From a virus, in the IMG/VR virus record IMGVR_UViG_3300042386_001493, positions 22,252 through 86,251 of that record: 64,000 bases of DNA; one strand, given 5' to 3'. The position numbers and the translations under genes were made by a program. The notes under the pieces were generated by a model, which was not told the origin of the DNA, made no database searches, and saw only the letters and a list, made by a program, of their open reading frames with translations. Within the stretch, counting starts at the first letter, position 1; each line of letters starts with the position of its first letter. This document shows positions 1 to 64,000 of the stretch, piece by piece.

Positions 1-1945
1 ATCTTGTTGCTGCTACGGTTGCATCAATATAGGCTTGACGTAATAATCTAACTGCCGTTGTTTCTACTGCAAATGATTGCGTTAGGCGTGTATGAGCCTG
101 ATTTAAAGATGCCGCTACTGTGGCTGCTTCTAGTTGTTCGCTATTTAAATAACTTGTTTGTTGGGCAAGAAGGTTTGTATTTGTCCCAGCCCTTAAAAAT
201 CCAGAACGCATTGTTATAAATAGTTTTATTATGTTTGCAACACCGTTGGCAAGTAAGCCAAAAGTCATTAATAGCACTGGTCCAATAACTCCAACAAGGG
301 TTGATGCTACAACAATAAACTTCTTAGTGCCCTCACCAAGATTATCAAACTTGTCTAATAGCCTACCAACTACTTGAACAATTGGTGTAACTGCTTCTAA
401 AAATGTTTTTCCTATCGGCGCTATAGCAACCTTAAGTTTTTCTATTGACTCTTTAAAATTAGTTCCAACAGCATCTTCTAAAACACCTAATTCTCGTTCA
501 GATAATATTGCAAGTTCTTCAATTGAAGCCCCCGCAAGATTTAAAACCCTAGCAGCCTGAGTTCCTTCTTTTGTTACGTTTTGAAATAAAGTTGATAGTC
601 TTGAAAATTGAAACTTACCAAATAGTTGTTCAATAGCACGAGCACGGTTTAGAGGATCAAGAGTATCTAATGCCTTAGAAAAATCAATTACTGTGTTTCT
701 TATGTTTCCTTTATTAGTTTCAACAATTGCATTAATGTTTACCCCAAGTTTTCCAAGAAATGCTGCTGCCTTGTCTGATGGATTAATTAAAGAGGCAAGA
801 CCTGATTTAAGGGCGTTAGCACCTTCTGATGCATTAATACCACCTTCTTTCATTGCTGTTAAGAAAAATGCTAGATCTTCAACAGATCCACCAAGTTGTT
901 TTACTACTGGTCCTGCTTTAGGAATTGCTTCTGTTAAATCTTCAATAGATACTACAGTTTGGTTTTCAACTGCGTTAAGAAAATTAATTTTACTTGCTAA
1001 ATCTTCTGCTGCTACACCAAAAGCATTTGTTACTGATATTGTTGTTTCTAATGCTTGTGCTTGCTCTACTCCGCCAAGAACTGCAAGGCGAGTTGCTTGT
1101 GCTACTTGGGCTGTAAGTTCTGCCCCTGTTTTACCCATTGCTGCGGCATTAGCAGCCATTTCCATAGTTTCTGTAACTGCAACACCATATTTTGTAAATT
1201 CTTTGGCAAGTTGTTCTACATCAGCCAAAGCCTTATTGGTCTGGTCAGTTGTTGTAAACATATCTCCATAAACACGTTTAAACCTAATGGCTTGTTTTTC
1301 AAGATCCATAAATGTTTTAGCAGCGGCGGTACCAAAATAAGCAAGGGGAATTGTAAAGCCAACCATAAGTTGACGTCCTGCCCACTGTGTATTCTTACCA
1401 AAATTTAAAAGGTTAGTAGATCCCTGTTTTAATAGTTGATTTAACAATGCTTGTTTTTGTGCTGCTACTGCTAATTTTGTAGAGTAGTCTTTCATGTTTA
1501 AAGTGTTTGGAGTTATTGAAATTGCTTTCATTGCTCCAGAAGCATCACGACCCATCTTGATATACTGGGTCTGCATCTTCTTAACACGCTCTTCGGCCAC
1601 CTTGCCAATTGTGTTAAATTCTTGTTTAAATAATCTGCCAAATGTTTTTGTAGATCCGCCTGCATAACGGAAATACTCACGCATAGAGAGTTTATTTGTC
1701 TCCAGTGCGTGAGTAAATGATTCTGTTGAGGTTCTTACTAACCCCATTTGTGCACGGAATTTACCCGTTGCATTTATTGAATTTAAAAGATTGGTCTGCA
1801 AGCCTTTTTGAGCGGCTGCTGCGGCAGCGCTACTTTTTGCTACAGATGAATGGAAGGTTGCTAATTGACGTTGGAGATTTTTAAGTTCTGCCAGTGCCGC
1901 CGACGTATCAATATGTACGCCAATATTAGCATTTACATCAGCCAT
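1..1945 (-). CDS. Tail tape measure protein (N-terminal part, cut by window edge)
   Basis: The reading frame is open from an ATG at 1945 to position 1, about 648 residues, so the C-terminus lies outside the window. The start is chosen because AGAGGTG lies 7-8 nt upstream and the alternative ATG at 1949 stops within three codons. The N-terminus is alanine-rich and coiled-coil-like. A TP901-type tape-measure core follows, with stretches resembling AMEMAANAAAMG, then hydrophobic segments (IVVASTLVGVIGPVLLMTFG) near the left edge. Tape measure proteins set tail length and help deliver DNA. The position directly after the chaperone genes is the classic order. The family call is strong; the total length is unknown. 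Confidence 0.92.
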   Translation of the reverse strand, partial: MADVNANIGVHIDTSAALAELKNLQRQLATFHSSVAKSSAAAAAAQKGLQTNLLNSINATGKFRAQMGLVRTSTESFTHALETNKLSMREYFRYAGGSTKTFGRLFKQEFNTIGKVAEERVKKMQTQYIKMGRDASGAMKAISITPNTLNMKDYSTKLAVAAQKQALLNQLLKQGSTNLLNFGKNTQWAGRQLMVGFTIPLAYFGTAAAKTFMDLEKQAIRFKRVYGDMFTTTDQTNKALADVEQLAKEFTKYGVAVTETMEMAANAAAMGKTGAELTAQVAQATRLAVLGGVEQAQALETTISVTNAFGVAAEDLASKINFLNAVENQTVVSIEDLTEAIPKAGPVVKQLGGSVEDLAFFLTAMKEGGINASEGANALKSGLASLINPSDKAAAFLGKLGVNINAIVETNKGNIRNTVIDFSKALDTLDPLNRARAIEQLFGKFQFSRLSTLFQNVTKEGTQAARVLNLAGASIEELAILSERELGVLEDAVGTNFKESIEKLKVAIAPIGKTFLEAVTPIVQVVGRLLDKFDNLGEGTKKFIVVASTLVGVIGPVLLMTFGLLANGVANIIKLFITMRSGFLRAGTNTNLLAQQTSYLNSEQLEAATVAASLNQAHTRLTQSFAVETTAVRLLRQAYIDATVAATR

Positions 1946-1967
1946 TCATTTACACCTCTTTTATTAT

Positions 1968-2300
1968 TTAGTTGTTTGCAAGCACTGTATTTAAAAGAGC
2001 GTTTGCATCTGCTAGTTTAACTCCAGAAGCGGCTTCAATAATTTTATAAACTGTTGGAAGGTCTAAGACCTCTTCTAGTTTACTAATATCTTTAGACAGG
2101 TCTGGATTGTACTGCTCCATAGCAATTTGTACGCACTCAATAAGAAGAGTCATTGACTTATCGTTATCTTCTGCTACCCCTGCTACCTGCTCAAACTTTT
2201 TCATAAATGGACGAAGCAGAGAAATCTTAAGTGAGCGTACCTTAATTTTTGTGCCGTCCATGAGAACAAGTTCTTCACCCTCGTGTACTGTTGTTGCCAT
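1968..2300 (-). CDS. Tail assembly chaperone, short form
   Basis: This 110-residue protein precedes the tape measure gene, where siphoviruses place their tail-assembly chaperones (lambda gpG/GT type). It is clearly paralogous to the N-terminal half of the next gene upstream (2347..3042). Shared features are MATT at the start, DGT followed by LKI, IECV and MPTVYK/LPTVYK near residue 85. It lacks the long C-terminal extension of that gene. An AGGAGG ribosome site (2309..2314) is well placed before the ATG. Chaperones coat the tape measure during tail assembly. The role is inferred from position and paralogy. Confidence 0.8.
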   Translation of the reverse strand: MATTVHEGEELVLMDGTKIKVRSLKISLLRPFMKKFEQVAGVAEDNDKSMTLLIECVQIAMEQYNPDLSKDISKLEEVLDLPTVYKIIEAASGVKLADANALLNTVLANN

Positions 2301-2329
2301 TTGTGTATCCTCCTATATAGGCTATGTCA

Positions 2330-2338
2330 ATTATAGCA
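2330..2338 (-). promoter_or_regulatory. Extended -10 promoter TGCTATAAT
   Basis: TGCTATAAT on the minus strand lies about 30 nt upstream of the short chaperone gene, with AGGAGG between. The same TG(G/C)TATAAT element precedes many leftward genes here. No clear -35 box is seen. Confidence 0.5.
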
Positions 2339-2346
2339 TAGGGAAG

Positions 2347-3042
2347 TTATTTTGTTAGATCTTCGTAATCCAAACCCATACCTATACCAAACCCTGCTTT
2401 CTGTGCATTAGGTCCTTGTAATGCTAAAATATCGTTGCCGTCAACAGTTTTTCCTTTGCTAAAAACTCTTGCTTTCATATCTTCCCATTCCCTTTGACCT
2501 TTATCTTTATTTGATTCTTTGTCTAGGTCTACCCCCTGAATTGCAGCCAAGAATTTTTTTTCTGTATAGTCTAATTCTCTAATTACCTCTAGGGTTGCCA
2601 TTAACTCTGGCATTGATAAAGAAGTTTCTAACTCTTGGTAGTCTTTCCAAATACCGAGCAAAAATACCTCTGCTTCTAGTTTTGCAAGGTCTAGGGTTTC
2701 CCAGGTTTGACCACTACCAATTGCTTGATCCTTTACTGGCTCTTCTAACTTTTTATTAATCTTAATGCCAGCAGCGGCATCTAGTACTTTATATACGGTG
2801 GGCATATCTATACTGTCCTCAACATCCTTAACAGTACCTGAAATTTTAGGATAGTATTGTTTCATACAGATTCTAACACATTCTATTAATATACCAATTG
2901 CGTCATCATCATTTTTTGTGTTTTTAATATTATTAAATGTCAACATGAACTCACGAAGATATTTTATTTTTAATGGTATTATTTCTAATTCTGTCCCATC
3001 AAATAAATAGACTATATCACTTTTATATATTGTAGTTGCCAT
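2347..3042 (-). CDS. Tail assembly chaperone, long form
   Basis: The protein has 231 residues. Residues 1-105 match the short chaperone downstream, and the remaining ~125 residues form an extra, charged, partly helical domain (LDLAKLEAEVFLLGIWKD, then a lysine/glutamate-rich part). This resembles the gpG versus gpGT pair, in which the long form usually arises by ribosomal frameshifting. Here the long and short forms are separate tandem genes. A -10-like TAGAAT lies 8 nt before the ATG. The chaperone call rests on position between tail tube and tape measure and on the paralogy. Confidence 0.75.
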   Translation of the reverse strand: MATTIYKSDIVYLFDGTELEIIPLKIKYLREFMLTFNNIKNTKNDDDAIGILIECVRICMKQYYPKISGTVKDVEDSIDMPTVYKVLDAAAGIKINKKLEEPVKDQAIGSGQTWETLDLAKLEAEVFLLGIWKDYQELETSLSMPELMATLEVIRELDYTEKKFLAAIQGVDLDKESNKDKGQREWEDMKARVFSKGKTVDGNDILALQGPNAQKAGFGIGMGLDYEDLTK

Positions 3043-3069
3043 AGAATTCTATTCTATCACAAACACAAC

Positions 3070-3096
3070 AAAAAACCCACCTCCGAAGAAGTGGGT
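3070..3096 (-). terminator. Rho-independent terminator after tail tube gene
   Basis: Read on the minus strand, a 9-bp stem (ACCCACTTC / GAGGTGGGT, one G-U pair) closes on a UUCG tetraloop and is followed by a run of T. It lies directly downstream of the major tail protein, a highly expressed gene that is often insulated this way. Confidence 0.9.
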
Positions 3097-3118
3097 ATTT
3101 GTTTAATCTGAATTTAGA

Positions 3119-3751
3119 TTATGATTGACCGTATGTGCGATCTACGATTTTACCGTAAGATCCTGATGTATCTTCTGGCAATAAACGGAATGATACTTCA
3201 AACATTGAAGCCTCATCACGCTTTGCTGATACAGTTACGTTTTCAATTGACAAAGCACGGTATGCTGTGTAAACTCTTTCAACATCGGCTGCAGTTGCTG
3301 GGTTTCCAGTTCCTGGGCCAACAGCAACTAATCCTCGCTCCAATGGAACTTCTCCAATGTCGCCAGCAGAAAGATTTAATGTTCTTCCTGTAGATGCTGC
3401 CTTGTTTCCTGAAATTTCGTCATCAGAATACGCTAGAGCAAGAAGCAAGTTTTCTAAAGTTGCTTCGGCAAAGGCTGTTGCAAGATTTACCTGCATACCT
3501 TGCTTAAATAGTCTAGCAACGTCAAGAACCTGATCTACCTGGACTTCACCGAAATCTGGTTGGAACTGTAATTCAAGACCGTTCATTGTATAACCTACGT
3601 TAGTGTAGTCTGCTTCATCTGTAAGTGTATCCTTAAAAGACTCACTTGCATCAAATGTTTCCAGTGTTGCTGGAGTTAAAGTTGTGTCAGCAATAAAAAG
3701 TGCTGCTGCACCAACGATAATGTTGTTCGACGTACCACGGCTATATGGCAT
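3119..3751 (-). CDS. Major tail (tube) protein
   Basis: A 210-residue protein with the composition and size of a siphovirus tail tube subunit: beta-rich, with acidic loops and an RLLPEDTSGSYGKI C-terminal region. AGAGG lies about 8 nt upstream of the ATG. It sits between the tail terminator gene and the chaperones and ends in a strong terminator, as expected for an abundant structural protein. The N-terminus (MPYSRGTSNNIIVGAAALFIAD) resembles actinophage tube proteins. Assignment is mainly by position. Confidence 0.75.
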   Translation of the reverse strand: MPYSRGTSNNIIVGAAALFIADTTLTPATLETFDASESFKDTLTDEADYTNVGYTMNGLELQFQPDFGEVQVDQVLDVARLFKQGMQVNLATAFAEATLENLLLALAYSDDEISGNKAASTGRTLNLSAGDIGEVPLERGLVAVGPGTGNPATAADVERVYTAYRALSIENVTVSAKRDEASMFEVSFRLLPEDTSGSYGKIVDRTYGQS

Positions 3752-3827
3752 GTATTTTACCTCTTTTCATAATAGTAGATATTAAGTTGTATGGCGTTGT
3801 TTCCTCGATACTAATTATATCACCGTT

Positions 3828-4406
3828 TTAAGAATATCGTTTATTTGAACCTTGCACGCTTACCGTATGATAGTCATACTCAATAACTAACTTGTTTAGC
3901 CCCAAGGTTCTAGCAGAAGCCAACTCTACGATATCCCTGCTTTCATCTGCTTGATACACCTTCAAGTTATGAAAAAATACATTTTTAGGGATTACGGCAC
4001 CCGCCTCATCCTCTATATCATTATTTGCTATCCAAAAGTTTAAGGCTTGGGCTGCAACATCTTCTCGATCAAGACATTCTATTATTACCCTAGTTGTATC
4101 AAATAATTTAGAAAGATTAGGGCTATAAATAAAATATATTAACTGTTCTCTTTTATGCTTGTAAAATGGGGTAGGTCTAAATCTCATAAGTCTATCAAAT
4201 ATAATTACGGTAGTATCAGGATTATTTCTAATAAAAGGAATGTCATTATATATACCTTCTACACTGTCAGGTACTTGAGCGGGAAAAAATGGCTGAAATG
4301 GTTCAAGTCCAGTTGGCATTAAATCAAACTCTTGAAGTTCGCTGTGAATAAAAGCGTTAATAAATATTGGGGGAAACCCAGTTTCTTTTGATACTAAAGA
4401 GGTCAT
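3828..4406 (-). CDS. Probable tail terminator protein
   Basis: The protein has 192 residues and is encoded directly between the HK97 gp10-like gene and the tail tube gene, the usual slot of the tail terminator that caps the tube. The sequence has alternating beta and alpha character (IYFIYSPNLSKLFDTTRVIIECL). No catalytic motif is visible. The gap to the upstream gene is 4 nt, which implies co-translation. The function is by position. Confidence 0.55.
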   Translation of the reverse strand: MTSLVSKETGFPPIFINAFIHSELQEFDLMPTGLEPFQPFFPAQVPDSVEGIYNDIPFIRNNPDTTVIIFDRLMRFRPTPFYKHKREQLIYFIYSPNLSKLFDTTRVIIECLDREDVAAQALNFWIANNDIEDEAGAVIPKNVFFHNLKVYQADESRDIVELASARTLGLNKLVIEYDYHTVSVQGSNKRYS

Positions 4407-4410
4407 AATA

Positions 4411-5088
4411 CTATTCTACACCAATCTTTGCATTAACAATCCATCTAAATCCAGTATCTACACCTTTTGACTTGCCTAGTCTTGCCCCAGACTTTATTTG
4501 TTTTTTAAATATTACTGGTTTTTTAATGTAGTCATATATACCGCTAGCACGTAAAAATGATTGTTTAAAATACCTTAAAATAAATTCGTCTATTGTTTTT
4601 TCAAAAGATCCTTGAGCCTGACTTCCTCCAGGATTTCTAACTGTTACAGAATTTTTAGTAAATACAGTTTCACCACCTTCATTAAAAACAAGAACTGGAG
4701 ATTTTACTGGTTTAATGACAACTGGAATTCCTTCTTCCATAATCTTAGCCTTATTATAGAATGGCACATTTGATTCTTTTTTTACACTTCTTGATTGTGT
4801 AAATGTTGAATTAATGCTTAGTCCTAAATTGCTAACAGTATAATTAATGTTAAATAGTCTTGCGCTTGGACTGCCTGTTTGATACCACTCATATACGTGC
4901 TGAAGTGCTGCAGGATTTCCTCTTGCAGAAACATCTACATATTTAGCCATTGCATCTATTGTTTCAATTCCTAAGTTTTTTAAAAAAATTGTTTTACCTT
5001 TTTGAGCACCATCTAAAAAACCAAATGCATATTGGACTATGTTGTTCATTTCTTTATTAAAACTTGCTGTGTTGGTTCTAACTATCAT
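4411..5088 (-). CDS. HK97 gp10-like head-tail / neck protein
   Basis: A 225-residue basic protein whose first ~70 residues (FNKEMNNIVQYAFGFLDGAQKG...) resemble the HK97 gp10 / tail-completion family. The C-terminus ends in a lysine-rich stretch and FRWIVNAKIGVE. Its ATG overlaps the stop of the upstream head-closure gene, so translation is coupled. It probably joins the head-tail interface or tail completion. Family assignment is moderate. Confidence 0.55.
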   Translation of the reverse strand: MIVRTNTASFNKEMNNIVQYAFGFLDGAQKGKTIFLKNLGIETIDAMAKYVDVSARGNPAALQHVYEWYQTGSPSARLFNINYTVSNLGLSINSTFTQSRSVKKESNVPFYNKAKIMEEGIPVVIKPVKSPVLVFNEGGETVFTKNSVTVRNPGGSQAQGSFEKTIDEFILRYFKQSFLRASGIYDYIKKPVIFKKQIKSGARLGKSKGVDTGFRWIVNAKIGVE

Positions 5089-5534
5089 TAGTCTTCTACT
5101 GTTTGATTTTCTGTTCTACGTAATAAAAACTTAAAATATTCTACTGATCCAAAAGGACCAGAAAATGGTTCTACTGTTGCTATCTCATAGATTGTTCCAC
5201 GTCCAGACCTTGACCCTGCTGTTTCTCTATAAATAAGTTCATCGTTAGCATTACGAATATTTGTAATTAAAATGTTTGTAATAGCATTATCTGTTTTATT
5301 TGATGATACCCTAGGATCTGATTTTGTTCTTGCTATTAGTTTATTTTCATGTTGTAGAAATGCTTCTGGTTTGATTTGTTCAGTACCCGCTCCACCTACA
5401 GATGTAGCATTACATATAATTGTTCTATCATAAAACCAAGTTCTGCTTGCTTGTCCGTATTGAGTTTGATTTATTATTGGATAGTATAAATCAGCCTTCA
5501 TTGGATAAAGAAAGTCTGTTGTGCAGTCTTCCAT
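5088..5534 (-). CDS. Probable head closure protein
   Basis: A 148-residue protein between the connector and the gp10-like gene, the slot of head-closure proteins (SPP1 gp16 type), which seal DNA in the head before tail joining. Features are a small beta-barrel-like composition, the motif RTIICNATSVGG and an acidic tail (TENQTVED). Both ends overlap the neighbouring genes by a base or so. No enzyme motif is seen. Confidence 0.5.
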   Translation of the reverse strand: MEDCTTDFLYPMKADLYYPIINQTQYGQASRTWFYDRTIICNATSVGGAGTEQIKPEAFLQHENKLIARTKSDPRVSSNKTDNAITNILITNIRNANDELIYRETAGSRSGRGTIYEIATVEPFSGPFGSVEYFKFLLRRTENQTVED

Positions 5535-6520
5535 TATAATACTCCTGGACGGATGATATTCTCTTTATATTTTTCTAAAATTTTATCTACTAATATATTG
5601 CCAGTGCCTTCTATTAAGCGATCATCATATTGAATTTTATATTGATCAGTGCTAAAACTTTTAACATATCTCTTGTAATAGTCCATTTTGCCACACTTAA
5701 TATCATCAATTAACATTAATGTTGCATCTTGAATATCATAAGGAACAACTTTATATCCAGTCTCTAACAACATAATGTAATCTGCTCCTTCTGGAAATGC
5801 AACTCCAGGAACGACAGTTTGAGTATGTCCACTATCTTCTGTATCAAACATGCTAATAGAATCTGAGTATCCTAATGGAATACGTGCATATCTTCGTTCT
5901 GCCCGATTTATAGAATCAACTGCCTCCATTGGATCTTTAGTAATTGCTGTTTTATCTTTAGTAATTAAAAAAGTATAGTCTAATAACTCTGGTCCGTCTG
6001 CGTTGTCTATATCATAAACTAGTTGTGCATTTTCATATACTTTTAAAATTTTGTGAGTTCTTTTCCAAAGCGGTAAATAATCATTTCCTTGTCCAACAAC
6101 TTCTAAATAAGTTCTATCATAATAAAATCCACCGACAGCAGCATCAATAATTGCTCTTGCTAAATTTTCATAACCTGTATAAAGTGCTATGTCGGTTGCT
6201 GTGCCAGATACGGCTAAAGGTGTTGGATCTACGTATGGTCTCATAATTTCTAAATTATCTTGTACTACAATATCACCACGTACAATGTTTGCTCCAGAAG
6301 ATCCACCATCTTCATAAATTGTTAAAGCATATGATTTATCATATTTAACAAAATCATCATCTAAAGAGTAGGTTATTTTTTTACTAGCATTAGACTCAAT
6401 GGTCTCTTCAATTTCTGTTAATTCTGCAACATTTTCAATAACAATAACATAGTCAGCATTAGCATCTGGAACTGTATAGGTTACAGAAAGTGGATAGGGT
6501 GGAAGACGTAATATTTGCAT
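5534..6520 (-). CDS. Head-tail connector with extra N-terminal domain
   Basis: The protein has 328 residues. The C-terminal ~130 residues (YKVVPYDIQDATLMLIDDIKCGKMDYYKRYV...) look like the helical gp6/gp15-type adaptor that docks on the portal. The first ~190 residues are beta-rich and unlike a minimal connector, suggesting a decorated or fused form. The start follows a 2-nt gap after the upstream gene, in a tight operon. Confidence 0.5.
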   Translation of the reverse strand: MQILRLPPYPLSVTYTVPDANADYVIVIENVAELTEIEETIESNASKKITYSLDDDFVKYDKSYALTIYEDGGSSGANIVRGDIVVQDNLEIMRPYVDPTPLAVSGTATDIALYTGYENLARAIIDAAVGGFYYDRTYLEVVGQGNDYLPLWKRTHKILKVYENAQLVYDIDNADGPELLDYTFLITKDKTAITKDPMEAVDSINRAERRYARIPLGYSDSISMFDTEDSGHTQTVVPGVAFPEGADYIMLLETGYKVVPYDIQDATLMLIDDIKCGKMDYYKRYVKSFSTDQYKIQYDDRLIEGTGNILVDKILEKYKENIIRPGVL

Positions 6521-6522
6521 TT

Positions 6523-6876
6523 TTATTTACCGTAATATGATGCTACCTCTTCAGGTGGTGCAATTCTTACCAACCTGTGGGTTAACCATTTTTCGGATGC
6601 CTCCTTTGAGACTATGTTGTACCCTACCTTAAGAGCACCTAGGTTATCCATGTGTAGGTTTCTTTCTGAGTATAACGCTATTTTGTTTATCATACTTTTT
6701 GCTTTATCTGCTTCTTGAACTTGTTCTTCTGTTTTTTCTGGTGGAATCCAACTAGCCAAGATTTCTAAAATTTCAAGTTTAGTGGTTGATTCAAACAACT
6801 CTATATTATTTTTTTTTGCATATGCCTTTAATGCCATTACAGTTTTAGTCGATAATTCTTCTATTGTTAAACTCAT
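6523..6876 (-). CDS. Small head protein with SAP/HeH-like N-terminus
   Basis: A 117-residue protein. Residues 5-42 (LSTKTVMALKAYAKKNNIEL, then STTKLEILEILASWI) have the helix-extended-loop-helix pattern of SAP/HeH/Rho-N nucleic-acid-binding domains. The rest has no recognised family. It follows the major capsid gene and its terminator and has its own TGGTATAAT and a GGAG ribosome site. It could bind packaged DNA or form part of the neck. Confidence 0.45.
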   Translation of the reverse strand: MSLTIEELSTKTVMALKAYAKKNNIELFESTTKLEILEILASWIPPEKTEEQVQEADKAKSMINKIALYSERNLHMDNLGALKVGYNIVSKEASEKWLTHRLVRIAPPEEVASYYGK

Positions 6877-6898
6877 AATTCTCCTATGCTTATTTGTA

Positions 6899-6907
6899 AT
6901 TATACCA
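6899..6907 (-). promoter_or_regulatory. Extended -10 promoter TGGTATAAT
   Basis: TGGTATAAT on the minus strand lies just after the capsid terminator and about 23 nt before the next ATG. It would restart transcription for the connector genes. Confidence 0.55.
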
Positions 6908-6908
6908 G

Positions 6909-6945
6909 AATAAGAATAAGGCGGGTAGTTTTTACGCTACCCGCC
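6909..6945 (-). terminator. Terminator after major capsid gene
   Basis: A perfect 9-bp stem, GGCGGGTAG / CTACCCGCC, with an 8-nt loop, followed on the minus strand by TTATTCTTATT. It sits 22 bp after the capsid stop codon. Confidence 0.85.
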
Positions 6946-6967
6946 CTAATATTTGATCTTTTAGATC

Positions 6968-8119
6968 TTAGGAATCAGCGCTATCTGAGTCAACATAAGC
7001 GACTGCATCTAGTTCTTCCCATTGGATACCAAAGCGTACAAATACTGTGTACTCAATTGTATCTTTCTTTGGCTTGTATTCACGGTTTACAGTGATGTCT
7101 CTCTGGAAACCCCATACACGGTTCTGAGGGAATGTCAAATCGACATAACCTGCAGGGTAGTAAGGAACTTCTAGAACGTCTACACCAAGTACACGGGTTG
7201 TGCGTGAGTTGCCAGTTGTCTGTGCACCACCATCAAGGAATGCTTGACGATTTGCTTCAGTACTTCCTGGACGGTTAGCAAATGCTTCTGCAACTGCATC
7301 AGCAAGTGTACCGTTGTTACGAACAATACCAGCAAAAGCATCAGTACCTGCGTAGAACTTAAGGTTTGACTTAAGTGCACGATACTTACGAGGCATTGCT
7401 AATAGCAAGCCTTGCATTACTGATGTTGAGTAGTTGTTGTCTGAAACTGTTGCAGCATATTCGTGAGCGTCGTTTCCGACTGTTCCACGAGTTTGCTTAA
7501 CAAAGCCAGGCATGATGGAAAGGAAGGCATCTGCGCCTGATCCTAGACCATTAATTGCAAGGTCTTCAATATCGTTAGCGAATGCATTGGTCATTAAGCG
7601 AACTAAATGATCTTCAAGTGCTCCACCTTCAATATTGTCTTCTAGTGCTTCAGTTGATACTTCCCAATCAAGACGAATCTTTTTGGTAGTTAATTCAACC
7701 TTTGAGAATGTTGCACCAATGTTTGTGTAATCTGGTGCGCCTTGTGCGGCTGCACGGATAACACGCTCTCCAACGTTGACCTTTTCGATCTCCATTGTAT
7801 TGGCACGCATTGTAACTCTACGACCATCTTTAGCGAGAACTGTTGCATCCCACACATAGTCGATGAAGCGACGTGCTTGTTCTGGTGCTAGAATACCACC
7901 TGCTGCGCCTGTTGGGTTTACTGCGTTTGCTCCAGATGTTGATCCGAATGCTGCAGTTGCAGTGTTACCAAGTTGTGATCCTACAGACGCTGCTGCAGAA
8001 TCTAAACCAGTAGCACTACCTACGCCACCAGATACGAATGAGCCTTGAGAGTTAATCTCTGCGCCTGCTCCGCCTGATCCTGGGTAGTTTTTTTCTAGGT
8101 CTTTATTTTGTTCCGACAT
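6968..8119 (-). CDS. Major capsid protein (HK97 fold)
   Basis: The protein has 383 residues. An N-terminal ~95-residue alanine/glycine-rich stretch is followed by a typical capsid core: RRFIDYVWDATVLAKDGRRVTMRANTM, RLDWEVSTEALEDN and a C-terminal P-domain-like section ending in FVRFGIQWEELDAVAYVDS. The start is set at the ATG at 8119, 8 nt after AGGAGG, rather than the GTG three codons earlier that overlaps the ribosome site. It follows the protease/scaffold gene as in many HK97-like modules and is closed by a strong terminator. Confidence 0.9.
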   Translation of the reverse strand: MSEQNKDLEKNYPGSGGAGAEINSQGSFVSGGVGSATGLDSAAASVGSQLGNTATAAFGSTSGANAVNPTGAAGGILAPEQARRFIDYVWDATVLAKDGRRVTMRANTMEIEKVNVGERVIRAAAQGAPDYTNIGATFSKVELTTKKIRLDWEVSTEALEDNIEGGALEDHLVRLMTNAFANDIEDLAINGLGSGADAFLSIMPGFVKQTRGTVGNDAHEYAATVSDNNYSTSVMQGLLLAMPRKYRALKSNLKFYAGTDAFAGIVRNNGTLADAVAEAFANRPGSTEANRQAFLDGGAQTTGNSRTTRVLGVDVLEVPYYPAGYVDLTFPQNRVWGFQRDITVNREYKPKKDTIEYTVFVRFGIQWEELDAVAYVDSDSADS

Positions 8120-8147
8120 TATTTTCACCTCCTAGTGATTTTGTACT

Positions 8148-8708
8148 TTAGTTAAATAGGTCGGTTGATGTGAGGAAACGACCGCCCCATAGGGATTTCT
8201 GAACTTTTGAGGGTTCAAACTGCACGATCTCGCCTAGATCGCCAGACTTGCGGAAAGCGGTGTCTTGTTCTACAAGATCTACTCGCTTACCAAACTCATT
8301 AAAAACTCCCTTTACATTTTTTACTTCATCAGATACGGTCTTAACCTCACCTGATACGGTGTCAAGAGACTTACTCAATGCAACAATTTGCTCGTGAAGA
8401 GACTTAACGGTTGTTGCTAAATCGCCAAAGGCATTTGTAAGAGAATTTTTGATTTCTGTAACTGCCTCAACAATTACTTCATCAGACTTTGCTACAACAG
8501 TTTCAGTTGCAACAACTTCTCCCTCTTCTGTTTTTTCAACAGAAGAATCTGCACTACCATCGCTAGATTTAGCAAGAGCAAGTTCTTCAACTGCTGGTGC
8601 CTCCTCAGCAACTGCAACAGTTTCTTCAACTGCTACTGGCTGTGCCTCTGGAGCGACCTTTACTTCTTCAACTGCAGTGTCAACCACTGCTTCTGTTGTT
8701 TCAGTCAT
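8148..8708 (-). CDS. Nested in-frame scaffold protein start within protease gene
   Basis: An ATG at 8708, in frame with the protease gene (codon 254), is preceded 8 nt upstream by a perfect AGGAGG (8717..8722). It would give a 186-residue protein beginning MTETTEAVVD that contains only the acidic and coiled-coil scaffold part. This is the same logic as lambda C/Nu3, where a scaffold is made from an internal start of the protease gene. The ribosome site also encodes K-E-V in the long protein, so codon constraint alone could explain part of it. Confidence 0.65.
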   Translation of the reverse strand: MTETTEAVVDTAVEEVKVAPEAQPVAVEETVAVAEEAPAVEELALAKSSDGSADSSVEKTEEGEVVATETVVAKSDEVIVEAVTEIKNSLTNAFGDLATTVKSLHEQIVALSKSLDTVSGEVKTVSDEVKNVKGVFNEFGKRVDLVEQDTAFRKSGDLGEIVQFEPSKVQKSLWGGRFLTSTDLFN

Positions 8709-9467
8709 AGGACTAACCTCCTTTGTAATCTTAATTGTACTAATGCCTTTAGCACTATCAACTAAGAACTTTAGTGTTTCTGTATTATTTTTGTCTCCCT
8801 TTTCAATAAAGCCAATGTTTTGCATTGCCTTTCCTGATGTAGGGCTTGTTTCGTTTTCAGACTCTGACACCATAACGATTCCAGTTTCTGAATCCCAAAA
8901 CACATTTTCAATTTCTGCCTTTGAAAGATATCCACTAACAACATTTTTACCATCTACCTTTTCGATAGATACAATGTTTGCAAATTGGTTTGCAGGATTA
9001 TCAACCAACGACAACTCAAATAAATCATATTCTTTAATTACACGTATAGTTTTGCTTAGTTCTTCGTTGTATGCGTCGTCCCAATTTTTAATGTTACCGC
9101 CAATAGAAAAACCTTTGTATGTTCCGTCTAAAACCTTTTCCCATGCATCTTGTGCACCTTTTGAAACATATGCTGAAACATATACTCCACTATAAAACTT
9201 CTTAACTGATGGATCAAAATAACGATCTTCTTTAAATGATACAATTTTTCCAACTGCGGATGGTTGGTGCATCTCACGCAAGTTTCCTCTAAAATTTTTG
9301 AATGCTTCAACGCTTGACTCTGTTGTTACGATGTCGCCTTGCTTATCAATATTATCTAAAGTAGCAAAACCAGAAACCATACGACGCTCTATGTCTACTT
9401 TACCAATAGGCATTGATAGGCGAACGCTGTCGCCAGTAGTTTCCCAATGAGCCTTATTTATTAACAT
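8148..9467 (-). CDS. Prohead protease with C-terminal scaffold domain
   Basis: The protein has 439 residues. Residues 1-165 show a herpesvirus/HK97-type maturation protease: GFATLDNIDKQGDIV, then H67 in REMHQP, S121 in GFSIGG and ELSLVDNPAN (E151/D156), a plausible His-Ser-acid set. Residues ~255-410 are rich in Ala, Val and Glu and then form a heptad-like coiled coil (LHEQIVALSKSLDTVSGEVKTV), as in scaffolding proteins. A second strong start lies inside the gene at 8708. Proteases of this type process scaffold and capsid inside the prohead. A TGGTATAAT lies 10 nt upstream of the ATG. Confidence 0.88.
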   Translation of the reverse strand: MLINKAHWETTGDSVRLSMPIGKVDIERRMVSGFATLDNIDKQGDIVTTESSVEAFKNFRGNLREMHQPSAVGKIVSFKEDRYFDPSVKKFYSGVYVSAYVSKGAQDAWEKVLDGTYKGFSIGGNIKNWDDAYNEELSKTIRVIKEYDLFELSLVDNPANQFANIVSIEKVDGKNVVSGYLSKAEIENVFWDSETGIVMVSESENETSPTSGKAMQNIGFIEKGDKNNTETLKFLVDSAKGISTIKITKEVSPMTETTEAVVDTAVEEVKVAPEAQPVAVEETVAVAEEAPAVEELALAKSSDGSADSSVEKTEEGEVVATETVVAKSDEVIVEAVTEIKNSLTNAFGDLATTVKSLHEQIVALSKSLDTVSGEVKTVSDEVKNVKGVFNEFGKRVDLVEQDTAFRKSGDLGEIVQFEPSKVQKSLWGGRFLTSTDLFN

Positions 9468-9477
9468 ATCGTTATCT

Positions 9478-9486
9478 ATTATACCA
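9478..9486 (-). promoter_or_regulatory. Extended -10 promoter TGGTATAAT
   Basis: TGGTATAAT on the minus strand lies 10 nt before the protease ATG. This would leave a leader of only about 4 nt and no room for a ribosome site, so the transcript would be near-leaderless. Confidence 0.5.
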
Positions 9487-9508
9487 AATATTATTACACT
9501 TATCTCAA

Positions 9509-11104
9509 TTATTGAGATGAGCGACCTTCACCCTGTGCATTACGACCAGAGATGGTTGTAGTAGAGTCAGAATTGTTATTTGTTCGTTCTGCATCTCTTT
9601 GACGATTTCCTGCCAAATTAGCCCTTGTATCAGTTGCCTGTCTTGCAGACATAACAAATGGCTCATCTCCATCGGCTCTTTGTGGAAGATCTAACTTTTC
9701 ACGAGCCTCATTTGGAGTCATAACCTGTGTTTTTACATAACGCTCAATAATTTGAGATTGAGCAATTTCATCTGTAAGTGTTAGTTCATTAAACTTAAGT
9801 TCAAGGATATCTGTTTTTTCACGAATAATTTTATTAACAACCTTTTCAAGATGCTTTTGTGCTGGACGAGATACTTGCTCTTTAAAGGTACGATCTTGTG
9901 ATAATGCCGCTGCAATTCCAGAATCTGCTCCACCAAGTTTAGAGATTGGAACCTGATGTGCAATTAGGATATCATCACGATTTTGTTTGCGATATTCTTT
10001 AAATGATCCTTCTTGAATACCGTTTTCAATTGGCTCCATCTTAAACTCAACCTTATTGTTTTCAGTATCTCCAGGAAGTGGGATATAAAGAGTTCTATGT
10101 GATTGAGATTTTAGTCCTGTTTGTAAAAATCTAAACATCTTGTCTTCACCGTCAGATGATAATTTTGCACCCTTTAAGGTTACGATGTATCTAGGAACTG
10201 CCTTGTTTTCAAAGTAGTCAATGTTGTATTGTGATGCTAATTGATCACCAATAAGTGATGGCATAGCAGCAACAATGTCTGGAATACCATAAAATGTATT
10301 TAATGGAGAGTATTCTTTATAGTGAATAATCTCATTTGGACGTGCATCATTAGTCATTGGGTTTGGATTTTTAGCACCAAAGTTTCTAAAATAAACTACT
10401 GAGTTGCCAATAATTTGAACAAAGCCATCATGTAAACGACGAACACGAACAGTGGTTGCAGGTATATGACCAACGTAGCCAATTTCACCAGTTACAGTTC
10501 TACCAATTTCAATAAACCCATTACCAGTTGCTTGAACATCTGTATAAAATTTTTCCATAGTCTTAGTAAATGAATCATCATCGTTAAGGTTTTCTAGCCA
10601 ATCCTTTAACTCAAGTTTCATTCTTTCAATTCTGTTACGAGCACGATCAACTGCTGCTTGATCTTCATTCATTTCAAACCTAAGCATTGTTCTATCTGCA
10701 ATATCAAAACGGTATCCAAGACCAACTACGTTTTCTACCTTAGCATCAATAGCAGCATGATTAGCAAATGATGTGTCATAGAAGTTGGCTAACTCATACA
10801 TGTTATATGGTGGAGTAATTACGTCAAATAGTCCGTAACCATTTCTATATACCGTGCCAGGATTAATAGCCTTTGATCCTGCATCTACTCCAGATGGTGT
10901 AGCATTAGCAGAATCTAAATATTCATTTGTTGCAAAGTTCATTGCCTTTGTAACATTTCTTGCAGTTTTTCTACGGAAATTTTGTTCTAACCCTGTAAAA
11001 TCTTTTAATGTATCCCAAGTTTTATTAAATGGGTCTTGTTGTGAAAATGGATTGTCATTTTTTTCTTGTGTGTTTAATCCAACTCTTACGTATTCTTCAC
11101 TCAT
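9509..11104 (-). CDS. Portal protein
   Basis: About 531 residues with the features of a phage portal of the PBSX/HK97 group: a long helical stretch near residue 155 (FEMNEDQAAVDRARNRIERM), VRRLHDGFVQIIGN, NEIIHYKEYSPLNTFYGIPD and an Asp/Asn/Ser-rich C-terminus. The portal ring is the DNA channel of the head. The start is uncertain. ATGs at 11107 and 11104 lie across the stop of the upstream gene and are preferred to one at 11122 that overlaps it more. No terminase is found beside it. Confidence 0.9.
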   Translation of the reverse strand: MSEEYVRVGLNTQEKNDNPFSQQDPFNKTWDTLKDFTGLEQNFRRKTARNVTKAMNFATNEYLDSANATPSGVDAGSKAINPGTVYRNGYGLFDVITPPYNMYELANFYDTSFANHAAIDAKVENVVGLGYRFDIADRTMLRFEMNEDQAAVDRARNRIERMKLELKDWLENLNDDDSFTKTMEKFYTDVQATGNGFIEIGRTVTGEIGYVGHIPATTVRVRRLHDGFVQIIGNSVVYFRNFGAKNPNPMTNDARPNEIIHYKEYSPLNTFYGIPDIVAAMPSLIGDQLASQYNIDYFENKAVPRYIVTLKGAKLSSDGEDKMFRFLQTGLKSQSHRTLYIPLPGDTENNKVEFKMEPIENGIQEGSFKEYRKQNRDDILIAHQVPISKLGGADSGIAAALSQDRTFKEQVSRPAQKHLEKVVNKIIREKTDILELKFNELTLTDEIAQSQIIERYVKTQVMTPNEAREKLDLPQRADGDEPFVMSARQATDTRANLAGNRQRDAERTNNNSDSTTTISGRNAQGEGRSSQ

Positions 11105-11468
11105 CATTACCATACTTATCATAGGTTTGTCGTGCTGCTACCCAAGCACCATGATCATTCATGGAAGGAATTAAGCCATTCTTCATTCTATCTAGTTGTT
11201 CAGAATGCTCTTCCTCGCTAATTCTTGTAAGTCCAGGAACAAATACTGCACTTCCTTCACCGTCATCACCGTAATGAATAGCAACTTTTTTTAATTCTGA
11301 AATTTTTGTAATATCACCACGCTCTGCTGGTATGTTTAATATGCTACCAGAGCCATCTGTAAACCATGAACCATCTGACTTTTTGTACACGTAAAGACCC
11401 CAATTGTAATCTTTTTCTATTACTTTGCGTCGGACATTGCCAACTTTTTTAAGAATATCGTTATTCAT
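11097..11468 (-). CDS. Conserved small protein upstream of portal
   Basis: A 123-residue protein of unknown function. It has a small beta-rich section (WGLYVYKKSDGSWFTDGSGSI) and a charged C-terminus, and it overlaps the portal start. The gene begins 18 nt after the LamG-like gene. A TATACT lies 7 nt before the chosen ATG, so it may also be read from its own near-leaderless promoter. Possibly a head or portal accessory protein, by position only. Confidence 0.6.
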   Translation of the reverse strand: MNNDILKKVGNVRRKVIEKDYNWGLYVYKKSDGSWFTDGSGSILNIPAERGDITKISELKKVAIHYGDDGEGSAVFVPGLTRISEEEHSEQLDRMKNGLIPSMNDHGAWVAARQTYDKYGNDE

Positions 11469-11486
11469 AACCATCAGTATAGCATA

Positions 11487-14400
11487 TTATAGGGCTGAAG
11501 CGACAGTCGTTGACCAAGTTACAGCCTGATATATTTGCATTTTGTCTGAGTCTACACTTAAACCACTTTCATCATCAAATATTATTTTATTAGTGCCTAG
11601 GTATGCTCGATAGATGTCTCCTGGATTTACTCCATACAAGTTTGATGATCCTATAACCAATGTTTCATACCAAGTTTTATTTGTTTGCCAATAGGACCAC
11701 GTAAAGTTAATGGCATCCTCTGTTTTTACCCTAAGCCAAGGTCTTGTAACTGTTCCCTGAATTTGTTGTAAATTATTTGCTTGATAGTATGCCACATTAT
11801 TAAAGAGTACAGGGCCATTAATATTAATTGCTCCTAAAAATTCATCAAAATTAAGTGCGGTAGAAAAAAATATTCCAAGAACTCCCCACTCTTTAGAAGT
11901 AAGGATTGGCTCTCTAACCTCTAGACCATTCCAATAATATTGAAAATCATCAACTATTTGACCAGTTGAAAGACTTTTTGCAAAAACTCTTGCTCTTGAT
12001 CCAGTGTCACTATCTGCTACTATGTAAAATTTAAAGGTATCTTCCTTGTAAATAATTTCAAACAATTCTGTTGGAACTGGTGGAAACTCATCTTCTGAAT
12101 ATCTAAGCCAAAGTTGTACTGCACTAACAAGATAATCTGAAGACAATGCCTGATTTATTGGTAAAGAAATACCACGATCTTCTAAAGAAAGAATATCTCC
12201 ACGAACTTGAATTCCAGAGTCTTTTGTTAAATAAAGGTATGGCGTAGTGCCTTTATAAATAGTAAAAGGGTTTTTAGATTTATAGTCATAATAAATTCCT
12301 GAACGTTTATAGGGAAATAAGTCAACTCCAAATCTTGTTCCAACAGGATTAAACGAGTTATCATTAAATGCTTGAGAGGCAAGTTGAAGTCTATTTAATA
12401 GAATTGGTTTATTTAATATTCCCCGTACTTTAAATTCTAAATGATAAACAATTGCGAGATCATTAAAATCTACAGTTTTACTTGGATAAACTATTGCATT
12501 ATTTACAACTTCAAACTTTGTTGTTTCCCAATTTTCATATTCATCTACATCAATAATGGAGTCACGTAAAACTGGTTGAGTAATGGTAAAATCACTATCT
12601 AATAAGTTAGCACCATCTTCGATATATTGAAAAGTTAAATAACATCTAACTGCAGAATCCGTGGTGTCATATTTATAAGTTTTTACAGCATTCTGATTGG
12701 CATCTTCGTAGTTATTCCATCCAGTTAGTAGTTGATTGTCAAATTGATAGTATGTTTGTTGAGTTGGTTGAAAATAATTTTGATATAAATCTGCGTAAGT
12801 CCAGGCTGAAACAGTTTCATTTTCTATTAAAGAGGTTGGTGACGGAACGCCTACGTTAAACTGTAAAAAATCTAAATCATAAAATTGATTGCCAACGTCA
12901 TTGGTTACAAACTGAGCAAAATAAGAAAGCGGCAGATAGTCTTGCCAAGATCCAGAGACGCCTATATCTAAAAAGTAAGAATCATAATTTTCTATAGGTA
13001 GTAGGGTGTAACTTGATAAATGATTAAATAATGCAATAGCATTCTCTTCTTCTGTGATACCAGAAACAGACATGTCGTCAAAAATTGCTATACCATCAGA
13101 ATTAAAATAATCAGATATAAGGGTTGTATTTTTTGTTGTAGCAAACCCAACAGAATACATTTTTCCTAAAAAGGTTTTGCTTAAAGAGCCATCTCCACCT
13201 ATATAAACTTTAAGTGAATTTCGACTACCAAAAAACGTAGAGACATTTCCGCCAAAAGTTTCTATTAATAACTCTATATTAATACCTGCAGAAAATAATT
13301 GATGGGATTCAATAACTTCAGATGTATATATTACTTGGTTGATATCGTTATAGTATAGGTTATATGTAATTACATTTTGATCTTGTTCAATTGAAAAATA
13401 ATTATTGTTTAAAGAATTATAAATTTTAAACAAGGTTTGATTAGAGTTAAGGTTGTGATTACTAAATACACCGTAAAAACAATCAACCTTAGTATTTAGA
13501 ATATTAAAATTATCAAAGTTAAGGTAGCAAGTTTTTGTATTCCAAGAACTATTAGGCCTAAAGGTTATAAAGGTTTCATCATCAATTGGTCCAGAAACGC
13601 TATTTTGAATTGACTTATTATCTTCATACAGTTCGGTTAAAGTTTTATCTGATAAAAAAATTTCTGGAAGTTCGTATTCAGGAGTTCTTAAAACTTTTGT
13701 TGTTGTTGTTAAATTATCAAAAGACCCTTGTTGCCATTGAGCAAAATCTGGATAACTGTAGTTAGCGGTGTAATCTGCAAAAGAATAATCAATAAATGCA
13801 GATGTTCCTCCGTAAGAAGAGTTAATTCCTTCTGGAGAAATAACTCCTTGTCCATAAACCCATCTCCTTTTTGCTACATTTATAGGAACCTGATAAGAAT
13901 AAATAGCAACACAGTCTATATCAATTGGAGTAATATCGTTATATGCATAAAATCCTAGCCAGTCTTGGCTTTTATTTGATTCATTACGTTCTTCTGGTAG
14001 TTCAAGGTTATCAGTTTCAATTGTTAAAGATATAACTTCTTCTCCATTTAAAATTAAACTTGCAGCATTTCTAATTAATCTAATTTGAATAAGCATTGGC
14101 CTAAACCATTCTCCAACAAAATGAGAAGAAAAGTTTTTACCTATTACTAATGTTAAAAATCCATTATCAGCATAAAGACCATCTTCTGATGCTATTGGAC
14201 CAAATATTTTTTTAGAAGTAGGAGAGTCTGAATTTATTCTTGCCCAAAACTCTACGGTGTAGTCTTTATACTGACCAACTTTATTTAAAAACCCTTTTCC
14301 TGGAACAATTAAGGATGGTTCTCCGCTAGGATTTGCTCTAAGAGTTGTTATATTTGATGCTCCATAAACTAAAGGTATGCTTGTATTTTTTGCAAAAAGA

Positions 14401-15134
14401 CTATTATCTGAAACTATATGATAGGCATTATCAAGAACATTGTTTCCAGACACTCCGTAGGCTGGTGAAGGAATTACTTGATCTGAAGTTAATGCTATTT
14501 CCGCTGGCATTGATATTGGGACAACCCCAAGTGATTGATAATTAAATTCTTCAGACCATTGACCAACGCTGACTCCATTTATATAATACAAATAGTCAGA
14601 GGATGTTGCACCACCAGTTTGAGAAGTTATTTTTATTACAACCCTAAGTGTTGTATTTTCACTGACTATTTCTGAAGTTTGTGAAACAAAAACCCAAGAA
14701 TTTTCTGTAAGATTTTCATAAGTTTTTAATTTTTGGACTACACTTGCTGTTGTTGTGTCTGTGTATTCAAAACCAATAGATATAGAGTTTATGTGTACGC
14801 TGTCAACGTATATGTGAGCACCTACACAAAATGTACCAAGATCTGCATTTAAGTCTGAAAAGTTTACTAACTCTGGGCTGATGCAAACAATATCTGCAGT
14901 TGCTCCTGCAGGAACAGTTCCTAATAGTTTATTTACTTTTACTGTAGAAAATGGTGCGTCTACGTCTGATGTTTCTAAAGAGGCGGTTGCTCCACTTACC
15001 GTCCAAAAACTTTGAATATCCTGATAGTTTAAATTAAATAAACTTATATAGTCAACAGTTTGATCCAAAGCCCATAGCGCCAGAGGATGCTCAGAAAATA
15101 TCTTTTCTGCATATAAGTTAGACGGGTTGGCCAT
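11487..15134 (-). CDS. Large LamG/concanavalin-like minor structural protein
   Basis: The protein has 1,215 residues. The N-terminus (MANPSNLYAEKIFSEHPLALWALDQ) matches the opening of large LamG-type minor tail proteins of actinophages. Around residues 285-420 there is a laminin-G-like jelly roll (YTVEFWARINSD, VIGKNFSSHFVGEW, LILNGEEVISLTI, GFYAYN) and a second such region lies near residue 520-680. Such domains bind sugars. Tail adhesins usually follow the tape measure, whereas here the gene lies between ribonucleotide reductase and portal. AGGAG lies 6 nt before the ATG. Confidence 0.8.
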   Translation of the reverse strand: MANPSNLYAEKIFSEHPLALWALDQTVDYISLFNLNYQDIQSFWTVSGATASLETSDVDAPFSTVKVNKLLGTVPAGATADIVCISPELVNFSDLNADLGTFCVGAHIYVDSVHINSISIGFEYTDTTTASVVQKLKTYENLTENSWVFVSQTSEIVSENTTLRVVIKITSQTGGATSSDYLYYINGVSVGQWSEEFNYQSLGVVPISMPAEIALTSDQVIPSPAYGVSGNNVLDNAYHIVSDNSLFAKNTSIPLVYGASNITTLRANPSGEPSLIVPGKGFLNKVGQYKDYTVEFWARINSDSPTSKKIFGPIASEDGLYADNGFLTLVIGKNFSSHFVGEWFRPMLIQIRLIRNAASLILNGEEVISLTIETDNLELPEERNESNKSQDWLGFYAYNDITPIDIDCVAIYSYQVPINVAKRRWVYGQGVISPEGINSSYGGTSAFIDYSFADYTANYSYPDFAQWQQGSFDNLTTTTKVLRTPEYELPEIFLSDKTLTELYEDNKSIQNSVSGPIDDETFITFRPNSSWNTKTCYLNFDNFNILNTKVDCFYGVFSNHNLNSNQTLFKIYNSLNNNYFSIEQDQNVITYNLYYNDINQVIYTSEVIESHQLFSAGINIELLIETFGGNVSTFFGSRNSLKVYIGGDGSLSKTFLGKMYSVGFATTKNTTLISDYFNSDGIAIFDDMSVSGITEEENAIALFNHLSSYTLLPIENYDSYFLDIGVSGSWQDYLPLSYFAQFVTNDVGNQFYDLDFLQFNVGVPSPTSLIENETVSAWTYADLYQNYFQPTQQTYYQFDNQLLTGWNNYEDANQNAVKTYKYDTTDSAVRCYLTFQYIEDGANLLDSDFTITQPVLRDSIIDVDEYENWETTKFEVVNNAIVYPSKTVDFNDLAIVYHLEFKVRGILNKPILLNRLQLASQAFNDNSFNPVGTRFGVDLFPYKRSGIYYDYKSKNPFTIYKGTTPYLYLTKDSGIQVRGDILSLEDRGISLPINQALSSDYLVSAVQLWLRYSEDEFPPVPTELFEIIYKEDTFKFYIVADSDTGSRARVFAKSLSTGQIVDDFQYYWNGLEVREPILTSKEWGVLGIFFSTALNFDEFLGAININGPVLFNNVAYYQANNLQQIQGTVTRPWLRVKTEDAINFTWSYWQTNKTWYETLVIGSSNLYGVNPGDIYRAYLGTNKIIFDDESGLSVDSDKMQIYQAVTWSTTVASAL

Positions 15135-15151
15135 AGTTCTCCTATCCTCTT

Positions 15152-15160
15152 ATTATAGCA
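15152..15160 (-). promoter_or_regulatory. Extended -10 promoter TGCTATAAT
   Basis: TGCTATAAT on the minus strand lies between the reductase stop and the LamG-like gene, 17 nt before its ATG, with a GGAG between. Confidence 0.5.
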
Positions 15161-15169
15161 GGATGAAGG

Positions 15170-17203
15170 CTAGTATAATTTAATTTCGCAAGCGTCTGTT
15201 GAGCAATACTTTTCAGACTCTGCGTCAAGATTATCCTTGCCATCATAGATAGCGGACCAATCAATTTTACCAATTTTTCCAACGTAAGAGTTATATTCTT
15301 CTCTTGTAATATTTGTATATGGTTGTTGAGGATAAGTTTTATTACCCATCGGCAGAAATGAAACTGCCTTTAATTGACCTTCATACATGTGTAATGCTGG
15401 AGCAATATGCTTAGTCTCAGATTCCTTGTCAAATGATAAAGTTACAGATACTCCATTGTCAGACCAATACTTTTGAGCGGTAGCAGCCAAACCAATCTTT
15501 TCAAAAAGACTTACATCTTTTTCAGAACGAGGATGTCCAGATGCTACTGGGAAATATACTACTGAAGTGTTTGCAGATACTACGTCATCTTCAATTTTAT
15601 ACCCTGCCGCTTTAAATAAATGCACCATTGGATCTGTATTGCCAAACCTTATAGCACGAAGATAGAATTCTCCTCCTGGACCCCAATGAACTCCTGGTGT
15701 TGCACCAGATAATAGGGAAACAGATCCTGAAGGTTTGACGGTAGTTACACGAATTGACTCACGTACACATAGCCATTCTGAGTATGAGTGATCGTATGCA
15801 CGAATCTTTTTATACCCTTCGTCCATCCACTCACGAATTACTGGCATACCTTTTGTGTCTGCAAATGATGCAATACCAGTTAGAGATGTTCCAATACGAC
15901 GATTACGTTGCATAATTCCATTTGTGGTTTGCCAATGTGTTGGCATAAGTGTAACGGTCTTACCATATAGATATGCAAACTTTAGTGTACGAAGAAAATC
16001 TTCTTTGTCTTCATGACGGTTTAAATGAACTTCTACAAGTGTGCATAACTCATAACTTTCTAATGGTTGTTCAGCGCAAGGATTAAATCCCATAACACGA
16101 GAATCTTTATAGTCTGCAGGATCTGCTAGTCTTCCATAATCTCTAGCAACGTCTAGCCAAATAAATCCTGGCTCACCATTGTCTGCAATTAAATTAACAT
16201 AGTCTTCATATTTTGTTCCAACCTCTGCAGCAATAGAATTATTAGACATCCATGCCCATCCTGGATTTTCTGAATCAAATGAGTTTCTGTCTGGAAAAAC
16301 CTCTGCATTTTTTAAATTAATAAAATCTTTGTCTTCTGGTAATCCTAAAGCCAAGGTAGCAGAACGACGAACATTTCCAGAAACAACACATGTACCAATA
16401 AGGTTAACAATATCTACAATTGCACGAGAATCAAGTTTTTCTCCTGCTCTACCGCCGATTACTGCGTCTATCTTGTTATGTAGTGCAATGAGTGGTGCTG
16501 GACCGCTAGCAACCCCTCCAAAGCCTTTTATAGGGGCACCTAGAGGACGGATAAGGTCGTAGTTAAACTTTTGTATAGCCTGATTAGGACGTAGGTATGA
16601 GTTTAATAACATTCTTACAGAGTCTACCCAACCTTCACGAGTATCTGGAATTTCCCATACATTTTCTGGCTCTGTAGGAGCATTAATAGTGATTTCTTTG
16701 TCTTGACCGACGGTATCAAAACCTACACCTATACCTAACATTAAAGCATCCATAACCCAAGCAAACAATGCTCCTGGATCATTACGATCAATATCACGAG
16801 TAGACACCATTGCACAGTTTTGTAGAGAAGCAGAGTTGCGCTTTTCCATAGTCATAGGAGTTCCAAATGCCCAAAGACCTCTACCTGGCGGAGTCCATTT
16901 TAAATTAAACATACGGTCATATGCTTCTTGAGCAGATTTTTGACTCTTGTTATCGTTCCACGGTAGACGATTATCTTTAGCGTGGTTTTTTTGTACTGAG
17001 TACATTCCTTCAATTACCCGCTTACAAACCTCATGCCATCTTTCTTTTGTTCCGTCTTCTTTCATACGAGAGTATGTGCGTATAAACGTAATTTCTCCTA
17101 ATGAATTAGAGCCTGCGTCTGAGAATCCAAAGGGTGCAGGAGTTAATGAGTACTTTGTTACAAAGTCCTCTGATAGACGAAATGAGAATACGCTTTCTGA
17201 CAT
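15170..17203 (-). CDS. Adenosylcobalamin-dependent ribonucleoside-triphosphate reductase (class II)
   Basis: A 677-residue monomeric class II reductase of the Lactobacillus leichmannii RTPR type. It makes deoxynucleoside triphosphates from ribonucleotides with vitamin B12 as radical source. Expected residues are present: C130 (LQNCAMVST) and C387 as the substrate-reducing pair, C376 and E378 in FNPCAEQP as thiyl-radical site, and a C-terminal shuttle pair C667/C672 (CSTDACE). No intein or frameshift is seen. It starts the leftward structural transcript, which is unusual because reductases normally sit with replication genes. B12 must come from the host or environment. The symbol is left blank because nrdJ naming varies. 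Confidence 0.95.
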   Translation of the reverse strand: MSESVFSFRLSEDFVTKYSLTPAPFGFSDAGSNSLGEITFIRTYSRMKEDGTKERWHEVCKRVIEGMYSVQKNHAKDNRLPWNDNKSQKSAQEAYDRMFNLKWTPPGRGLWAFGTPMTMEKRNSASLQNCAMVSTRDIDRNDPGALFAWVMDALMLGIGVGFDTVGQDKEITINAPTEPENVWEIPDTREGWVDSVRMLLNSYLRPNQAIQKFNYDLIRPLGAPIKGFGGVASGPAPLIALHNKIDAVIGGRAGEKLDSRAIVDIVNLIGTCVVSGNVRRSATLALGLPEDKDFINLKNAEVFPDRNSFDSENPGWAWMSNNSIAAEVGTKYEDYVNLIADNGEPGFIWLDVARDYGRLADPADYKDSRVMGFNPCAEQPLESYELCTLVEVHLNRHEDKEDFLRTLKFAYLYGKTVTLMPTHWQTTNGIMQRNRRIGTSLTGIASFADTKGMPVIREWMDEGYKKIRAYDHSYSEWLCVRESIRVTTVKPSGSVSLLSGATPGVHWGPGGEFYLRAIRFGNTDPMVHLFKAAGYKIEDDVVSANTSVVYFPVASGHPRSEKDVSLFEKIGLAATAQKYWSDNGVSVTLSFDKESETKHIAPALHMYEGQLKAVSFLPMGNKTYPQQPYTNITREEYNSYVGKIGKIDWSAIYDGKDNLDAESEKYCSTDACEIKLY

Positions 17204-17264
17204 TTATTATTTACCTTTCATAGCAAAATTGAGTGAGTACTTCTTATTTTACGAAGTGGTCTTA

Positions 17265-17273
17265 AGTATATCA
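17265..17273 (-). promoter_or_regulatory. Promoter for reductase and late module (TGATATACT)
   Basis: An extended -10 TGATATACT on the minus strand lies about 60 nt upstream of the reductase ATG in the 216-nt divergent gap. No good -35 box is seen. The rest of the gap is A+T-rich with nothing else recognised. Confidence 0.45.
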
Positions 17274-17380
17274 CAAATTTAAAAAGAAAAACACGCTTAA
17301 AAAAATATGTAAATCTTTTGTTGAGGGTTAGTGCTTTTGTTTTTTTAAAGTCTATATGTTATTTATAATGCTTGTTTTTA

Positions 17381-17389
17381 TGGTATAAT
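17381..17389 (+). promoter_or_regulatory. Promoter TGGTATAAT for the divergent glycosyltransferase
   Basis: TGGTATAAT is placed so that transcription would start near 17396, 24 nt before an ATG with a GGAGGTG ribosome site. This also rules out an in-frame start at 17372, which lies upstream of the promoter. Confidence 0.7.
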
Positions 17390-17419
17390 TATAGAAAGTT
17401 TACCACAGCGGAGGTGCCT

Positions 17420-18076
17420 ATGAATAATGTTTGGATAGTAGTTCCAGTTATTTCTAACGATATTGATTTAACATCATATGTTGATAGACTATCTGGCGGC
17501 TATACCGCCCCAGAAACATATGAAAAAACTGTTTTTAACCCTGAAACACAAGCAAGTGAAAAAGAAGATGTGGCTCATCCATATGCTGGTCAAGTGTCAC
17601 ATGATTTTTCAAATAAAATTATTTTTGTAAACAAAGTAGACGGGTACGGCGAGTATGAAGGCGTAGTTCATTTGGAAGATTTTAATGATATAGGCATATA
17701 TCGTTATTGGAATACTGGACTAGAGTATGCTTTTGCAAATGGGGCAGACTCAGTAATCTTAACAAATGGTGTTTTTGAATTTGATCCATTTGTAATTAAA
17801 GAAGCATATGATGAATTTTCTAAGGGTGAATCAGAGGTTATAAATATCTCTGATGGGGCTATGTTGTTAGTTTCATCATCTTCTAGCCTACGTGCTGATG
17901 AGCAATTTCAAATATGGTTTGGTGATAATGATTTTTATCGTAGAGCAGAGCCTGTATTAGGATATTCTCGTTCAGAATATTTATGGGGAGATTATTTAAT
18001 TGATTCTAGTTCTACCGAATCTTTTGATAGCATTGTTGCTTCTGATCAAGTAAAATATAATGCTAAGTGGAACTAA
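17420..18076 (+). CDS. GT-A-like glycosyltransferase-related protein
   Basis: A 218-residue protein beginning WIVVPVISND, like the first strand of GT-A (family 2) glycosyltransferases. It has GIYRYWNTGLEYAFANGADSVILTN in the region where such enzymes carry the nucleotide-sugar strand and DXD loop, but here the DXD is not clear (SVILTNGVFEFDP). Activity is therefore uncertain. GGAGGTG lies 4 nt before the ATG. It converges with, and overlaps by 14 nt, the next minus-strand gene. Confidence 0.55.
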   Translation: MNNVWIVVPVISNDIDLTSYVDRLSGGYTAPETYEKTVFNPETQASEKEDVAHPYAGQVSHDFSNKIIFVNKVDGYGEYEGVVHLEDFNDIGIYRYWNTGLEYAFANGADSVILTNGVFEFDPFVIKEAYDEFSKGESEVINISDGAMLLVSSSSSLRADEQFQIWFGDNDFYRRAEPVLGYSRSEYLWGDYLIDSSSTESFDSIVASDQVKYNAKWN

Positions 18077-19037
18077 TTTTTTCAAACAATCTATTCCACT
18101 CTTTAGACCTTAAATCCCAAGAGTAATTTTCATTATAAAAATCTGATTGTTTTTGTAATTTACTTTGTGTTTCTATAGACCAATAATTGTCAATCTCTTC
18201 ATTTAGTGTTTTTGCATATGCTGGAATAAATGTTTCTGGTACCGCTTGCATTGGCATAAGCCTTGCATATTCTGATCCAGTTTCATATAATGCACCAAGA
18301 TTAGTTGTAACCATACGACATCCCGCAGCACCAGCCTCAACCATAGCCAAACAACATGTTTCTTCAAACGTACTTGGGTATGCAAATATATGAGATTCTT
18401 GTAAGGCTTTTTTAATTACATCATTTGTAGCGTATCCCATATAATTAACGTTTTTCATATTACGGGCTATTTCAAAATGTTCTTCGTATACCCCGTTTGT
18501 ATGAGCCTCATATCCAGTTCCATACATCTTTGCTGATGAATAAATATCAAGTTCAACATCATCTCTATTTAGCATTTCAAATGCTGGCAAAAGCATGTCT
18601 AATCCACGAAATGGGGCAGAAGTATAAATTAACTTTATCTTGCCATCTTTTGTCTTAGGTTTAAACTCTATTGGGTCAATAGCATTTTTAATTACATATG
18701 CATTTTCAAGAGGGATTTTAAATATCCAGCGATACTTTTCATGTTGCCAGTGAGAAATATATACAAATGAATTTATGGCATTCATAAATAAGGGATCTGT
18801 ATATCCTGATCTTAACGATTCATCACTATGAGCCAAATGCTGCCATAGCAAATTCTTTTTTGTATATTTTACATTTTTAAAATATGGATTAGATAGCAAA
18901 AGGTTAATATCTTTATGCTGTGCTATATTAGTATATTTATATAGTCCAGATTTTAATATTTCTGTACCGCCCATTGGGGGCAAAGATTCTTCTACCACCC
19001 CAATATCGTTTTGTGGAACCTGCTGCAACCAATCCAT
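18063..19037 (-). CDS. Glycosyltransferase, GT-B fold (GT4-like)
   Basis: A 324-residue protein with MGGTEILKSGL near the N-terminus (the acceptor-side loop of GT4 enzymes), VIKNAIDP, LIYTSAPFRGLD and, near the C-terminus, FEETCCLAMVEAGAAG, which matches the E-x7-E nucleotide-sugar site. The start is set at 19037 because AGGAG (19043..19047) lies 5 nt upstream and the frame then no longer overlaps the upstream gene. It lies in a leftward operon with other sugar enzymes. Donor and acceptor are unknown. Confidence 0.8.
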   Translation of the reverse strand: MDWLQQVPQNDIGVVEESLPPMGGTEILKSGLYKYTNIAQHKDINLLLSNPYFKNVKYTKKNLLWQHLAHSDESLRSGYTDPLFMNAINSFVYISHWQHEKYRWIFKIPLENAYVIKNAIDPIEFKPKTKDGKIKLIYTSAPFRGLDMLLPAFEMLNRDDVELDIYSSAKMYGTGYEAHTNGVYEEHFEIARNMKNVNYMGYATNDVIKKALQESHIFAYPSTFEETCCLAMVEAGAAGCRMVTTNLGALYETGSEYARLMPMQAVPETFIPAYAKTLNEEIDNYWSIETQSKLQKQSDFYNENYSWDLRSKEWNRLFEKISST

Positions 19038-19045
19038 GCTATCTC

Positions 19046-19768
19046 CTAATTGTAAGTTTTTTTCTGCCAAAACTGTTGTTTATATGAACGAACTATTTTT
19101 GATTTTAATAAGAAACCATTTTTACGATTTTCTTCTTCATCAAATTCTACAACATCGCTTTTCCAGTCTTCTCTCTTAAATGGAATAACCTGACAGATAG
19201 GAGTTCCCTTTTCAAGAATAAAAACATTTTTGTCAATTATGGAATCCAATAGTTGAAATGGAAACTCAACACCAAGTTTATACATATCAGTATCCACAAC
19301 ACCAGAAAATGTTCTAAATGGAAGATCGTGCCTGTTTGTTGGGTGCGTAAACAGACAACTATAGCCTTTTGGAGTAATAACTCTCCATCCTGGTCTCCAC
19401 TTAAGAAGACTTGAAGAGCCACCAAATGGTCCTGGTAATCCTGGTGCTTGATCTGGTCCGTGTTGTCCTATAAGATTAATATTTGTTGCCCAACGAACAT
19501 TAATCATTCCTTTATCATTTTTTCTAAACTCCATATCAAATGGTAATTCAAACATGTAGCCTGTACTTAAAGCGTCAAGAAAAGGAGAGCATCCCTTTAA
19601 TGTTAAGTTACTAACTGCAACCCCATCTTTTGATAAACCGTCTAATTTTTCTTCATCCATTCTTGTTGGCATATCTTTATACCATTGTGGAAGAGACTGA
19701 ACTGCTGGCTTTGGACTTTCAAACAAAAGTTCTGTTTCTTTATCAAATGCTTCAAATTGTAATTTCAT
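19046..19768 (-). CDS. Conserved phage protein of unknown function
   Basis: A 240-residue protein with SLPQWYKDMP, CSPFLDALSTGY, GYSCLFTHPTNRHDLPFRTFSGVVDTD and EKGTPICQVIPFKRE. This pattern is familiar from large phage genomes, where it is usually left as hypothetical. It has the look of a beta-rich cupin-like fold but no clear metal site. The ATG lies across the stop of the upstream gene. Its place among glycosyltransferases suggests a role in surface modification. Confidence 0.6.
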   Translation of the reverse strand: MKLQFEAFDKETELLFESPKPAVQSLPQWYKDMPTRMDEEKLDGLSKDGVAVSNLTLKGCSPFLDALSTGYMFELPFDMEFRKNDKGMINVRWATNINLIGQHGPDQAPGLPGPFGGSSSLLKWRPGWRVITPKGYSCLFTHPTNRHDLPFRTFSGVVDTDMYKLGVEFPFQLLDSIIDKNVFILEKGTPICQVIPFKREDWKSDVVEFDEEENRKNGFLLKSKIVRSYKQQFWQKKTYN

Positions 19769-20472
19769 TATTTATTTTCCTGTGGATAATTTTTTTGTAA
19801 AACATCCATCCAATGAAGTTTAAATGTTTTTTGATGAGTTACTCTAACTTTGGGATCCGCCCAAATTTCAAAACCAGAATTAATGGCTTTTGTGCACCAA
19901 GAAAGATCTTCACCAATAAGTATAAACTCAGGATTTGTGTCTTTGTTTTCATCTGTATTGGGTATTGCTACTGGGCCAAACCAAGGTCTTGGCATTTTTT
20001 CAAATACTCCTTGTTTAACGGCTAGGAACCCAAATCCAGCCCCAGCAACTTTGAATGGCTCATTCTTATCAAGGAGCATTTGTTCTGGCATCATTCCGCC
20101 TCTAGGCTGATTATAAATAGGAACGTGGCGATCTTCCATTAAATAGCATCCAGAAATAATATCTTTTTCAGAATTATATAATGCAAAAAAGTCTGATGGC
20201 TCCCACTCAATATCTGAATCAATCCAAATAATTTTGTCGTAAGTCCATTCACCACTACATGGCTCTGTCATATTTATATTATTTGTATCCCAGCCACCAA
20301 TTGTACACTCACGGGCCATTGCAACTAAAGATCCACCTTGATTTAAAAAGTTCCAAGATAAGCCTTCTTCATTTAGTATGTATGTTGTTTTAAGAATACT
20401 TCTCATATATCCAGGAGTAAATCCATTTCCTGGAGTAGCGATTACTACATTAAAATGTGGCTTATTTGCCAT
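19768..20472 (-). CDS. Glycosyltransferase family 2-like (GT-A)
   Basis: A 234-residue protein with VVIATPGNGFTPGYM at the start, IIWIDSDIEW (DXD metal/nucleotide site near residue 85) and ILIGEDLSWCTKA near the C-terminus, as in GT2 enzymes. It is a clear paralogue of the next gene upstream, with the same IDSD and GED.SWC blocks. It overlaps that gene by 11 nt. The substrate is unknown. Confidence 0.8.
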   Translation of the reverse strand: MANKPHFNVVIATPGNGFTPGYMRSILKTTYILNEEGLSWNFLNQGGSLVAMARECTIGGWDTNNINMTEPCSGEWTYDKIIWIDSDIEWEPSDFFALYNSEKDIISGCYLMEDRHVPIYNQPRGGMMPEQMLLDKNEPFKVAGAGFGFLAVKQGVFEKMPRPWFGPVAIPNTDENKDTNPEFILIGEDLSWCTKAINSGFEIWADPKVRVTHQKTFKLHWMDVLQKNYPQENK

Positions 20473-21133
20473 AGTTATCTAACCTTACCTTTACTTTTTT
20501 ATAATGCGACAAACTTACTGTAGGATCTAAGTATATCTTAAATCCTGCTTTCTGTGCTTTTTTGCACCAAGAAAAATCTTCTCCGTAAGGAATAAAAATT
20601 TCTTTTTCCCCATCTTCTGAAGTCATTTTTTCAAATACTGACTCAAACCATGGTCTTTTTATATTTTCAAATACGCCTTGTTTCATTGCTATAAAACCAA
20701 ATCCTGCAGCAAAAATTTCTTCTTCCTTATTGCTTTTTAAAATTTTATCAATTTCTGTTGCTGCATCTTCTACTGCTACAGAAAACATTGGTACCATTTT
20801 TTCATTAAAATATAAACCAGAAACAATATCTTTATCAGATTCATATATTTTCATAAAGTCTGTTATTTCCCATCCAATATCAGAATCAATCCAAAAAATT
20901 TTATCATATGTTACTTGTCCACGAACTGGGCTATTATTAAAAGGATCGAGATATTGATCCCCCATTGCTGTTGCTTCTCTAGCGGTACTAACCATAGATG
21001 AATATTCATTTAAGAACATATATGAAATACCTACTTGATTTAGATATGAAATAGTTTGTATTAGACTTTTTACATATTCTGCTTCCATATTTCTACCAGG
21101 AGTAGCGATAAGAATATTTACATGTGGATTCAT
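20462..21133 (-). CDS. Glycosyltransferase family 2-like (GT-A), paralogue
   Basis: A 223-residue protein with NILIATPGRNMEAEYVKS, IFWIDSDIGW and YGEDFSWCKKA, parallel to its downstream neighbour. The start at 21133 forms a TAATG overlap with the sulfotransferase stop and has GGAG 7 nt upstream, so an in-frame ATG four codons earlier is rejected. The tandem duplication suggests two related transfer steps. Confidence 0.8.
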   Translation of the reverse strand: MNPHVNILIATPGRNMEAEYVKSLIQTISYLNQVGISYMFLNEYSSMVSTAREATAMGDQYLDPFNNSPVRGQVTYDKIFWIDSDIGWEITDFMKIYESDKDIVSGLYFNEKMVPMFSVAVEDAATEIDKILKSNKEEEIFAAGFGFIAMKQGVFENIKRPWFESVFEKMTSEDGEKEIFIPYGEDFSWCKKAQKAGFKIYLDPTVSLSHYKKVKVRLDNYGK

Positions 21134-21948
21134 TAGTTTCTCCAAAATTCTTGACCAGAATATTTATTTATTACATATTCAGATAATAGTTCTTGTTTAT
21201 TTATATTTCGACGGGATATAGAAGATCTTACATCATGTTGTCCTATAAGTCCATAGACATTATCATCTTCTTTAATGTTGTTTGCTATATTTGAATAATC
21301 ATGGGTAAATCTTTCAATACCGTAAAAATCATAAATCTTGTTAATTTCTTCTTCTGGATTTGCTATTAAATCATCGTATTCTACAAAATGGAAATACTTT
21401 CTGTTGTCTGGATGCATTGCAAATGCTATACCATATAAGCAGTTATCAATAATGCCTTTTGGTCTCATTAAACTATCACACCTAATATCATCTGCTGGAC
21501 GGTAAAAATTAAATTCCTGTCTTGTCTGTATTTCAGAATCAATAAAATTATTTTTATTTGGATTTTTCTTAACTAGACTTATAAATGATGCAAGGATATC
21601 TGTTATTCCTCTTATTGGTAGTATTATTTTTGGTTCATATCCAAGATTTCTTTGCAATACCCCGAAATGTTCAGGCATTGACCATTCTCTTGATTTATCA
21701 ATAATGATAGGTTTATTTGTATCAGAGTAGTATCCTTCTAATACCCCCATAATTGTATTTGGCATTACTACAGGTTTGGGATATGCAGAGTATTGTTCTG
21801 ATGCCAAAATACTACGTTCTAAATTAAATATCATTCCACACATAGGTGAATTTGCTGATGAATAAATATCAGGATTTTGATTTAATATAGATGATATTAG
21901 AGTACTACCAGATCTTGGAAGACCTGCCATAAAATAAAAATTTTTCAT
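21133..21948 (-). CDS. Sulfotransferase
   Basis: A 271-residue protein. Residues 9-18 read GLPRSGSTLI, the phosphate loop that binds the 5' end of the sulfate donor PAPS. IILPIRGITDILASF near residue 108 fits the 3'-phosphate motif (Arg followed by a helix). Sulfotransferases move sulfate from PAPS onto sugars or other acceptors. It heads the sugar operon with its own TGCTATAAT and a GGGGG ribosome site. The neighbouring glycosyltransferases suggest sulfated glycans (inference). Confidence 0.85.
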   Translation of the reverse strand: MKNFYFMAGLPRSGSTLISSILNQNPDIYSSANSPMCGMIFNLERSILASEQYSAYPKPVVMPNTIMGVLEGYYSDTNKPIIIDKSREWSMPEHFGVLQRNLGYEPKIILPIRGITDILASFISLVKKNPNKNNFIDSEIQTRQEFNFYRPADDIRCDSLMRPKGIIDNCLYGIAFAMHPDNRKYFHFVEYDDLIANPEEEINKIYDFYGIERFTHDYSNIANNIKEDDNVYGLIGQHDVRSSISRRNINKQELLSEYVINKYSGQEFWRN

Positions 21949-21966
21949 ATTACCCCCGTAATATCT

Positions 21967-21975
21967 ATTATAGCA
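21967..21975 (-). promoter_or_regulatory. Extended -10 promoter TGCTATAAT
   Basis: TGCTATAAT on the minus strand lies 18 nt before the sulfotransferase ATG and directly after the giant repeat gene. Confidence 0.55.
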
Positions 21976-21995
21976 GAGAGATATTTTTTTTCAAA

Positions 21996-24900
21996 TTATG
22001 CAAGTTCAATATCAGTTAAATTATAATTAGATATTGGTAATGTCAATGCTTGAGTAGTCCATGTAGCACCATCAGTTGATACATATATGCCTAGGTTTTC
22101 ATTTACTGTTGAGGTATTTATGTCTCCTGATCCTGAAATTGCTGTCCATAGGTTGTTGCCATAGGCTACTGAAAATATATCATTTACAAAGTTTAAGGTT
22201 TTGGTAGTCCAGGTTACTCCATCGGTTGAAGTTCTTAGGGCTCCAAAATTGCCACCTGCTACCCAAATACTGTTTCCGTAGGCTATTGATCGTATAGTTC
22301 CACTTCCAAAGTTTGAAGTTTGTGTGGTCCAGGTTGTGCCATCTGTTGAGGTACGGAGTGTGCCTGAAATTCCACCTGCTATCCAGAGGTTATTTCCGTA
22401 GGCTACTGATATTATACGTGTAGTTCCAAAGTTAGAGGTGCGTGTAGTCCAGGTTATGGCATCGGTTGAGGTGCGCAATTGGCCTCCATCCCCACCTGCT
22501 ATCCAAAGGCTGTTGCCGTAGGCTGCTGACCATATAGTGGTATTTCCAAAGTTAGAGGTTTGGGTAGTCCAGGTAGTGCCGTCTGTTGAGGTACGGAGTT
22601 GTCCTGTATAGCCAGTTGCTACCCAAAGGCTGTTGCCGTAGGCTACTCTTTGTATTTGTGTATTTCCAAAGTTAGAGGTGCGTGTGGTCCAGGTTGTTCC
22701 ATCCGTTGAGGTACGTAACTGGCCTGTATTTCCACCTGCTATCCAAAGATTGTTTCCGTAGTCTACTGAGTTTATCTGTGTATTACCAAAGTTAGAGGTG
22801 CGTGTGGTCCAGGTTGTTCCGTTTGTTGATGTACGGACTTGTCCTGAACCACCACCTGCTACCCACAGGTTATTGCCGTAGGCTACTGATGTTATAAAAG
22901 TATTGCCAAAGTTGGAGGTTTGTGTTACCCATCTATTTGGTGTTTTTCCATCTACATATATTGAATAAGTGTTATTATAAGAATTTACTTTTTCTACCCA
23001 ACCCAAAACTCCTGTTCTAGTTGAGGCATATGTAGAATTTGATGTATTAAATGTATAAAATATTCCTTGATCTGATGCTAATATATCTGTGTTTATTGAT
23101 GTAATAATTGGTGATATTGATGGGGTGTAGGAAATTCGTAGTTGTCCTGCCTCACCACCTATTGCCCATAGGTTGTTGCCGTAGGCTACTGAGTTTATAA
23201 CGGTACTTCCAAAGTTAGAGGTTTGGGTAGTCCAGGTTATGGCATCTATTGAGGTACGTAACTGGCCTGCATCTCCAACTATTGCCCAAAGGTTGTTAGC
23301 GTAGGCTACTGAGTTTATAGTTGTAGCACCAAAGTTAGAGGTGCGGGTGGTCCAAGTTATTGCATCAGTTGAGGTGCGGAGATTGCCTGCCTCACCACCT
23401 GCTACCCAGAGGTTGTTGCCGTAGATTATTTTGTTTATAAGTGAAGCACCAAAGTTTGAGGTTTGGGTGGTCCACGTTATAGCGTCTGTTGAGGTGCGGA
23501 GTTGTCCTGAATATCCACCTGCTATCCAAAGGCTATTACTATAGACTGCTGTGCGTATACCTGAAGTTCCAAAGTTTGAGGTTTGGGTGGTCCATGTTAT
23601 TGTATCTGTTGAGGTACGGAGTTGTCCTGAACCACCAACTGCTACCCAGAGGTTATTTCCGTAGGCTATTTCGTTTATAAGTGAAGCACCAAAGTTTGAG
23701 GTTCTGGTAGTCCATGTTATTGCATCTGTTGAGGTGCGTAGTTGGCCATTAGCCCCTCCTATTACCCAAAGGTTGTTGTTATGGGCTAATGCAAATATAC
23801 TGTCAACAGCAGAAAAGTTAGAGGTTTGGGTAGTCCATGTTATTGCATCTGTTGAGGTGCGTAGTGTGCTAAAGATTCCACTTGCTACCCACAGGTTATT
23901 GCCGTAGGCTATGTCTCTTATAGCAAGGTTTCCAGAAATATTTGAAGTTTGAGTAGTCCATTGCAAATTTTGAATGGTATATGAAATTAAATTATTACTA
24001 GTAACAAAATTATTATCTGCTATTAATCCAAATGCTGTATTTCCAAATGCAGATATTGACTTTATATTGTTGAATAATGGTGTTACGGTTGAGGTGCGGA
24101 CTTGGCCTGCACTACCGCCTGCTACCCAAAGGCTGTTGCCGTAGGCTACTGATTGTATACGTGTATTTCCAAAGTTAGAGGTTTGGGTATCCCAGGTTGT
24201 GCCATCTGTTGAGGTACGGAGTGTGCCTGTGTAGCCAACTGCTATCCATAGGCTGTTGGCGTAGGCTATTGACTCTATGCGTGTAGTTCCAAAGTTGGAG
24301 GTGCGTGTGGCCCAGGTTATGGCATCTGTTGAGGTACGAATTCGGCCATATACTCCACCTGCTACCCAAAGGTTGTTGCCATAGGCTACTGAGAATATAG
24401 TTGTTCCAAAGTTGGAGGTGCGGGTGGCCCAGGTTATGGCATCTGTTGAGGTACGTATTTGGCTTCCAGTACCACCTGCTACCCACAGGTTATTGCCGTA
24501 GGCTATTGCATATATATTTGAGGTTCCAAAGTTGGAGGTTTGGGTGGTCCAAGTTGTGCCATCGGTTGAGGTGCGGATTTGTCCTGTATAGCCGCCTGCT
24601 ACCCAAAGGCTGTTGCCGTAGGCTATTGATTGTATCTCTGTATTACCAAAGTTAGAGGTGCGGGTGGTCCAGGTTATGGCATCTGTTGAGGTGCGGAGTT
24701 GTCCTGTATTACCACCTGCTATCCATAGGCTGTTGGCGTAGGCTACTGATTGTATAAAAGAGGTTCCAAAGTTTGAGGTACGAGTGGTCCAGGTTATGGC
24801 ATCTGTTGAGGTACGGAGTGTGCCTGAACTACCACCTACTACCCACAGGTTATTGCCGTAGGCTACTGATGTTATAAAAAAGTTTCCAAAGTTAGAGGTG

Positions 24901-27161
24901 CGGGTGGTCCAAAAAATTCCTGCCTGATACAAACTTCTATATTGATTATATTGATCTGTATTTCTATCAGAATATAAAAGAGATCCATTTATATTTGATA
25001 TTGCTTTATAGCGTTCTGTTGTTGCTATGCCGCTTGATTTTACGTTGGTATCTACAGAAGCAATAGCATTTAAAATACTAATAGTAGTCCATGATATTCT
25101 ATCAGTAGACACTCTTGTATTTGTTCCTGTTGAAGATGCTACTGTTGATATATTTGGATTATATAATAAGATTGAGGTACGGAGTTGGCCTGACTCTCCA
25201 CCTGCTACCCAAAGGCCGTTTCCATAGGCTACTGATGTTATACTTGAAGTTCCAAAGTTGGAGGTTTGCGTAGTCCAAGTTATTGCATCTGTTGAGGTGC
25301 GGAGTTGGCCTGTATTTCCACCTGCTATCCAAAGATTGTTTCCGTAGTCTACTGAGTTTATCTGTGTATTACCAAAGTTAGAGGTGCGTGTGGTCCAGGT
25401 CGTACCATCCGTTGAGGTACGTAACTGGCCTGTATCCCCACCTATTGTCCATAGGTTGTTGCCATAGGATATTGCTCTTATGGCTGTACTTCCAAAGTTT
25501 GAGGTACGGGTAGTCCAGGTTATGGCATCTGTTGAGGTACGAAGTGTTCCTGTATAGCCGCCTGCTATCCAAAGATTGTTTCCGTAGTTTAACCTTAGTA
25601 TATCCGTATTACCAAAGTTTGAAGTTTGGGTAGTCCAGGTGGTGCCGTCTGTTGATGTTCGTAGTTGTCCTCTATTTCCACCTGCTACCCAGAGGCTGTT
25701 TCCATAGGCTATTGAGTGTATAAAAGAGGTTCCAAAGTTGGAGGTACGAGTGGTCCAGGTTGTGCCATCTGTTGAGGTGCGTAGTGTTCCTGCATTACCA
25801 CCTGCTATCCAAAGGTTATTGCCGTAGGCTATTGAGTATATACGTGTACTTCCAAAGTTGGAGGTGCGGGTATCCCAGGTTGTGCCATCTGTTGAAATTT
25901 GTATTTGTCCAGTATCTCCACCTGCTATCCATAGGCTGTTGCCGTAGGCTACTGAGCGTATTGTTGTGCTTCCAAAGTTAGAGGTTTGTGTATTCCAACT
26001 AGATATTGCATTATTATTTTCAGCAATTTGCACATTATTTATATTACTTGATCCAAATCCAGCATCTATTGTTGTCCATGATATGGAGTCGGTAGAAAAT
26101 AAGAGTCTATTATTGTTCCCGCCGACAATATAATTATTTAAAGTAGGATTATATGAAATATCGTTTAAAGAATCATCTGCTGAAGTGCGGATTTGTCCTT
26201 GATTTCCACCTGCTACCCAGAGGCTGTTGCCATAGGCTACTGAGTATATATCTGAAGTTCCAAAGTTAGAGGTTTGGGTGGTCCAGGTTATGGTATCTGT
26301 TGAGGTGCGCAATTGGCCATATTGCCCACCTGCTACCCAAAGACTGTTGCCGTAGGCTACTGAGAATATACTTGTATTACCAAGGTTTGAGGTTCTGGTA
26401 GTCCAGGTTGTGCCATCTGTTGATGTGCGTAGTTGTCCTGAATTTCCACCTGCTATCCAAAGGTTATTGCCGTAGGCTATTGAGCCTATAGATGTACCAC
26501 CAAAGTTGGAGGTTTGGGTAGTCCAGGTTATGGCATCTGTTGAGGTGCGTAAGGTGCCTGTATTTCCACCTGCTATCCAAAGACTGTTGCCGTAGGCTAT
26601 TGAGCGTATTGCTGAAGTTCCAAAGTTTGAGGTTTGAGTGGTCCAAGTTGTGCCATCTGTTGAGGTGCGCAATTGGCCATATTGCCCACCTGCTACCCAA
26701 AGGCTGTTGCCGTAGGCTACTGAAAATATATTTGTATTACCAAAGTTTGAGGTTTGAGTGGTCCAAGTTGTGCCATCTGTTGAGGTGCGCAATTGGCCTG
26801 TATAGCCGCCTGCTATCCATAGGCTGTTGCCGTAGGCTACTAATCGTATATCCGTATTTCCAAAGTTGGAGGTACGAGTGGTCCAGGTTATGGTATCGGT
26901 TGAGGTGCGAAGTGTGCCAGATTGCCCACCTGCTACCCAAAGGTTATTTCCATAGGCTACTGCTCTTATCTGTGTGTTTCCAAAGTTTGAGGTTTGTGTG
27001 GTCCAGAATGTGCCATTATTTGACGGTATATTAATATCAAAAGTTGTTAAATCTCCAGTAGATGATCTTAATGTTCCATCAGTTCCAGTAATAAAAAGTT
27101 TTTTTAAAAAGTTGAATGTTGATACAAATACAGCGCTAGCAGTAATTCCTAAGATTGGCAT
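21996..27161 (-). CDS. Giant repetitive beta-propeller adhesin / tail fibre
   Basis: The protein has 1,721 residues. After a short hydrophobic start (MPILGITASAVFVSTFNFL) it is built from 35 copies of a ~40-residue unit with core WTT(Q/R)TSNFG, then AYGN(N/S)LW(V/I)AGG and (Q/T)LRTSTD. The copies fall into five groups of exactly seven, separated by diverged segments. The unit looks like one BNR/sortilin-type propeller blade. The start is the ATG at 27161, overlapping the TAA of the upstream fibre gene. An ATG ten codons earlier lies inside that gene. It probably binds host surface glycans. Confidence 0.8.
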   Translation of the reverse strand: MPILGITASAVFVSTFNFLKKLFITGTDGTLRSSTGDLTTFDINIPSNNGTFWTTQTSNFGNTQIRAVAYGNNLWVAGGQSGTLRTSTDTITWTTRTSNFGNTDIRLVAYGNSLWIAGGYTGQLRTSTDGTTWTTQTSNFGNTNIFSVAYGNSLWVAGGQYGQLRTSTDGTTWTTQTSNFGTSAIRSIAYGNSLWIAGGNTGTLRTSTDAITWTTQTSNFGGTSIGSIAYGNNLWIAGGNSGQLRTSTDGTTWTTRTSNLGNTSIFSVAYGNSLWVAGGQYGQLRTSTDTITWTTQTSNFGTSDIYSVAYGNSLWVAGGNQGQIRTSADDSLNDISYNPTLNNYIVGGNNNRLLFSTDSISWTTIDAGFGSSNINNVQIAENNNAISSWNTQTSNFGSTTIRSVAYGNSLWIAGGDTGQIQISTDGTTWDTRTSNFGSTRIYSIAYGNNLWIAGGNAGTLRTSTDGTTWTTRTSNFGTSFIHSIAYGNSLWVAGGNRGQLRTSTDGTTWTTQTSNFGNTDILRLNYGNNLWIAGGYTGTLRTSTDAITWTTRTSNFGSTAIRAISYGNNLWTIGGDTGQLRTSTDGTTWTTRTSNFGNTQINSVDYGNNLWIAGGNTGQLRTSTDAITWTTQTSNFGTSSITSVAYGNGLWVAGGESGQLRTSILLYNPNISTVASSTGTNTRVSTDRISWTTISILNAIASVDTNVKSSGIATTERYKAISNINGSLLYSDRNTDQYNQYRSLYQAGIFWTTRTSNFGNFFITSVAYGNNLWVVGGSSGTLRTSTDAITWTTRTSNFGTSFIQSVAYANSLWIAGGNTGQLRTSTDAITWTTRTSNFGNTEIQSIAYGNSLWVAGGYTGQIRTSTDGTTWTTQTSNFGTSNIYAIAYGNNLWVAGGTGSQIRTSTDAITWATRTSNFGTTIFSVAYGNNLWVAGGVYGRIRTSTDAITWATRTSNFGTTRIESIAYANSLWIAVGYTGTLRTSTDGTTWDTQTSNFGNTRIQSVAYGNSLWVAGGSAGQVRTSTVTPLFNNIKSISAFGNTAFGLIADNNFVTSNNLISYTIQNLQWTTQTSNISGNLAIRDIAYGNNLWVASGIFSTLRTSTDAITWTTQTSNFSAVDSIFALAHNNNLWVIGGANGQLRTSTDAITWTTRTSNFGASLINEIAYGNNLWVAVGGSGQLRTSTDTITWTTQTSNFGTSGIRTAVYSNSLWIAGGYSGQLRTSTDAITWTTQTSNFGASLINKIIYGNNLWVAGGEAGNLRTSTDAITWTTRTSNFGATTINSVAYANNLWAIVGDAGQLRTSIDAITWTTQTSNFGSTVINSVAYGNNLWAIGGEAGQLRISYTPSISPIITSINTDILASDQGIFYTFNTSNSTYASTRTGVLGWVEKVNSYNNTYSIYVDGKTPNRWVTQTSNFGNTFITSVAYGNNLWVAGGGSGQVRTSTNGTTWTTRTSNFGNTQINSVDYGNNLWIAGGNTGQLRTSTDGTTWTTRTSNFGNTQIQRVAYGNSLWVATGYTGQLRTSTDGTTWTTQTSNFGNTTIWSAAYGNSLWIAGGDGGQLRTSTDAITWTTRTSNFGTTRIISVAYGNNLWIAGGISGTLRTSTDGTTWTTQTSNFGSGTIRSIAYGNSIWVAGGNFGALRTSTDGVTWTTKTLNFVNDIFSVAYGNNLWTAISGSGDINTSTVNENLGIYVSTDGATWTTQALTLPISNYNLTDIELA
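22110..27005 (-). repeat. 120-bp coding repeats, five blocks of seven
   Basis: Blocks lie at about 26196..27005, 25172..25997, 24090..24911, 23132..23960 and 22110..22931. Each holds seven 120-bp units and is followed by a diverged linker of roughly 130-260 bp. Variation clusters at the residues after SNFG and around the GG in AGG..G. The linkers themselves show faint blade-like motifs such as YIVGGNNNRLLFSTDSISW. Confidence 0.85.
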
Positions 27162-29413
27162 TATGCGCTTAAATCCCCTACAGCCACCCAAGTATTTGCT
27201 GCTCTTTTAACAATTGTGGCGACAGACCATTGTCCTCTTAGTTTTAAACCAGGACTTCCATTTACTGTTGTAGTTGCTGGAGTTACCGCTGCAATTGTTA
27301 TTTGTCCTGCTCCAGTTTGTAAAATATTTATTTGTGATCCTATTGCAAAATTTGCAGTAGCATCTGTTGGTATATTTAGTGTACCCGCAGTTGCTCCATT
27401 ACTTAACTCAAGCCATTTATCTTTATCTGCTAGAACTACTGTGTATGCATTTGTTGTAAATGTAGGTGTTGAAATAGTTAAAGTAGAAGAAGCAAACTCA
27501 ACTGCTTGTGACACCGAATTAAGAGTGCCCCCAACAAGAATTTTGTCATTAGTAGAATCCCAAGCAATTCTGCCATCTGTTGTAGAAGATGTAGTAGATA
27601 GAGTAAGGAGTGGTGTATCAATTGTTGGACTTGTTAAAGTTTTATTTGTAAGGGTTTCAGATACATCTTTAAGAGCAGTTCCATTCATAGAGTATGACTT
27701 ACCAGAAGCAAGATTTATGTGTTCCGATGAAGTCCAAGAATCTGTAGAGTCAACCCAGTTAAAGGTTTTATCGGTTGTGCCTTTAAGTGTAATACCTCCG
27801 CCATCGGCAGTTATGTCTGTTGGAGTTTCTACATCTCCAAGAATAATATTTTTATCTTCAACAACTAGGTTAGTTGAGTTAATATTTGTAGTTGTACCGT
27901 TTACGGTAAAGTTTCCAGATACCGTCAAAGAAGGAACTGTAAATTCTCCAGATGAAGATACATTAGCAAGGATTGTTCCGCTTGAGTTTTGCCATTCTTG
28001 CAGGTTAGCGGTTTGTGATGCTATGCCTCTAATAACTTGTCCAATATTTGTTGTAGCAGTTGTGGTAACTTCCATTTGTGCGCCGTAGTTAGTAGTACCA
28101 CCAGTACGCATTTTTCCAGTTGATGTTACAAAAGATACACCTGTAATAAAATCTGAAACAAATGCGCCATCTGATTGAATTCTTGCCAATAGTGTACCAG
28201 CACTATCCTGCCATTGTTGAAGGTTGGCGGTTTGGGAGGTTGCACCACGAACAACTATCGGAGTAATTGCTGCCGTACCAGCAACAAAACTTCCAACGGC
28301 AGACAAAGTAAATGTTCCACCTGTACCTGCTACATCTGTAAATCCTGAACCAAGAACCGTAAAGGTTGTTGATGTAACTGCTGTGACTGTCCAAGTTCCA
28401 TTGTAAGTGCCACCACTTACTGATGCCACTGTAACTCGCTGACCTGCTTGCACAAGTGATGTGCCACCATAGGTAAAGACTGCAACTGTCGCAGATGTAT
28501 ATGCAGCCGATGTGATTGCCGTAGTAGTTGAACCATTGATGCTTGTGGTAGTCCCTGCGTATATTTGTCCAGCAGAATTAATTCCTGAAAGAACAGTTCC
28601 AGCACTACCCCTCCATTGTTGTAGGTCTGAAGTTTGAGTTGAAATACCTATTACTTGTAAAGATGGATAACTTCCTGCTGTTGATGTGACAGCAAAATAG
28701 GCAGAATTATTTCCTGATTGAAATACTAGTTGGCTTCCTCCGCCACCTACATATCCCATTGAACCTGAAATACGTAAATTACCACTTGCCTGGATTGATG
28801 CCAACGTTGTACCAGCATTATTCTGCCATTGTTGAAGGTCGTTTGATTGTGACGTTGCGCCTCTCACAACTATTCCAGTAGTAGTATTATTTATAGGAAT
28901 TACTGATAATTGTGTTCCTGTTATTAAGGTTCCAAGATTTAGTGCGCCAGTATTTCTTAGGCTTGCCCTTACCGTTCCATCAAAATTGTGCCATTCTTGC
29001 AGGTTAGCGGTTTGAGATTCGGTGCCCTTTACAATTAAACCAATAGTTTCAGCATTAGCAGTAGTAATCTGTTGCACTCCACCAGTAAAAGTATTGGCGG
29101 TAGCAAGATAAGGAACACCAGTAATTGCTGAACCTGCTGGAATTGTTACTGTGCCAGTAAAAGTGGGGGAAGCAAGTGGGGCTTTAGCATCTATCTGAGT
29201 TTGAATTGCTGAAGTTACACCATCTACATAATTTAATTCTGTAGAAGTTGCTGTAAGATCAACGTTCTCGTTAATTTTTGGGGTAGTTAAAGTTTTATTT
29301 GTAAGAGTTTGTGTATCCGATGTGGTAATAACTTGATTACCATTGACCGTAGCAGAGTTTCCTTCTACGATCAAACCATTCTTGACCCTAAAATCTTTAT
29401 TTGTTGTAGTCAC
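27161..29413 (-). CDS. Tail fibre protein with TLTNKTL repeats
   Basis: A 750-residue protein. The N-terminus (KDFRVKNGLIVEGNSATVNG) is shared with the fibre gene upstream. The middle has [13 protein letters not shown]-type beta-helix repeats and repeated QTANLQ(E/Q)W modules of about 65 residues. The C-terminal ~100 residues (VLADKDKWLELSNG ... NTWVAVGDLSA) are a module also found at 38799..39527. The start is GTG with GGGA upstream. A structural fibre role is likely, but the receptor is unknown. Confidence 0.75.
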   Translation of the reverse strand: MTTTNKDFRVKNGLIVEGNSATVNGNQVITTSDTQTLTNKTLTTPKINENVDLTATSTELNYVDGVTSAIQTQIDAKAPLASPTFTGTVTIPAGSAITGVPYLATANTFTGGVQQITTANAETIGLIVKGTESQTANLQEWHNFDGTVRASLRNTGALNLGTLITGTQLSVIPINNTTTGIVVRGATSQSNDLQQWQNNAGTTLASIQASGNLRISGSMGYVGGGGSQLVFQSGNNSAYFAVTSTAGSYPSLQVIGISTQTSDLQQWRGSAGTVLSGINSAGQIYAGTTTSINGSTTTAITSAAYTSATVAVFTYGGTSLVQAGQRVTVASVSGGTYNGTWTVTAVTSTTFTVLGSGFTDVAGTGGTFTLSAVGSFVAGTAAITPIVVRGATSQTANLQQWQDSAGTLLARIQSDGAFVSDFITGVSFVTSTGKMRTGGTTNYGAQMEVTTTATTNIGQVIRGIASQTANLQEWQNSSGTILANVSSSGEFTVPSLTVSGNFTVNGTTTNINSTNLVVEDKNIILGDVETPTDITADGGGITLKGTTDKTFNWVDSTDSWTSSEHINLASGKSYSMNGTALKDVSETLTNKTLTSPTIDTPLLTLSTTSSTTDGRIAWDSTNDKILVGGTLNSVSQAVEFASSTLTISTPTFTTNAYTVVLADKDKWLELSNGATAGTLNIPTDATANFAIGSQINILQTGAGQITIAAVTPATTTVNGSPGLKLRGQWSVATIVKRAANTWVAVGDLSA

Positions 29414-29441
29414 TGAAGTTCCCTATCCCCTCAGATACATA

Positions 29442-31823
29442 TTAGGCTTCTATAAGCGTCTTATGCACCTTTACTGTTGTCTCGTCTGATGCCGTTACAA
29501 GTAGTCTAACATTTCCGCCTGAGTAATCTGCATTAGTTGTTCCTAAAGATGCTGCTGCATTGATTACATCTGCGTATTCTGTAAGAGCAACGTTGTTGCC
29601 TCCGTCTACGTTAACAAGGATTTCTATGGTTTGAATTTCTGTACCCTTTTTCATTTGTACTAAATATTTAGCACTTGAGTATGTGGTTGCTGACCAAGAG
29701 TCAACTACGGTTGCAGTTCCACTTGTAAGTGCTTGTGTAGCAGTTCCAATTAATGCATCTGTCAGTGTAAGCGATGTTGCAGTTGCTGCACCAATGTTTG
29801 GAGTTGTAAGTGTTGGAGAGGTGCCAAATACTAGAGCGCCAGACCCTGTTTCGTCAGAGATTACTGATGCTAGTTCTGTTGAAGTGGTTGCTGCAAAAAC
29901 GTCCAATTTGTTGTTTGTAAGAGCAACAGTACCTGTAGCATCTGGAAGAGTAATTGTTCTGTCTGCAGTTGGATCAGTTACTGTAATAGTTGTTTCATGG
30001 TCGTTTGCTGTAGCACCTTCAAGAACGATACTTCCGTCTGAAAGGGTAAGTCCTGAAATTGTTGGTGATGTTAGAGTTTTGTTTGTTAAAGTGTCCGTTG
30101 AAGAGGTAGTGACAACATTAACACCTTCAACAGCAATAACACCTGCTGAAACTCTTGAAATTGTTGTGTCTGTAGCATGGCCTAACTCAACAGTTCCTAC
30201 ACCTAAAGCGGTGGAAGTTGAAGCAACTAATCCACTAATCGGTAAGCCAGTTGCATTTGTTAAAGTTCCTGATGCTGGAGTTCCAAGTGCTGGAGTAGTT
30301 AGTGTTGGCGATGTGAGAGTTTTATTTGTAAGGGTTTGTGTATCTGTTAATGTTACTACAGTTGAATCAATATCAAGAGTGTTTCCAGTCTTGTCTAATC
30401 CTGTACCCGCAACAATTTGTCCAAGACCAGTAAACTGAGTAAAGGTAAGTGCTGTAGTTCCAACTGTAATTGCACCATCGTTAGTTAATACATAACCTTG
30501 ATCAGCGTTTACAGTTCCTTCTTCTACGAATACCGCAAAATTTGAAGTAAGTTCAGCACCTTCATCACAATCTTGTGCACGATCTGGATTACCAAATGGT
30601 CGAACTATATAAATACCGTTTTCTGAAGCAGTTGATTGATTCTTAACAAGAATACGCTCATTAACAACAAGAGTTACTCCGTCAATAACATCTCCATTGT
30701 TAAGATCACTGAAAAGGTTAACGTTTGCAGTTGTTGCTGCACGTACTGATGGTTTCCAGTCAATACCTACAACTGCTGTATCAACATAACCTTTTGTTGC
30801 TGCATCTGATGAATCAGTTGGTGTACCAAGACCTGTAATCTTGTAAGTTGCCATACTGACGTTGCCAGTTGGTGCTCCAACAGCGCTTAGTGCAAACTCT
30901 GAAGGGTCTACAGAAATTGCGCCTGTTGAATCATCATAGTCAAGACCATTTCCTACAACAGTTCCAATTGCATCTTGTGCTCTTTCGTCTGTGAAGTATT
31001 TGTTTGTTGAACCTTCTGCAATATCGTCAGATCCAAGAGTACGTGAACCACCAAGAGATGTTGATGTACCGTTAATAGTAATTGCTGAGTTTGATAGTTT
31101 ATCGTTTGCAATTGATCCTGCAAGCATTGTGTTTGTTACAGAACCTGTATCTCCAGTTGTTACAACAGTTCCAGTTACGTCTGGAAGAGTAATTGTACGG
31201 TCTGCTGTAGGGTTTGTTACTGTAAGAGTTGTCTCGTTAGCATCTGCTGATGAACCTTCAAAAACAATGCTTGAATCTGAAAGTGCAAGTCCTGAAACCA
31301 CTGGGCTTGTAAGAGTCTTATTTGTAAGTGTTTCAGTTCCTGCAAGAGTTGCAAAGTCTTGATCTGTTAGTGCTGTATTAAACTCTGCAATAGTTCCTGT
31401 AATTGTGTTTGTAGTTAGTGAAACCGATTTGTTTGTAAGTGTATCAGTTGTGTCTTTAAGAACTACCGTTCCAGTTGCATTTGGAAGTGTAATTGTTCTA
31501 TCTTCAGTTGGATCGGTTACTTGAAGGGTAGTTTCAAAGTCATTTGCAGTTGCACCTTCAAATGAAACGCTTGCTTGAAATACTCCAACTGGTTGTGTTT
31601 CTTTCCAGGCAATTCCATTTGTTGCTTGATCGTCTGCTGTAAGCACATAGTTATTTGTTCCAACTGCTAGACGAGTTACTGCATCTGCACCAGATGCAAC
31701 TAGTAAATCACCTTTTGCGTCTACTAATGCTTCTGTTAATATATCGTGGTTGTTTACAGTTGCAGTTGATCCTTCAACTACTAGTCCCGCTTTTACTCTA
31801 AAATCTTTTGTTACGGTTGCCAT
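29442..31823 (-). CDS. Tail fibre protein
   Basis: A 793-residue protein. It shares the [19 protein letters not shown] start with its downstream neighbour and carries repeated blocks of the type [13 protein letters not shown] followed by [12 protein letters not shown], typical of long trimeric phage fibres. The last ~85 residues ([27 protein letters not shown]...) match a domain that forms the whole next upstream protein. AAGGAG lies 6 nt before the ATG. Confidence 0.78.
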
Positions 31824-31838
31824 CTTATATCTCCTTGG

Positions 31839-32285
31839 TTAGGCCTTTAATCCCATACGCATGTAGCGTAGGGTTATAGGTGTAATTCCCCCTACTGGAA
31901 CAACAGTTAGTGAAACTGTGTCTCCAGCCCTTGAAACAGAGATGGTGCCAATATTCCCATCATTGTCAATTGTTGCATACTGAGTAAAGTTAACATCTGT
32001 ACCGTCAATCAGAATGCTAAGTTCTGTAGAAAAGTACTTGTTAGCCCCACCTACCACATATTTGAGTGAGATCATATATTTCATTGATCTAAACTCGCTT
32101 GCTAAAAAGTTATCAAAAACCGTTGGGTTTTCAATTCCATTAATTGTTGACTCGTTATTACCATCTGATCCAAGATCGGTAGACCTAGCAGAAGTACTAT
32201 CAATTAAGTCTATATAGTTTTGTTCCGTTGGTCTATCACCTGTTTGAAACAGGGCTTTTACATTGGTGGTTGATATCTTTGCCAT
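31839..32285 (-). CDS. Small virion protein with fibre-tip-like domain
   Basis: A 148-residue protein. Residues 65-148 (FRSMKYMISLKYVVGG..., ILIDGTDVNFTQYATID, VSLTVVPV) parallel the C-terminal domain of the 793-residue fibre, and similar domains occur in marine phage structural proteins. The N-terminus (VKALFQTGDRPTEQNYIDLIDS) resembles fibre attachment segments. TATAAT lies exactly 6 nt before the ATG, so the message is probably leaderless. Confidence 0.65.
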   Translation of the reverse strand: MAKISTTNVKALFQTGDRPTEQNYIDLIDSTSARSTDLGSDGNNESTINGIENPTVFDNFLASEFRSMKYMISLKYVVGGANKYFSTELSILIDGTDVNFTQYATIDNDGNIGTISVSRAGDTVSLTVVPVGGITPITLRYMRMGLKA

Positions 32286-32291
32286 AGGTCT

Positions 32292-32300
32292 ATTATAGCA
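32292..32300 (-). promoter_or_regulatory. Leaderless-type promoter TGCTATAAT
   Basis: The -10 element is followed by 6 nt and then ATG (32285). The predicted first transcribed base is the A of the start codon. Confidence 0.6.
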
Positions 32301-32305
32301 TTATG

Positions 32306-32566
32306 TTAAAGAATATAGTTAGAAAAACCAATCATCTGAACACCAATTACTGGTGGATTGTTTGGGCTATAGCCTTGAATGCCAATATTGGTTATGCTTA
32401 GTCTAAATGGAAGAATTTCTGTTAATATAACTACCTTCGAATAATTGACTAATGCAACAGGATTTGATGCTGGCTTAATGTCTGAAATTGCTATTGTTGG
32501 AGAAATTGTTGCTGCTGAAACTAATACCGCTAAAGCAATACCTTGGGAAATCGAGGTTGTTGCCAT
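32306..32566 (-). CDS. Hypothetical small virion-associated protein
   Basis: An 86-residue, mostly apolar protein (GIALAVLVSAATISPTIAISDI near the N-terminus) with no known family. Its ATG overlaps the stop of the upstream gene as TAATG. Its place inside the fibre cluster suggests a structural role. Confidence 0.5.
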   Translation of the reverse strand: MATTSISQGIALAVLVSAATISPTIAISDIKPASNPVALVNYSKVVILTEILPFRLSITNIGIQGYSPNNPPVIGVQMIGFSNYIL

Positions 32567-33012
32567 TATGAATCCTGATCTGTTACTTCACCAAGCATAA
32601 TCATTTCGCCTTGACATACTGTCCAAATACGATCATTGTCTGTTAGTTGAATATCAAAAACATCTCCAGTTCTTAACTGTTTTGATTGTACTGCAGATAC
32701 CGTTACTGTAAATTCTCCTGGATCATCAAACTCTGTTGCATAAGGATAGACTGTAAATAATAAATCATCTCCGACATCGTCTGAATACCTTCTAAAATCT
32801 CCTTTTATGTCCCAACCAGTGATATCTCCACTTTCATCATTTGTATAATCTAAAGGATTTCCTAAATCATCTTCTACGTAAATTCTAAAAGATATAGTAT
32901 CTCCTATTACAGCAGTCCAGTTAATTAATGGTGGCTTATTGCCAAGGTTATATACTGAAGGTGTTGTTACATTTGTAATTGAACTTTCATCAGGGTTTCT
33001 ATATGTAGCCAT
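32566..33012 (-). CDS. Ig-like / baseplate-type small protein
   Basis: A 148-residue protein with PLINWTAVIGDTISFRIYVED, WDIKGDFRRY and an ending GEMIMLGEVTDQ. The same layout (NW..V.GD, then a beta-rich middle, then LGDVT) is seen in the gene at 40629..41030 and more loosely at 40155..40496. These look like small beta-sandwich receptor or baseplate accessories. TATAAT is 6 nt before the ATG (leaderless). Confidence 0.55.
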   Translation of the reverse strand: MATYRNPDESSITNVTTPSVYNLGNKPPLINWTAVIGDTISFRIYVEDDLGNPLDYTNDESGDITGWDIKGDFRRYSDDVGDDLLFTVYPYATEFDDPGEFTVTVSAVQSKQLRTGDVFDIQLTDNDRIWTVCQGEMIMLGEVTDQDS

Positions 33013-33018
33013 TATTTA

Positions 33019-33027
33019 ATTATACCA
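33019..33027 (-). promoter_or_regulatory. Leaderless-type promoter TGGTATAAT
   Basis: TGGTATAAT, then 6 nt, then ATG at 33012. Confidence 0.6.
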
Positions 33028-33549
33028 TTAAGCAAGTCCATTTTTTAATGCCCCCCATGTTCCGTTGCCCTTTGGTTGACCAACAATCAATATTCCAGTA
33101 GTTGCATTAGATTTTGCTACTACTGCTACCGCTCCAGAACCAGTTGCTGGTTGTGTTGCTGTTAATCCTCCACCATCTGCTACATAAAGAACATTGCCAG
33201 CAGTAAATGAATTTGTATTTGCATCAAGGATTACACCAGAAATAGTAACAACGCCATCTGTATTATTTCCAATTGCAGAACTTGTTAGTCCTAATACTGG
33301 AAATGTGGCAATGTTATCAGAGTCACATTTTCCTATTGTTGTTTTTGTATTAAATCCAGTAACAAAAACTGGTGTTGCTTTTGCAATACTTGCACCACTT
33401 ACATTTCTAACCTCTATTGTATGATTTACAAGATCAGGAAGAATTAATTCAATTTGTTCCGCTAAGTCTTGCAAATCTTCATGAATGTTTACTGGATCGC
33501 TAGAAAGCGGAAAGGGAATATCATAATTTGCGGTTGCACCAGTAGCCAT
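33028..33549 (-). CDS. Small fibre/spike-like virion protein
   Basis: A 173-residue protein with an N-terminal helix (DLQDLAEQIELILPDLVNHTIEVRN) and then a beta-rich Gly/Thr-rich domain (GASIAKATPVFVTG, VLGLTSSAIGNNTDGVVTISG, GNVLYVADGGGLT). The pattern is typical of capsid spike or fibre domains. It is the first gene of the leftward fibre cluster and has a TGGTATAAT 9 nt upstream of the ATG. Confidence 0.6.
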   Translation of the reverse strand: MATGATANYDIPFPLSSDPVNIHEDLQDLAEQIELILPDLVNHTIEVRNVSGASIAKATPVFVTGFNTKTTIGKCDSDNIATFPVLGLTSSAIGNNTDGVVTISGVILDANTNSFTAGNVLYVADGGGLTATQPATGSGAVAVVAKSNATTGILIVGQPKGNGTWGALKNGLA

Positions 33550-33558
33550 AATCTTATT

Positions 33559-33567
33559 ATTATACCA
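33559..33567 (-). promoter_or_regulatory. Extended -10 promoter TGGTATAAT
   Basis: It heads the leftward fibre cluster. Only ~3 nt of leader would remain before the ATG at 33549. Confidence 0.5.
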
Positions 33568-33614
33568 CTTCCTAAAGCAATATTTTTAATAAATGTGCGG
33601 GTATATTGATAAAG

Positions 33615-33671
33615 TTGACTTTAATCCCTAAATCATGTTATAATTAATATACTACCGAAAGGTAGTTTTTG
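33615..33671 (+). promoter_or_regulatory. Consensus promoter and 5' stem-loop for lysozyme
   Basis: TTGACT (33615..33620), an 18-nt spacer and TATAAT (33639..33644). The predicted start of transcription, about 33651, coincides with a stem-loop ACTACC-GAAA-GGTAGT (33651..33666) followed by TTTTTG. The message would open with a GNRA-capped hairpin plus U-tract, which could protect the 5' end or act as an early terminator. Confidence 0.8.
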
Positions 33672-33691
33672 TTTCTAAGGAGGTAACACTA

Positions 33692-34243
33692 ATGAGAAAC
33701 ATTGAAAAGAAGGTTTGGTTGGGGTTACTATCTATTGTTGGTTTGGTTGCGCCTTTTAGCAATTCTGCTAATGCTTTAGATAATAATTTATTGACTAAAC
33801 CCTCCGTTGAAGCCGTTCCAGCCCCTACAGGGGCTTTTCTGGTTTCTAAGGAGAGTATATTAAAAAAATATGAAAATGCTCATAAATTAACTGATAGCCA
33901 GTTAGTTGACCTATTGAAGGCTATAGGGTTTAAAGGTGATAAATTAAGAACAGCATGTGCAATTGCAAAGGCTGAATCTAATGGAAGACCTTTTGCTTTT
34001 AATGGCAACTCAGAAACTGGAGATAGTTCTTATGGAGTATTTCAAATAAATATGATAGGAAAACTGGGTCCTGATCGTAGAGAAAAATTCGATCTTGACT
34101 CTAACGTTGAATTATTTAACCCAGTTACTAATTCACAAATAACATTTCACATGACTAAGGGTGGTAAAGATTGGTCAGCATGGAGTTCTGTGAATGGACC
34201 ACGGTATCAAGAATGGTACAGCAAGTATCCTTGTAAAGTCTAA
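33692..34243 (+). CDS. Secreted lysozyme / transglycosylase-like endolysin
   Basis: A 183-residue protein. Residues 1-28 form a signal peptide (basic start, apolar core, cut after SANA). The catalytic domain follows: CAIAKAESNGRPFAFN with E95 as likely acid, SSYGVFQINMIGKLG and FNPVTNSQITFHMTKGGKDWSAWS, as in goose-type lysozyme/SLT-like enzymes of actinophages. It should cut peptidoglycan during lysis or entry. AAGGAGGT is ideally placed. The gene is alone on the plus strand with its own promoter and terminator. A signal-peptide endolysin would be exported by the host Sec system. Confidence 0.88.
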   Translation: MRNIEKKVWLGLLSIVGLVAPFSNSANALDNNLLTKPSVEAVPAPTGAFLVSKESILKKYENAHKLTDSQLVDLLKAIGFKGDKLRTACAIAKAESNGRPFAFNGNSETGDSSYGVFQINMIGKLGPDRREKFDLDSNVELFNPVTNSQITFHMTKGGKDWSAWSSVNGPRYQEWYSKYPCKV

Positions 34244-34253
34244 TAATTAAAAT

Positions 34254-34290
34254 ACCCTCCTTGCTTTTGGCTTGGAGGGTTTTTTATTTT
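34254..34290 (+). terminator. Terminator after lysozyme
   Basis: Stem CCCTCC / GGAGGG with inner GC pairs and a long T run after it. The reverse strand also ends in a T-rich stretch, so it may serve both converging genes. Confidence 0.88.
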
Positions 34291-34326
34291 AAACATTAAA
34301 CATTTTATTGTAAATATAGGTTTAGT

Positions 34327-34917
34327 CTATTCGTGTTTTTTAATACTTGCTCTAATTTCTTTTTCAAATATATTATATTTAGTAGGAATCCAAAAAGACG
34401 GAGTTGTGTATCTTACGCCTTTAGTTATTTCACGCACACCATGTATGTACATAGTATTTGATGGGAAAAAAACTAATGTTCCAGCCTTGGGCTTAAACTC
34501 TAGTTTGTGATCTGGAAAATATATTTCTCCACCTTCATAGTCATCATTTAAATATATAACAGCCCCATAATCAACTATAAATGCTTCATTTGGATGCCCC
34601 TCTGGATCTTCTCCATCTGCATGTAATGGTTGATACTCTCCTACATCCCATCTTCTTATTCCAGCAGAATTAGTTTCAAGTGGTCTGCCAAAATGAAACT
34701 CAATCTCTTTTTGTACCCTATTAATTGCATTTAATAAAATTTTATGAATCTCTGGTTTTTCTTTATGAAGTTTTTCTGTAACTTTGTCTGGTATGCCAGC
34801 CATTGAATTAGATCCCCAAGAAATTGAATCATCAATTGAAGATAAAATCAAGTCTAAGTCTTCTTTAGAAATAAAGTTTTCTTTAATAACTATATTTTTT
34901 GTTGATCCTATTTTCAT
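34327..34917 (-). CDS. 2-oxoglutarate/Fe(II) oxygenase (prolyl hydroxylase-like)
   Basis: A 196-residue protein. The iron ligands H99, D101 and H159 and the 2-oxoglutarate-binding R169 are in place, with the linking strands YLNDDYEGGEIYF and AGTLVFFPSN. Such enzymes hydroxylate proteins, sugars, nucleobases or small molecules using O2. It lies in a leftward operon with a 52-residue gene and another oxygenase. AGGAG lies 8 nt upstream of the ATG. The substrate is unknown. Confidence 0.88.
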   Translation of the reverse strand: MKIGSTKNIVIKENFISKEDLDLILSSIDDSISWGSNSMAGIPDKVTEKLHKEKPEIHKILLNAINRVQKEIEFHFGRPLETNSAGIRRWDVGEYQPLHADGEDPEGHPNEAFIVDYGAVIYLNDDYEGGEIYFPDHKLEFKPKAGTLVFFPSNTMYIHGVREITKGVRYTTPSFWIPTKYNIFEKEIRASIKKHE

Positions 34918-34928
34918 TATATTTCTCC

Positions 34929-35087
34929 TTAGTTAGGTAATTTATATTGTTCTGCTATTTCTTTTGCTTTGTCAAAATTTGATACATCAATCATTGAATA
35001 TAAAACATAGCACAACCATTGGTAAGATGATTTCTCACAATACCCTTTTGATTGCATTGTTTTAGCAATGTCTTCTATAATTTCCAT
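34929..35087 (-). CDS. Small hypothetical protein (52 aa)
   Basis: It starts in a TAATG overlap with the oxygenase upstream and ends just before the ribosome site of the next gene, so it is part of the operon. It begins MEIIEDIAKTMQSKGYCEKS and contains WLCYVLYSM and a charged C-terminal helix (FDKAKEIAEQY). No family is recognised. Confidence 0.6.
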   Translation of the reverse strand: MEIIEDIAKTMQSKGYCEKSSYQWLCYVLYSMIDVSNFDKAKEIAEQYKLPN

Positions 35088-35608
35088 TATTTATATTCCA
35101 TAAACAAATTAATGGCATATCTAGTTCCTGAAATAACACTATGTGCTACGTGTGCATATGGGTAGTTAGAAGGAAATAAAACCATTGAATTTTTTATTGG
35201 TTTTTCTTTAATTCCAAAATTAACAAACTCTATTTCTCCGCCCTCATAACTATCGTTTAAATAAATAACACAACTTGTTACCCTATTTGATACATGTTTA
35301 GATCCATCATCATAATGCATAACATATTTTTGATTAGGCTCATACTTTAATGCCTCTATTGTAAAGTATGTTAATTCTGGTAAATAATACATATTCCTAT
35401 ATTGTCCTAAAAATTTATCTATTCCGCTTTGTACAATATTAAAAATTTTTTCATACTTTTCTTTATCGTTAAAATATATAACAGAGTTAGACCTATCTTC
35501 TACTTTAACATTTTCTGGCTTAGACCATTCATACTTATTTATTTCTTCTATTAGCATTTCTGGATTTTCTAAAACATCATAATAAAATTCTATACCATTT
35601 TTAGACAT
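35087..35608 (-). CDS. 2-oxoglutarate/Fe(II) oxygenase
   Basis: A 173-residue protein with MHYDDGS (H98, D100), YLNDSYEGGEIEF, LFPSNYPYAHVAH (H153 by spacing) and GTRY (R163). All catalytic residues are present. The start is placed at 35608, where AAAGG lies 7 nt upstream. Longer in-frame starts would run into the preceding gene. It belongs to the same fold family as its neighbours but is well diverged from them. Confidence 0.85.
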   Translation of the reverse strand: MSKNGIEFYYDVLENPEMLIEEINKYEWSKPENVKVEDRSNSVIYFNDKEKYEKIFNIVQSGIDKFLGQYRNMYYLPELTYFTIEALKYEPNQKYVMHYDDGSKHVSNRVTSCVIYLNDSYEGGEIEFVNFGIKEKPIKNSMVLFPSNYPYAHVAHSVISGTRYAINLFMEYK

Positions 35609-36317
35609 TGCTATGCCTTTCGTCTTTTGTATAAAGTTTAATTTTTTTAACTTCATGTTCTCCAATTTTATTACCATATTGATCGGTGGCACTTCTATAA
35701 AAATCAGACCATTTTGGAATTTTATTGTTTTCTAAAATAACATTTCCATAATTTGTTAAATTTTTGTGATATTCATTTATATCGTATGGATTGTTATTTA
35801 AAGTCATTGTAGATTCATTTAAGTTAAAAAGAGATATTGGCATTACTGCCATAAAAGGTTCGTTTGCCTTAAAGGTTATTGAAACATTTGGCTTTGTAAT
35901 TTTCCAAGAAACTGGTATTGGAGAATTCCAAAAACTTGTACTAATAATATTAGTTAGTGGCGATGCTCCGTCAATAACTAGGTTTGGTGGTCCAAAAAAC
36001 AAAAGACTAACATTTGGATCTGTTTTAAAAAACCACCCAATATTAAAAATTAAGGTTGCAGTTCCTCTATTTGTATCAACAAACTCTTGTCCCTCTAAAA
36101 CCTTTATATGATTTCCTTCTTCTGTGTCGTTTCCATCCCATATTACGGTTATATCTTTTGGAAATGAGAATCCCCAACCCATTTGATTGGTTAGGGATAA
36201 TGGAAAACAGCGATATGCATGACCATCAAATGTTTTATCCATCCACTCTCTTTTTACTGGAAGTTGCTCTATCTTTGCTGCTCCCTGAAAAATTTCGTAT
36301 GCTTCAATATTATACAT
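35601..36317 (-). CDS. DUF6065-like protein
   Basis: A 238-residue protein with VKREWMDKTFDGHAYRCFPL, NQMGWGFSFPKDITVIWDG, STSFWNSPIPVSWKI and NEPFMAVMPISL. This pattern fits my recollection of the DUF6065 family (RC.PL..N..GW). No catalytic residues are known. It is encoded directly after one oxygenase and overlaps the next, so it may act in the same modification pathway. Confidence 0.55.
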   Translation of the reverse strand: MYNIEAYEIFQGAAKIEQLPVKREWMDKTFDGHAYRCFPLSLTNQMGWGFSFPKDITVIWDGNDTEEGNHIKVLEGQEFVDTNRGTATLIFNIGWFFKTDPNVSLLFFGPPNLVIDGASPLTNIISTSFWNSPIPVSWKITKPNVSITFKANEPFMAVMPISLFNLNESTMTLNNNPYDINEYHKNLTNYGNVILENNKIPKWSDFYRSATDQYGNKIGEHEVKKIKLYTKDERHSNV

Positions 36318-36983
36318 TTATGCTGTTGTTCTATTTTTTAAAATTTCATTTGCTCCGTGTGCTCGATCATTATAATCAAACATTGTCACTGCTGAATATT
36401 TTAATCCTTCTTCTACTGGAAGCGCTGCATGTGAATAAATAAAGGTAGATGGAAACAAAACAATATCTCCTTCTTCTGGTTGATAAGTATAATTTAGGTA
36501 TGGGAAAAATAATCCACCACCAACAAAGTTATCATTTAAATACATGACTGTTGAAACTGTACAAATATAACTAAAACCATGATCTGAGTGAACTCCAAAA
36601 TGGTGCCCTGGTCCATACTTTACAAAATTAACTGCTTCTTGATATCTCATTTGAATGTTATACATAGAACAATAATGGCTTAAGCATGATTGCAACCTAA
36701 CATCGATATCTTCATAAATATTTTTTAAATCTGAATTGGCTACAGATGGATTATTGGTTATATCATATTTTCTAACTTTAAAGTCTACACAATCTCGGTA
36801 ATCTTTCATTGTTTGATAGTCGCCTACTTGTGCTTCAGACCACTTAAAAAATGTATCTTTATCTTTATTATTATCGATTACACTTTCTAATCTTTCTACC
36901 AAGTTTAATGATTTATTTAAACTATTTTTGTAAATAAAAACACCATTTGCTGGATTTAAAATTTCAATATTTGTTGCTTCCAT
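36318..36983 (-). CDS. 2-oxoglutarate/Fe(II) oxygenase with Lys at the cosubstrate position
   Basis: A 221-residue protein with HHFGVHSDHG (H132, D134), YLNDNFVGGGLFF, VLFPSTFIYSHAALPV (H185) and GLKYSAVTMFD. K195 stands where the 2-oxoglutarate-binding arginine is expected by spacing. Lysine can fill this role in some family members (known), so the enzyme may still be active. A TATAAT lies ~25 nt upstream. It is adjacent to the DUF6065-like gene. Confidence 0.82.
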   Translation of the reverse strand: MEATNIEILNPANGVFIYKNSLNKSLNLVERLESVIDNNKDKDTFFKWSEAQVGDYQTMKDYRDCVDFKVRKYDITNNPSVANSDLKNIYEDIDVRLQSCLSHYCSMYNIQMRYQEAVNFVKYGPGHHFGVHSDHGFSYICTVSTVMYLNDNFVGGGLFFPYLNYTYQPEEGDIVLFPSTFIYSHAALPVEEGLKYSAVTMFDYNDRAHGANEILKNRTTA

Positions 36984-37043
36984 AGCAGACCCCTTTTCGT
37001 TATTTTAATTATACACCATATAGAGTTTTATACGCTACTATGG

Positions 37044-37049
37044 TAAAAT
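37044..37049 (+). promoter_or_regulatory. Leaderless-type -10 (TAAAAT)
   Basis: TAAAAT is followed by 6 nt and then the ATG at 37056, with TGG just before it (extended -10). No ribosome site is present. No clear -35. Confidence 0.5.
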
Positions 37050-37055
37050 ATATAG

Positions 37056-37652
37056 ATGATCAATAAAAAATCTATAATCCCGTCTGGATATTATGGCAAC
37101 TCTAAAGAAAATATAGTAATTATTAATAATTTTATATCTCATGATGATATAAAAAAAATAAAAATATTTTGCTCAGAATTAAATACCTTTATGTCTATTC
37201 CTGGAGACAATTGGGATAATCGTGTTTGCAATAACTCAATCCTTAAAGAAATTGCTCCTGATATTGAACAAATATTATCTACTTATCAAAAAAAACATAA
37301 AAAAATTATAGAAGATTTTTTTAGTATTGAATTAAAAGATAATGTGCCAAGCGTTGTTATATGGAGACAGGGTGATCTTCAACCACCACATGCAGATAAA
37401 GAAAATCTTGATGGAAGCCCAAACCTATATCCTGAAAACGACATTGCTTCCTTGTTCTATCTTAATAATGAGTATATTGGCGGAGAAATTTATTTTCCAA
37501 CACAAGGATTACAATTTAAATTAAATGCTGGAGATGCGGTATTTTTTCCAGGAGATGTTAACTATCAACATGGTGTTACTGAGGTAACTGAAGGAAAAAG
37601 ATTTACCTGTCCAGCATTTTGGAATGTTATAAAAAATAATAAAAATATTTAA
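37056..37652 (+). CDS. 2-oxoglutarate/Fe(II) oxygenase
   Basis: A 198-residue protein with PPHADKEN (H112, D114), YLNNEYIGGEIYF, FFPGDVNYQHGV (H172) and GKRF (R182). It resembles the oxygenase at 34327..34917 (DGSPN after the HAD motif versus EGHPN) more than the other two. It is the only one of the four on the plus strand and appears to have a leaderless message. Confidence 0.88.
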   Translation: MINKKSIIPSGYYGNSKENIVIINNFISHDDIKKIKIFCSELNTFMSIPGDNWDNRVCNNSILKEIAPDIEQILSTYQKKHKKIIEDFFSIELKDNVPSVVIWRQGDLQPPHADKENLDGSPNLYPENDIASLFYLNNEYIGGEIYFPTQGLQFKLNAGDAVFFPGDVNYQHGVTEVTEGKRFTCPAFWNVIKNNKNI

Positions 37653-37664
37653 TATTTTATTAAA

Positions 37665-37898
37665 TTATTCTGGTAGTGTAAAAGTATCTGTTTCTGAATT
37701 ATAAATAACTCCTGCTTGAACAATTCCACCTTCTATAGCAGTTTGACCAGTAACATCTTTAATTATAGGATTACTCATCATCATTGCATAAAATTTTTCA
37801 CTTGCTGTAATTACCTGAACAACCTCATTGTCAATTATTAAAGCAATATAAAACAAGTTATCTGGCAATGCTGGAACTTCACTATCTTCTATAGCCAT
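37665..37898 (-). CDS. Small hypothetical protein (77 aa)
   Basis: A compact beta-type protein (LPDNLFYIALIIDNEVVQVI, GGIVQAGVIYNSETDTFTLPE) resembling the small 'DNEVV' proteins often found in large phages. Function unknown. TGCTATAAT lies at 37922..37930. Confidence 0.6.
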   Translation of the reverse strand: MAIEDSEVPALPDNLFYIALIIDNEVVQVITASEKFYAMMMSNPIIKDVTGQTAIEGGIVQAGVIYNSETDTFTLPE

Positions 37899-37921
37899 TT
37901 TTTCTCTTTTCTGTTATATTA

Positions 37922-37930
37922 ATTATAGCA
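37922..37930 (-). promoter_or_regulatory. Extended -10 promoter TGCTATAAT
   Basis: About 24 nt before the ATG at 37898, with AGAAAAGAG between. Confidence 0.45.
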
Positions 37931-37947
37931 CTTATGACGCAAAGGCT

Positions 37948-38181
37948 TTACCATTTTCCAATCGGACATTTTGAAGCCTCTAGTCTTGTTTTTATTTCCA
38001 TAAAACAGCCACATTTTTTACATGTTTTTGTTAATTGTATTAATTCTGGGCAAGATATGCATATGTCTAACCTTTTATTTTTAATTTCAATATCAACCGA
38101 CTTTGTATTTGGATTTAACAAGTCAAAAGGCGTAGTTCCATATTTTTCTTTATATTGTTGCCATTTATTTTTTTCTGACAT
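37948..38181 (-). CDS. Zinc-ribbon protein
   Basis: A 77-residue protein. The pattern is R(L)DICISCPEL, then TKTCKKCGCFM, then SKCPIGKW, with CxxC and CxxCxC clusters likely to bind zinc. Proteins of this design are common in myoviruses and cyanophages without known role. It lies between the small hypothetical gene and the proline-rich fibre gene. Confidence 0.7.
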   Translation of the reverse strand: MSEKNKWQQYKEKYGTTPFDLLNPNTKSVDIEIKNKRLDICISCPELIQLTKTCKKCGCFMEIKTRLEASKCPIGKW

Positions 38182-38199
38182 TTTTCCCCCTTTATTTTA

Positions 38200-38799
38200 T
38201 TACAAACAGAATAGGAACGTTGTACTTGTACAGACACATTGATAATCAGATGAACCGCTAGTGTATACTCCGTCAAAGTAACAATTTCCAAATACATTCA
38301 AGCATCCGCCTCCAGCAATAGCACATGGTTGTGGAGAAGGTGGTGGGAATGGTGGTGGGAATGGTGGTGGGAATGGTGGTGGGAATGGAGGTGGGAATGG
38401 AGGTGGGAATGGAGGTGGTGCTGGGAATGGCGGTGGGAATGGTGGTGGGAATGAAGGTCCAAATGATGGTGGGAATGAAGGTGCTGGTGCTGCTGGTGTA
38501 ACTGAACTAGTAGGTGATGAAAAATCAGAGTCTAAAATAGTATTATTTAACTTTACTGTAAATGTATATGCAGTTCCATTTGATAATCCAGTTACTACTA
38601 TTGGTGAACTAGATCCAGTTTGTGAAATTGAACTAGGTGATGAAACAACTGTATAAGTTAAAGAAGAATCTGGTTTACCTAAATATGTTGGTACTGTAAA
38701 TGTTACAGACGCTTGACCGTTACCAGCGGTTGCAGTTCCAATTGTTGGTGTTCCTGGTGTACGACCAGCAGAAGATAATACGGGTCCTAGTCTTGACAT
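38200..38799 (-). CDS. Fibronectin III / polyproline / Cys-rich protein
   Basis: A 199-residue protein with three parts. Residues ~15-105 are fibronectin-type III-like (SVTFTVPTYLG, YTFTVKLNNTILDS). Residues ~110-158 are FPPP repeats (12-bp DNA repeats at about 38337..38470). The last ~40 residues hold about seven cysteines (PCAIAGGGCLNVFGNC...). The start is the ATG overlapping the stop of the upstream gene, not the one ten codons earlier. It is probably a displayed rod with a disulfide- or metal-bound tip. Confidence 0.65.
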   Translation of the reverse strand: MSRLGPVLSSAGRTPGTPTIGTATAGNGQASVTFTVPTYLGKPDSSLTYTVVSSPSSISQTGSSSPIVVTGLSNGTAYTFTVKLNNTILDSDFSSPTSSVTPAAPAPSFPPSFGPSFPPPFPPPFPAPPPFPPPFPPPFPPPFPPPFPPPFPPPSPQPCAIAGGGCLNVFGNCYFDGVYTSGSSDYQCVCTSTTFLFCL

Positions 38800-39527
38800 T
38801 ATGCAACTAAGTCTCCAAGAACAACCCAAGAGTCAGTAGCACGTTTAATACATACGGCAGATGACCATTGTGCTCTTAATTTTAATCCTGGAGTTCCGTC
38901 TACAGTTGTAGTTCCTGGAGTAGTTGCTGCAATAGTTACCTGTCCCGTGCCTGTTTGTAAAATTGTAATTTGTGCACCTGTTGCAAATGCTTGGTTGGCG
39001 TTTGTTGGAATTGACAAGGTAACTGCAGAAGCACTTGACACCTCAACCATTTTTCCATTATCGGCAAGAACAAGTTCATAAGCAACTGTTTGTGGGTTAA
39101 TTGAAAGATTTATAACTGGAGCAGTTAAAGTTTTATTGGTTAGTGTTGCGCTATTAGTAAGTGTAACATCTGGTGTTGTCCAGGCTAGTCCTGATGCCGT
39201 TGCAGAGTTGGCTGTTAAAACGGTTCCATTACTTCCAACAGATAAAATAGATAATGTGTCATTTGCTGAAGCAGAAAGTAGGTCACCTTTTGCTGCAAAA
39301 TCTGTTTTTAATAGTGCAGTTGAAAGATCAATTGCAGTTATTTGAGTTTGTAAACTATTAAGTGTATAAGCAATAGATGGACTTACAAGGTTTGCTGCAT
39401 TAGAGTTTGCCGAATTATAATTTTCGTCTCCATAGTGATATAAACGAAATGCTGCCTGTATGTCGGCAGGATCTGATAATCCTGGAATTTTAGTTGGTAT
39501 TAACGTACCTATTGATTCTGCTGCCAT
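38799..39527 (-). CDS. Short tail fibre protein
   Basis: A 242-residue protein. It has AFRLYHYGDENYNSAN near the N-terminus, one [12 protein letters not shown] repeat and a C-terminal ~100-residue module (ELVLADNGKMVEVS ... DSWVVLGDLVA) shared with the 750-residue fibre at 27161..29413. The last codons carry a GGAG, and the stop overlaps the start of the next gene in both cases. Confidence 0.7.
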   Translation of the reverse strand: MAAESIGTLIPTKIPGLSDPADIQAAFRLYHYGDENYNSANSNAANLVSPSIAYTLNSLQTQITAIDLSTALLKTDFAAKGDLLSASANDTLSILSVGSNGTVLTANSATASGLAWTTPDVTLTNSATLTNKTLTAPVINLSINPQTVAYELVLADNGKMVEVSSASAVTLSIPTNANQAFATGAQITILQTGTGQVTIAATTPGTTTVDGTPGLKLRAQWSSAVCIKRATDSWVVLGDLVA

Positions 39528-39543
39528 ATATCACCTCATTAGA

Positions 39544-39552
39544 ATTATATCA
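39544..39552 (-). promoter_or_regulatory. Extended -10 promoter TGATATAAT
   Basis: 17 nt before the ATG at 39527, with GAGGTGA between. Confidence 0.45.
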
Positions 39553-39564
39553 TAAAGATATAGA

Positions 39565-40155
39565 CTAAGACTCCTCATCTTCTAAAATTGTTATAAATAA
39601 ATGTGTTGTTACTTGCCCCTCTAAAACCGCCCAATCTCCATATGGGCCAGAATCTACATCTGTTCTATGCTCAACTGCTTTAAAGTTTATAACTAAATTT
39701 TGATTGTTTCCAGCAAGAGCGGGTATGCTCATAGAGGCTGCAATTGGATTATCATTTACAATACTAAATTGAACACTAAAGTTACTAGAAGTTAGTGATG
39801 TTAAAGAGGTAATATTTGAAATAGGAATCACAATTTGTGCAATTCCATTGGTGTAGGTTGTTGTGTGATTAACTGAATAAATTGTTGGATTTAACTCTAG
39901 CACCTCAATCCAGGTATTTGCTCCAGGTTGAGATACGTATTGATATAGATATCCATAATCTGTACCTGGAGAGGTATTAATATATAGATCATTAAGAAGT
40001 GGGGTTTGACCAACTCCCTCTGTATTTGGATTTCCTGCGCCAACAAAAACTTGACTTCCACGAGTTCCTGTTGGTCCAATATCTACTAAAAGTTCTACAA
40101 CTTCTGGGGGACCAAGAACTGTAATGTCATCGTTGTCTAATAAAACATCAGGCAT
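39565..40155 (-). CDS. Fibre-associated protein
   Basis: A 196-residue protein with GPTGTRGSQVFVGAGNPNTEG, a collagen-like/short fibre segment, then LNDLYINTSPGTDYGYLYQY and a beta-rich C-terminus with an acidic end (EDEES). Proteins that start this way are usual near phage fibres. It overlaps the upstream gene as TAATG. Confidence 0.6.
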   Translation of the reverse strand: MPDVLLDNDDITVLGPPEVVELLVDIGPTGTRGSQVFVGAGNPNTEGVGQTPLLNDLYINTSPGTDYGYLYQYVSQPGANTWIEVLELNPTIYSVNHTTTYTNGIAQIVIPISNITSLTSLTSSNFSVQFSIVNDNPIAASMSIPALAGNNQNLVINFKAVEHRTDVDSGPYGDWAVLEGQVTTHLFITILEDEES

Positions 40156-40496
40156 TATACTGCACCTGTTACGTCATCTACTACTGATACTTCTCCTGTA
40201 AGAAGTGTATAAATTTGTGTTCCGTCTGTAATCTGAACATCATAAACATAAGTAGCAGCAGCAAGAGTTCTACCAACTGCTGGTGTTATTGTACATGTAA
40301 CAATATCTGTTGTTGCATTCACTACTGCAGAGGCAACGGTCTGTACTCCAGCAGAACCTCTTACGGTTGAAATTGTAAAAGCAGCGCTATAACCTGCTAA
40401 ATCAAAAGTCCCGCCATTTGCTGTCTTTGGACGAATTACAAATTGAGATGTGTCACCACGGTAATACAAAAAGTTATAAAATCCTGGAAATGCCAT
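40155..40496 (-). CDS. Ig-like / BppU-like small protein
   Basis: A 113-residue protein with FLYYRGDTSQFVIRPK, then a beta-sandwich ending TGEVSVVDDVTGAV. It resembles the N-terminal domains of baseplate upper proteins and is loosely similar to 32566..33012 and 40629..41030. AGGAGG lies 6 nt before the ATG and TGGTATAAT upstream of that. Confidence 0.6.
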   Translation of the reverse strand: MAFPGFYNFLYYRGDTSQFVIRPKTANGGTFDLAGYSAAFTISTVRGSAGVQTVASAVVNATTDIVTCTITPAVGRTLAAATYVYDVQITDGTQIYTLLTGEVSVVDDVTGAV

Positions 40497-40511
40497 TATT
40501 CCTCCTAACTT

Positions 40512-40520
40512 ATTATACCA
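40512..40520 (-). promoter_or_regulatory. Extended -10 promoter TGGTATAAT
   Basis: It lies between the 28-residue gene and 40155..40496, upstream of an AGGAGG ribosome site. Confidence 0.55.
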
Positions 40521-40542
40521 TTAAGAATTAACTCTGGTAGAA

Positions 40543-40629
40543 TTATTTTTTTACTTTAAATACTTTTTTACCAATTTTAATAATTGGTGGAAGATTATCC
40601 TTTTTCGCTGATATTTTTACTATTGGCAT
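40543..40629 (-). CDS. Basic micropeptide (28 aa)
   Basis: A short frame starting in a TAATG overlap with the gene upstream: MPIVKISAKKDNLP then PIIKIGKKVFKVKK. It is strongly basic. The coupled start is the main support; it could be chance. Confidence 0.4.
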   Translation of the reverse strand: MPIVKISAKKDNLPPIIKIGKKVFKVKK

Positions 40630-41030
40630 TATAGACCTGGAGTTACATCACCTAGCACGCATATGGTTCCAATTACTGGAGTCCATACTGTGTCTGCGTT
40701 TGCACCGCTACCGCCTTCAATTATTACTTGTAAATCAAACTGTAGTTCGGCAACAATTGAGCGGTATTTAGTACCACCCCAATTTTCAGTAATGTTTGCT
40801 GGAGCAAAAATTTCAACATACCCATTACCATCGGTAGTAATAAGTTCATCTAAAACATCTCCATTGGAATCATAAGATGTAGCGCTATATGTCCAGTCTG
40901 AGGTGTCGTATGGTGTGGTTTCGTCATCTTCAAAAAACTCTACCTTTAGGGTTGCACTATCTCCACGGACTACTGTCCACTGTATGTTGGCTGGTGTTGC
41001 GCCATATTTTTCAATTGTAGATACGCACAT
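40629..41030 (-). CDS. Ig-like / baseplate-type small protein
   Basis: A 133-residue protein with NIQWTVVRGDSATLKVEFFEDD and an end GTICVLGDVTPGL. It aligns in layout with the 148-residue protein at 32566..33012. TGGTATAAT lies 8 nt before the ATG. Confidence 0.6.
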   Translation of the reverse strand: MCVSTIEKYGATPANIQWTVVRGDSATLKVEFFEDDETTPYDTSDWTYSATSYDSNGDVLDELITTDGNGYVEIFAPANITENWGGTKYRSIVAELQFDLQVIIEGGSGANADTVWTPVIGTICVLGDVTPGL

Positions 41031-41038
41031 AATATTTG

Positions 41039-41047
41039 ATTATACCA
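41039..41047 (-). promoter_or_regulatory. Extended -10 promoter TGGTATAAT
   Basis: Only ~2 nt of leader would precede the ATG at 41030. Confidence 0.5.
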
Positions 41048-41060
41048 TAAAATATGCTAA

Positions 41061-41099
41061 CCCCTAGGCGCAGTGGGGGGGGTGGGGGCAACCTAGGGG
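41061..41099. repeat. Inverted repeat with G-tract loop
   Basis: A perfect 8-bp arm CCCCTAGG / CCTAGGGG encloses a 23-nt loop containing eight and then five consecutive G. It lies at the upstream edge of the leftward fibre cluster. Neither strand has a T-run after it, so it is not a standard terminator. The flanking 41100..41300 is A+T-rich with no gene seen. Confidence 0.7.
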
Positions 41100-41302
41100 C
41101 AGCACTAAAATTATAACATTATATATTAATAGACATTATATTTGTAACAAAACGTTATAAACCAGATATATAAAAATTGTTATTGAACCGTTATAAAGGT
41201 TTGGCATAAAGTTCGAAAAATCCAGGAGTTATGGTGTATACTTAAAATATATAAAGAAAAGAATATACTGTAAATAGGTTTTTAAGATATCTTTATATAT
41301 AG

Positions 41303-41527
41303 TTACTTAGAATGATCTTTTAAATGTTCGATCATTAAGTCAAAAATTTTTTCAGTCTTCTCTTCTAATCTTGTAATTTGGTCCTTCATCGAGGATCCAT
41401 TATTGGGCTTCATTTCGTAAACAATATCTTCTACGTATTTTTTAACAATCCATCTTACGCCCATTCCAACAATTGCAAGTATGGACAATAAAGTTAAAAT
41501 CATTCCTGCCCAGTCTTGAGTTGTCAT
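41303..41527 (-). CDS. Small membrane protein (possible holin)
   Basis: A 74-residue protein. One transmembrane helix at residues ~8-28 (MILTLLSILAIVGMGVRWIV) is followed by a charged coiled-coil tail (KDQITRLEEKTEKIFDLMIEHL). Such proteins are often annotated as holins or tail-side membrane proteins. TGTTATAAT lies 7 nt before the ATG (near-leaderless). There is no second lysis gene beside it. Confidence 0.6.
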   Translation of the reverse strand: MTTQDWAGMILTLLSILAIVGMGVRWIVKKYVEDIVYEMKPNNGSSMKDQITRLEEKTEKIFDLMIEHLKDHSK

Positions 41528-41534
41528 GAATCCA

Positions 41535-41543
41535 ATTATAACA
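41535..41543 (-). promoter_or_regulatory. Near-leaderless promoter TGTTATAAT
   Basis: TATAAT, then 7 nt, then the ATG at 41527. Confidence 0.5.
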
Positions 41544-41842
41544 TTATTTATTTTAAATTTCGGCGGGAATTAACGAAGCCGAAAAATAGAGATAACAAAC
41601 CTTCCACCACCTAATATGTATGACACATACACTATGGTGTAATATATGTCAAACCTTCTATGCGGCTATATGCTCTATATGAGGTTTGTTATTTAAAGTG
41701 TTTATTGACCAGAGAAACGATAATTGTTATACCTGCCAAAATTGCAAGAATTAACAAACCTCTATCTGAGTGATCATAACTTCCGCTACAACCAACCCAT
41801 TCTTGATCTACGTAGCAGTCTTTAAACATACCTGCATATTGA
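41544..41842. other. Gene-free stretch with hairpin and AGGTTTG motifs
   Basis: It contains a 7-bp inverted repeat TTTCGGC / GCCGAAA (41558..41564 and 41578..41584) and several CAAACCT / AGGTTTG copies. A weak frame at 41701..41835 (minus) encodes apolar residues, but no convincing start is seen. No other gene is seen. Confidence 0.45.
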
Positions 41843-42055
41843 TTATTCTTCAAATGAGGTTTGAGATTCCAGGAGATTATTAACTACCGTGGTTTTGCAA
41901 GAACAATGATTACAAACCTCTTCTTCAAAAACTTTTAATGCCAAACCATTGTTTATAACTTTTTCGTTATTAGAGTGTGGGTCATAGCCTTTAGGGGTTT
42001 GTCTACTCCAGGATTCTGGATATGAAGGATTATCTATGTTATCTAGTATAGCCAT
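41843..42055 (-). CDS. Small protein with Cys cluster (70 aa)
   Basis: It begins MAILDNIDNPSYPESW and carries CNHCSCK near residue 46. The ATG at 42055 is chosen over a GTG at 42082 because TATAAT (42062..42067) lies exactly 6 nt upstream, the leaderless spacing seen at other genes here. Function unknown. Confidence 0.55.
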   Translation of the reverse strand: MAILDNIDNPSYPESWSRQTPKGYDPHSNNEKVINNGLALKVFEEEVCNHCSCKTTVVNNLLESQTSFEE

Positions 42056-42061
42056 GTGATT

Positions 42062-42067
42062 ATTATA
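42062..42067 (-). promoter_or_regulatory. Leaderless-type -10 (TATAAT)
   Basis: TATAAT, 6 nt, then ATG at 42055. Confidence 0.5.
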
Positions 42068-42069
42068 TA

Positions 42070-42273
42070 CTATATTGACCACCAGGTATTGGTGTTGTAG
42101 AAATACCCGACTTTTTCCTTGTACTCGAAATATTTTTTATTTACCTGGTTCCAGTCAGGATCGTTAGTTGACAAACCACAATATCCGCATAGCCCAGAAC
42201 CTGTGTATCTATATACGTGTTGGCACATATATTGATTATACCCTATACCCTGGAAATCTGAAAAAATTTTCAT
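42070..42273 (-). CDS. Small Cys/His protein (67 aa)
   Basis: It contains CQHVYRYTGSGLCGYCG, a plausible zinc site, and ends in YNTNTWWSI. No ribosome site or -10 is evident before the ATG at 42273, so an internal start at Met16 is possible. The motif resembles the 'H.Y...G.C..C' proteins of phages. Confidence 0.5.
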   Translation of the reverse strand: MKIFSDFQGIGYNQYMCQHVYRYTGSGLCGYCGLSTNDPDWNQVNKKYFEYKEKVGYFYNTNTWWSI

Positions 42274-42340
42274 TTTGACAAAATCTGAATATTTTTATCA
42301 GATGTACGATACATGTTTAAAAAAAATAAAATATAAAAAA

Positions 42341-42373
42341 TTAGTGAGCACACTACTCTGGGTAGTGCGCCCT
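42341..42373 (-). terminator. Terminator of the leftward hub operon
   Basis: On the minus strand a 9-bp stem GCGCACTAC / GTAGTGTGC (one G-U) with loop CCAGA is followed after a few bases by a run of six T. It overlaps the end of the 31-residue gene. Confidence 0.65.
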
Positions 42374-42448
42374 ATCATAGTCTGCAAGGCTGCCACCATT
42401 GTCTAGGTGCGCCTTGCGTCTTAGTTGTTCAGCAGAATACTCAGACAC
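42353..42448 (-). CDS. Micropeptide (31 aa), GTG start
   Basis: A GTG start overlaps the end of the 61-residue gene by 8 nt, with AAGGA 8 nt upstream. It reads (M)SEYSAEQLRRKAHLDNGG then SLADYDRAHYPE. Last gene of a four-gene leftward operon. Unknown function. Confidence 0.5.
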   Translation of the reverse strand: MSEYSAEQLRRKAHLDNGGSLADYDRAHYPE

Positions 42449-42626
42449 TTTTGCGTCCTTGTATCCAACCTGAATGAATACCAACTAGCGGTGCGTCAAT
42501 GTTTACTGCTGTGCCAATTGGTAATGCGTTAGAGTATTGATCAATAAACTCTAGTATTTTTTCTTTGCTTGTAAATGGCATGTCTGCCACCGAGCCGTTA
42601 ACTGTTGTTAGTTTTACTGGTATCAC
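42441..42626 (-). CDS. Small protein, paralogue of 44840..45025
   Basis: A 61-residue protein. VKLTTVNGSV, FIDQYSNALPIGTAVNI and the ending aligned with GxxxGR match the gene at 44840..45025 on the opposite strand. The GTG start overlaps the TGA of the upstream gene (GTGA) and has AGGAGA 6 nt upstream. Function unknown. Confidence 0.65.
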   Translation of the reverse strand: MIPVKLTTVNGSVADMPFTSKEKILEFIDQYSNALPIGTAVNIDAPLVGIHSGWIQGRKSV

Positions 42627-42760
42627 TTGTCTCTCCTAATCAATTTAATTGAATAAATGAACGCAATAGTGCCAACCAACAACCATGTTGGTATCTCTAC
42701 TGCTAAGGCAATGCTCTCGGCATATAAACCAAAACCATCTAAGTCTAAAAATAGTTCCAT
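42623..42760 (-). CDS. Small membrane protein (45 aa)
   Basis: MELFLDLDGFGLYAES is followed by a transmembrane helix (IPTWLLVGTIAFIYSI) and a basic tail (KLIRRDK), so the tail would face the cytosol. AGGAGG lies 8 nt before the ATG. It is the second gene of the leftward hub operon. Confidence 0.6.
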   Translation of the reverse strand: MELFLDLDGFGLYAESIALAVEIPTWLLVGTIAFIYSIKLIRRDK

Positions 42761-42762
42761 AA

Positions 42763-42918
42763 CTACTTAACCTCCTCATCTAAATTGTATTGAGCAGATA
42801 GATAAGCGTTAGCCTGACTTAGTGCGTCAAGCAAGGACTTATCCTCTCTATCATAGCGAGCCTGTTGGGCTTTTCTAATATCCGCAATAAGGTTATTGTT
42901 AGGGTTATTCTTTATCAT
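42763..42918 (-). CDS. Small hypothetical protein (51 aa)
   Basis: Charged and helical: MIKNNPNNNLIADIRKAQQA then RYDREDKSLLDALSQANAYL. AAAGGA lies 10 nt upstream. It is the first gene after the long leader of the leftward hub operon. Confidence 0.6.
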   Translation of the reverse strand: MIKNNPNNNLIADIRKAQQARYDREDKSLLDALSQANAYLSAQYNLDEEVK

Positions 42919-43076
42919 TTTAGTTTATCCTTTCGTTAGATAACTTTCTTTATACCTGCAATTCTAGCAGGGGGGTCTGACAATTTAGGGGGGTTATTTG
43001 CTAGGCTCACTGTGATTTGTCTCACATTTACTTGCTAGGCTCACGCCCCTAAATAATTCTATATTTAATTTTCTAT
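42919..43076 (-). promoter_or_regulatory. Structured 5' leader of the leftward hub operon
   Basis: About 158 nt from the predicted start to the first ATG. It holds a 13-bp direct repeat TTGCTAGGCTCAC (42998..43010 and 43032..43044) on either side of the palindrome TGTGATTTGTCTCACA (43011..43026). An outer arm pair TTTAGGGG / CCCCTAAA and a small hairpin (CCTGC / GCAGG) near the ATG are also present. It could fold as an RNA regulator or bind a Crp-like protein as DNA. Confidence 0.6.
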
Positions 43077-43082
43077 AATGGA

Positions 43083-43111
43083 ATTATAGCAGGGATAAGC
43101 CCAAAAGTCAA
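43083..43111 (-). promoter_or_regulatory. Strong leftward promoter
   Basis: TTGACT (43106..43111), 17-nt spacer, TGC-TATAAT (43083..43088) on the minus strand: nearly ideal sigma70-type. It drives the four-gene operon at 42353..42918. Confidence 0.85.
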
Positions 43112-43265
43112 CACGACACGCCGTTAATAACACGCATGTAATTAGTGATATGCACCACACGACATATCGGACATATCGGACATGCAGCCCGGCTCGGTCG
43201 GGTGTGTCTGAGAGGGTTATCCACATGACGTAGATCACATACCTATTTCACGCTCAAGTTATCCA

Positions 43266-43343
43266 CATGACCTACATCACAAGACACAATGTCCGTTTTG
43301 TACTACTTACTGGTGAGTAAATGTCAGTGGTCGCTGTTATACT
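43266..43343 (+). promoter_or_regulatory. Crp-like site plus promoter
   Basis: CATGA-CCTACA-TCACA (43266..43281; a second weaker copy at 43224..43239) precedes a -10 TATACT (43338..43343) with a poor -35 (GAGTAA, 43315..43320) and a spacer starting ATGTCAG. TGTCCGTTTTGTAC lies between (43290..43303). Confidence 0.55.
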
Positions 43344-43391
43344 TCTAGTATAAAGAAAGTTAAATAAAGGTTATTTAACAGAAAGGACAAA

Positions 43392-43499
43392 ATGAAAGAT
43401 TTTGTTAAAAAGTTAGAATTAGAAAACTATCTTGATGAAAGTCAAGATGAGTTAAGTCTAAGACTAGATGAGTTAATCGCTCTTGGTTCATATAACTAA
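43392..43499 (+). CDS. Micropeptide (35 aa)
   Basis: MKDFVKKLELENYLDESQDE then LSLRLDELIALGSYN, acidic and helical. GAAAGGA lies 6 nt before the ATG. First gene of the first rightward operon. Unknown function. Confidence 0.6.
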   Translation: MKDFVKKLELENYLDESQDELSLRLDELIALGSYN

Positions 43500-43603
43500 A
43501 TATAAAAAAAATCCTAGTGAGCCTTACTAAAAAAGTAAGCAAATAATCTAGGTCAAGGAAAAAGATAAACACAAGGTTTATCGCTTAAAGAAAGGAATTC
43601 AAA

Positions 43604-43777
43604 ATGAATTCACTAAAAAATAAAGTGTGTAAGCATACACCTAATAAAAATGCTATCTCTATCCATCAGGATATGAAATATACTTTCTGTGAGAATTGCG
43701 AAAGCAATATCTACTCTCACTATATTGAGGACAATGACTTAATGTCTTATTGGTCTTCATGGAAGGTAGGTAAATAA
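43604..43777 (+). CDS. Small zinc-ribbon protein (57 aa)
   Basis: VCKHTPN then FCENCESNIYSH give a C-H / C-x2-C pattern. AAAGGA lies ~8 nt upstream. The 104 nt before it are A+T-rich and hold no visible gene. Adjacent to another CxxC microprotein. Confidence 0.65.
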   Translation: MNSLKNKVCKHTPNKNAISIHQDMKYTFCENCESNIYSHYIEDNDLMSYWSSWKVGK

Positions 43778-43882
43778 ATGTTTTCTACAATAAAACTAAA
43801 TTGTCGCATATGTGATGAACCTATTTATAGCGTTCATTTTGATACGCAAGACATAATCACTTGCTCAAATTGTTGGGAGTAA
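43778..43882 (+). CDS. Small zinc-ribbon protein (34 aa)
   Basis: Two CxxC pairs: NCRICDE and TCSNCWE, a minimal rubredoxin-like zinc knuckle. The ATG directly follows the TAA of the previous gene. Confidence 0.65.
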   Translation: MFSTIKLNCRICDEPIYSVHFDTQDIITCSNCWE

Positions 43883-43883
43883 A

Positions 43884-44006
43884 ATGCTTAACGAAATAAA
43901 AAATAAAATAATTCGTATTCAAGAATTGCGCCGTAGTAATGCGGCAACACCAATTCCAAATAAAAAAAAATATAGTAGAAAGGTAAAACATAAAAATGCA
44001 AAATGA
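43884..44006 (+). CDS. Basic micropeptide (40 aa)
   Basis: MLNEIKNKIIRIQELRRSNA followed by a lysine-rich tail (KKKYSRKVKHKNAK). It could bind nucleic acid. One base after the previous stop. Confidence 0.5.
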   Translation: MLNEIKNKIIRIQELRRSNAATPIPNKKKYSRKVKHKNAK

Positions 44007-44106
44007 AAATATAACTAAGCAATTTGAAAACGCAGTTGAATTAACTAATTTAACCGAAGCGCAATTAGAAATTGTTAAACAAATTTTATTAGATAAATTT
44101 AACTAA
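43996..44106 (+). CDS. Micropeptide (36 aa)
   Basis: MQNENITKQFENAVELTNLT then EAQLEIVKQILLDKFN, acidic and helical. It overlaps the previous gene by 11 nt, with AAAGG upstream. Last gene before the hairpin. Confidence 0.5.
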   Translation: MQNENITKQFENAVELTNLTEAQLEIVKQILLDKFN

Positions 44107-44113
44107 TAAAAAA

Positions 44114-44142
44114 TTTTTGCAGAAATAAAAACTCTGCAAAAA
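44114..44142. terminator. Operon-end hairpin
   Basis: A perfect 10-bp stem TTTTTGCAGA / TCTGCAAAAA with loop AATAAAAAC. T or A runs on both flanks allow termination in either direction. Followed by AACCCGG, as after two similar hairpins. Confidence 0.8.
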
Positions 44143-44205
44143 ACCCGGCTCCCCTGGCGTGTCGTCCACAGCCTGTGGATAAACCTGTGGATAACTTACG
44201 TACGA

Positions 44206-44291
44206 TGTGATTTTTCTCACACAGTTTGAGCGTCTTATTATTTGAGATTACTGGCTAGTAGGTTGTAAATGTCTGCTAATTCTGCTAAACT
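44206..44291 (+). promoter_or_regulatory. Crp-like palindrome and promoter
   Basis: TGTGATTTTTCTCACA (44206..44221) lies upstream of TTGTAA (44263..44268), a 17-nt spacer beginning ATGTCTG, and TAAACT (44286..44291). The palindrome is centred about 84 nt before the predicted start. Confidence 0.7.
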
Positions 44292-44333
44292 TACAGAGTA
44301 AGAAAATAACAAAAAAGAAAGTAGGTAGCAAAA

Positions 44334-44531
44334 ATGGCTAACCTTTACACAATAGAAAACCTTTTACAAGGTAAACAATATCGCTCTAATTCTCTTAATG
44401 GAGAAATTATTAGCGGTGAAAAAACCGACCATTGGTTTGGTAATGATAGAGAAGCGTATCGTGTTTTAATTCGCACACCGCATTCTTATACAGACCACTA
44501 TCGCATAATTGCGGTTAAGGTAGGTGAATAA
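44334..44531 (+). CDS. Small hypothetical protein (65 aa)
   Basis: Beta-rich with a basic part: YTIENLLQGKQYRSNSLNGE, AYRVLIRTPHSYTDHYRII. GAAAGTAGGTAGC lies upstream. Unknown function; first gene of its operon. Confidence 0.65.
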   Translation: MANLYTIENLLQGKQYRSNSLNGEIISGEKTDHWFGNDREAYRVLIRTPHSYTDHYRIIAVKVGE

Positions 44532-44645
44532 ATGATAAAACTTTGTGGTATTTGTGGTATCAATTCCGCTCATGTATCTAAGCATGGCATTCCCCCAATG
44601 TGTGATGAATGTATTGCTAAGAATTGGAGGAGGGTCAATGTCTGA
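44532..44645 (+). CDS. Zinc-ribbon microprotein (37 aa)
   Basis: MIKLCGICGINS and PPMCDECIAKNW give two CxxC knuckles. It starts next to the previous stop and overlaps the next gene by 8 nt. Confidence 0.65.
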   Translation: MIKLCGICGINSAHVSKHGIPPMCDECIAKNWRRVNV

Positions 44646-44745
44646 TTATCTTAACTCTCTAGATGAGGTCTATACCGACCTAGTAGCCGAGTATGGCGAG
44701 GAGATAACCCTTGCTTATCATCAGGCTAATATAAAGGAGATGTGA
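44638..44745 (+). CDS. Micropeptide (35 aa)
   Basis: MSDYLNSLDEVYTDLVAEYG then EEITLAYHQANIKEM, acidic and helical. GGAGGAGGG lies 4 nt before this ATG; an earlier in-frame GTG is rejected. Its stop codon lies inside the Crp-like palindrome that follows. Confidence 0.6.
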   Translation: MSDYLNSLDEVYTDLVAEYGEEITLAYHQANIKEM

Positions 44746-44806
44746 GGCAACTCACACTCCAACACACCCCCTATAATTGGAAAATGTCAGCGATAACTGA
44801 TAGAAT
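44741..44806 (+). promoter_or_regulatory. Crp-like palindrome and promoter
   Basis: TGTGAGGCAACTCACA (44741..44756) is a perfect TGTGA-N6-TCACA. It is followed by TTGGAA (44777..44782), an 18-nt spacer containing ATGTCAG and TAGAAT (44801..44806). Confidence 0.7.
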
Positions 44807-44839
44807 AATAACTCAAACAAAAACGAAAGGTGGTCAGAA

Positions 44840-45025
44840 ATGACTTATACTGTAAAACTAGAAACCTTTAATGGTGCTGTAAAAAATATCAACCTACCTT
44901 CTCAGGGTGCGGTTGCTCAATTCATAAACACTTACCCAAACCAATTACCTGTTGGCGTATCTGTAAAAATTGCTTGTGATGTGTTAGGTGTTCGTGGCAC
45001 ACTTAGGGGAAAGGCGTTAGCATAA
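44840..45025 (+). CDS. Small protein, paralogue of 42441..42626
   Basis: A 61-residue protein with YTVKLETFNGAVKNI, FINTYPNQLPVGVSVKI and GVRGTLRGK. It aligns along its length with the minus-strand gene 2.2 kb away. GAAAGG-TGG lies ~10 nt upstream. Function unknown. Confidence 0.65.
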   Translation: MTYTVKLETFNGAVKNINLPSQGAVAQFINTYPNQLPVGVSVKIACDVLGVRGTLRGKALA

Positions 45026-45174
45026 TGATAAGTAGCGTAATGACTTTTAAATGCGACCAATGCAATAATGCAGGTTATATCTTTTGGGGAGATAACCTTG
45101 ACTATGATGTAGAAAAATGCCAATGCGAAAATTTTGCCCTTGGAACTTTATTTACTAGCGGGGAGGCTGACTAA
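45025..45174 (+). CDS. Zinc-ribbon microprotein (49 aa)
   Basis: TFKCDQCNNAGYIF and EKCQCENF: CxxC plus CxC. TAATG overlaps at both ends with its neighbours show tight coupling. Confidence 0.65.
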   Translation: MISSVMTFKCDQCNNAGYIFWGDNLDYDVEKCQCENFALGTLFTSGEAD

Positions 45175-45383
45175 TGAAAACAATTAAACACTACATAACA
45201 CTAGAAACTGAAATTCTTAACGAAAACGATATAACTGCTAAGGCTCTTTTATCTTTACCTAAAGAAACACAACAAATTAGACTAACTGAATTAGCCTATA
45301 TTGCTTTATCTGAAACAATAGAAAAAGAGTTAATAAAGTTAAATAAAAACAATTCTTTTGCTGTCTTAAAGTTGGTTAAATAA
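45174..45383 (+). CDS. Small helical protein (69 aa)
   Basis: HYITLETEILNENDITAKAL, then LTELAYIALSETIEKELIKL. Acidic and helical, no family. Coupled on both sides. Confidence 0.6.
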   Translation: MKTIKHYITLETEILNENDITAKALLSLPKETQQIRLTELAYIALSETIEKELIKLNKNNSFAVLKLVK

Positions 45384-45595
45384 TGATGACTAGAAAATCT
45401 TATATCCAAACCGCAAACATCTTAAAAGGATTTGTAGATGAAATTCCACAAAATACTTATGAGGATTTAGTTCAAGAATTTGCTGAGTGGTTTAAATCAG
45501 ATAATGAAAACTTTGACTACGCAAGATTTGAAAAGGCTTGCGGAATTGATGAAATTGGTTTAATTCCTGTTGGTTCTGAAATGTGGAAGGGGTAA
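45383..45595 (+). CDS. Small hypothetical protein (70 aa)
   Basis: It contains YEDLVQEFAEWFKSDNENFDY and FEKACGIDEIGLIPVGSEMW. It resembles short helical actinophage proteins of unknown role. Confidence 0.6.
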   Translation: MMTRKSYIQTANILKGFVDEIPQNTYEDLVQEFAEWFKSDNENFDYARFEKACGIDEIGLIPVGSEMWKG

Positions 45596-45599
45596 AACA

Positions 45600-45746
45600 A
45601 TGATAACTAATTTAGATTTAATTGCAATAATTATTGCGCTAAGTGGTTCAATGTTGGTAATGTTTTTATTTTATAAACAAAATGTTGCACAACAAAAAGA
45701 AATTCGCAGATTGCGAAATGAATTGCGTAAAGCATTTAAAGTATAA
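45600..45746 (+). CDS. Small membrane protein (48 aa)
   Basis: A transmembrane helix (LIAIIIALSGSMLVMFLFY) followed by a basic cytosolic helix (KEIRRLRNELRKAFKV). Last gene of its operon, before the hairpin. Confidence 0.6.
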   Translation: MITNLDLIAIIIALSGSMLVMFLFYKQNVAQQKEIRRLRNELRKAFKV

Positions 45747-45755
45747 ATAAAAATT

Positions 45756-45780
45756 CCTGAGCAAGAATAAAAACTGCTCA
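45756..45780 (+). terminator. Recurring operon-end hairpin, copy 1
   Basis: CCTGAGCAAGA...AAACTGCTCA, stem TGAGCA / TGCTCA with an 11-nt loop. The same element recurs at 48144, 48993 and 50828. No U-run directly follows. Role as terminator or processing signal is inferred. Confidence 0.6.
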
Positions 45781-45840
45781 AACATTTGTTCGAAAAACCC
45801 GGCGCAGGCGGCGTGTCGCAATCTATACATGACCTTTACG

Positions 45841-45915
45841 TGTGGTTAAGATCACACCCTAAATTCCCCAGATTAAGGCGTCTAATTGGATTTTGTCAGT
45901 TGTATCTGCTAGGAT
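45841..45915 (+). promoter_or_regulatory. Crp-like palindrome and promoter
   Basis: TGTGG-TTAAGA-TCACA (45841..45856), then TTGGAT (45886..45891), an 18-nt spacer with TTGTCAG and TAGGAT (45910..45915). Confidence 0.65.
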
Positions 45916-45940
45916 AAAGATATAAAGAAAGAAGGAACAA

Positions 45941-46105
45941 ATGGGTAAAGTAAAAGAAGCACTAATGGATATATTAGAGCATGACCTATGCTATGGCTAT
46001 GGTTGGTTATATCAAGGAAATAATGTAGACTTTGATAGTGAGGTTTGCGAGTGTAATCCTTACGCTATATCTGCTGATGAAATAATGGAATGGAAAGGAC
46101 TATAA
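45941..46105 (+). CDS. Small hypothetical protein (54 aa)
   Basis: Contains LCYGYGWLYQGNNVDF and VCECNPYAISADEIMEW. GAAGGA lies 6 nt upstream. It is coupled to the next gene by TAATG. Confidence 0.6.
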   Translation: MGKVKEALMDILEHDLCYGYGWLYQGNNVDFDSEVCECNPYAISADEIMEWKGL

Positions 46106-46320
46106 TGGATAAAGAATATACTTATTCACTTACTACTTCATATGATGGAGAGTTAATAAATACCCTGCGAGTTAGCGATATGCTAGAAGCAGTTAGGGCT
46201 TGGGATAAATGCGTGGACTATGGCTTTGCTAAAGAATACGCAACCTATAACTTGTCTGACCCAACAGGTAAGATGTATACTAAAACCTTCTACACTAACG
46301 GAGAGGTCGTAATTAAATAA
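46105..46320 (+). CDS. Small hypothetical protein (71 aa)
   Basis: MDKEYTYSLTTSYDGELINT, then MLEAVRAWDKCVDYGFAKEY. The ATG at 46105 in the TAATG overlap is preferred to one five codons upstream. Small alpha/beta protein of unknown role. Confidence 0.6.
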   Translation: MDKEYTYSLTTSYDGELINTLRVSDMLEAVRAWDKCVDYGFAKEYATYNLSDPTGKMYTKTFYTNGEVVIK

Positions 46321-46616
46321 TGGGAAGCATAACAGCAATAGGTTTAGCAGATACAACGCTAGACCTAGAAACACAATTAAAGTATCACCTGCAAGGTAAT
46401 CATTATCCACCAATACCAACAGTAATGGTTCAGCCATGTATTGAGGCTATTGACGCATACTATGAGGAGGATTATTCTCGTAGAATAGAATTACCAGTTG
46501 TAGATGGATTTCAAATTAGTTGGAAAGGCAACACTTGGACTACCGCCAGCGCATTGGTATCACACGCACACCTAGAGTGGTTCATTGAGCCAGCAGATGA
46601 GGACTTATATGAGTAA
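46320..46616 (+). CDS. Conserved small protein (98 aa)
   Basis: It contains YHLQGNHYPPIPTVMVQPCI and ATTASALVSHAHLEWF-like segments (WTTASALVSHAHLEWF). This is a familiar actinophage hypothetical pattern. Coupled start. Confidence 0.65.
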   Translation: MGSITAIGLADTTLDLETQLKYHLQGNHYPPIPTVMVQPCIEAIDAYYEEDYSRRIELPVVDGFQISWKGNTWTTASALVSHAHLEWFIEPADEDLYE

Positions 46617-46701
46617 AGACTTGCAAGATAAGTTAGACGCAGTTGCTAAAATTTTAGAACCTATCCTATGGGAAACATTAGCAGAAATTGAGGCTGAATA
46701 A
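46609..46701 (+). CDS. Micropeptide (30 aa)
   Basis: MSKDLQDKLDAVAKILEPIL then WETLAEIEAE, acidic and helical. It overlaps the previous gene by 8 nt and abuts the next. Confidence 0.5.
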   Translation: MSKDLQDKLDAVAKILEPILWETLAEIEAE

Positions 46702-46935
46702 ATGGCTGCTACAATGATGAACATGGAATTAAAGAAAATAGATATTCTCAAACCTTCTATGATGATGGTTGGAGATTTTATTAGATACAATGATGAGGTA
46801 GTTGAAATACTTTCTCTTGAATCTGATCCTGACCAATACTTTTGGTATGCAGAATATCAAAATGAGTTTGGTGAAAAAGATACCGCTCAGTTAGTTGATA
46901 ATGAATACTATGATTGGTATATTCACTTAGAATAA
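46702..46935 (+). CDS. Small SH3-like protein (77 aa)
   Basis: VGDFIRYNDEVVEILSLESD and FWYAEYQNEFGEKDTAQLVD suggest a short beta-barrel. Last gene before a hairpin. Unknown function. Confidence 0.55.
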   Translation: MAATMMNMELKKIDILKPSMMMVGDFIRYNDEVVEILSLESDPDQYFWYAEYQNEFGEKDTAQLVDNEYYDWYIHLE

Positions 46936-46961
46936 TTTTTCTGCACTTCCCCGCAGAAAAA
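46936..46961. terminator. Operon-end hairpin
   Basis: A perfect 9-bp stem TTTTTCTGC / GCAGAAAAA with loop ACTTCCCC, followed by ACCCGG. Comparable to 44114..44142. Confidence 0.75.
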
Positions 46962-46978
46962 CCCGGCCCTGCCCGATT

Positions 46979-47032
46979 TGTCCGTTTTGTACCTTACGTA
47001 CACTTGATATTTTCTCCACATTCTGCTAAAAT
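46979..47032 (+). promoter_or_regulatory. Leaderless promoter with TGTCCG motif
   Basis: TGTCCGTTTTGTACC (46979..46993), then TTGATA (47004..47009), a 17-nt spacer TTTTCTCC..., and TAAAAT (47027..47032). Six nt later is the ATG at 47039. Confidence 0.65.
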
Positions 47033-47038
47033 ATTTAT

Positions 47039-47767
47039 ATGACAACATCACAATTAAAAAGATCATTTGACAGAAAGGTTGCTAATCTTGTCACAAAAAA
47101 TGGAAAGCAAGCCGCAATTGCAAACACGTTCGGTCTTCCCGCTGGAAAGAATTATTCATGCCCTGGTGCCACTAGTGTTTGTGAAAGTGTTTGCTACGCA
47201 GGAAAACTTGAAAAACTCTACAAAGCCGTAAAGGCAAACCTAATACATAATTGGGAATTATTAAAAGACGCTGACGAATCGACTATGATTGATCTATTGC
47301 AGAATATGATTAATGATTTTAAAAAAGATTGTGAAAAGAAAAATGCGTCATTGTTATTTCGTATTCATTGGGACGGTGATTTCTTTAATGACACGTACAC
47401 CAAAGCATGGAAACAAATCATCCTTAACAATACAGATATAAAATTCTGGGTATATACAAGGGTACAGCCTGCAGCGGTAATGCTAAAGGATATTCCTAAT
47501 CTATCCTTATACTATTCAACAGACAGCGAGAATAAGCAGATAGGCGTTAGTTTAAAGAAAGATCATGGGGTACGCCTTGCATACCTTGCACAGAATTTTG
47601 CAATAGGTCAGGCAGATATGAAGGAGTTATTTAATCGACCTGGTGCTAAGTGCCCTGAAAACCTAAAAGCCATTCCACTTATCTCAAGCGCTGGCTCGGC
47701 TTGCGTATCTTGCGGTTTGTGTGTATACTCTAAGAGCGACATAGTCTTTTCATCATCTAAGAAATAA
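47039..47767 (+). CDS. GP88-type phage protein
   Basis: A 242-residue protein that matches the pattern of the phage 'gene product 88' family: NTFGLPAGKNYSCPGATSVC, CYAGKLEKLY, RIHWDGDFFN and a Cys-rich end (CVSCGLCVYSKSDIVF). Nine or so cysteines suggest a metal or Fe-S centre. The biochemical role is unknown. The message appears leaderless. It is followed by a 21-residue membrane peptide. Confidence 0.8.
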   Translation: MTTSQLKRSFDRKVANLVTKNGKQAAIANTFGLPAGKNYSCPGATSVCESVCYAGKLEKLYKAVKANLIHNWELLKDADESTMIDLLQNMINDFKKDCEKKNASLLFRIHWDGDFFNDTYTKAWKQIILNNTDIKFWVYTRVQPAAVMLKDIPNLSLYYSTDSENKQIGVSLKKDHGVRLAYLAQNFAIGQADMKELFNRPGAKCPENLKAIPLISSAGSACVSCGLCVYSKSDIVFSSSKK

Positions 47768-47774
47768 GGGGCAT

Positions 47775-47840
47775 ATGGAGATACTAATAGTATTATCACT
47801 TATATTCTTATATATCCTATTCTCAGGCATGGGGCATTAG
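47775..47840 (+). CDS. Membrane micropeptide (21 aa)
   Basis: MEILIVLSLIFLYILFSGMG then H: one short transmembrane helix. AAGGGG lies 4 nt before the ATG. Its stop lies 2 bp before a Crp-like palindrome. Small, so chance cannot be excluded. Confidence 0.45.
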   Translation: MEILIVLSLIFLYILFSGMGH

Positions 47841-47841
47841 T

Positions 47842-47916
47842 GTGATGTATCTCACATCTCAATATATGAGATTATCCATGAGATAATTTGTATTTTTGAC
47901 CAAAAAATGTTAGACT
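47842..47916 (+). promoter_or_regulatory. Crp-like palindrome and promoter
   Basis: TGTGATGTATCTCACA (47842..47857), then TTGTAT (47888..47893), 17 nt and TAGACT (47911..47916). Confidence 0.7.
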
Positions 47917-47951
47917 TATACAGTAAGCAAAAACCAACAAGAAGGAGAACC

Positions 47952-48122
47952 ATGTCCGTATCAAACGCAACATACAAGGTAGGCGACACCTACACATCAC
48001 AAAAATCAAAGGTAGTAGGAACTATTACCGAAATTGTGCCAACTAACAAAAACACAGTTAGAGTTAAGTTAGATGTTAATGGCTCAACTCGCTGGACAAC
48101 TTGGACAGCAAAGAACGCTTAA
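47952..48122 (+). CDS. Small KOW/SH3-like protein (56 aa)
   Basis: MSVSNATYKVGDTYTSQKSK, VVGTITEIVPTNKNTVRVKL, WTTWTAKNA. The start with AAGGAGA upstream is preferred to an upstream in-frame TTG. Paralogous to 48712..48882. Confidence 0.65.
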   Translation: MSVSNATYKVGDTYTSQKSKVVGTITEIVPTNKNTVRVKLDVNGSTRWTTWTAKNA

Positions 48123-48143
48123 TCTTAGCCTAGTGGCTAAAGT

Positions 48144-48168
48144 CCTGAGCATGACGAGAAACTGCTCA
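48144..48168 (+). terminator. Recurring operon-end hairpin, copy 2
   Basis: CCTGAGCATGA...AAACTGCTCA (stem 48146..48151 / 48163..48168). A second small hairpin TTAGCC-TAGT-GGCTAA (48125..48140) lies just before. Confidence 0.6.
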
Positions 48169-48207
48169 ACTCAAAAGCCCCACTAACAGAAATGGAAACC
48201 CATCACA

Positions 48208-48630
48208 ATGGCAAGAAGCAAACCCATCAGCGTAAAAATCGCTACTGCTAAGGTTATTACAGCCTTAGAAAATAGATTAGCAGAGTTAGAGGCTAACTAT
48301 AAAACACAAGACGAGAACGAAGCAAAGTTCCAAGTCGCAATAGAGGCTTGGAAAAAAGAACTATTTGCTTTTGCTATCGCTAATGTTTCTAAGGCAGAAA
48401 ACCTACGCACTAACTATCGTCAATGGTCAAGCAACCTTAATGTTGATTTTGATTTAACAGTTAAGGAAGGCGAGTTCCCTGCTGAGCCTCAAAGAGAGTT
48501 TGAGCAACTCCATGCTCATACCTATCGTGAGCAGAAAGAGGAAATGGAAAACGCTATCCGTATCCTCAAAATGACCGACGAGGAAACAGTTAATACTAGC
48601 ACATATAACGCTATCGCAAGATACTTGTAA
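48208..48630 (+). CDS. Helical hypothetical protein (140 aa)
   Basis: Almost wholly helical and charged: TALENRLAELEANYKTQDEN, then EQLHAHTYREQKEEMENAIR. Coiled-coil like; no family. GGAAA lies ~10 nt before the ATG. No promoter of its own is evident, so it may be read from 47.9 kb. Confidence 0.65.
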   Translation: MARSKPISVKIATAKVITALENRLAELEANYKTQDENEAKFQVAIEAWKKELFAFAIANVSKAENLRTNYRQWSSNLNVDFDLTVKEGEFPAEPQREFEQLHAHTYREQKEEMENAIRILKMTDEETVNTSTYNAIARYL

Positions 48631-48633
48631 TAG

Positions 48634-48673
48634 TTTGGGGGTATTTGACTATGCCCCCAAAATATGTTAGACT
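48634..48673 (+). promoter_or_regulatory. Hairpin with -35 box as loop, plus promoter
   Basis: An 11-bp stem (48634..48644 / 48651..48661; TTTGGGGG / CCCCCAAA at the base) has exactly TTGACT (48645..48650) as its loop. With TAGACT (48668..48673) 17 nt on, this hexamer is also the -35 box of the next operon. Confidence 0.65.
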
Positions 48674-48711
48674 AAATAAGTAAGCAACCACCACAACAGA
48701 AAAGGAAAATC

Positions 48712-48882
48712 ATGACACTAGGCGGATACACATACCAACTAGGTGATTTATTCACCACTAGTAAAACAGGCGTAACTGGTAGAATTGTAAAGTTCTCACC
48801 ACTTAACTCTAAACTTACTAGAGTATCACTACAATTAGCAAACGGCTCTCGTCGTCTTGCTATGGTAAGCACAACTAAATAA
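48712..48882 (+). CDS. Small KOW/SH3-like protein (56 aa), paralogue
   Basis: YTYQLGDLFTTSKTGVTGRI, FSPLNSKLTRVSLQLANGSR. It aligns along its length with 47952..48122. AAGGAAAA lies upstream. The region after it to 48990 holds a TTGGGG/CCCCAA inverted repeat but no gene. Confidence 0.6.
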   Translation: MTLGGYTYQLGDLFTTSKTGVTGRIVKFSPLNSKLTRVSLQLANGSRRLAMVSTTK

Positions 48883-48992
48883 ATAATCTTGGGGTAGGTT
48901 TGTAACGTGTAATCACTTAAGTCCCTGCCCCAACCATATTTATCTCTGATAAGCACTTGGCTTAATTGCTAAGTTATTCCTGAGATAAGACT

Positions 48993-49018
48993 CCTGAGCA
49001 TGAGTTCTAAACTGCTCA
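48993..49018 (+). terminator. Recurring operon-end hairpin, copy 3
   Basis: CCTGAGCATGA...AAACTGCTCA (stem 48995..49000 / 49013..49018), followed by a T-containing stretch (TCTTTTAATT). Confidence 0.6.
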
Positions 49019-49051
49019 TCTTTTAATTGCCCCCGCAAAAATCCGGGGCAG

Positions 49052-49128
49052 CGTGATTTAAATCACATCTCATTATGTGAGACTAATTAAGAACTGAACT
49101 TGCATTTCCACAATCTTGATGATATTAT
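49052..49128 (+). promoter_or_regulatory. Crp-like palindrome and promoter
   Basis: CGTGATTTAAATCACA (49052..49067), then TTGCAT (49100..49105), 17 nt and TATTAT (49123..49128). Confidence 0.6.
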
Positions 49129-49153
49129 TGTATTAACAGAAAAGGAACCCCTA

Positions 49154-49621
49154 ATGAGCGAAGTAATGACACAGGAGCAGTTATCTGTTCCATACAATCC
49201 TAACCTACTTGTTACGTACAAGTATGTTCCAGAAACATATGCAGCACCTGAAAGCCCTACATTCATGACTGATAAGGTTACTCAGATTGAATGGGACCTA
49301 CATAACGGTCGTACTACTCAAAAACAATTAGCAGAGAGACGCTTAGATATAAGTTGGTTAGAGGAACAAATTGTAGAATGGTATGACCCTAACTATACTA
49401 AAGAAGAAGTGTTGCAAGCAATCATAGAACACTTTGGGTTTAATCCAACTAAGCAAATTGAAGTTCAAGGTACCGTATCGTTCAGCGGAACGATTAATAT
49501 TCCACTGTCAGAGATTGAAGACTTTGACCTTAGCAATGTAACAATTGATGTTGATCTAAGTTCATATGAGTATGACGCAGATCTTAATGTGGACGAAGTA
49601 TCTTTGGAGGACCACTACTAA
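49154..49621 (+). CDS. Hypothetical protein (155 aa)
   Basis: MSEVMTQEQLSVPYNPNLLV, a helical middle (LAERRLDISWLEEQIVEWYD) and a beta-rich acidic end with a VQGTVSFSGTINIPLS stretch. The start after AAAGGAA is used; an earlier in-frame start lies at the promoter. A familiar actinophage pattern without known role. Confidence 0.65.
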   Translation: MSEVMTQEQLSVPYNPNLLVTYKYVPETYAAPESPTFMTDKVTQIEWDLHNGRTTQKQLAERRLDISWLEEQIVEWYDPNYTKEEVLQAIIEHFGFNPTKQIEVQGTVSFSGTINIPLSEIEDFDLSNVTIDVDLSSYEYDADLNVDEVSLEDHY

Positions 49622-49696
49622 ATTTGATAGGGGGCTATCAACGTCGTGGGCCAAGACGTAAAACTGGCCCTAACAAAAACCCGGCCCCGCCCTAAA

Positions 49697-49775
49697 TGTC
49701 CGATTTGTACCAATTAAGAAGATTAAACCATTTTCCCCAATCCTAGTTGACATTGTCAGCCATGACTGCTAAACT
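49697..49775 (+). promoter_or_regulatory. TGTCCG motif and consensus promoter
   Basis: TGTCCGATTTGTACC (49697..49711), then TTGACA (49747..49752), a 17-nt spacer with TTGTCAG and TAAACT (49770..49775). The stretch 49622..49801 holds no gene. Confidence 0.7.
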
Positions 49776-49801
49776 TAGTTAAAACAACCGAAAGGATAAA
49801 A

Positions 49802-50818
49802 ATGGCTCATGATTTAGAAACTCAAAATGGCGTAGCAAGTTTTGCATCATTTAGAGAGCCTGCATGGCACAATCTTGGTACTGTATTTGATACTGAGAAA
49901 AATACAAGTGAAATGCTTGTTGCTGCTAATCTTAATAATTGGAATGTTAGACTAGAGGATTTAGAAATCCCATCTAGTTTAGTATCTGACAAACAATATC
50001 AATATGTTGTTCGTACAAATCCTACTGATAAATCTCAAACTGATGTTTTGGGAATTGTTGGGCAGCGTTATGTTCCACTACAAAATGAGGATTTATTTGC
50101 CTTTGGCGATAACATTCTTGATGGTGGTGGGCGTTGGGAAACCGCTGGCTCAATTAGTGGTGGGCGTGTAGTATTTGGCTCATTAGCATTAGAGCGTGAA
50201 ACTGTATTAGACCCTAATGGCGTTGCTGATGTTGTAAAGACTTATTTACTCATCAACACTTCACATGATGGTTCAATCGCTATTCAAGCAAGCATAACAC
50301 CTGTTCGTGTTGTGTGTGCTAATACTCTTAATGTTGCACTAAACCGCACTAAGAAAAAAGATGGCGTAAAGCAATCTTTCAAAATCCGTCATACCCAAAC
50401 TGCTGAGGGCAAAATTGCTATTGCTCGTCAGGCACTAGGCATGGCTAACGCTTACATGACTGAGTTCGATAAGATGGCTCATGCTATGATAGCAAAAGAA
50501 ATCTCAGCACAAGATTTCAATAACATTATTCTTGCTGCTTATCCTAAGCCTGAATTAGATACTAAGGGCGCAGTAAAGAAATGGGAAAACAAGGTAGATA
50601 TGATTAACGATATCTATACTGGTGAATTTAACGGAATGATTGCTGGTAATGCGTGGGGTGCGTTCAATGCGCTAACTGAGCGTTTAGACTGGTATCGTTC
50701 ATCTCGTAGTGCAAATGGCGAAAGCATGTTTGCTGCTGCTTCTGGATTTGACCCTGCTACCAATGCAGAAAAAAATCGTTTGCTAAGTATTGTTCAAAAT
50801 ACTTTACAAATAGTTTAA
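49802..50818 (+). CDS. DUF932 phage/plasmid-like protein
   Basis: A 338-residue protein with PAWHNLGTVFD near the N-terminus, GIVGQRYVPLQNEDLFAFGD, GGRVVFGSLAL, TPVRVVCANTLNVALN and FKIRHTQTAEGKI. These are hallmarks of the DUF932 / phage-plasmid-like family (TIGR03299-type). The role is unknown; such genes are common in phages and plasmids near replication functions. Its promoter is one of the best in this region. Confidence 0.85.
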   Translation: MAHDLETQNGVASFASFREPAWHNLGTVFDTEKNTSEMLVAANLNNWNVRLEDLEIPSSLVSDKQYQYVVRTNPTDKSQTDVLGIVGQRYVPLQNEDLFAFGDNILDGGGRWETAGSISGGRVVFGSLALERETVLDPNGVADVVKTYLLINTSHDGSIAIQASITPVRVVCANTLNVALNRTKKKDGVKQSFKIRHTQTAEGKIAIARQALGMANAYMTEFDKMAHAMIAKEISAQDFNNIILAAYPKPELDTKGAVKKWENKVDMINDIYTGEFNGMIAGNAWGAFNALTERLDWYRSSRSANGESMFAAASGFDPATNAEKNRLLSIVQNTLQIV

Positions 50819-50827
50819 CAATAAAAT

Positions 50828-50852
50828 CCTGAGCAAGATTTAAAACTGCTCA
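50828..50852 (+). terminator. Recurring operon-end hairpin, copy 4
   Basis: CCTGAGCAAGA...AAACTGCTCA (stem 50830..50835 / 50847..50852), 5 bp before the tRNA gene. It could separate the DUF932 message from the tRNA. Confidence 0.6.
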
Positions 50853-50857
50853 TCATT

Positions 50858-50931
50858 GGTTCTGTAGCATAGTTGGTTAATGCGCTACCCTGTCACGGTA
50901 GAGATCGTGGGTTCAAGTCCCATCAGAGCCG
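50858..50931 (+). tRNA. tRNA-Asp (GTC)
   Basis: A complete cloverleaf: acceptor GGTTCTG / CAGAGCC, anticodon stem CTACC / GGTAG with loop CTGTCAC (anticodon GTC at 50892..50894), T arm with GTTCAAGTC. No 3' CCA is encoded. It lacks a promoter of its own and is probably processed from the DUF932 transcript. Confidence 0.95.
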
Positions 50932-50984
50932 CCCCGGGTTTTCTTTCTTTAAATAATAACACATGATTGCTTCATTAAGAAAGA

Positions 50985-51013
50985 TTGACTTTTTCCCCAG
51001 TTTCCTGTAAAAT
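50985..51013 (+). promoter_or_regulatory. Leaderless promoter
   Basis: TTGACT (50985..50990), spacer TTTTCCCCAG..., TAAAAT (51008..51013), 6 nt, ATG at 51020. Confidence 0.75.
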
Positions 51014-51019
51014 ATTAAC

Positions 51020-51178
51020 ATGACCACAATTAACAAACCACTAACCATAGACGGCCTAATAATGAATATATATGAGGACAACTCTGAACATTTTGACTTT
51101 ATATATAGCATGAATAATGGAGACTGCGATTGTTGTCTTCACTTTGCAATGAATTTGATTAAGGAGTATGATAGATAA
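51020..51178 (+). CDS. Small Cys-containing protein (52 aa)
   Basis: MTTINKPLTIDGLIMNIYED, then GDCDCCLHFAMNLI. The CDCCxH cluster may bind metal. Leaderless start; TAATG coupling to the next gene. Confidence 0.6.
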   Translation: MTTINKPLTIDGLIMNIYEDNSEHFDFIYSMNNGDCDCCLHFAMNLIKEYDR

Positions 51179-51354
51179 TGTTAGGTTATACATATAAAGA
51201 TATACAGGCCTTTGGTAATAGTTTAACTTGGGCTATTGATACCGCCAAAAACCAGGGGGATGAACAAAACTATAAACAATTACTAATAGTATGGGACTTC
51301 TTTGAGGGACTACTAGCAGAAGGTTACATAGATGAGAACACATACTATGGATAA
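51178..51354 (+). CDS. Small hypothetical protein (58 aa)
   Basis: MLGYTYKDIQAFGNSLTWAI, NYKQLLIVWDFFEGLLAEGY. Helical. Coupled on both sides. Confidence 0.6.
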   Translation: MLGYTYKDIQAFGNSLTWAIDTAKNQGDEQNYKQLLIVWDFFEGLLAEGYIDENTYYG

Positions 51355-51499
51355 TGGCGAGATCTTAGATAAGATTATAGAACTTATAAACACAGACGGA
51401 GAGATCATGTCTGATGAAGAGGTTGTTAATAATATTAGGGGACTTCTTGAGACTAACCCTCAAACCTATTGGGGAGCAAGCCAAAGCAGTGTGATGTAG
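51347..51499 (+). CDS. Small hypothetical protein (50 aa)
   Basis: MDNGEILDKIIELINTDGEI, then SDEEVVNNIRGLLETNPQTY. It overlaps the upstream gene by 8 nt. Its TAG stop lies inside the Crp-like site that follows. Confidence 0.55.
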   Translation: MDNGEILDKIIELINTDGEIMSDEEVVNNIRGLLETNPQTYWGASQSSVM

Positions 51500-51544
51500 A
51501 TCACCTTACGATATCTTGTAATTTTTCCCAGTTCGTAGTAAAAT
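51490..51544 (+). promoter_or_regulatory. Crp-like palindrome and promoter
   Basis: TGTGATGTAGATCACC (51490..51505), TTGTAA (51516..51521), spacer TTTTTCCCAG..., TAAAAT (51539..51544). Confidence 0.65.
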
Positions 51545-51573
51545 TGTATTAAGAACCTAAAGAAAGAGACCCA

Positions 51574-51897
51574 ATGCCAAACCTTATACAACTTACAGAG
51601 GATGAATGGTTTGAACAGTTCAAGCCTATCCCAAACCATTTAGACGAGAATGCCTCATTCAATGACGGTGAGCACGGCTATATGTTTGAGACATATGGTG
51701 ATGAAGTAGAGTTTGTTAGGGACCATGTGTTCTTACATCCCAACACTGTATGGACTTACTATGACGGAGATAACGGTGGTACGTATATCTCTGACGGTAT
51801 GCATATGGTTAATAGGATTGGTTACTTTGTAACTACCGTTCCCTATGATGACAGCCAGTATTATCAGATACAACTAATTGCAGGAAAGGACGACTAA
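51574..51897 (+). CDS. Conserved hypothetical protein (107 aa)
   Basis: LTEDEWFEQFKPIPNHLDEN, GYMFETYGDEVEFV, NTVWTYYDGDNGGTYISDGM. A pattern often seen in actinophages and other large phages, with unknown role. AAAGAGA lies ~6 nt upstream. Coupled by TAATG to the next gene. Confidence 0.7.
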   Translation: MPNLIQLTEDEWFEQFKPIPNHLDENASFNDGEHGYMFETYGDEVEFVRDHVFLHPNTVWTYYDGDNGGTYISDGMHMVNRIGYFVTTVPYDDSQYYQIQLIAGKDD

Positions 51898-52454
51898 TGC
51901 ATACCCTACACTATATAGCAGTTGAAGCAGATAACAAGCAAGAGGCTTTTGACAAAGTTGTTGTAAGCCTACAAACAAACGAAGACGGATACCGCATAGG
52001 CGATTGGTCAGATTGGCACGTCGTTGGCGGAGGAAGGTGGAGCACTAATGCACAAAAATCTAAAGACTTTATGGACGGTTATAACCATGACAGTACTGAT
52101 GTTATTGGCTATGCTAAAAATAAAGAAAAGTTCCAAGAAGTAATTAAGGACATCTTACGCTTTCGCTCTCAGAGTATGAACAGGAACATAGTAGAGATTA
52201 AGACTGATAAGTTTATTAGTCAAATGGTCGACTATGCTTCAGAGGGTGGGAGAGGTCCCTGGAATGGGGATACTCTAATGAATGTTTATTCTATCAAACA
52301 GGCAGCAGAAATGCTAATGGGTTCTTGGACATGTGATAGTGGGTTTTACGATCTTGAAGAACATGTCTCCGAATTTGAGTATTTAAATGAGCGACTTGAC
52401 AAACCTGATCGAGCCGTGAGACAATATCTAGTACCAGTTGACTTCCACTTCTAA
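51897..52454 (+). CDS. Conserved hypothetical protein (185 aa)
   Basis: HYIAVEADNKQEAFDKVVVS at the start, WSDWHVVGGGRWST, then WTCDSGFYDLEEHVSEFEYL near the end. It reads like phage-encoded proteins of unknown function that accompany the gene before. No catalytic motif is clear. Confidence 0.65.
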   Translation: MHTLHYIAVEADNKQEAFDKVVVSLQTNEDGYRIGDWSDWHVVGGGRWSTNAQKSKDFMDGYNHDSTDVIGYAKNKEKFQEVIKDILRFRSQSMNRNIVEIKTDKFISQMVDYASEGGRGPWNGDTLMNVYSIKQAAEMLMGSWTCDSGFYDLEEHVSEFEYLNERLDKPDRAVRQYLVPVDFHF

Positions 52455-52463
52455 GGAGACCTA

Positions 52464-52781
52464 ATGATAAAAACAAAAGATTTAATCTTAGCAGGACATT
52501 TTGCAGTTGATAGCGGTCAGGCCATGGTAGGCGACCCATGCTATATTGATAATTGGGATACCAACAAAAATGATGATTGGAATATTGACGGCAAAGAAGG
52601 TCAATACTCTTATCATGGTGCTAGTGCTACTACCCTTGCTAATTCATATGGCGAGTTAGGTAATGGCACGGCAGTAGTATTTAATACAGGTTATGGCGAT
52701 GGCCTATATCCAGTATATGTCCAGATGAACGATGACGGCAGAGTTTCTAAAGTTGTAATCGATTTCGAAGGGGACCTATAA
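52464..52781 (+). CDS. DUF4241-like small protein (105 aa)
   Basis: FAVDSGQAMVGDPCYIDNW and VFNTGYGDGLYPVYVQMND fit the pattern of DUF4241-type proteins (GDPCY ... GDG.YPVY). AAGGAGA lies ~6 nt upstream. Role unknown. Confidence 0.7.
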   Translation: MIKTKDLILAGHFAVDSGQAMVGDPCYIDNWDTNKNDDWNIDGKEGQYSYHGASATTLANSYGELGNGTAVVFNTGYGDGLYPVYVQMNDDGRVSKVVIDFEGDL

Positions 52782-52927
52782 TGGCTACATGGGATGTTGA
52801 AATAATCTTTGAACCCACAGGTACTTATATGAATTTTGAATATGAGACTGACACCGAAGACGAGAACGATATTTTTAATGAGATAACAAACCAAATATCA
52901 ATCATACCTGAAAGGACGGATGCATAA
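52781..52927 (+). CDS. Small acidic protein (48 aa)
   Basis: MATWDVEIIFEPTGTYMNFE, then TDTEDENDIFNEITNQISII. Very acidic middle. TAATG coupling at both ends. Confidence 0.6.
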   Translation: MATWDVEIIFEPTGTYMNFEYETDTEDENDIFNEITNQISIIPERTDA

Positions 52928-53325
52928 TGGGAGCACGTTGTACATTCATATTTAAACAATCAGAGGATCTAGCAGTAGCGCTGTATAGCCATTGGGGTGA
53001 AGACAGCATGTATGTGGATCTTGCTAAGGCCCTTCAGCATGCGACGGTACGTAAAGGTGATACAGAATACTATACCCGCATGGCTATTAGTTATCTATTG
53101 CAAGACTCTATCTTGGATGAAACAGGGTTTGGTATCTATGCCTGCAATCCTAATGACTTAGGGTTTGCGGACCACCCAATATTAATCGATCTCACAGATA
53201 ATACTATTAGTCATGATGGTGTAGACCACAAAGACATTGATAGTTTTATTACTTATAATTTGCCCAGCAGTGCTCTCTCCACTGTGGGGGCTTCATCAGC
53301 GGAGGTTGGGGTCACCTCTCGCTAG
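52927..53325 (+). CDS. Hypothetical protein (132 aa)
   Basis: ARCTFIFKQSEDLAVALYSH, WGEDSMYVDLAKALQHATVR, IYACNPNDLGFADHPILIDL. Alpha/beta protein seen in related phages, function unknown. The end is low-complexity (SSALSTVGASSAEVG). Confidence 0.65.
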   Translation: MGARCTFIFKQSEDLAVALYSHWGEDSMYVDLAKALQHATVRKGDTEYYTRMAISYLLQDSILDETGFGIYACNPNDLGFADHPILIDLTDNTISHDGVDHKDIDSFITYNLPSSALSTVGASSAEVGVTSR

Positions 53326-53355
53326 CAATATGGGGAGGGCGTTAACTGTGGTGGG

Positions 53356-53384
53356 TTGCGCTTTCCCTTTTCCTTTGGTATAAT
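53356..53384 (+). promoter_or_regulatory. Promoter with TTTCCC spacer
   Basis: TTGCGC (53356..53361), spacer TTTCCCTTTTCC..., TGG-TATAAT (53379..53384). AGGGG follows just before the ATG at 53400. Confidence 0.75.
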
Positions 53385-53399
53385 TTAGATAGGGGTTTC

Positions 53400-53633
53400 A
53401 TGTATCGTATTAACAGAGTAAAGCGACAGACCAATGAGGAAAAGGTTGCGGTTGGAATTGGCAAATTGCTATCTGACTTTTACCTTGACTTAGAAAAGGT
53501 TGGCTATTACTTGGCTACAGCAACTCCTTATTTAATTTATCGCAGGTCATTAGAAGTATTAGAAAGCGCACAGTTCCAAGAGGACAAGATAGAGCAAAAC
53601 AGATTGGGGTATGATAGTGACCGACTTCCGTAA
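53400..53633 (+). CDS. Small hypothetical protein (77 aa)
   Basis: MYRINRVKRQTNEEKVAVGI, DFYLDLEKVGYYLATATPYL. Basic N-terminus with helical body. Leader of about 9 nt with AGGGG. Confidence 0.6.
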   Translation: MYRINRVKRQTNEEKVAVGIGKLLSDFYLDLEKVGYYLATATPYLIYRRSLEVLESAQFQEDKIEQNRLGYDSDRLP

Positions 53634-53895
53634 TGTATGTGAGATTTTAGGAAAACTTTATTCCGTATATAAAGATGATGAAGAGTTTAAAGACTTCATA
53701 GAGTTTAATGACTTAGGGCTACCGCTTGCTTACTTTGTTTCTGAGAACCTTTGTGAGGTAGCAGATGACGGGGCACGGTATATAACAGAAACATGGGCAC
53801 TATTCTTAGCAGGGTTAAACCTAGAGGATACTGGCTTCTCTGATTTAGATGAGGTCTTTGAGAGTGCAGAGGAGAAGAACAATGGAACTGAGTAA
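53617..53895 (+). CDS. Small acidic protein (92 aa)
   Basis: TDFRNVCEILGKLYSVYKDD, YFVSENLCEVADDGARYITE. The GTG at 53617 has GGGG 7 nt upstream; an ATG two codons earlier is too close to it. It overlaps the upstream gene by 17 nt. Confidence 0.55.
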   Translation: MTDFRNVCEILGKLYSVYKDDEEFKDFIEFNDLGLPLAYFVSENLCEVADDGARYITETWALFLAGLNLEDTGFSDLDEVFESAEEKNNGTE

Positions 53896-54016
53896 TAACT
53901 ATTTAGATGAACAGTTACTTAAAGCCCAACAGTTGCTATGGTCTGGCTCTCTACATGAAGTGGACCAGGCACACAACATCATTGCTAACTTAATTAAAGA
54001 TCGCCTACCAGCATAG
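53882..54016 (+). CDS. Small helical protein (44 aa)
   Basis: MELSNNYLDEQLLKAQQLLW then SGSLHEVDQAHNIIANLIKD. Overlaps the previous gene by 14 nt; GAGGAG upstream. Confidence 0.55.
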   Translation: MELSNNYLDEQLLKAQQLLWSGSLHEVDQAHNIIANLIKDRLPA

Positions 54017-54101
54017 GAAAAACCCGGTATCAATTACCAAACCTTCAAACCTTATTTACGAAAAAGACATTAAGAACCCAATTCAAAAAATCCCAGAAAG
54101 T

Positions 54102-54142
54102 TTGACAAACCTTCAAACCTTTATATTTAAAGATAGTATAAT
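54102..54142 (+). promoter_or_regulatory. AGGTTTG-type repeats and leaderless -10
   Basis: ACAAACCTTCAAACCT (about 54105..54120; another pair at about 54038..54053) precedes TATAAT (54137..54142), which is 6 nt before the ATG at 54149. The usual -35 is missing, so the repeat may act in its place. Confidence 0.5.
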
Positions 54143-54148
54143 ATATAT

Positions 54149-54310
54149 ATGAGTCCTCGTAACTACTATAGTAAGAATCGTATTGATAGATATAATATGA
54201 GTCCTTCTTTTGTATCTACCGCTTCAGGTATGGCAGAGAAAAAGGTAGAGAGGTTTGTTACTAGGGTATTACGATCCATCTTTAAGTCCCGCCGTCGCAA
54301 TAAATCATAG
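54149..54310 (+). CDS. Basic small protein (53 aa)
   Basis: MSPRNYYSKNRIDRYNMSPS, then KKVERFVTRVLRSIFKSRRR. Strongly basic and Ser/Tyr-containing, possibly nucleic-acid binding. Leaderless. Confidence 0.55.
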   Translation: MSPRNYYSKNRIDRYNMSPSFVSTASGMAEKKVERFVTRVLRSIFKSRRRNKS

Positions 54311-54830
54311 TACTAATAGACATTACGAAGCGGGAAAAAAAATCCCAGAAATATACAGATTATTCCCATAATTACCAAACCTTTCTAGATTTTTTCTGGG
54401 GTTTTTCCTACATTTTCCTACATTTTCTGGGCATTTTTATAGGGGTTTTTTACTTGACAAACCATGGTATTGGGGGTATAATGCATGCCGCATATGGGGA
54501 TAGGAAGGTTTGGGATAGGGAGGTTTGGCCGCCAGAGGATTACGACGCCATCTATAAAATCGCCCAATCCCCCACTATGCTCCACTTTCCTCCATTCTAA
54601 CCCAATCTAAAAAATGTCAGTAAGGATTATCTTTCATACCAAACCTCCAAACCACCTATTTAAAAGCCTTCCAAGCCCTATTTGCGACGGTATTTAACCA
54701 TCTCGCTGGTTCCCAAACCAGACATATCTGGCTATCTGAGATATGGGGATAGGGGGATATAAGGTTTGTTATTACACTGGGGATTATGATACTCCTTCTG
54801 TACCCGCCAAAAATAGGATACAATAAGTTT
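54311..54830 (+). other. Gene-free region with consensus promoter and repeats
   Basis: It contains a textbook promoter, TTGACA (54454..54459), 17 nt, TATAAT (54477..54482), with transcription predicted near 54489. It also has a tandem TTCCTACATTT, about eight CAAACC/GGTTTG words and a repeated ATATGGGGATAGG. A 38-codon frame (ATG at about 54493) is low in complexity and unconvincing. A noncoding RNA of up to ~340 nt is possible. Confidence 0.5.
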
Positions 54831-55445
54831 ATGTCTAATACTGGTTGGCTGGGATCAAGGTTTGGTAAAGGGCATTACCCAAATTGGTTTGAAGCATCAG
54901 GTCAATATAACTTTGAAGAATTCTTGTCTGAGTATAAAGATAAACCTAACTTAAACTATCTTCAATTAGGTGTCTTTACTGGAGATACAAGTTACTGGCT
55001 AATGAATCATGTATTAACCCATGAAACCTCACATTTAACGGATGTTGATACTTGGCTAGGATCATCTGCTGAAAGCGATGTTCATGATAATTATGACTTT
55101 GAAGATGTCTATCAATTATATTTAAGTAGGATGCAACCATTTTCTCCTCGTGTTCATAGTGAAAGATCTACAACCTTTGATTTTTTAAATGCTGAAAAAA
55201 ACAACACCTATGATTTTATTTACATTGATGCAGATCATGTTGCCAGTAACGTATTAAGTGATGCCGAACTGTCTTGGCCATTATTAAAGACTGGTGGAAT
55301 TCTTGCATTTGATGACTACTCTTGGGGTGATGAAAAACCTGCTCACCTAAGACCTAAAACTGCTATTTTGTCATTTGTTGAAAAATACAAAAATGAAATA
55401 GAAACAATGGCTATGAACCATCAATATTGGATTAAAAAAATATAA
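54831..55445 (+). CDS. Class I SAM-dependent methyltransferase
   Basis: A 204-residue protein with YLQLGVFTGDTSYWLM (glycine-rich SAM loop), a conserved acidic DVDTWLG, YDFIYIDADHVASNVLSD and GGILAFDDYSWG, as in the Methyltransf_24 / rhamnosyl O-methyltransferase-like group. It probably methylates a sugar or small molecule. The leaderless start (TACAAT, 6 nt, ATG at 54831) is preferred to an upstream in-frame ATG. Confidence 0.82.
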   Translation: MSNTGWLGSRFGKGHYPNWFEASGQYNFEEFLSEYKDKPNLNYLQLGVFTGDTSYWLMNHVLTHETSHLTDVDTWLGSSAESDVHDNYDFEDVYQLYLSRMQPFSPRVHSERSTTFDFLNAEKNNTYDFIYIDADHVASNVLSDAELSWPLLKTGGILAFDDYSWGDEKPAHLRPKTAILSFVEKYKNEIETMAMNHQYWIKKI

Positions 55446-55528
55446 CTGTTTACTATCTATGGTATTACGATCTTTCTTGCTATTCCCGCCGATTTATGGT
55501 ATGCTTAATGTAAACAGAAGGGAAAATT

Positions 55529-55678
55529 ATGACAACAGAAATGATACATGAAATAATGCAAGAAATGTTTAGCAATGAAAAATCAGGTGGACTTTTCTAT
55601 ATTGAAAGCGACAAAGTTAATAAAATAATTCAAAGTTACTTTCCAAAGGCTTTTGAATCATTTGAACCTGCTTACTAA
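55529..55678 (+). CDS. Small hypothetical protein (49 aa)
   Basis: MTTEMIHEIMQEMFSNEKSG, DKVNKIIQSYFPKAFESFEP. Ribosome site AAGGGAAA. Unknown role. The 83 nt before it hold TTCCCGCCGA. Confidence 0.6.
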   Translation: MTTEMIHEIMQEMFSNEKSGGLFYIESDKVNKIIQSYFPKAFESFEPAY

Positions 55679-55680
55679 TA

Positions 55681-56049
55681 ATGAAATCTAAAAAAGAAAT
55701 AGATTGGTCTGAAGCAGAAGAACGAGCAAGGGCTAGCCTTAATAGAAATAAATCCGCTATTGAGGCTACTGCCTTTGGGACACCTGCTAACTGGTCTAGA
55801 CCTGTTTATAACAAACCTTTAATTGCTCCAGATCCTAGCGCTCCTGACACTCATGTCAAAACTCATAAATTAAATAAAAAACAACGTAAAAAATATAACA
55901 AAACCTTTGTACCCAAACAAAAAGCAAAGGCTAGAAAATCAGATGAAAGTGGTGGTTTACCAGTGGTCAATAAAAATGTTAATCTTTGGGTTGAATTAAA
56001 TGAACAAGATAAAGGTTTTATATCAAATTGGAAGTGGCACAATGGGTAA
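55681..56049 (+). CDS. Basic hypothetical protein (122 aa)
   Basis: Very basic with low complexity: EIDWSEAEERARASLNRNKS, KLNKKQRKKYNKTFVPKQKA, ending NVNLWVELNEQDKGFISNW. Possible nucleic-acid binding. Two nt after the previous stop. Confidence 0.6.
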   Translation: MKSKKEIDWSEAEERARASLNRNKSAIEATAFGTPANWSRPVYNKPLIAPDPSAPDTHVKTHKLNKKQRKKYNKTFVPKQKAKARKSDESGGLPVVNKNVNLWVELNEQDKGFISNWKWHNG

Positions 56050-56251
56050 TGTAGATTATGACAAACCAATTAACCAGTATATCTTTCAATCTTGTATTAA
56101 TTGCGGAAGGTTTATTAGGACAAAAGACAAGGTTAGATTAACCCTATTTATGTACGATCATTATGGGGAAAAGGGTATTAGACGTTGTTCTAATAAGTGG
56201 TACGGAGAGTTTGTTTATACCCTGCTAAACTGGAGGTATCGAAATGCATGA
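56042..56251 (+). CDS. Small Cys-containing protein (69 aa)
   Basis: FQSCINCGRFIRTKDKVRLT and IRRCSNKWYGEFVY. One CxxC plus a lone Cys suggests a partial zinc ribbon. It overlaps the upstream gene by 8 nt. Confidence 0.6.
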   Translation: MGNVDYDKPINQYIFQSCINCGRFIRTKDKVRLTLFMYDHYGEKGIRRCSNKWYGEFVYTLLNWRYRNA

Positions 56252-56402
56252 ATCAATGGATACAAACCTTACTTGGGATGACGGGGATATTTGGAAAGGC
56301 TGGACATATAGCATTGAAAACAATCGTTATTACTTTGATGATATTGGAGATGAGTCTTTAGATACCCTTTGGAATAGTGAGTTCTTGATGCGGGGTAATT
56401 AG
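56244..56402 (+). CDS. Small acidic protein (52 aa)
   Basis: MHESMDTNLTWDDGDIWKGW, then NRYYFDDIGDESLDTLW. GGAGG lies ~10 nt upstream. Followed by a short hairpin TGCCCT-CTT-AGGGCA (56419..56433) without a T run. Confidence 0.55.
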   Translation: MHESMDTNLTWDDGDIWKGWTYSIENNRYYFDDIGDESLDTLWNSEFLMRGN

Positions 56403-56492
56403 AGATACTAACCGCTATTGCCCTCTTAGGGCAGGGGAAGGTTTGTTACCTCCTATTTTGCCGCCGAACTCAAACCGTGATACACTTATAAT

Positions 56493-56663
56493 ATGAAAAA
56501 AAACAATGCGATTATTTCCCAGAAAAAACTTAGACGGTATGCCAAAAACAAAAAGCGTATGTCTAACAAACCATATCACAGCATGTCCAAATTTGAAAGA
56601 AGCCAGGAAGATGTTAGGCAGCGTATCATAGCCCAATCCTTGGCAAATGCATCAAGGTCTTAA
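56493..56663 (+). CDS. Basic small protein (56 aa)
   Basis: MKKNNAIISQKKLRRYAKNK then KRMSNKPYHSMSKFERSQED. Leaderless start (TACACT at 56481..56486, 6 nt, ATG). It converges with the next gene with a 4-nt overlap. Confidence 0.55.
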   Translation: MKKNNAIISQKKLRRYAKNKKRMSNKPYHSMSKFERSQEDVRQRIIAQSLANASRS

Positions 56664-56836
56664 AGTTTAATATCAAAACTTTCGTTACATTTTTTACAAT
56701 ATGAGGTAGGATCATGCTTGGTATGATAAGTGGTTGATACTAAAAATACCAAACCCTGCTTATGCATATCTACATACTTGGGGTTAGCGTATCCGTATAA
56801 TATTGGAATTAACGGGGTATTGCAATGCGGACACAT
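56660..56836 (-). CDS. Zinc-ribbon protein (58 aa)
   Basis: MCPHCNTPLIPIL and SYCKKCNESFDIKL: two CxxC knuckles. It follows the membrane-protein gene on the minus strand by a few bases. Confidence 0.65.
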   Translation of the reverse strand: MCPHCNTPLIPILYGYANPKYVDMHKQGLVFLVSTTYHTKHDPTSYCKKCNESFDIKL

Positions 56837-56837
56837 A

Positions 56838-57176
56838 TCAAGGTCTTATCCTATATGAGTATGTATTAAGGGGATCGTAGTTGGTTCCACCAGTACTTTT
56901 GTTATACCGTGCCGCAAGTGAGTTATATCTATTAACAATATCATCAATTACGGAGTTTGCGTTATCTACCGTCCGACTATGGGCGTCTTGTTCTCTTATT
57001 AAATCAAGACGGCTGCTTGCAATAATATCACTTGTGTATCTTATGCAGTAATTGCTTTGATCTAGACTCATCTTACGAGAGTGCTTTAGGTCCCCCCCCA
57101 AAAATAACAAGGCAGTAGATAGTATTACGATTAGAAAAATTTGTACCCAAACCAAGGTTTTCATCTTTATACTCAT
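56838..57176 (-). CDS. Membrane-anchored coiled-coil protein (112 aa)
   Basis: An N-terminal transmembrane helix (LVWVQIFLIVILSTALLFLG) and a long helical outer part (DNANSVIDDIVNRYNSLAAR). The layout resembles spanin-like or stalk proteins, but the host seems Gram-positive, so this is only a shape comparison. TATAAT lies at 57185..57190, 8 nt before the ATG. Confidence 0.55.
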   Translation of the reverse strand: MSIKMKTLVWVQIFLIVILSTALLFLGGDLKHSRKMSLDQSNYCIRYTSDIIASSRLDLIREQDAHSRTVDNANSVIDDIVNRYNSLAARYNKSTGGTNYDPLNTYSYRIRP

Positions 57177-57250
57177 ACCCTACAATTATAGCGTATCTTG
57201 ATAGTATGGGCAAACTTTACAAATTGGTAGATCTTTGCTATACTGGAATT

Positions 57251-57352
57251 ATGGCTCATATAATTGTTTGTCCAGTATGTAAAAAACAAATAGAGTCTAG
57301 GTCTAGCATGGCTTCGCAAACCTTAACTAACCACATGAAGGAGCATAAATGA
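57251..57352 (+). CDS. C2H2 zinc-finger-like microprotein (33 aa)
   Basis: MAHIIVCPVCKKQIESRSSM then ASQTLTNHMKEHK: C-x2-C-x17-H-x3-H. Leaderless start: TTTACA, 17 nt, TATACT (57239..57244), 6 nt, ATG. Unusual for a phage. It could bind DNA. Confidence 0.6.
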   Translation: MAHIIVCPVCKKQIESRSSMASQTLTNHMKEHK

Positions 57353-57483
57353 ACTATGAGGATATAGTCCAGATGGCTGTTACTATGACTGAGATGGATA
57401 ATGGGGTTTCTTTAAATCCCGCCGAAAGACAGGCTATGGTAAATAGAATTTTGGGCAAGGTAGAAAAAGAATTAGGTGTATAA
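57349..57483 (+). CDS. Small hypothetical protein (44 aa)
   Basis: MNYEDIVQMAVTMTEMDNGV, then SLNPAERQAMVNRILGKVEK. ATGA overlap with the zinc-finger gene; GAAGGAG upstream. Confidence 0.6.
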   Translation: MNYEDIVQMAVTMTEMDNGVSLNPAERQAMVNRILGKVEKELGV

Positions 57484-57490
57484 TAAAAAT

Positions 57491-57694
57491 ATGAAAAAAT
57501 TTATTAAAAAACAAAAGACCAATAACCTAGTATTAAGATTCATAGGAAATGTTTCTGGATCAATCTTTACCTTTTTTCTTATTAGAGAGATTAGGGCTGA
57601 GGATAAAAATCATATTATAAGAGCAAAAATGTTTGCTAAAATATGTAATCCTTTTGGTAAAGCACAAAATAAATGGGCTACTTACTATATCTAA
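57491..57694 (+). CDS. Basic small protein (67 aa)
   Basis: KKFIKKQKTNNLVLRFIGNV then SGSIFTFFLIREIRAEDKNH. Basic start, short apolar part (SGSIFTFFLI) and basic end. An earlier in-frame GTG is possible. No ribosome site is clear. Confidence 0.5.
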   Translation: MKKFIKKQKTNNLVLRFIGNVSGSIFTFFLIREIRAEDKNHIIRAKMFAKICNPFGKAQNKWATYYI

Positions 57695-57716
57695 GATAGT
57701 TTGATATACTAGATAT

Positions 57717-57809
57717 ATGGGGAAACTACTTAGTATATTTATTGCATTTTTAATTTCCCTTGGTCTTTGGAAATTATGGACAAAGGTAGTTGATTCTTTT
57801 TATGAATGA
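57717..57809 (+). CDS. Membrane micropeptide (30 aa)
   Basis: MGKLLSIFIAFLISLGLWKL then WTKVVDSFYE. One transmembrane helix. Leaderless: TATACT (57705..57710), 6 nt, ATG. Confidence 0.55.
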   Translation: MGKLLSIFIAFLISLGLWKLWTKVVDSFYE

Positions 57810-57909
57810 TTATTGCAATAGTTGTAACAATAAATTAATTAATGGTGATTGTGGATTTTGTTTAAATAATTCTAATGCATTAAGGGAGTTTGAAGAAGAA
57901 AATGAGTAA
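57802..57909 (+). CDS. Zinc-ribbon microprotein (35 aa)
   Basis: DYCNSCNNKLINGDCGFCLN: two CxxC pairs within 20 residues, then an acidic helix (ALREFEEENE). Overlaps both neighbours by 8 nt. Confidence 0.6.
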   Translation: MNDYCNSCNNKLINGDCGFCLNNSNALREFEEENE

Positions 57910-58114
57910 CTGGACCGAAGAACTATCAGATGAACACAAAGAACAAATTTGGCATTTTATTGTGGAGACTGTTAAAGAAATTCGTGAACAGATTGCTCAA
58001 GACATTGAAGGTACCAGTGACCTATGGAAGGCTAAGGGTCTTAATAAGTCTCGTCGTACAACAAAAGCATTTGAAATATCTGCAGCCATAGCAAGAGGAC
58101 AAAATGAAATTTAA
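57902..58114 (+). CDS. Small helical protein (70 aa)
   Basis: MSNWTEELSDEHKEQIWHFI, then LWKAKGLNKSRRTTKAFEIS. Charged and helical, unknown. GAAGAA upstream. The ATG is preferred to a TTG four codons earlier. Confidence 0.6.
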   Translation: MSNWTEELSDEHKEQIWHFIVETVKEIREQIAQDIEGTSDLWKAKGLNKSRRTTKAFEISAAIARGQNEI

Positions 58115-58190
58115 TGATTTTATCAAGAACATTTTAATTTCTGTTGTTATAATTTTTATTGCAGCAATATTTTTTAGTACTAAGGATTAA
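58104..58190 (+). CDS. Membrane micropeptide (28 aa)
   Basis: MKFNDFIKNILISVVIIFIA then AIFFSTKD: one transmembrane helix. AGAGGA precedes the ATG; it overlaps the previous gene by 11 nt. Confidence 0.55.
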   Translation: MKFNDFIKNILISVVIIFIAAIFFSTKD

Positions 58191-58192
58191 TT

Positions 58193-58462
58193 ATGAATGC
58201 AGAAGAAATAATCCAAACCATAAAAGACCAGTATTACCTTTGCCCCAACATAGACGATGATGTTTGCTATACATGGTGGAAACATGATGAGTGTGAAACA
58301 TTACGATCACTTCTTTATACCGTCACAAAAGATCTAAGGTATGTAGAACCATTAAGTAAGTTAAGACCAAATGTAAAAGAGGCTATTGAAGAAATGTTAA
58401 GTGATCCAGAGAGCCAAGCATTAATGGAACGATTAAAGTATATGGAAGATAATGGAATCTAA
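58193..58462 (+). CDS. Small hypothetical protein (89 aa)
   Basis: NAEEIIQTIKDQYYLCPNID, TWWKHDECETLRSLLYTVTK. Helical with three cysteines. Unknown role. Confidence 0.6.
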   Translation: MNAEEIIQTIKDQYYLCPNIDDDVCYTWWKHDECETLRSLLYTVTKDLRYVEPLSKLRPNVKEAIEEMLSDPESQALMERLKYMEDNGI

Positions 58463-59234
58463 TTTAAAAACCAGCATATTAGATACGTTAGAATATTCTA
58501 AACAATTAATTATTTCTCCTGATATTGATGGATTTATGACTGCTAAGTTAATTAATCGATACAATGGGTCAGTTGTTGTTGGAGCATACGATAAAAACAT
58601 TTTAACTATTGCTGATGGAATTAATCCAGAAGATTGTCTTTTTGTGGATTGTGATATGAATACGCCAGAGTTTGTCTCTATTGGTAACCATATGCGGTTG
58701 CCTTCTGACAACATTTCTATTAATTCTTTTAATCCAAACCTACACTTTGAAGTAATAAAGTATACAGATAAATTTCCTTATGCTACTTGTTTTTTAATAA
58801 CATTTGCAACTGGTGTAACTACCTCTGATCTTGATAAGAATTTTATGGCTTACGCAGATTCCACATACAAGAATTTAATAAATTATGAAAGAAATATGAA
58901 GAGTTGGTCTACAAGAATATATCACAATGAAGTAGAAAGAGTGTTAAATCCAAAACCTTCTGATCATAACGAAAGACTATGGATAGAAAAAACATATCCA
59001 AAACAATCATTTCTTTCAAAACAGTTTGGCAAAACTAGATATATACAAGCACTAAATAATTCATTGGCATCAGAAAATATAGAACATTTGCCAATTATGC
59101 ATGGTAAAAAATATAAAACAGGCTTAGTAGATAAGAATACTGTGACACGATATAACAAAGATATGATCTCATATGCAGAAATATACTCTGGAGAATACTC
59201 TGTTACGTATAATCAGATAGCCGATTGGGAGTAG
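58452..59234 (+). CDS. DHH-phosphoesterase-like protein
   Basis: A 260-residue protein. The N-terminus SKQLIISPDIDGFMTAKLI resembles the first acidic motif of DHH-family phosphoesterases, and EDCLFVDCDMNTPEF near residue 60 resembles the second. The usual DHH triplet is not seen, so activity is doubtful. A long helical C-terminal half follows. The family includes RecJ and nano-RNases (known). It overlaps the previous gene by 11 nt. Confidence 0.5.
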   Translation: MESNLKTSILDTLEYSKQLIISPDIDGFMTAKLINRYNGSVVVGAYDKNILTIADGINPEDCLFVDCDMNTPEFVSIGNHMRLPSDNISINSFNPNLHFEVIKYTDKFPYATCFLITFATGVTTSDLDKNFMAYADSTYKNLINYERNMKSWSTRIYHNEVERVLNPKPSDHNERLWIEKTYPKQSFLSKQFGKTRYIQALNNSLASENIEHLPIMHGKKYKTGLVDKNTVTRYNKDMISYAEIYSGEYSVTYNQIADWE

Positions 59235-59236
59235 GA

Positions 59237-59926
59237 TTACTGTTCGTAAGGGCTAGGGTTTGTTAGTAATTCTTTAAATATATTATCAACCATTATAGTT
59301 AAACCTGTATCTTCTGTTGATAAATAAATAGAATTTTTAGTTATTTGTGCTGATCTTGCAGCATGCCTTTTGTTTTTATATACTTTAACATCTTCCATTT
59401 GACTACCCCCAACATTAAATAAATTACCATACATTGATCTCCATAAACATTCTGGATATTGGTTTAATATATAAAGTAATCCCGCTTTATGCATTGGCAT
59501 TGGTACGTGTAACTCATAGTCTAATGGTTTTGTAAACCCCAACTTGTTTAATTTATTGTTTGTTGTTATAAGTTTTCTAATATACATTGATGATCCAGTA
59601 ATCTTTGTAAACTTATCTATTTTTTCAGACAACAGCCCATTGTAAAATTGTTCTATTGTTTCTATTTTTTTAATAATAAAAAAATCATCATTCATTAATA
59701 TAAAATTATCAGATATATCTGAGGTATCGCAAACAGCCTTTAAATTATTTACAGCATTAGCATATTTGTTATCATTTTGTTCTAAAAAAACATGATTGCC
59801 AGAATACCATTTTGGCTTTCCACCTACGACCCAAACCTTTGCCTCTGGAAAACTAAGCAAGACAGACCTAATGGAGTATCTTAACTCTTCATTTTCTCCA
59901 TCACGACAAATATAAACAAAATCCAT
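59237..59926 (-). CDS. Stealth-type sugar phosphotransferase-like protein
   Basis: A 229-residue protein with DFVYICRDGENEELRYSIRS at the start, VWVVGGKP, and NFILMNDDFFII, the conserved region-2 signature of Stealth/capsule phosphotransferases (known to build hexose-phosphate polymers). The ATG at 59926 has GGGG 7 nt upstream. Its own TGATATACT lies back to back with the promoter of the next gene. Confidence 0.7.
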   Translation of the reverse strand: MDFVYICRDGENEELRYSIRSVLLSFPEAKVWVVGGKPKWYSGNHVFLEQNDNKYANAVNNLKAVCDTSDISDNFILMNDDFFIIKKIETIEQFYNGLLSEKIDKFTKITGSSMYIRKLITTNNKLNKLGFTKPLDYELHVPMPMHKAGLLYILNQYPECLWRSMYGNLFNVGGSQMEDVKVYKNKRHAARSAQITKNSIYLSTEDTGLTIMVDNIFKELLTNPSPYEQ

Positions 59927-59947
59927 CAAATACCCCGCTTTCTTATA

Positions 59948-59970
59948 AGTATATCAGAATCTGGTATACT
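59948..59970. promoter_or_regulatory. Back-to-back divergent -10 elements
   Basis: Minus strand TGATATACT (59948..59956) and plus strand TGG-TATACT (59965..59970) lie only a few bases apart and face away from each other. Confidence 0.5.
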
Positions 59971-59997
59971 GTTATAAACACAGAATGGGTGGGATCC

Positions 59998-60957
59998 TTG
60001 GCTAATATAGTATTTCTAGGCAACTTTGAAGTGCCTTATAGTAGTGAGAATCATCATGCTAAGTCTTTGGAATCTCTTGGCCATACCGTGCAAAAACTGC
60101 AAGAAAAAAAAGCAGGTAGCACAGAAATATTAAACGCAGCATTAAACTCTGATCTATTTATCTGGGTACACACACATAGATGGCAGACTCCAGGATCTAG
60201 ATCTATGACTGATGTACTAAAAGAATTAAAGGCTGCTGGCATACCAACTATGACTTATCACTTGGATTTGTGGTTTGGAATTGAGCGTGAAAAAGATTTA
60301 AAGAATGATGACTTCTACACAAACATAGGTCATTTTTTTGCTACAGATAAGTTAATGTGTGATTGGTTTAATAAAAATACAGAAGTTAAAGGACACTTCT
60401 TGCCTGCTGGTGTGTATGATAAAGAATGCTACGTTCATCAAGATTACGATCCACACAACTTTGAACATGACATAATTTTTGTTGGTAGCAGAGGGTATCA
60501 CCATGAGCATAAATACCGTCCACAACTAATAGATTTCTTACGAAAAACATACGGTAAAAGATTCCTACATGTTGGTGGCGATGGAGATACTGGAACTGTG
60601 CGTGGAGAAGCGCTTAATCGCATCTATGCAAGAAGCAAAGTAGCCATAGGTGATAGTTTAAACATTAACTTTAACTATCCGTACTACACAAGCGATAGAC
60701 TATTTGAAAGCACTGGTCGTGGTGGTTTTACTATCTATCCTCGCATCAAGGGGCTTGATGAATATTTTGAAGATGGTAAAGAAATTATATTTTATGAACA
60801 TGGTAATCTTGAAGATCTTAAACAAAAAATAGATTACTACATCTTAGATGGATTAACCAGGGAAGAAATAAGGATTGCTGGTCATGAACGGACTAAAAAA
60901 GAACATACATATGTTCATAGATGGGCAAGCATATTAGAAACTTTAAACATAAAATGA
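59998..60957 (+). CDS. Glycosyltransferase (GT-B-like)
   Basis: A 319-residue protein with NIVFLGNFEVPYSSENHHAK at the start, VHTHRWQTPGSRSMTDVLKE, IIFVGSRGYHHEHKY, then RSKVAIGDSLNINFNYPYYT, a GT-B donor-side pattern (CgeB-like). The TTG at 59998 has GGTGGGA 3-5 nt upstream and is preferred; a GTG three codons earlier overlaps that site. It forms an ATGA overlap with the epimerase. Confidence 0.75.
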   Translation: MANIVFLGNFEVPYSSENHHAKSLESLGHTVQKLQEKKAGSTEILNAALNSDLFIWVHTHRWQTPGSRSMTDVLKELKAAGIPTMTYHLDLWFGIEREKDLKNDDFYTNIGHFFATDKLMCDWFNKNTEVKGHFLPAGVYDKECYVHQDYDPHNFEHDIIFVGSRGYHHEHKYRPQLIDFLRKTYGKRFLHVGGDGDTGTVRGEALNRIYARSKVAIGDSLNINFNYPYYTSDRLFESTGRGGFTIYPRIKGLDEYFEDGKEIIFYEHGNLEDLKQKIDYYILDGLTREEIRIAGHERTKKEHTYVHRWASILETLNIK

Positions 60958-61841
60958 AATATTTAGTTACTGGTGGTGCTGGTTTTATTGGATCAAACCT
61001 TGTTGATAAGTTAATTAGTCTTGGTCACGAGGTTATTTGTATTGATGATGAGTCTGCAGAATGTCATGAGCAGTTCTATTGGAATAATAAAGCACAAAAT
61101 TATAAGCATGACATTTGTGATTATGACCTAATTGCACCACTCTTTAAAGATGTTGACTGCGTATTTCACGTAGCATCTGATGCAAGAATACAGCCAGCAA
61201 TATTAAATCCAAAAAAATCTATTCAATCAAACGCAGTAGGAACAGCCAATGTTCTTGAACTCTGTAGGGTTAACAAGGTAGGTAGACTAATCTATTCAAG
61301 CACATCCTCTTCTTATGGTAAAAAGGCTTTGCTTCCAAACCAAGAAACACAATCCCCTGATCCACTAACCCCATACTCTGCTGCTAAAGTTTTTGGTGAA
61401 AACCTTGCAAGAGTTTACTACAACCTTTATGGATTAAAGACTATATCCCTTAGATATTTTAATGTTTATGGAGATAGACAACCATTAAAGGGGCAGTATG
61501 CACCAGTAATAGGATTATTTTTAAAACAACATCATGAGTCAAAGCCACTAACAGTAGTTGGCGATGGCTCTCAACGTAGAGATTTTACTCACATATCAGA
61601 CGTAATAGAAGCAAACATCCTTGCATCTGAGGTTGAAAATGGATTTGGTGAAGTGTATAACATTGGGTATGGAAGTAACTACGCTATACTTGATATTGCT
61701 AATATGATTTCAAATGATATTAAATTTATACCGCCAAGAATTGGTGAGGTGCAAGAAACTCTTGCCTCTAACGCCAAGTTTAAAGATCTAACTGGATGGA
61801 TACCAAAAGTATCATTAGTAGAGTGGATACAGAATGACTGA
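60954..61841 (+). CDS. NAD-dependent sugar epimerase/dehydratase
   Basis: A 295-residue extended SDR protein. TGGAGFIGSN (residues 6-15) binds NAD, S118-S120 and Y141-x3-K145 (YSAAK) form the catalytic set, and RYFNVYGDRQ and GDGSQRRDFTHI are typical of UDP-sugar 4-epimerases. It makes or interconverts activated sugars for the flanking transferases. The start at the ATGA overlap is preferred to one 11 codons earlier. Confidence 0.9.
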   Translation: MKYLVTGGAGFIGSNLVDKLISLGHEVICIDDESAECHEQFYWNNKAQNYKHDICDYDLIAPLFKDVDCVFHVASDARIQPAILNPKKSIQSNAVGTANVLELCRVNKVGRLIYSSTSSSYGKKALLPNQETQSPDPLTPYSAAKVFGENLARVYYNLYGLKTISLRYFNVYGDRQPLKGQYAPVIGLFLKQHHESKPLTVVGDGSQRRDFTHISDVIEANILASEVENGFGEVYNIGYGSNYAILDIANMISNDIKFIPPRIGEVQETLASNAKFKDLTGWIPKVSLVEWIQND

Positions 61842-62547
61842 AATGATTAAGGCTACTGTTAACGGGGAATTTGAAATAATGTTACCAAAGCATCGTGCAG
61901 ATAGACCAGAATGGTATCAACCACATGGTTGGGAAAAAATTAGATTAAAATCAATGCATGAAAATATTGGTAAAGGCGATGTTGTTTACTATGTTGGAGC
62001 AGAAGAAGGAGAGATGCCTGCCCTATGTCAAATGTGGGGAGCAGAAGTTGTTTTATTTGAACCTAATCCAAAGGTTTGGTCACACTTTCCTTTGCTTTGG
62101 AGTGCTAATAATTTAGAAAAACCAATTGCATGTATTCCTGGGTTTGCATCAGATAAAGATAATAAACTTGCACGTATTTATTATGGCGAGTTTCCACCAG
62201 AAGCAGATGCTCCTATTGAGGCTGCTCATGGATTTAAAGAACTGCAGTATGAAGCAGATAAATATGGTCAAACAAAAATTGATACGCTTGTATATGAAAA
62301 AAGAATGAAGCCGCCTACTGCAATTTCTCTTGATGTTGAGGGTAGTGAATGGAGGGTCCTAGGAGGGGCTGAAAGGGTCCTTAGAGAGCACAAACCTAAG
62401 ATTTGGCTATCTGGACACCCAGAATTTATGATGATCTATTGGAAAGAATATTTGCATGATTTAAGACAGTTTATTAAGGGTATTGGCTACAAAGAAACAT
62501 TGCTTGACTATCAACATGAAGTACACTTATATTATGAGCGATCTTAA
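61834..62547 (+). CDS. FkbM-family methyltransferase
   Basis: A 237-residue protein with VVYYVGAEEGEM as SAM loop, VVLFEPNPKVW, and AISLDVEGSEWRVLGGAERV followed by HKPKIWLSGHPE, the FkbM signature. Such enzymes O-methylate sugars or peptides. It overlaps both neighbours. The start could also be an ATG three codons later. Confidence 0.85.
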   Translation: MTEMIKATVNGEFEIMLPKHRADRPEWYQPHGWEKIRLKSMHENIGKGDVVYYVGAEEGEMPALCQMWGAEVVLFEPNPKVWSHFPLLWSANNLEKPIACIPGFASDKDNKLARIYYGEFPPEADAPIEAAHGFKELQYEADKYGQTKIDTLVYEKRMKPPTAISLDVEGSEWRVLGGAERVLREHKPKIWLSGHPEFMMIYWKEYLHDLRQFIKGIGYKETLLDYQHEVHLYYERS

Positions 62548-63388
62548 AGCATATCTTTATTCAGTTAAACAAGAAGATTGTGCTGCTGATAAATGGGATT
62601 ACGGTTTATTAAAACAATTTTTTAATAAAAATAATATTAAACCAGATAAGGTAACAATTTTACCTAACACAGATAGAGCCTTTGTTGTTATTCCTGGACC
62701 ACAAAATGTAGACTATGAAGATAAAATATCTGAAGAGTTAAACAAGATAGGTAGAGTAGTTTTGTTTATTACTGGAGATGAAAGTGCTACATTTAAAGTT
62801 GATAAGATAAAGCATAAAAATATTGAAATTTGGATTCAATACCCACACAGAAAACATTCACAATATAATAAATTAGCATTGGGTGTGCCAAGAGATTTAC
62901 ACAAAAATTTGCCAAAGTATCAAGATAAGTTATATGATGTATTTTTTTCAGGGCAGATAACTCATCAAAGAAGACAAGAACTTGCAACTGTTATGCCTAA
63001 CATACCCAATTCTTTTTATAATCCAACTACTGGTTTTGCAGAAGGACTAAAACCAAAACAATACTATGACAAAATGTCTTTATCAAAGATTGTTCCTTGC
63101 CCTAGCGGGGCGATGGTCATTGATTCATTTAGATTTTATGAAGCAATTGAAATGCTTTGCTTGCCAATAGGAGACAAGTTAGACTCAAAAATGCAAAATA
63201 CAGATTTTTTTAATTTTGTATTTGAAGATAATCATTCAGTAAAAACTGTTGATAATTGGAATCACTTGGTTGACTTGTTACCTGAACTATTAAATAATTA
63301 TACATCTGAAATGCATCAGATTGTTTGTTGGTGGATTAAATATAAAAGAGATCTTTTTATTAAGTTAATGAGGCAAGTAAATGCATAA
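62534..63388 (+). CDS. Exostosin-like glycosyltransferase
   Basis: A 284-residue protein. YDVFFSGQITHQRRQEL and then KIVPCPSGAMVIDSFRFYEA match the donor-site pattern of exostosin/GT47-like enzymes. The start at 62534 (14-nt overlap) is preferred to one 17 codons earlier inside the methyltransferase gene. Part of the same rightward sugar operon. Confidence 0.7.
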   Translation: MSDLKAYLYSVKQEDCAADKWDYGLLKQFFNKNNIKPDKVTILPNTDRAFVVIPGPQNVDYEDKISEELNKIGRVVLFITGDESATFKVDKIKHKNIEIWIQYPHRKHSQYNKLALGVPRDLHKNLPKYQDKLYDVFFSGQITHQRRQELATVMPNIPNSFYNPTTGFAEGLKPKQYYDKMSLSKIVPCPSGAMVIDSFRFYEAIEMLCLPIGDKLDSKMQNTDFFNFVFEDNHSVKTVDNWNHLVDLLPELLNNYTSEMHQIVCWWIKYKRDLFIKLMRQVNA

Positions 63389-64000
63389 AAGGGATATAAC
63401 AATTGTCATGGCTACATCTGTAGTTTTAGATCATCCAAACACAAAAATGATAGATCAAACCATTAGTGATATTCGTGTTCATTTTCCAGACAACGAAATT
63501 ATTATGCAAATAGATGGTCTTAGAGAAGAACAACAAGATCGTAAAAAAGATTACGATGAATACAAAAATCGTATTTTATGGAAATGTTTACATGAAGATA
63601 AAAACATATTACCTTTTATATTTAAAGAGCATAGCCATCAAACCAACATGATGCGTCAAACAATCAATGAAATTAAAACACCACTATTACTTTATATTGA
63701 AGGAGATGCTCCTTTAACTCCAGACACACCTATAGACTGGGATAAGTGCTTAGATATGTTTGAATACAATAAAGCAAATACTATTCGTTTTCATTTTGAA
63801 GCATTTATACCAAAAGATCACGAACACCTTATGTTTGGTTTAGAAGATGGGTTTATGAAAACTATACAATGGAGTCAACGACCACATCTAAGTAGAAAAC
63901 AATATTATAAAGACATTGTGCTTCCAAGATGTAAAGATAAATTTTTTATAGAAGATACATTTCATGGAGCAATTCAAGATGATATATCTCCATATGGGGA
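63381..64000 (+). CDS. GT-A-like glycosyltransferase (cut by window edge)
   Basis: The frame is open to the right edge (about 206 residues seen). MHKRDITIVMATSVVLDHPN starts like a GT2 fold, and LLLYIEGDAPLTPDTPID carries a G-D in the place of the DXD loop. It overlaps the previous gene by 8 nt. C-terminus outside the window. Confidence 0.7.
   Translation, partial: MHKRDITIVMATSVVLDHPNTKMIDQTISDIRVHFPDNEIIMQIDGLREEQQDRKKDYDEYKNRILWKCLHEDKNILPFIFKEHSHQTNMMRQTINEIKTPLLLYIEGDAPLTPDTPIDWDKCLDMFEYNKANTIRFHFEAFIPKDHEHLMFGLEDGFMKTIQWSQRPHLSRKQYYKDIVLPRCKDKFFIEDTFHGAIQDDISPYG

Follow-up and report, generated by a model that had tools for sequence, protein, structure and literature searches.

An important question at this locus is which protein, if any, reads the TGTGA-N6-TCACA palindromes that stand before a series of phage promoters, and to what effect. 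The window analysed here is a stretch of viral DNA of 64,000 nucleotides, and its 43.0-51.6 kb segment contains four perfect palindromes and three with one mismatch. An earlier note on this DNA had proposed a Crp/GlxR-type operator set and had named a frequency no higher than in shuffled controls as evidence against it. Seven sites with 0-1 mismatch were counted in the segment, whereas shuffled sequence gave 0.30 on average and never reached seven in 2000 shuffles; the excess therefore holds. When up to two mismatches were allowed over the entire window, 31 sites were found against 37 by chance; this tally, being at or below chance, is uninformative as a test and was set aside. The remaining one-mismatch palindromes of the window, at 14813 and 33312, correspond to the chance rate. 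All nine palindromes described before were recovered, in the same mismatch classes, with the position of one of them corrected from 47842 to 47841-47856. The sites and promoters of the segment are the following, where distances run from the operator centre to the start of the -10 box:

42961..42966, minus strand: leftward -10 hexamer TAGAAT, with TGTCAG 16 bp upstream of the -10; score 12.9.
43011..43026, minus strand: perfect operator TGTGAGACAAATCACA, upstream of the leftward promoter; 52 bp from its -10.
43217-43225 and 43259-43267, plus strand: two DnaA-box consensus sequences TTATCCACA, abutting the tandem operators 43224/43266.
43224..43239, plus strand: two-mismatch operator CATGACGTAGATCACA, upstream member of the tandem pair; 106 bp from the -10.
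43266..43281, plus strand: two-mismatch operator CATGACCTACATCACA, downstream member of the tandem pair; 64 bp from -10 TATACT (43338-43343).
44174-44182 and 44186-44194, minus strand: two DnaA-box consensus sequences, upstream of the 44206 operator.
44206..44221, plus strand: perfect operator TGTGATTTTTCTCACA; 72 bp from -10 TAAACT (44286-44291).
44741..44756, plus strand: perfect operator TGTGAGGCAACTCACA; 52 bp from -10 TAGAAT (44801-44806).
45841..45856, plus strand: one-mismatch operator TGTGGTTAAGATCACA; 61 bp from -10 TAGGAT (45910-45915).
47004..47032, plus strand: operator-less promoter TTGATA-N17-TAAAAT, preceding the Gp88 gene.
47841..47856, plus strand: perfect operator TGTGATGTATCTCACA; 62 bp from -10 TAGACT (47911-47916).
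48645..48673, plus strand: operator-less promoter TTGACT-N17-TAGACT; its orthologues in relatives likewise have no site and keep TTGACT.
49052..49067, plus strand: one-mismatch operator CGTGATTTAAATCACA; 63 bp from -10 TATTAT (49123-49128).
49747..49775, plus strand: operator-less promoter TTGACA-N17-TAAACT, preceding the DUF932 gene.
50985..51013, plus strand: operator-less promoter TTGACT-N17-TAAAAT.
51490..51505, plus strand: one-mismatch operator TGTGATGTAGATCACC; 41 bp from -10 TAAAAT (51539-51544), with -35 TTGTAA.

The two members of the tandem pair, at 43224 and 43266, are 42 bp or 4 turns apart. The intergenic placement described before applies to most sites, but those at 44741 and 51490 overlap the final bases of the ORF upstream of each. 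Likewise, the set does serve rightward promoters, though not solely, since the operator at 43011 faces a leftward one. As for the distance of 54-85 nt before the predicted start, it stands if the start of transcription is meant: the -10 hexamers of the window begin 41-72 bp from the operator centre, which places this centre ~53-85 bp before +1, whereas the start codon is 76-120 nt away.

The palindrome is also abundant in related viruses. Over 80 related viral loci, 251 perfect copies were counted, against at most 8 for each of 29 permuted half-site controls, and spacer lengths other than 6 yielded 0-6 copies. All of the perfect copies in nine relatives of 87-117 kb (43/43) were confined to one ~10-kb block per genome, and the reversed-pattern control gave none. 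Leftward promoters in the relatives showed the same geometry (26 at a distance of 52 bp and 5 at 53 bp). The inner consensus is T-N-T-A-N-A, and the full operator consensus TGTGATnTAnATCACA, with its exact 6-bp spacer, coincides with the published GlxR consensus TGTGANNTANNTCACA (PMC4254451), bearing out the assignment to the Crp/GlxR type. The carriers are probably a virus family infecting uncultured actinobacteria of freshwater habitat, in which near-perfect operators precede most of the probable early promoters. A scan of all IMG/VR for TGTGATNTANATCACA was set aside, the pattern being too short for sorting signal from chance. Among named phages, the DUF932 protein has its nearest relatives (53% identity) in Streptomyces phages of the Riptide/NootNoot group. 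No TGTGA-N6-TCACA palindrome was present in Riptide (132 kb), which was dropped as an additional carrier; the operator set is a feature of the metagenomic clade.

The position of the operators relative to the -10 boxes was then considered. Distances from the palindrome centre to the -10 start form clusters at 41, 52, 61-64, 71-74 and 82 bp, with a best period of 10-10.5 bp. Over 30 downstream-gene families the Rayleigh R was 0.66, a value attained in none of 20000 jitters, and the sites of the window alone gave R 0.84 (p 0.0004). One promoter family spans distances of 71/72, 61/62 and 51 bp, the register surviving whole-turn shifts, and leftward sites share the register of the rightward ones. 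In E. coli class-I CRP promoters (lac type), the activator sits upstream of the -35 box, on one face of the helix, and offsets a weak -35. The phage operators resemble these in lying upstream of the -35 box, at helically phased distances and on one helix face. With the predicted +1 set 7 nt after the -10, their inferred centres are at about -53.5, -64.5, -74.5 and -84.5, a register ~3 bp further upstream than the classic E. coli centres (-61.5, -71.5 and -82.5). The phage promoters differ from the E. coli ones also in the use of the position near -53.5 and in an extra conserved element, TGTCAG, located just within the -35/-10 spacer.

At the DUF932 promoters, presence of the operator goes together with a weaker -35 box. 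A perfect -35 (TTGACA) was found in 18 of the 21 DUF932 promoter alleles without operator versus 2 of the 24 alleles with operator, although these alleles largely track phage phylogeny and so represent few independent events. Within the window, the weaker -35 of the operator group was clear (8 promoters with operator versus 4 without), and over all promoters the difference was weak, with p 0.034 when the spacer was left free and 0.51 when it was fixed. As far as promoter sequence can tell, the phasing together with the -35 trade-off of the DUF932 alleles is the signature of class-I activation.

A Crp-type helix-turn-helix gene was not found in the whole 86-kb phage record, which may be incomplete; the earlier remark that no Crp-like gene is visible thus extends to the entire record. 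A single genome, a MAG assigned to an order of streamlined actinobacteria (hereafter the linked order), connects these phages with a possible host; the link consists of one 4.7-kb phage contig (DUF932 81% identical) in this MAG, where a binning error is possible. The host would probably belong to the linked order. The phage tRNA-Asp was rejected as a host marker; it is similar to that of the linked order, yet not diagnostic. Of the 151 genomes of the order that were searched, 129 encode a Crp/GlxR orthologue, nearly always in single copy. Its best PDB match is Crp of Mycobacterium tuberculosis, and the recognition helix GASRETVNKALADFA is identical. Class III adenylate cyclase (PF00211) was detected in none of the 151 genomes, with a positive result in the Corynebacterium glutamicum control, and for this reason cAMP regulation in the linked order is doubtful. 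The suggestion that a cAMP-sensing host regulator ties phage expression to the carbon state is therefore unsupported, and a literature search on cAMP in Nanopelagicales returned nothing relevant. In C. glutamicum, the affinity of apo-GlxR for DNA is ~100-fold lower than that of cAMP-GlxR (PMC4254451), and such weak cAMP-free binding counts against an explanation by host Crp.

The genomes of the linked order contain 22 copies of the palindrome with spacer 6 and 202 with spacer 9, whereas the reversed pattern shows no drop (50 and 33 copies, respectively; Fisher p ~1e-18). By these counts, the consensus operator is avoided roughly tenfold, and the spacer specificity of this avoidance implies a cellular protein that binds the operator. 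In 800 kb of one genome of the order the consensus operator was absent, so that a regulon of the host's own would use weaker sites or none. A search of the same 800 kb for a host regulon with the phage-derived matrix gave no intergenic sites, and unbiased palindrome counts revealed no comparable enriched palindrome.

We consider it probable that the phage borrows the single Crp/GlxR-family protein of its host as a class-I activator and that the palindromes serve as the operators of this protein. A host Crp dimer is predicted to bind at the operator and to activate, rather than otherwise affect, the promoter by contacting RNA polymerase from upstream, probably via the C-terminal domain of the alpha subunit (alpha-CTD). 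This contact would rescue promoters with a good, often extended, -10 but a weak -35. Operators placed whole helical turns from a fixed register would show the identical DNA face each time, and operator-less promoters would rely on a consensus -35 instead. The operator promoters would most likely fire early, because host RNA polymerase and a host protein already in the cell at infection would suffice for them.

It is unlikely, in our judgement, that the palindromes are the target of a phage-encoded activator of unknown family, working from the same register in place of host Crp. Since most small genes of the block lack a Pfam match, they could include a DNA-binding protein that escaped recognition; consensus operators were not seen in the linked order itself, and the absence of the TGTCAG element from the tested host sequence would fit the action of phage-specific factors. 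However, down to the inner TA and the flanking T/A the consensus matches the one known for Crp/GlxR exactly, the record has no Crp-type helix-turn-helix, and the avoidance described above points to a cellular binding protein.

Repression, with host Crp or a phage repressor holding the promoters down, appears less probable still. Crp-family proteins are capable of both effects, and a precedent exists in phage T1, where cAMP-CRP represses pir and also dam and recE, with ties to cAMP and lysogeny (PMC6737242). The phage promoters described here resemble those of T1 in their predicted control by host Crp, but for them activation of about eight promoters is probable and a role of cAMP is doubtful. 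Repressors usually bind over the promoter itself, with no need of phasing, whereas the present sites lie upstream of the -35, phased, clear of the -10 and -35 boxes and paired with a weak -35. It is very improbable that the sites are, rather than promoter elements, a decoy array titrating host Crp in infection or, with the DnaA boxes, part of a replication origin: their consensus strength, the DnaA boxes beside some of them (273 copies of TTATCCACA in relatives versus a permuted mean of 19) and their avoidance by the linked order would fit, but neither role requires that each promoter have its own operator phased with its -10, or that the operators spread across a ~10-kb block.

With host Crp as the preferred reader, the closest known systems are the regulons of GlxR (C. 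glutamicum), an activator in most cases, and of Crp Rv3676 (M. tuberculosis). Palindrome, spacer and inner TA are the same as in the phage, but the operators of those regulons lie in cell promoters and here in phage promoters, and the linked order, unlike those systems, has no detected class III adenylate cyclase and almost no consensus operator. Single cases of host Crp acting on phage promoters are known, but here class-I Crp activation appears to underlie the majority of early promoters in an entire phage clade, a mode that can be read from sequence alone through helical phasing. This offers a testable entry into how phages of very small actinobacteria, most of them uncultured, regulate their genes. 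A further question is why the linked order keeps a Crp without a recognisable adenylate cyclase while avoiding its consensus operator. One tentative reading is that its Crp/GlxR lost the cAMP supply and nearly all consensus operators, that selection keeps them out of the cell's genome, and that the phage clade adopted the operator as its own promoter signal, possibly turning a general host regulator into an activator devoted largely to the early genes of the phage. Should the host assignment be confirmed, the phage operators would offer strong ligands, ready for use in studying the Crp of the linked order, whose gene adjoins that of endonuclease III (nth).

A scan of the window revealed four perfect and three one-mismatch TGTGA-N6-TCACA palindromes between 43.0 and 51.6 kb, whereas dinucleotide shuffles of this region gave 0.008 perfect and 0.30 with 0–1 mismatch, and none of 2000 shuffles reached seven. 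Elsewhere in the window palindromes were at chance level, and the first 22 kb of the virus record (86,251 bases in total, the window being its positions 22252–86251) contained one one-mismatch copy. All nine palindromes listed in the earlier note were found, with 47842 shifted by one base to 47841, and the comparison with shuffled sequence proposed there showed an excess in this region. The set had been ascribed to rightward operons, which holds for the operators at rightward promoters but not for the 43011 operator, which belongs to a leftward one.

Operators by start position (d, distance from palindrome centre to the start of the -10 hexamer)
43011, leftward promoter, d = 52
43224, partner of 43266, 42 bp (four turns) further from the promoter
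43266, d = 64
44206, d = 72
44741, d = 52
45841, d = 61
47841, d = 62
49052, d = 63
51490, d = 41

Using the DUF932 protein (49802–50818) as query, 80 related viral loci were fetched. Together with the window and its own record (1.42 Mb) they contained 251 perfect and 296 one-mismatch copies; each of 29 permuted half-sites gave at most 8 perfect copies, and spacers other than 6 gave 0–6. In nine relatives of 87–117 kb, all 43 perfect copies lay inside one ~10 kb block per genome, and the reversed control pattern was absent. The 107 perfect copies left after removal of near-identical ones showed the inner consensus T-N-T-A-N-A, the full motif being TGTGATnTAnATCACA; for GlxR, TGTGANNTANNTCACA has been published as the consensus (PMC4254451). 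Unlike these metagenomic relatives, one of the closest named ones, Streptomyces phage Riptide, had no perfect copy.

The -10 hexamers were scored with a matrix trained on the DNA that follows each site, with no prior on position. In the relatives and the window, d clustered at 41, 52, 61–64, 71–74 and 82 bp with few values between, the best period being 10–10.5 bp (R = 0.66 with one value per downstream-gene family, 30 families; none of 20000 jitters of ≤5 bp reached it). In the largest family d was 71/72 (n = 31), 61/62 (n = 13) or 51 (n = 3), indicating that whole turns were gained or lost while the DNA face was kept. Leftward sites in relatives showed 52/53 and 62. A class-I activator requires a site in phase with that of the polymerase, without overlap. 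The operator set and its phased class-I architecture are well supported.

At the eight window promoters that carry an operator the -35 box is poor (CCTAAA, GAGTAA, TTGTAA, TGGAAA, TGGATT, TTGTAT, TTGCAT, TTGTAA), and at the four without one it is TTGATA, TTGACT, TTGACA and TTGACT. Among distinct DUF932 promoter alleles, TTGACA was present in 18/21 without a site versus 2/24 with one (p 1e-6, values transferred by hand), although independent changes are fewer than these counts because alleles track phylogeny. Over all deduplicated promoters the difference was small (p 0.034 with a free and 0.51 with a fixed spacer), partly because this set contains false promoters.

No Crp-type HTH was found in the virus record, in agreement with the earlier note. 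Among genome contigs, a close DUF932 (81% identity) occurred only in the MAG Actinomycetota bacterium WB8_2xO_007, on a contig with one perfect operator, and in none of 295 other genomes of its order. This order has small genomes (mostly 1.0–1.5 Mb; GC 45% in the single stretch read) and would fit 'Ca. Nanopelagicales', freshwater bacteria for which phages are known (PMC10202952). A Crp-type gene was present in 129 of 151 genomes, single-copy in all but one. Its product best matched M. tuberculosis Crp (3d0s, E 2e-77) and shares the recognition helix GASRETVNKALADFA with it unchanged; the gene adjoins nth. Judged from sequence, host Crp is likely the activator of the phage promoters, and host-factor dependence together with gene layout suggests that these would fire early.

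The same 151 genomes contained 22 copies of TGTGA-N6-TCACA (20 genomes) versus 202 of TGTGA-N9-TCACA (108 genomes), a control with the same reading-frame relation, which makes the avoidance about tenfold. The reversed pattern, with similar hairpins, gave 50 and 33 copies with spacers 6 and 9 (these sums and the 22 were hand-added from tables). Hence the operator is kept out, not half-sites or hairpins. A resident protein that binds the operator is the best explanation, and the Crp orthologue would fit; the avoidance has no direct bearing on which bacterium this phage infects.

The proposed cAMP link to host carbon state found no support in this order, the one candidate for the host: a search covering class III adenylate cyclases gave no hit among 31 genomes from the genus and 151 from the order, the C. 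glutamicum control being positive. C. glutamicum GlxR binds DNA at 8.3 µM without and 87 nM with cAMP (PMC4254451). The linked-order Crp would therefore have some other ligand or supply, or act without cAMP. Speculatively, full-consensus phage operators might offset weak Crp binding. One Crp/GlxR orthologue per genome, no class III cyclase found and operator avoidance occur together in this order.

Other elements and genes in the window
42966 (-), 43338, 44801, 45910, 49747, examples of the block's promoters, most of which have TGTC(A/T)G in the spacer
43217, 43259 (+); 44174, 44186 (-), DnaA-box consensus TTATCCACA beside operators
43290, 46979, 49697, repeated element TGTCCG(T/A)TTTG upstream of promoters
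42998, 43032, direct repeats TTGCTAGGCTCA flanking the 43011 operator
45755, 48143, 48992, 50827, inverted repeat TCCTGAGCA ... TGCTCA, 3' of genes
34327–37652, several clustered 2OG-Fe(II) oxygenase-like genes
54030–54780, long ORF-poor stretch with repeated AAACCTTCAAACC / GGTTTG words

TGTC(A/T)G, a second conserved promoter element, lies just within the spacer, starting 16 bp upstream of the -10, and was present in ~80% of operator promoters versus 30% of those without. Combined with an extended -10 its frequency in relatives was ~250 per Mb, and 800 kb of linked host genome contained none; a phage factor may target it. Relatives contained 273 TTATCCACA boxes, where permuted versions averaged 19 (max 79), and a quarter of the boxes were ≤21 bp from a palindrome. 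Genes for DNA polymerase III alpha, a DnaB-like helicase, primase and RecA are present in the phage, and the boxes may mark a replication origin using host DnaA. TGTCCG(T/A)TTTG had 172 copies in relatives, and TCCTGAGCA had 229, its inverted repeat being possibly a terminator or RNA element. Several relatives carried additional TTGCTAGGCTCA repeats.
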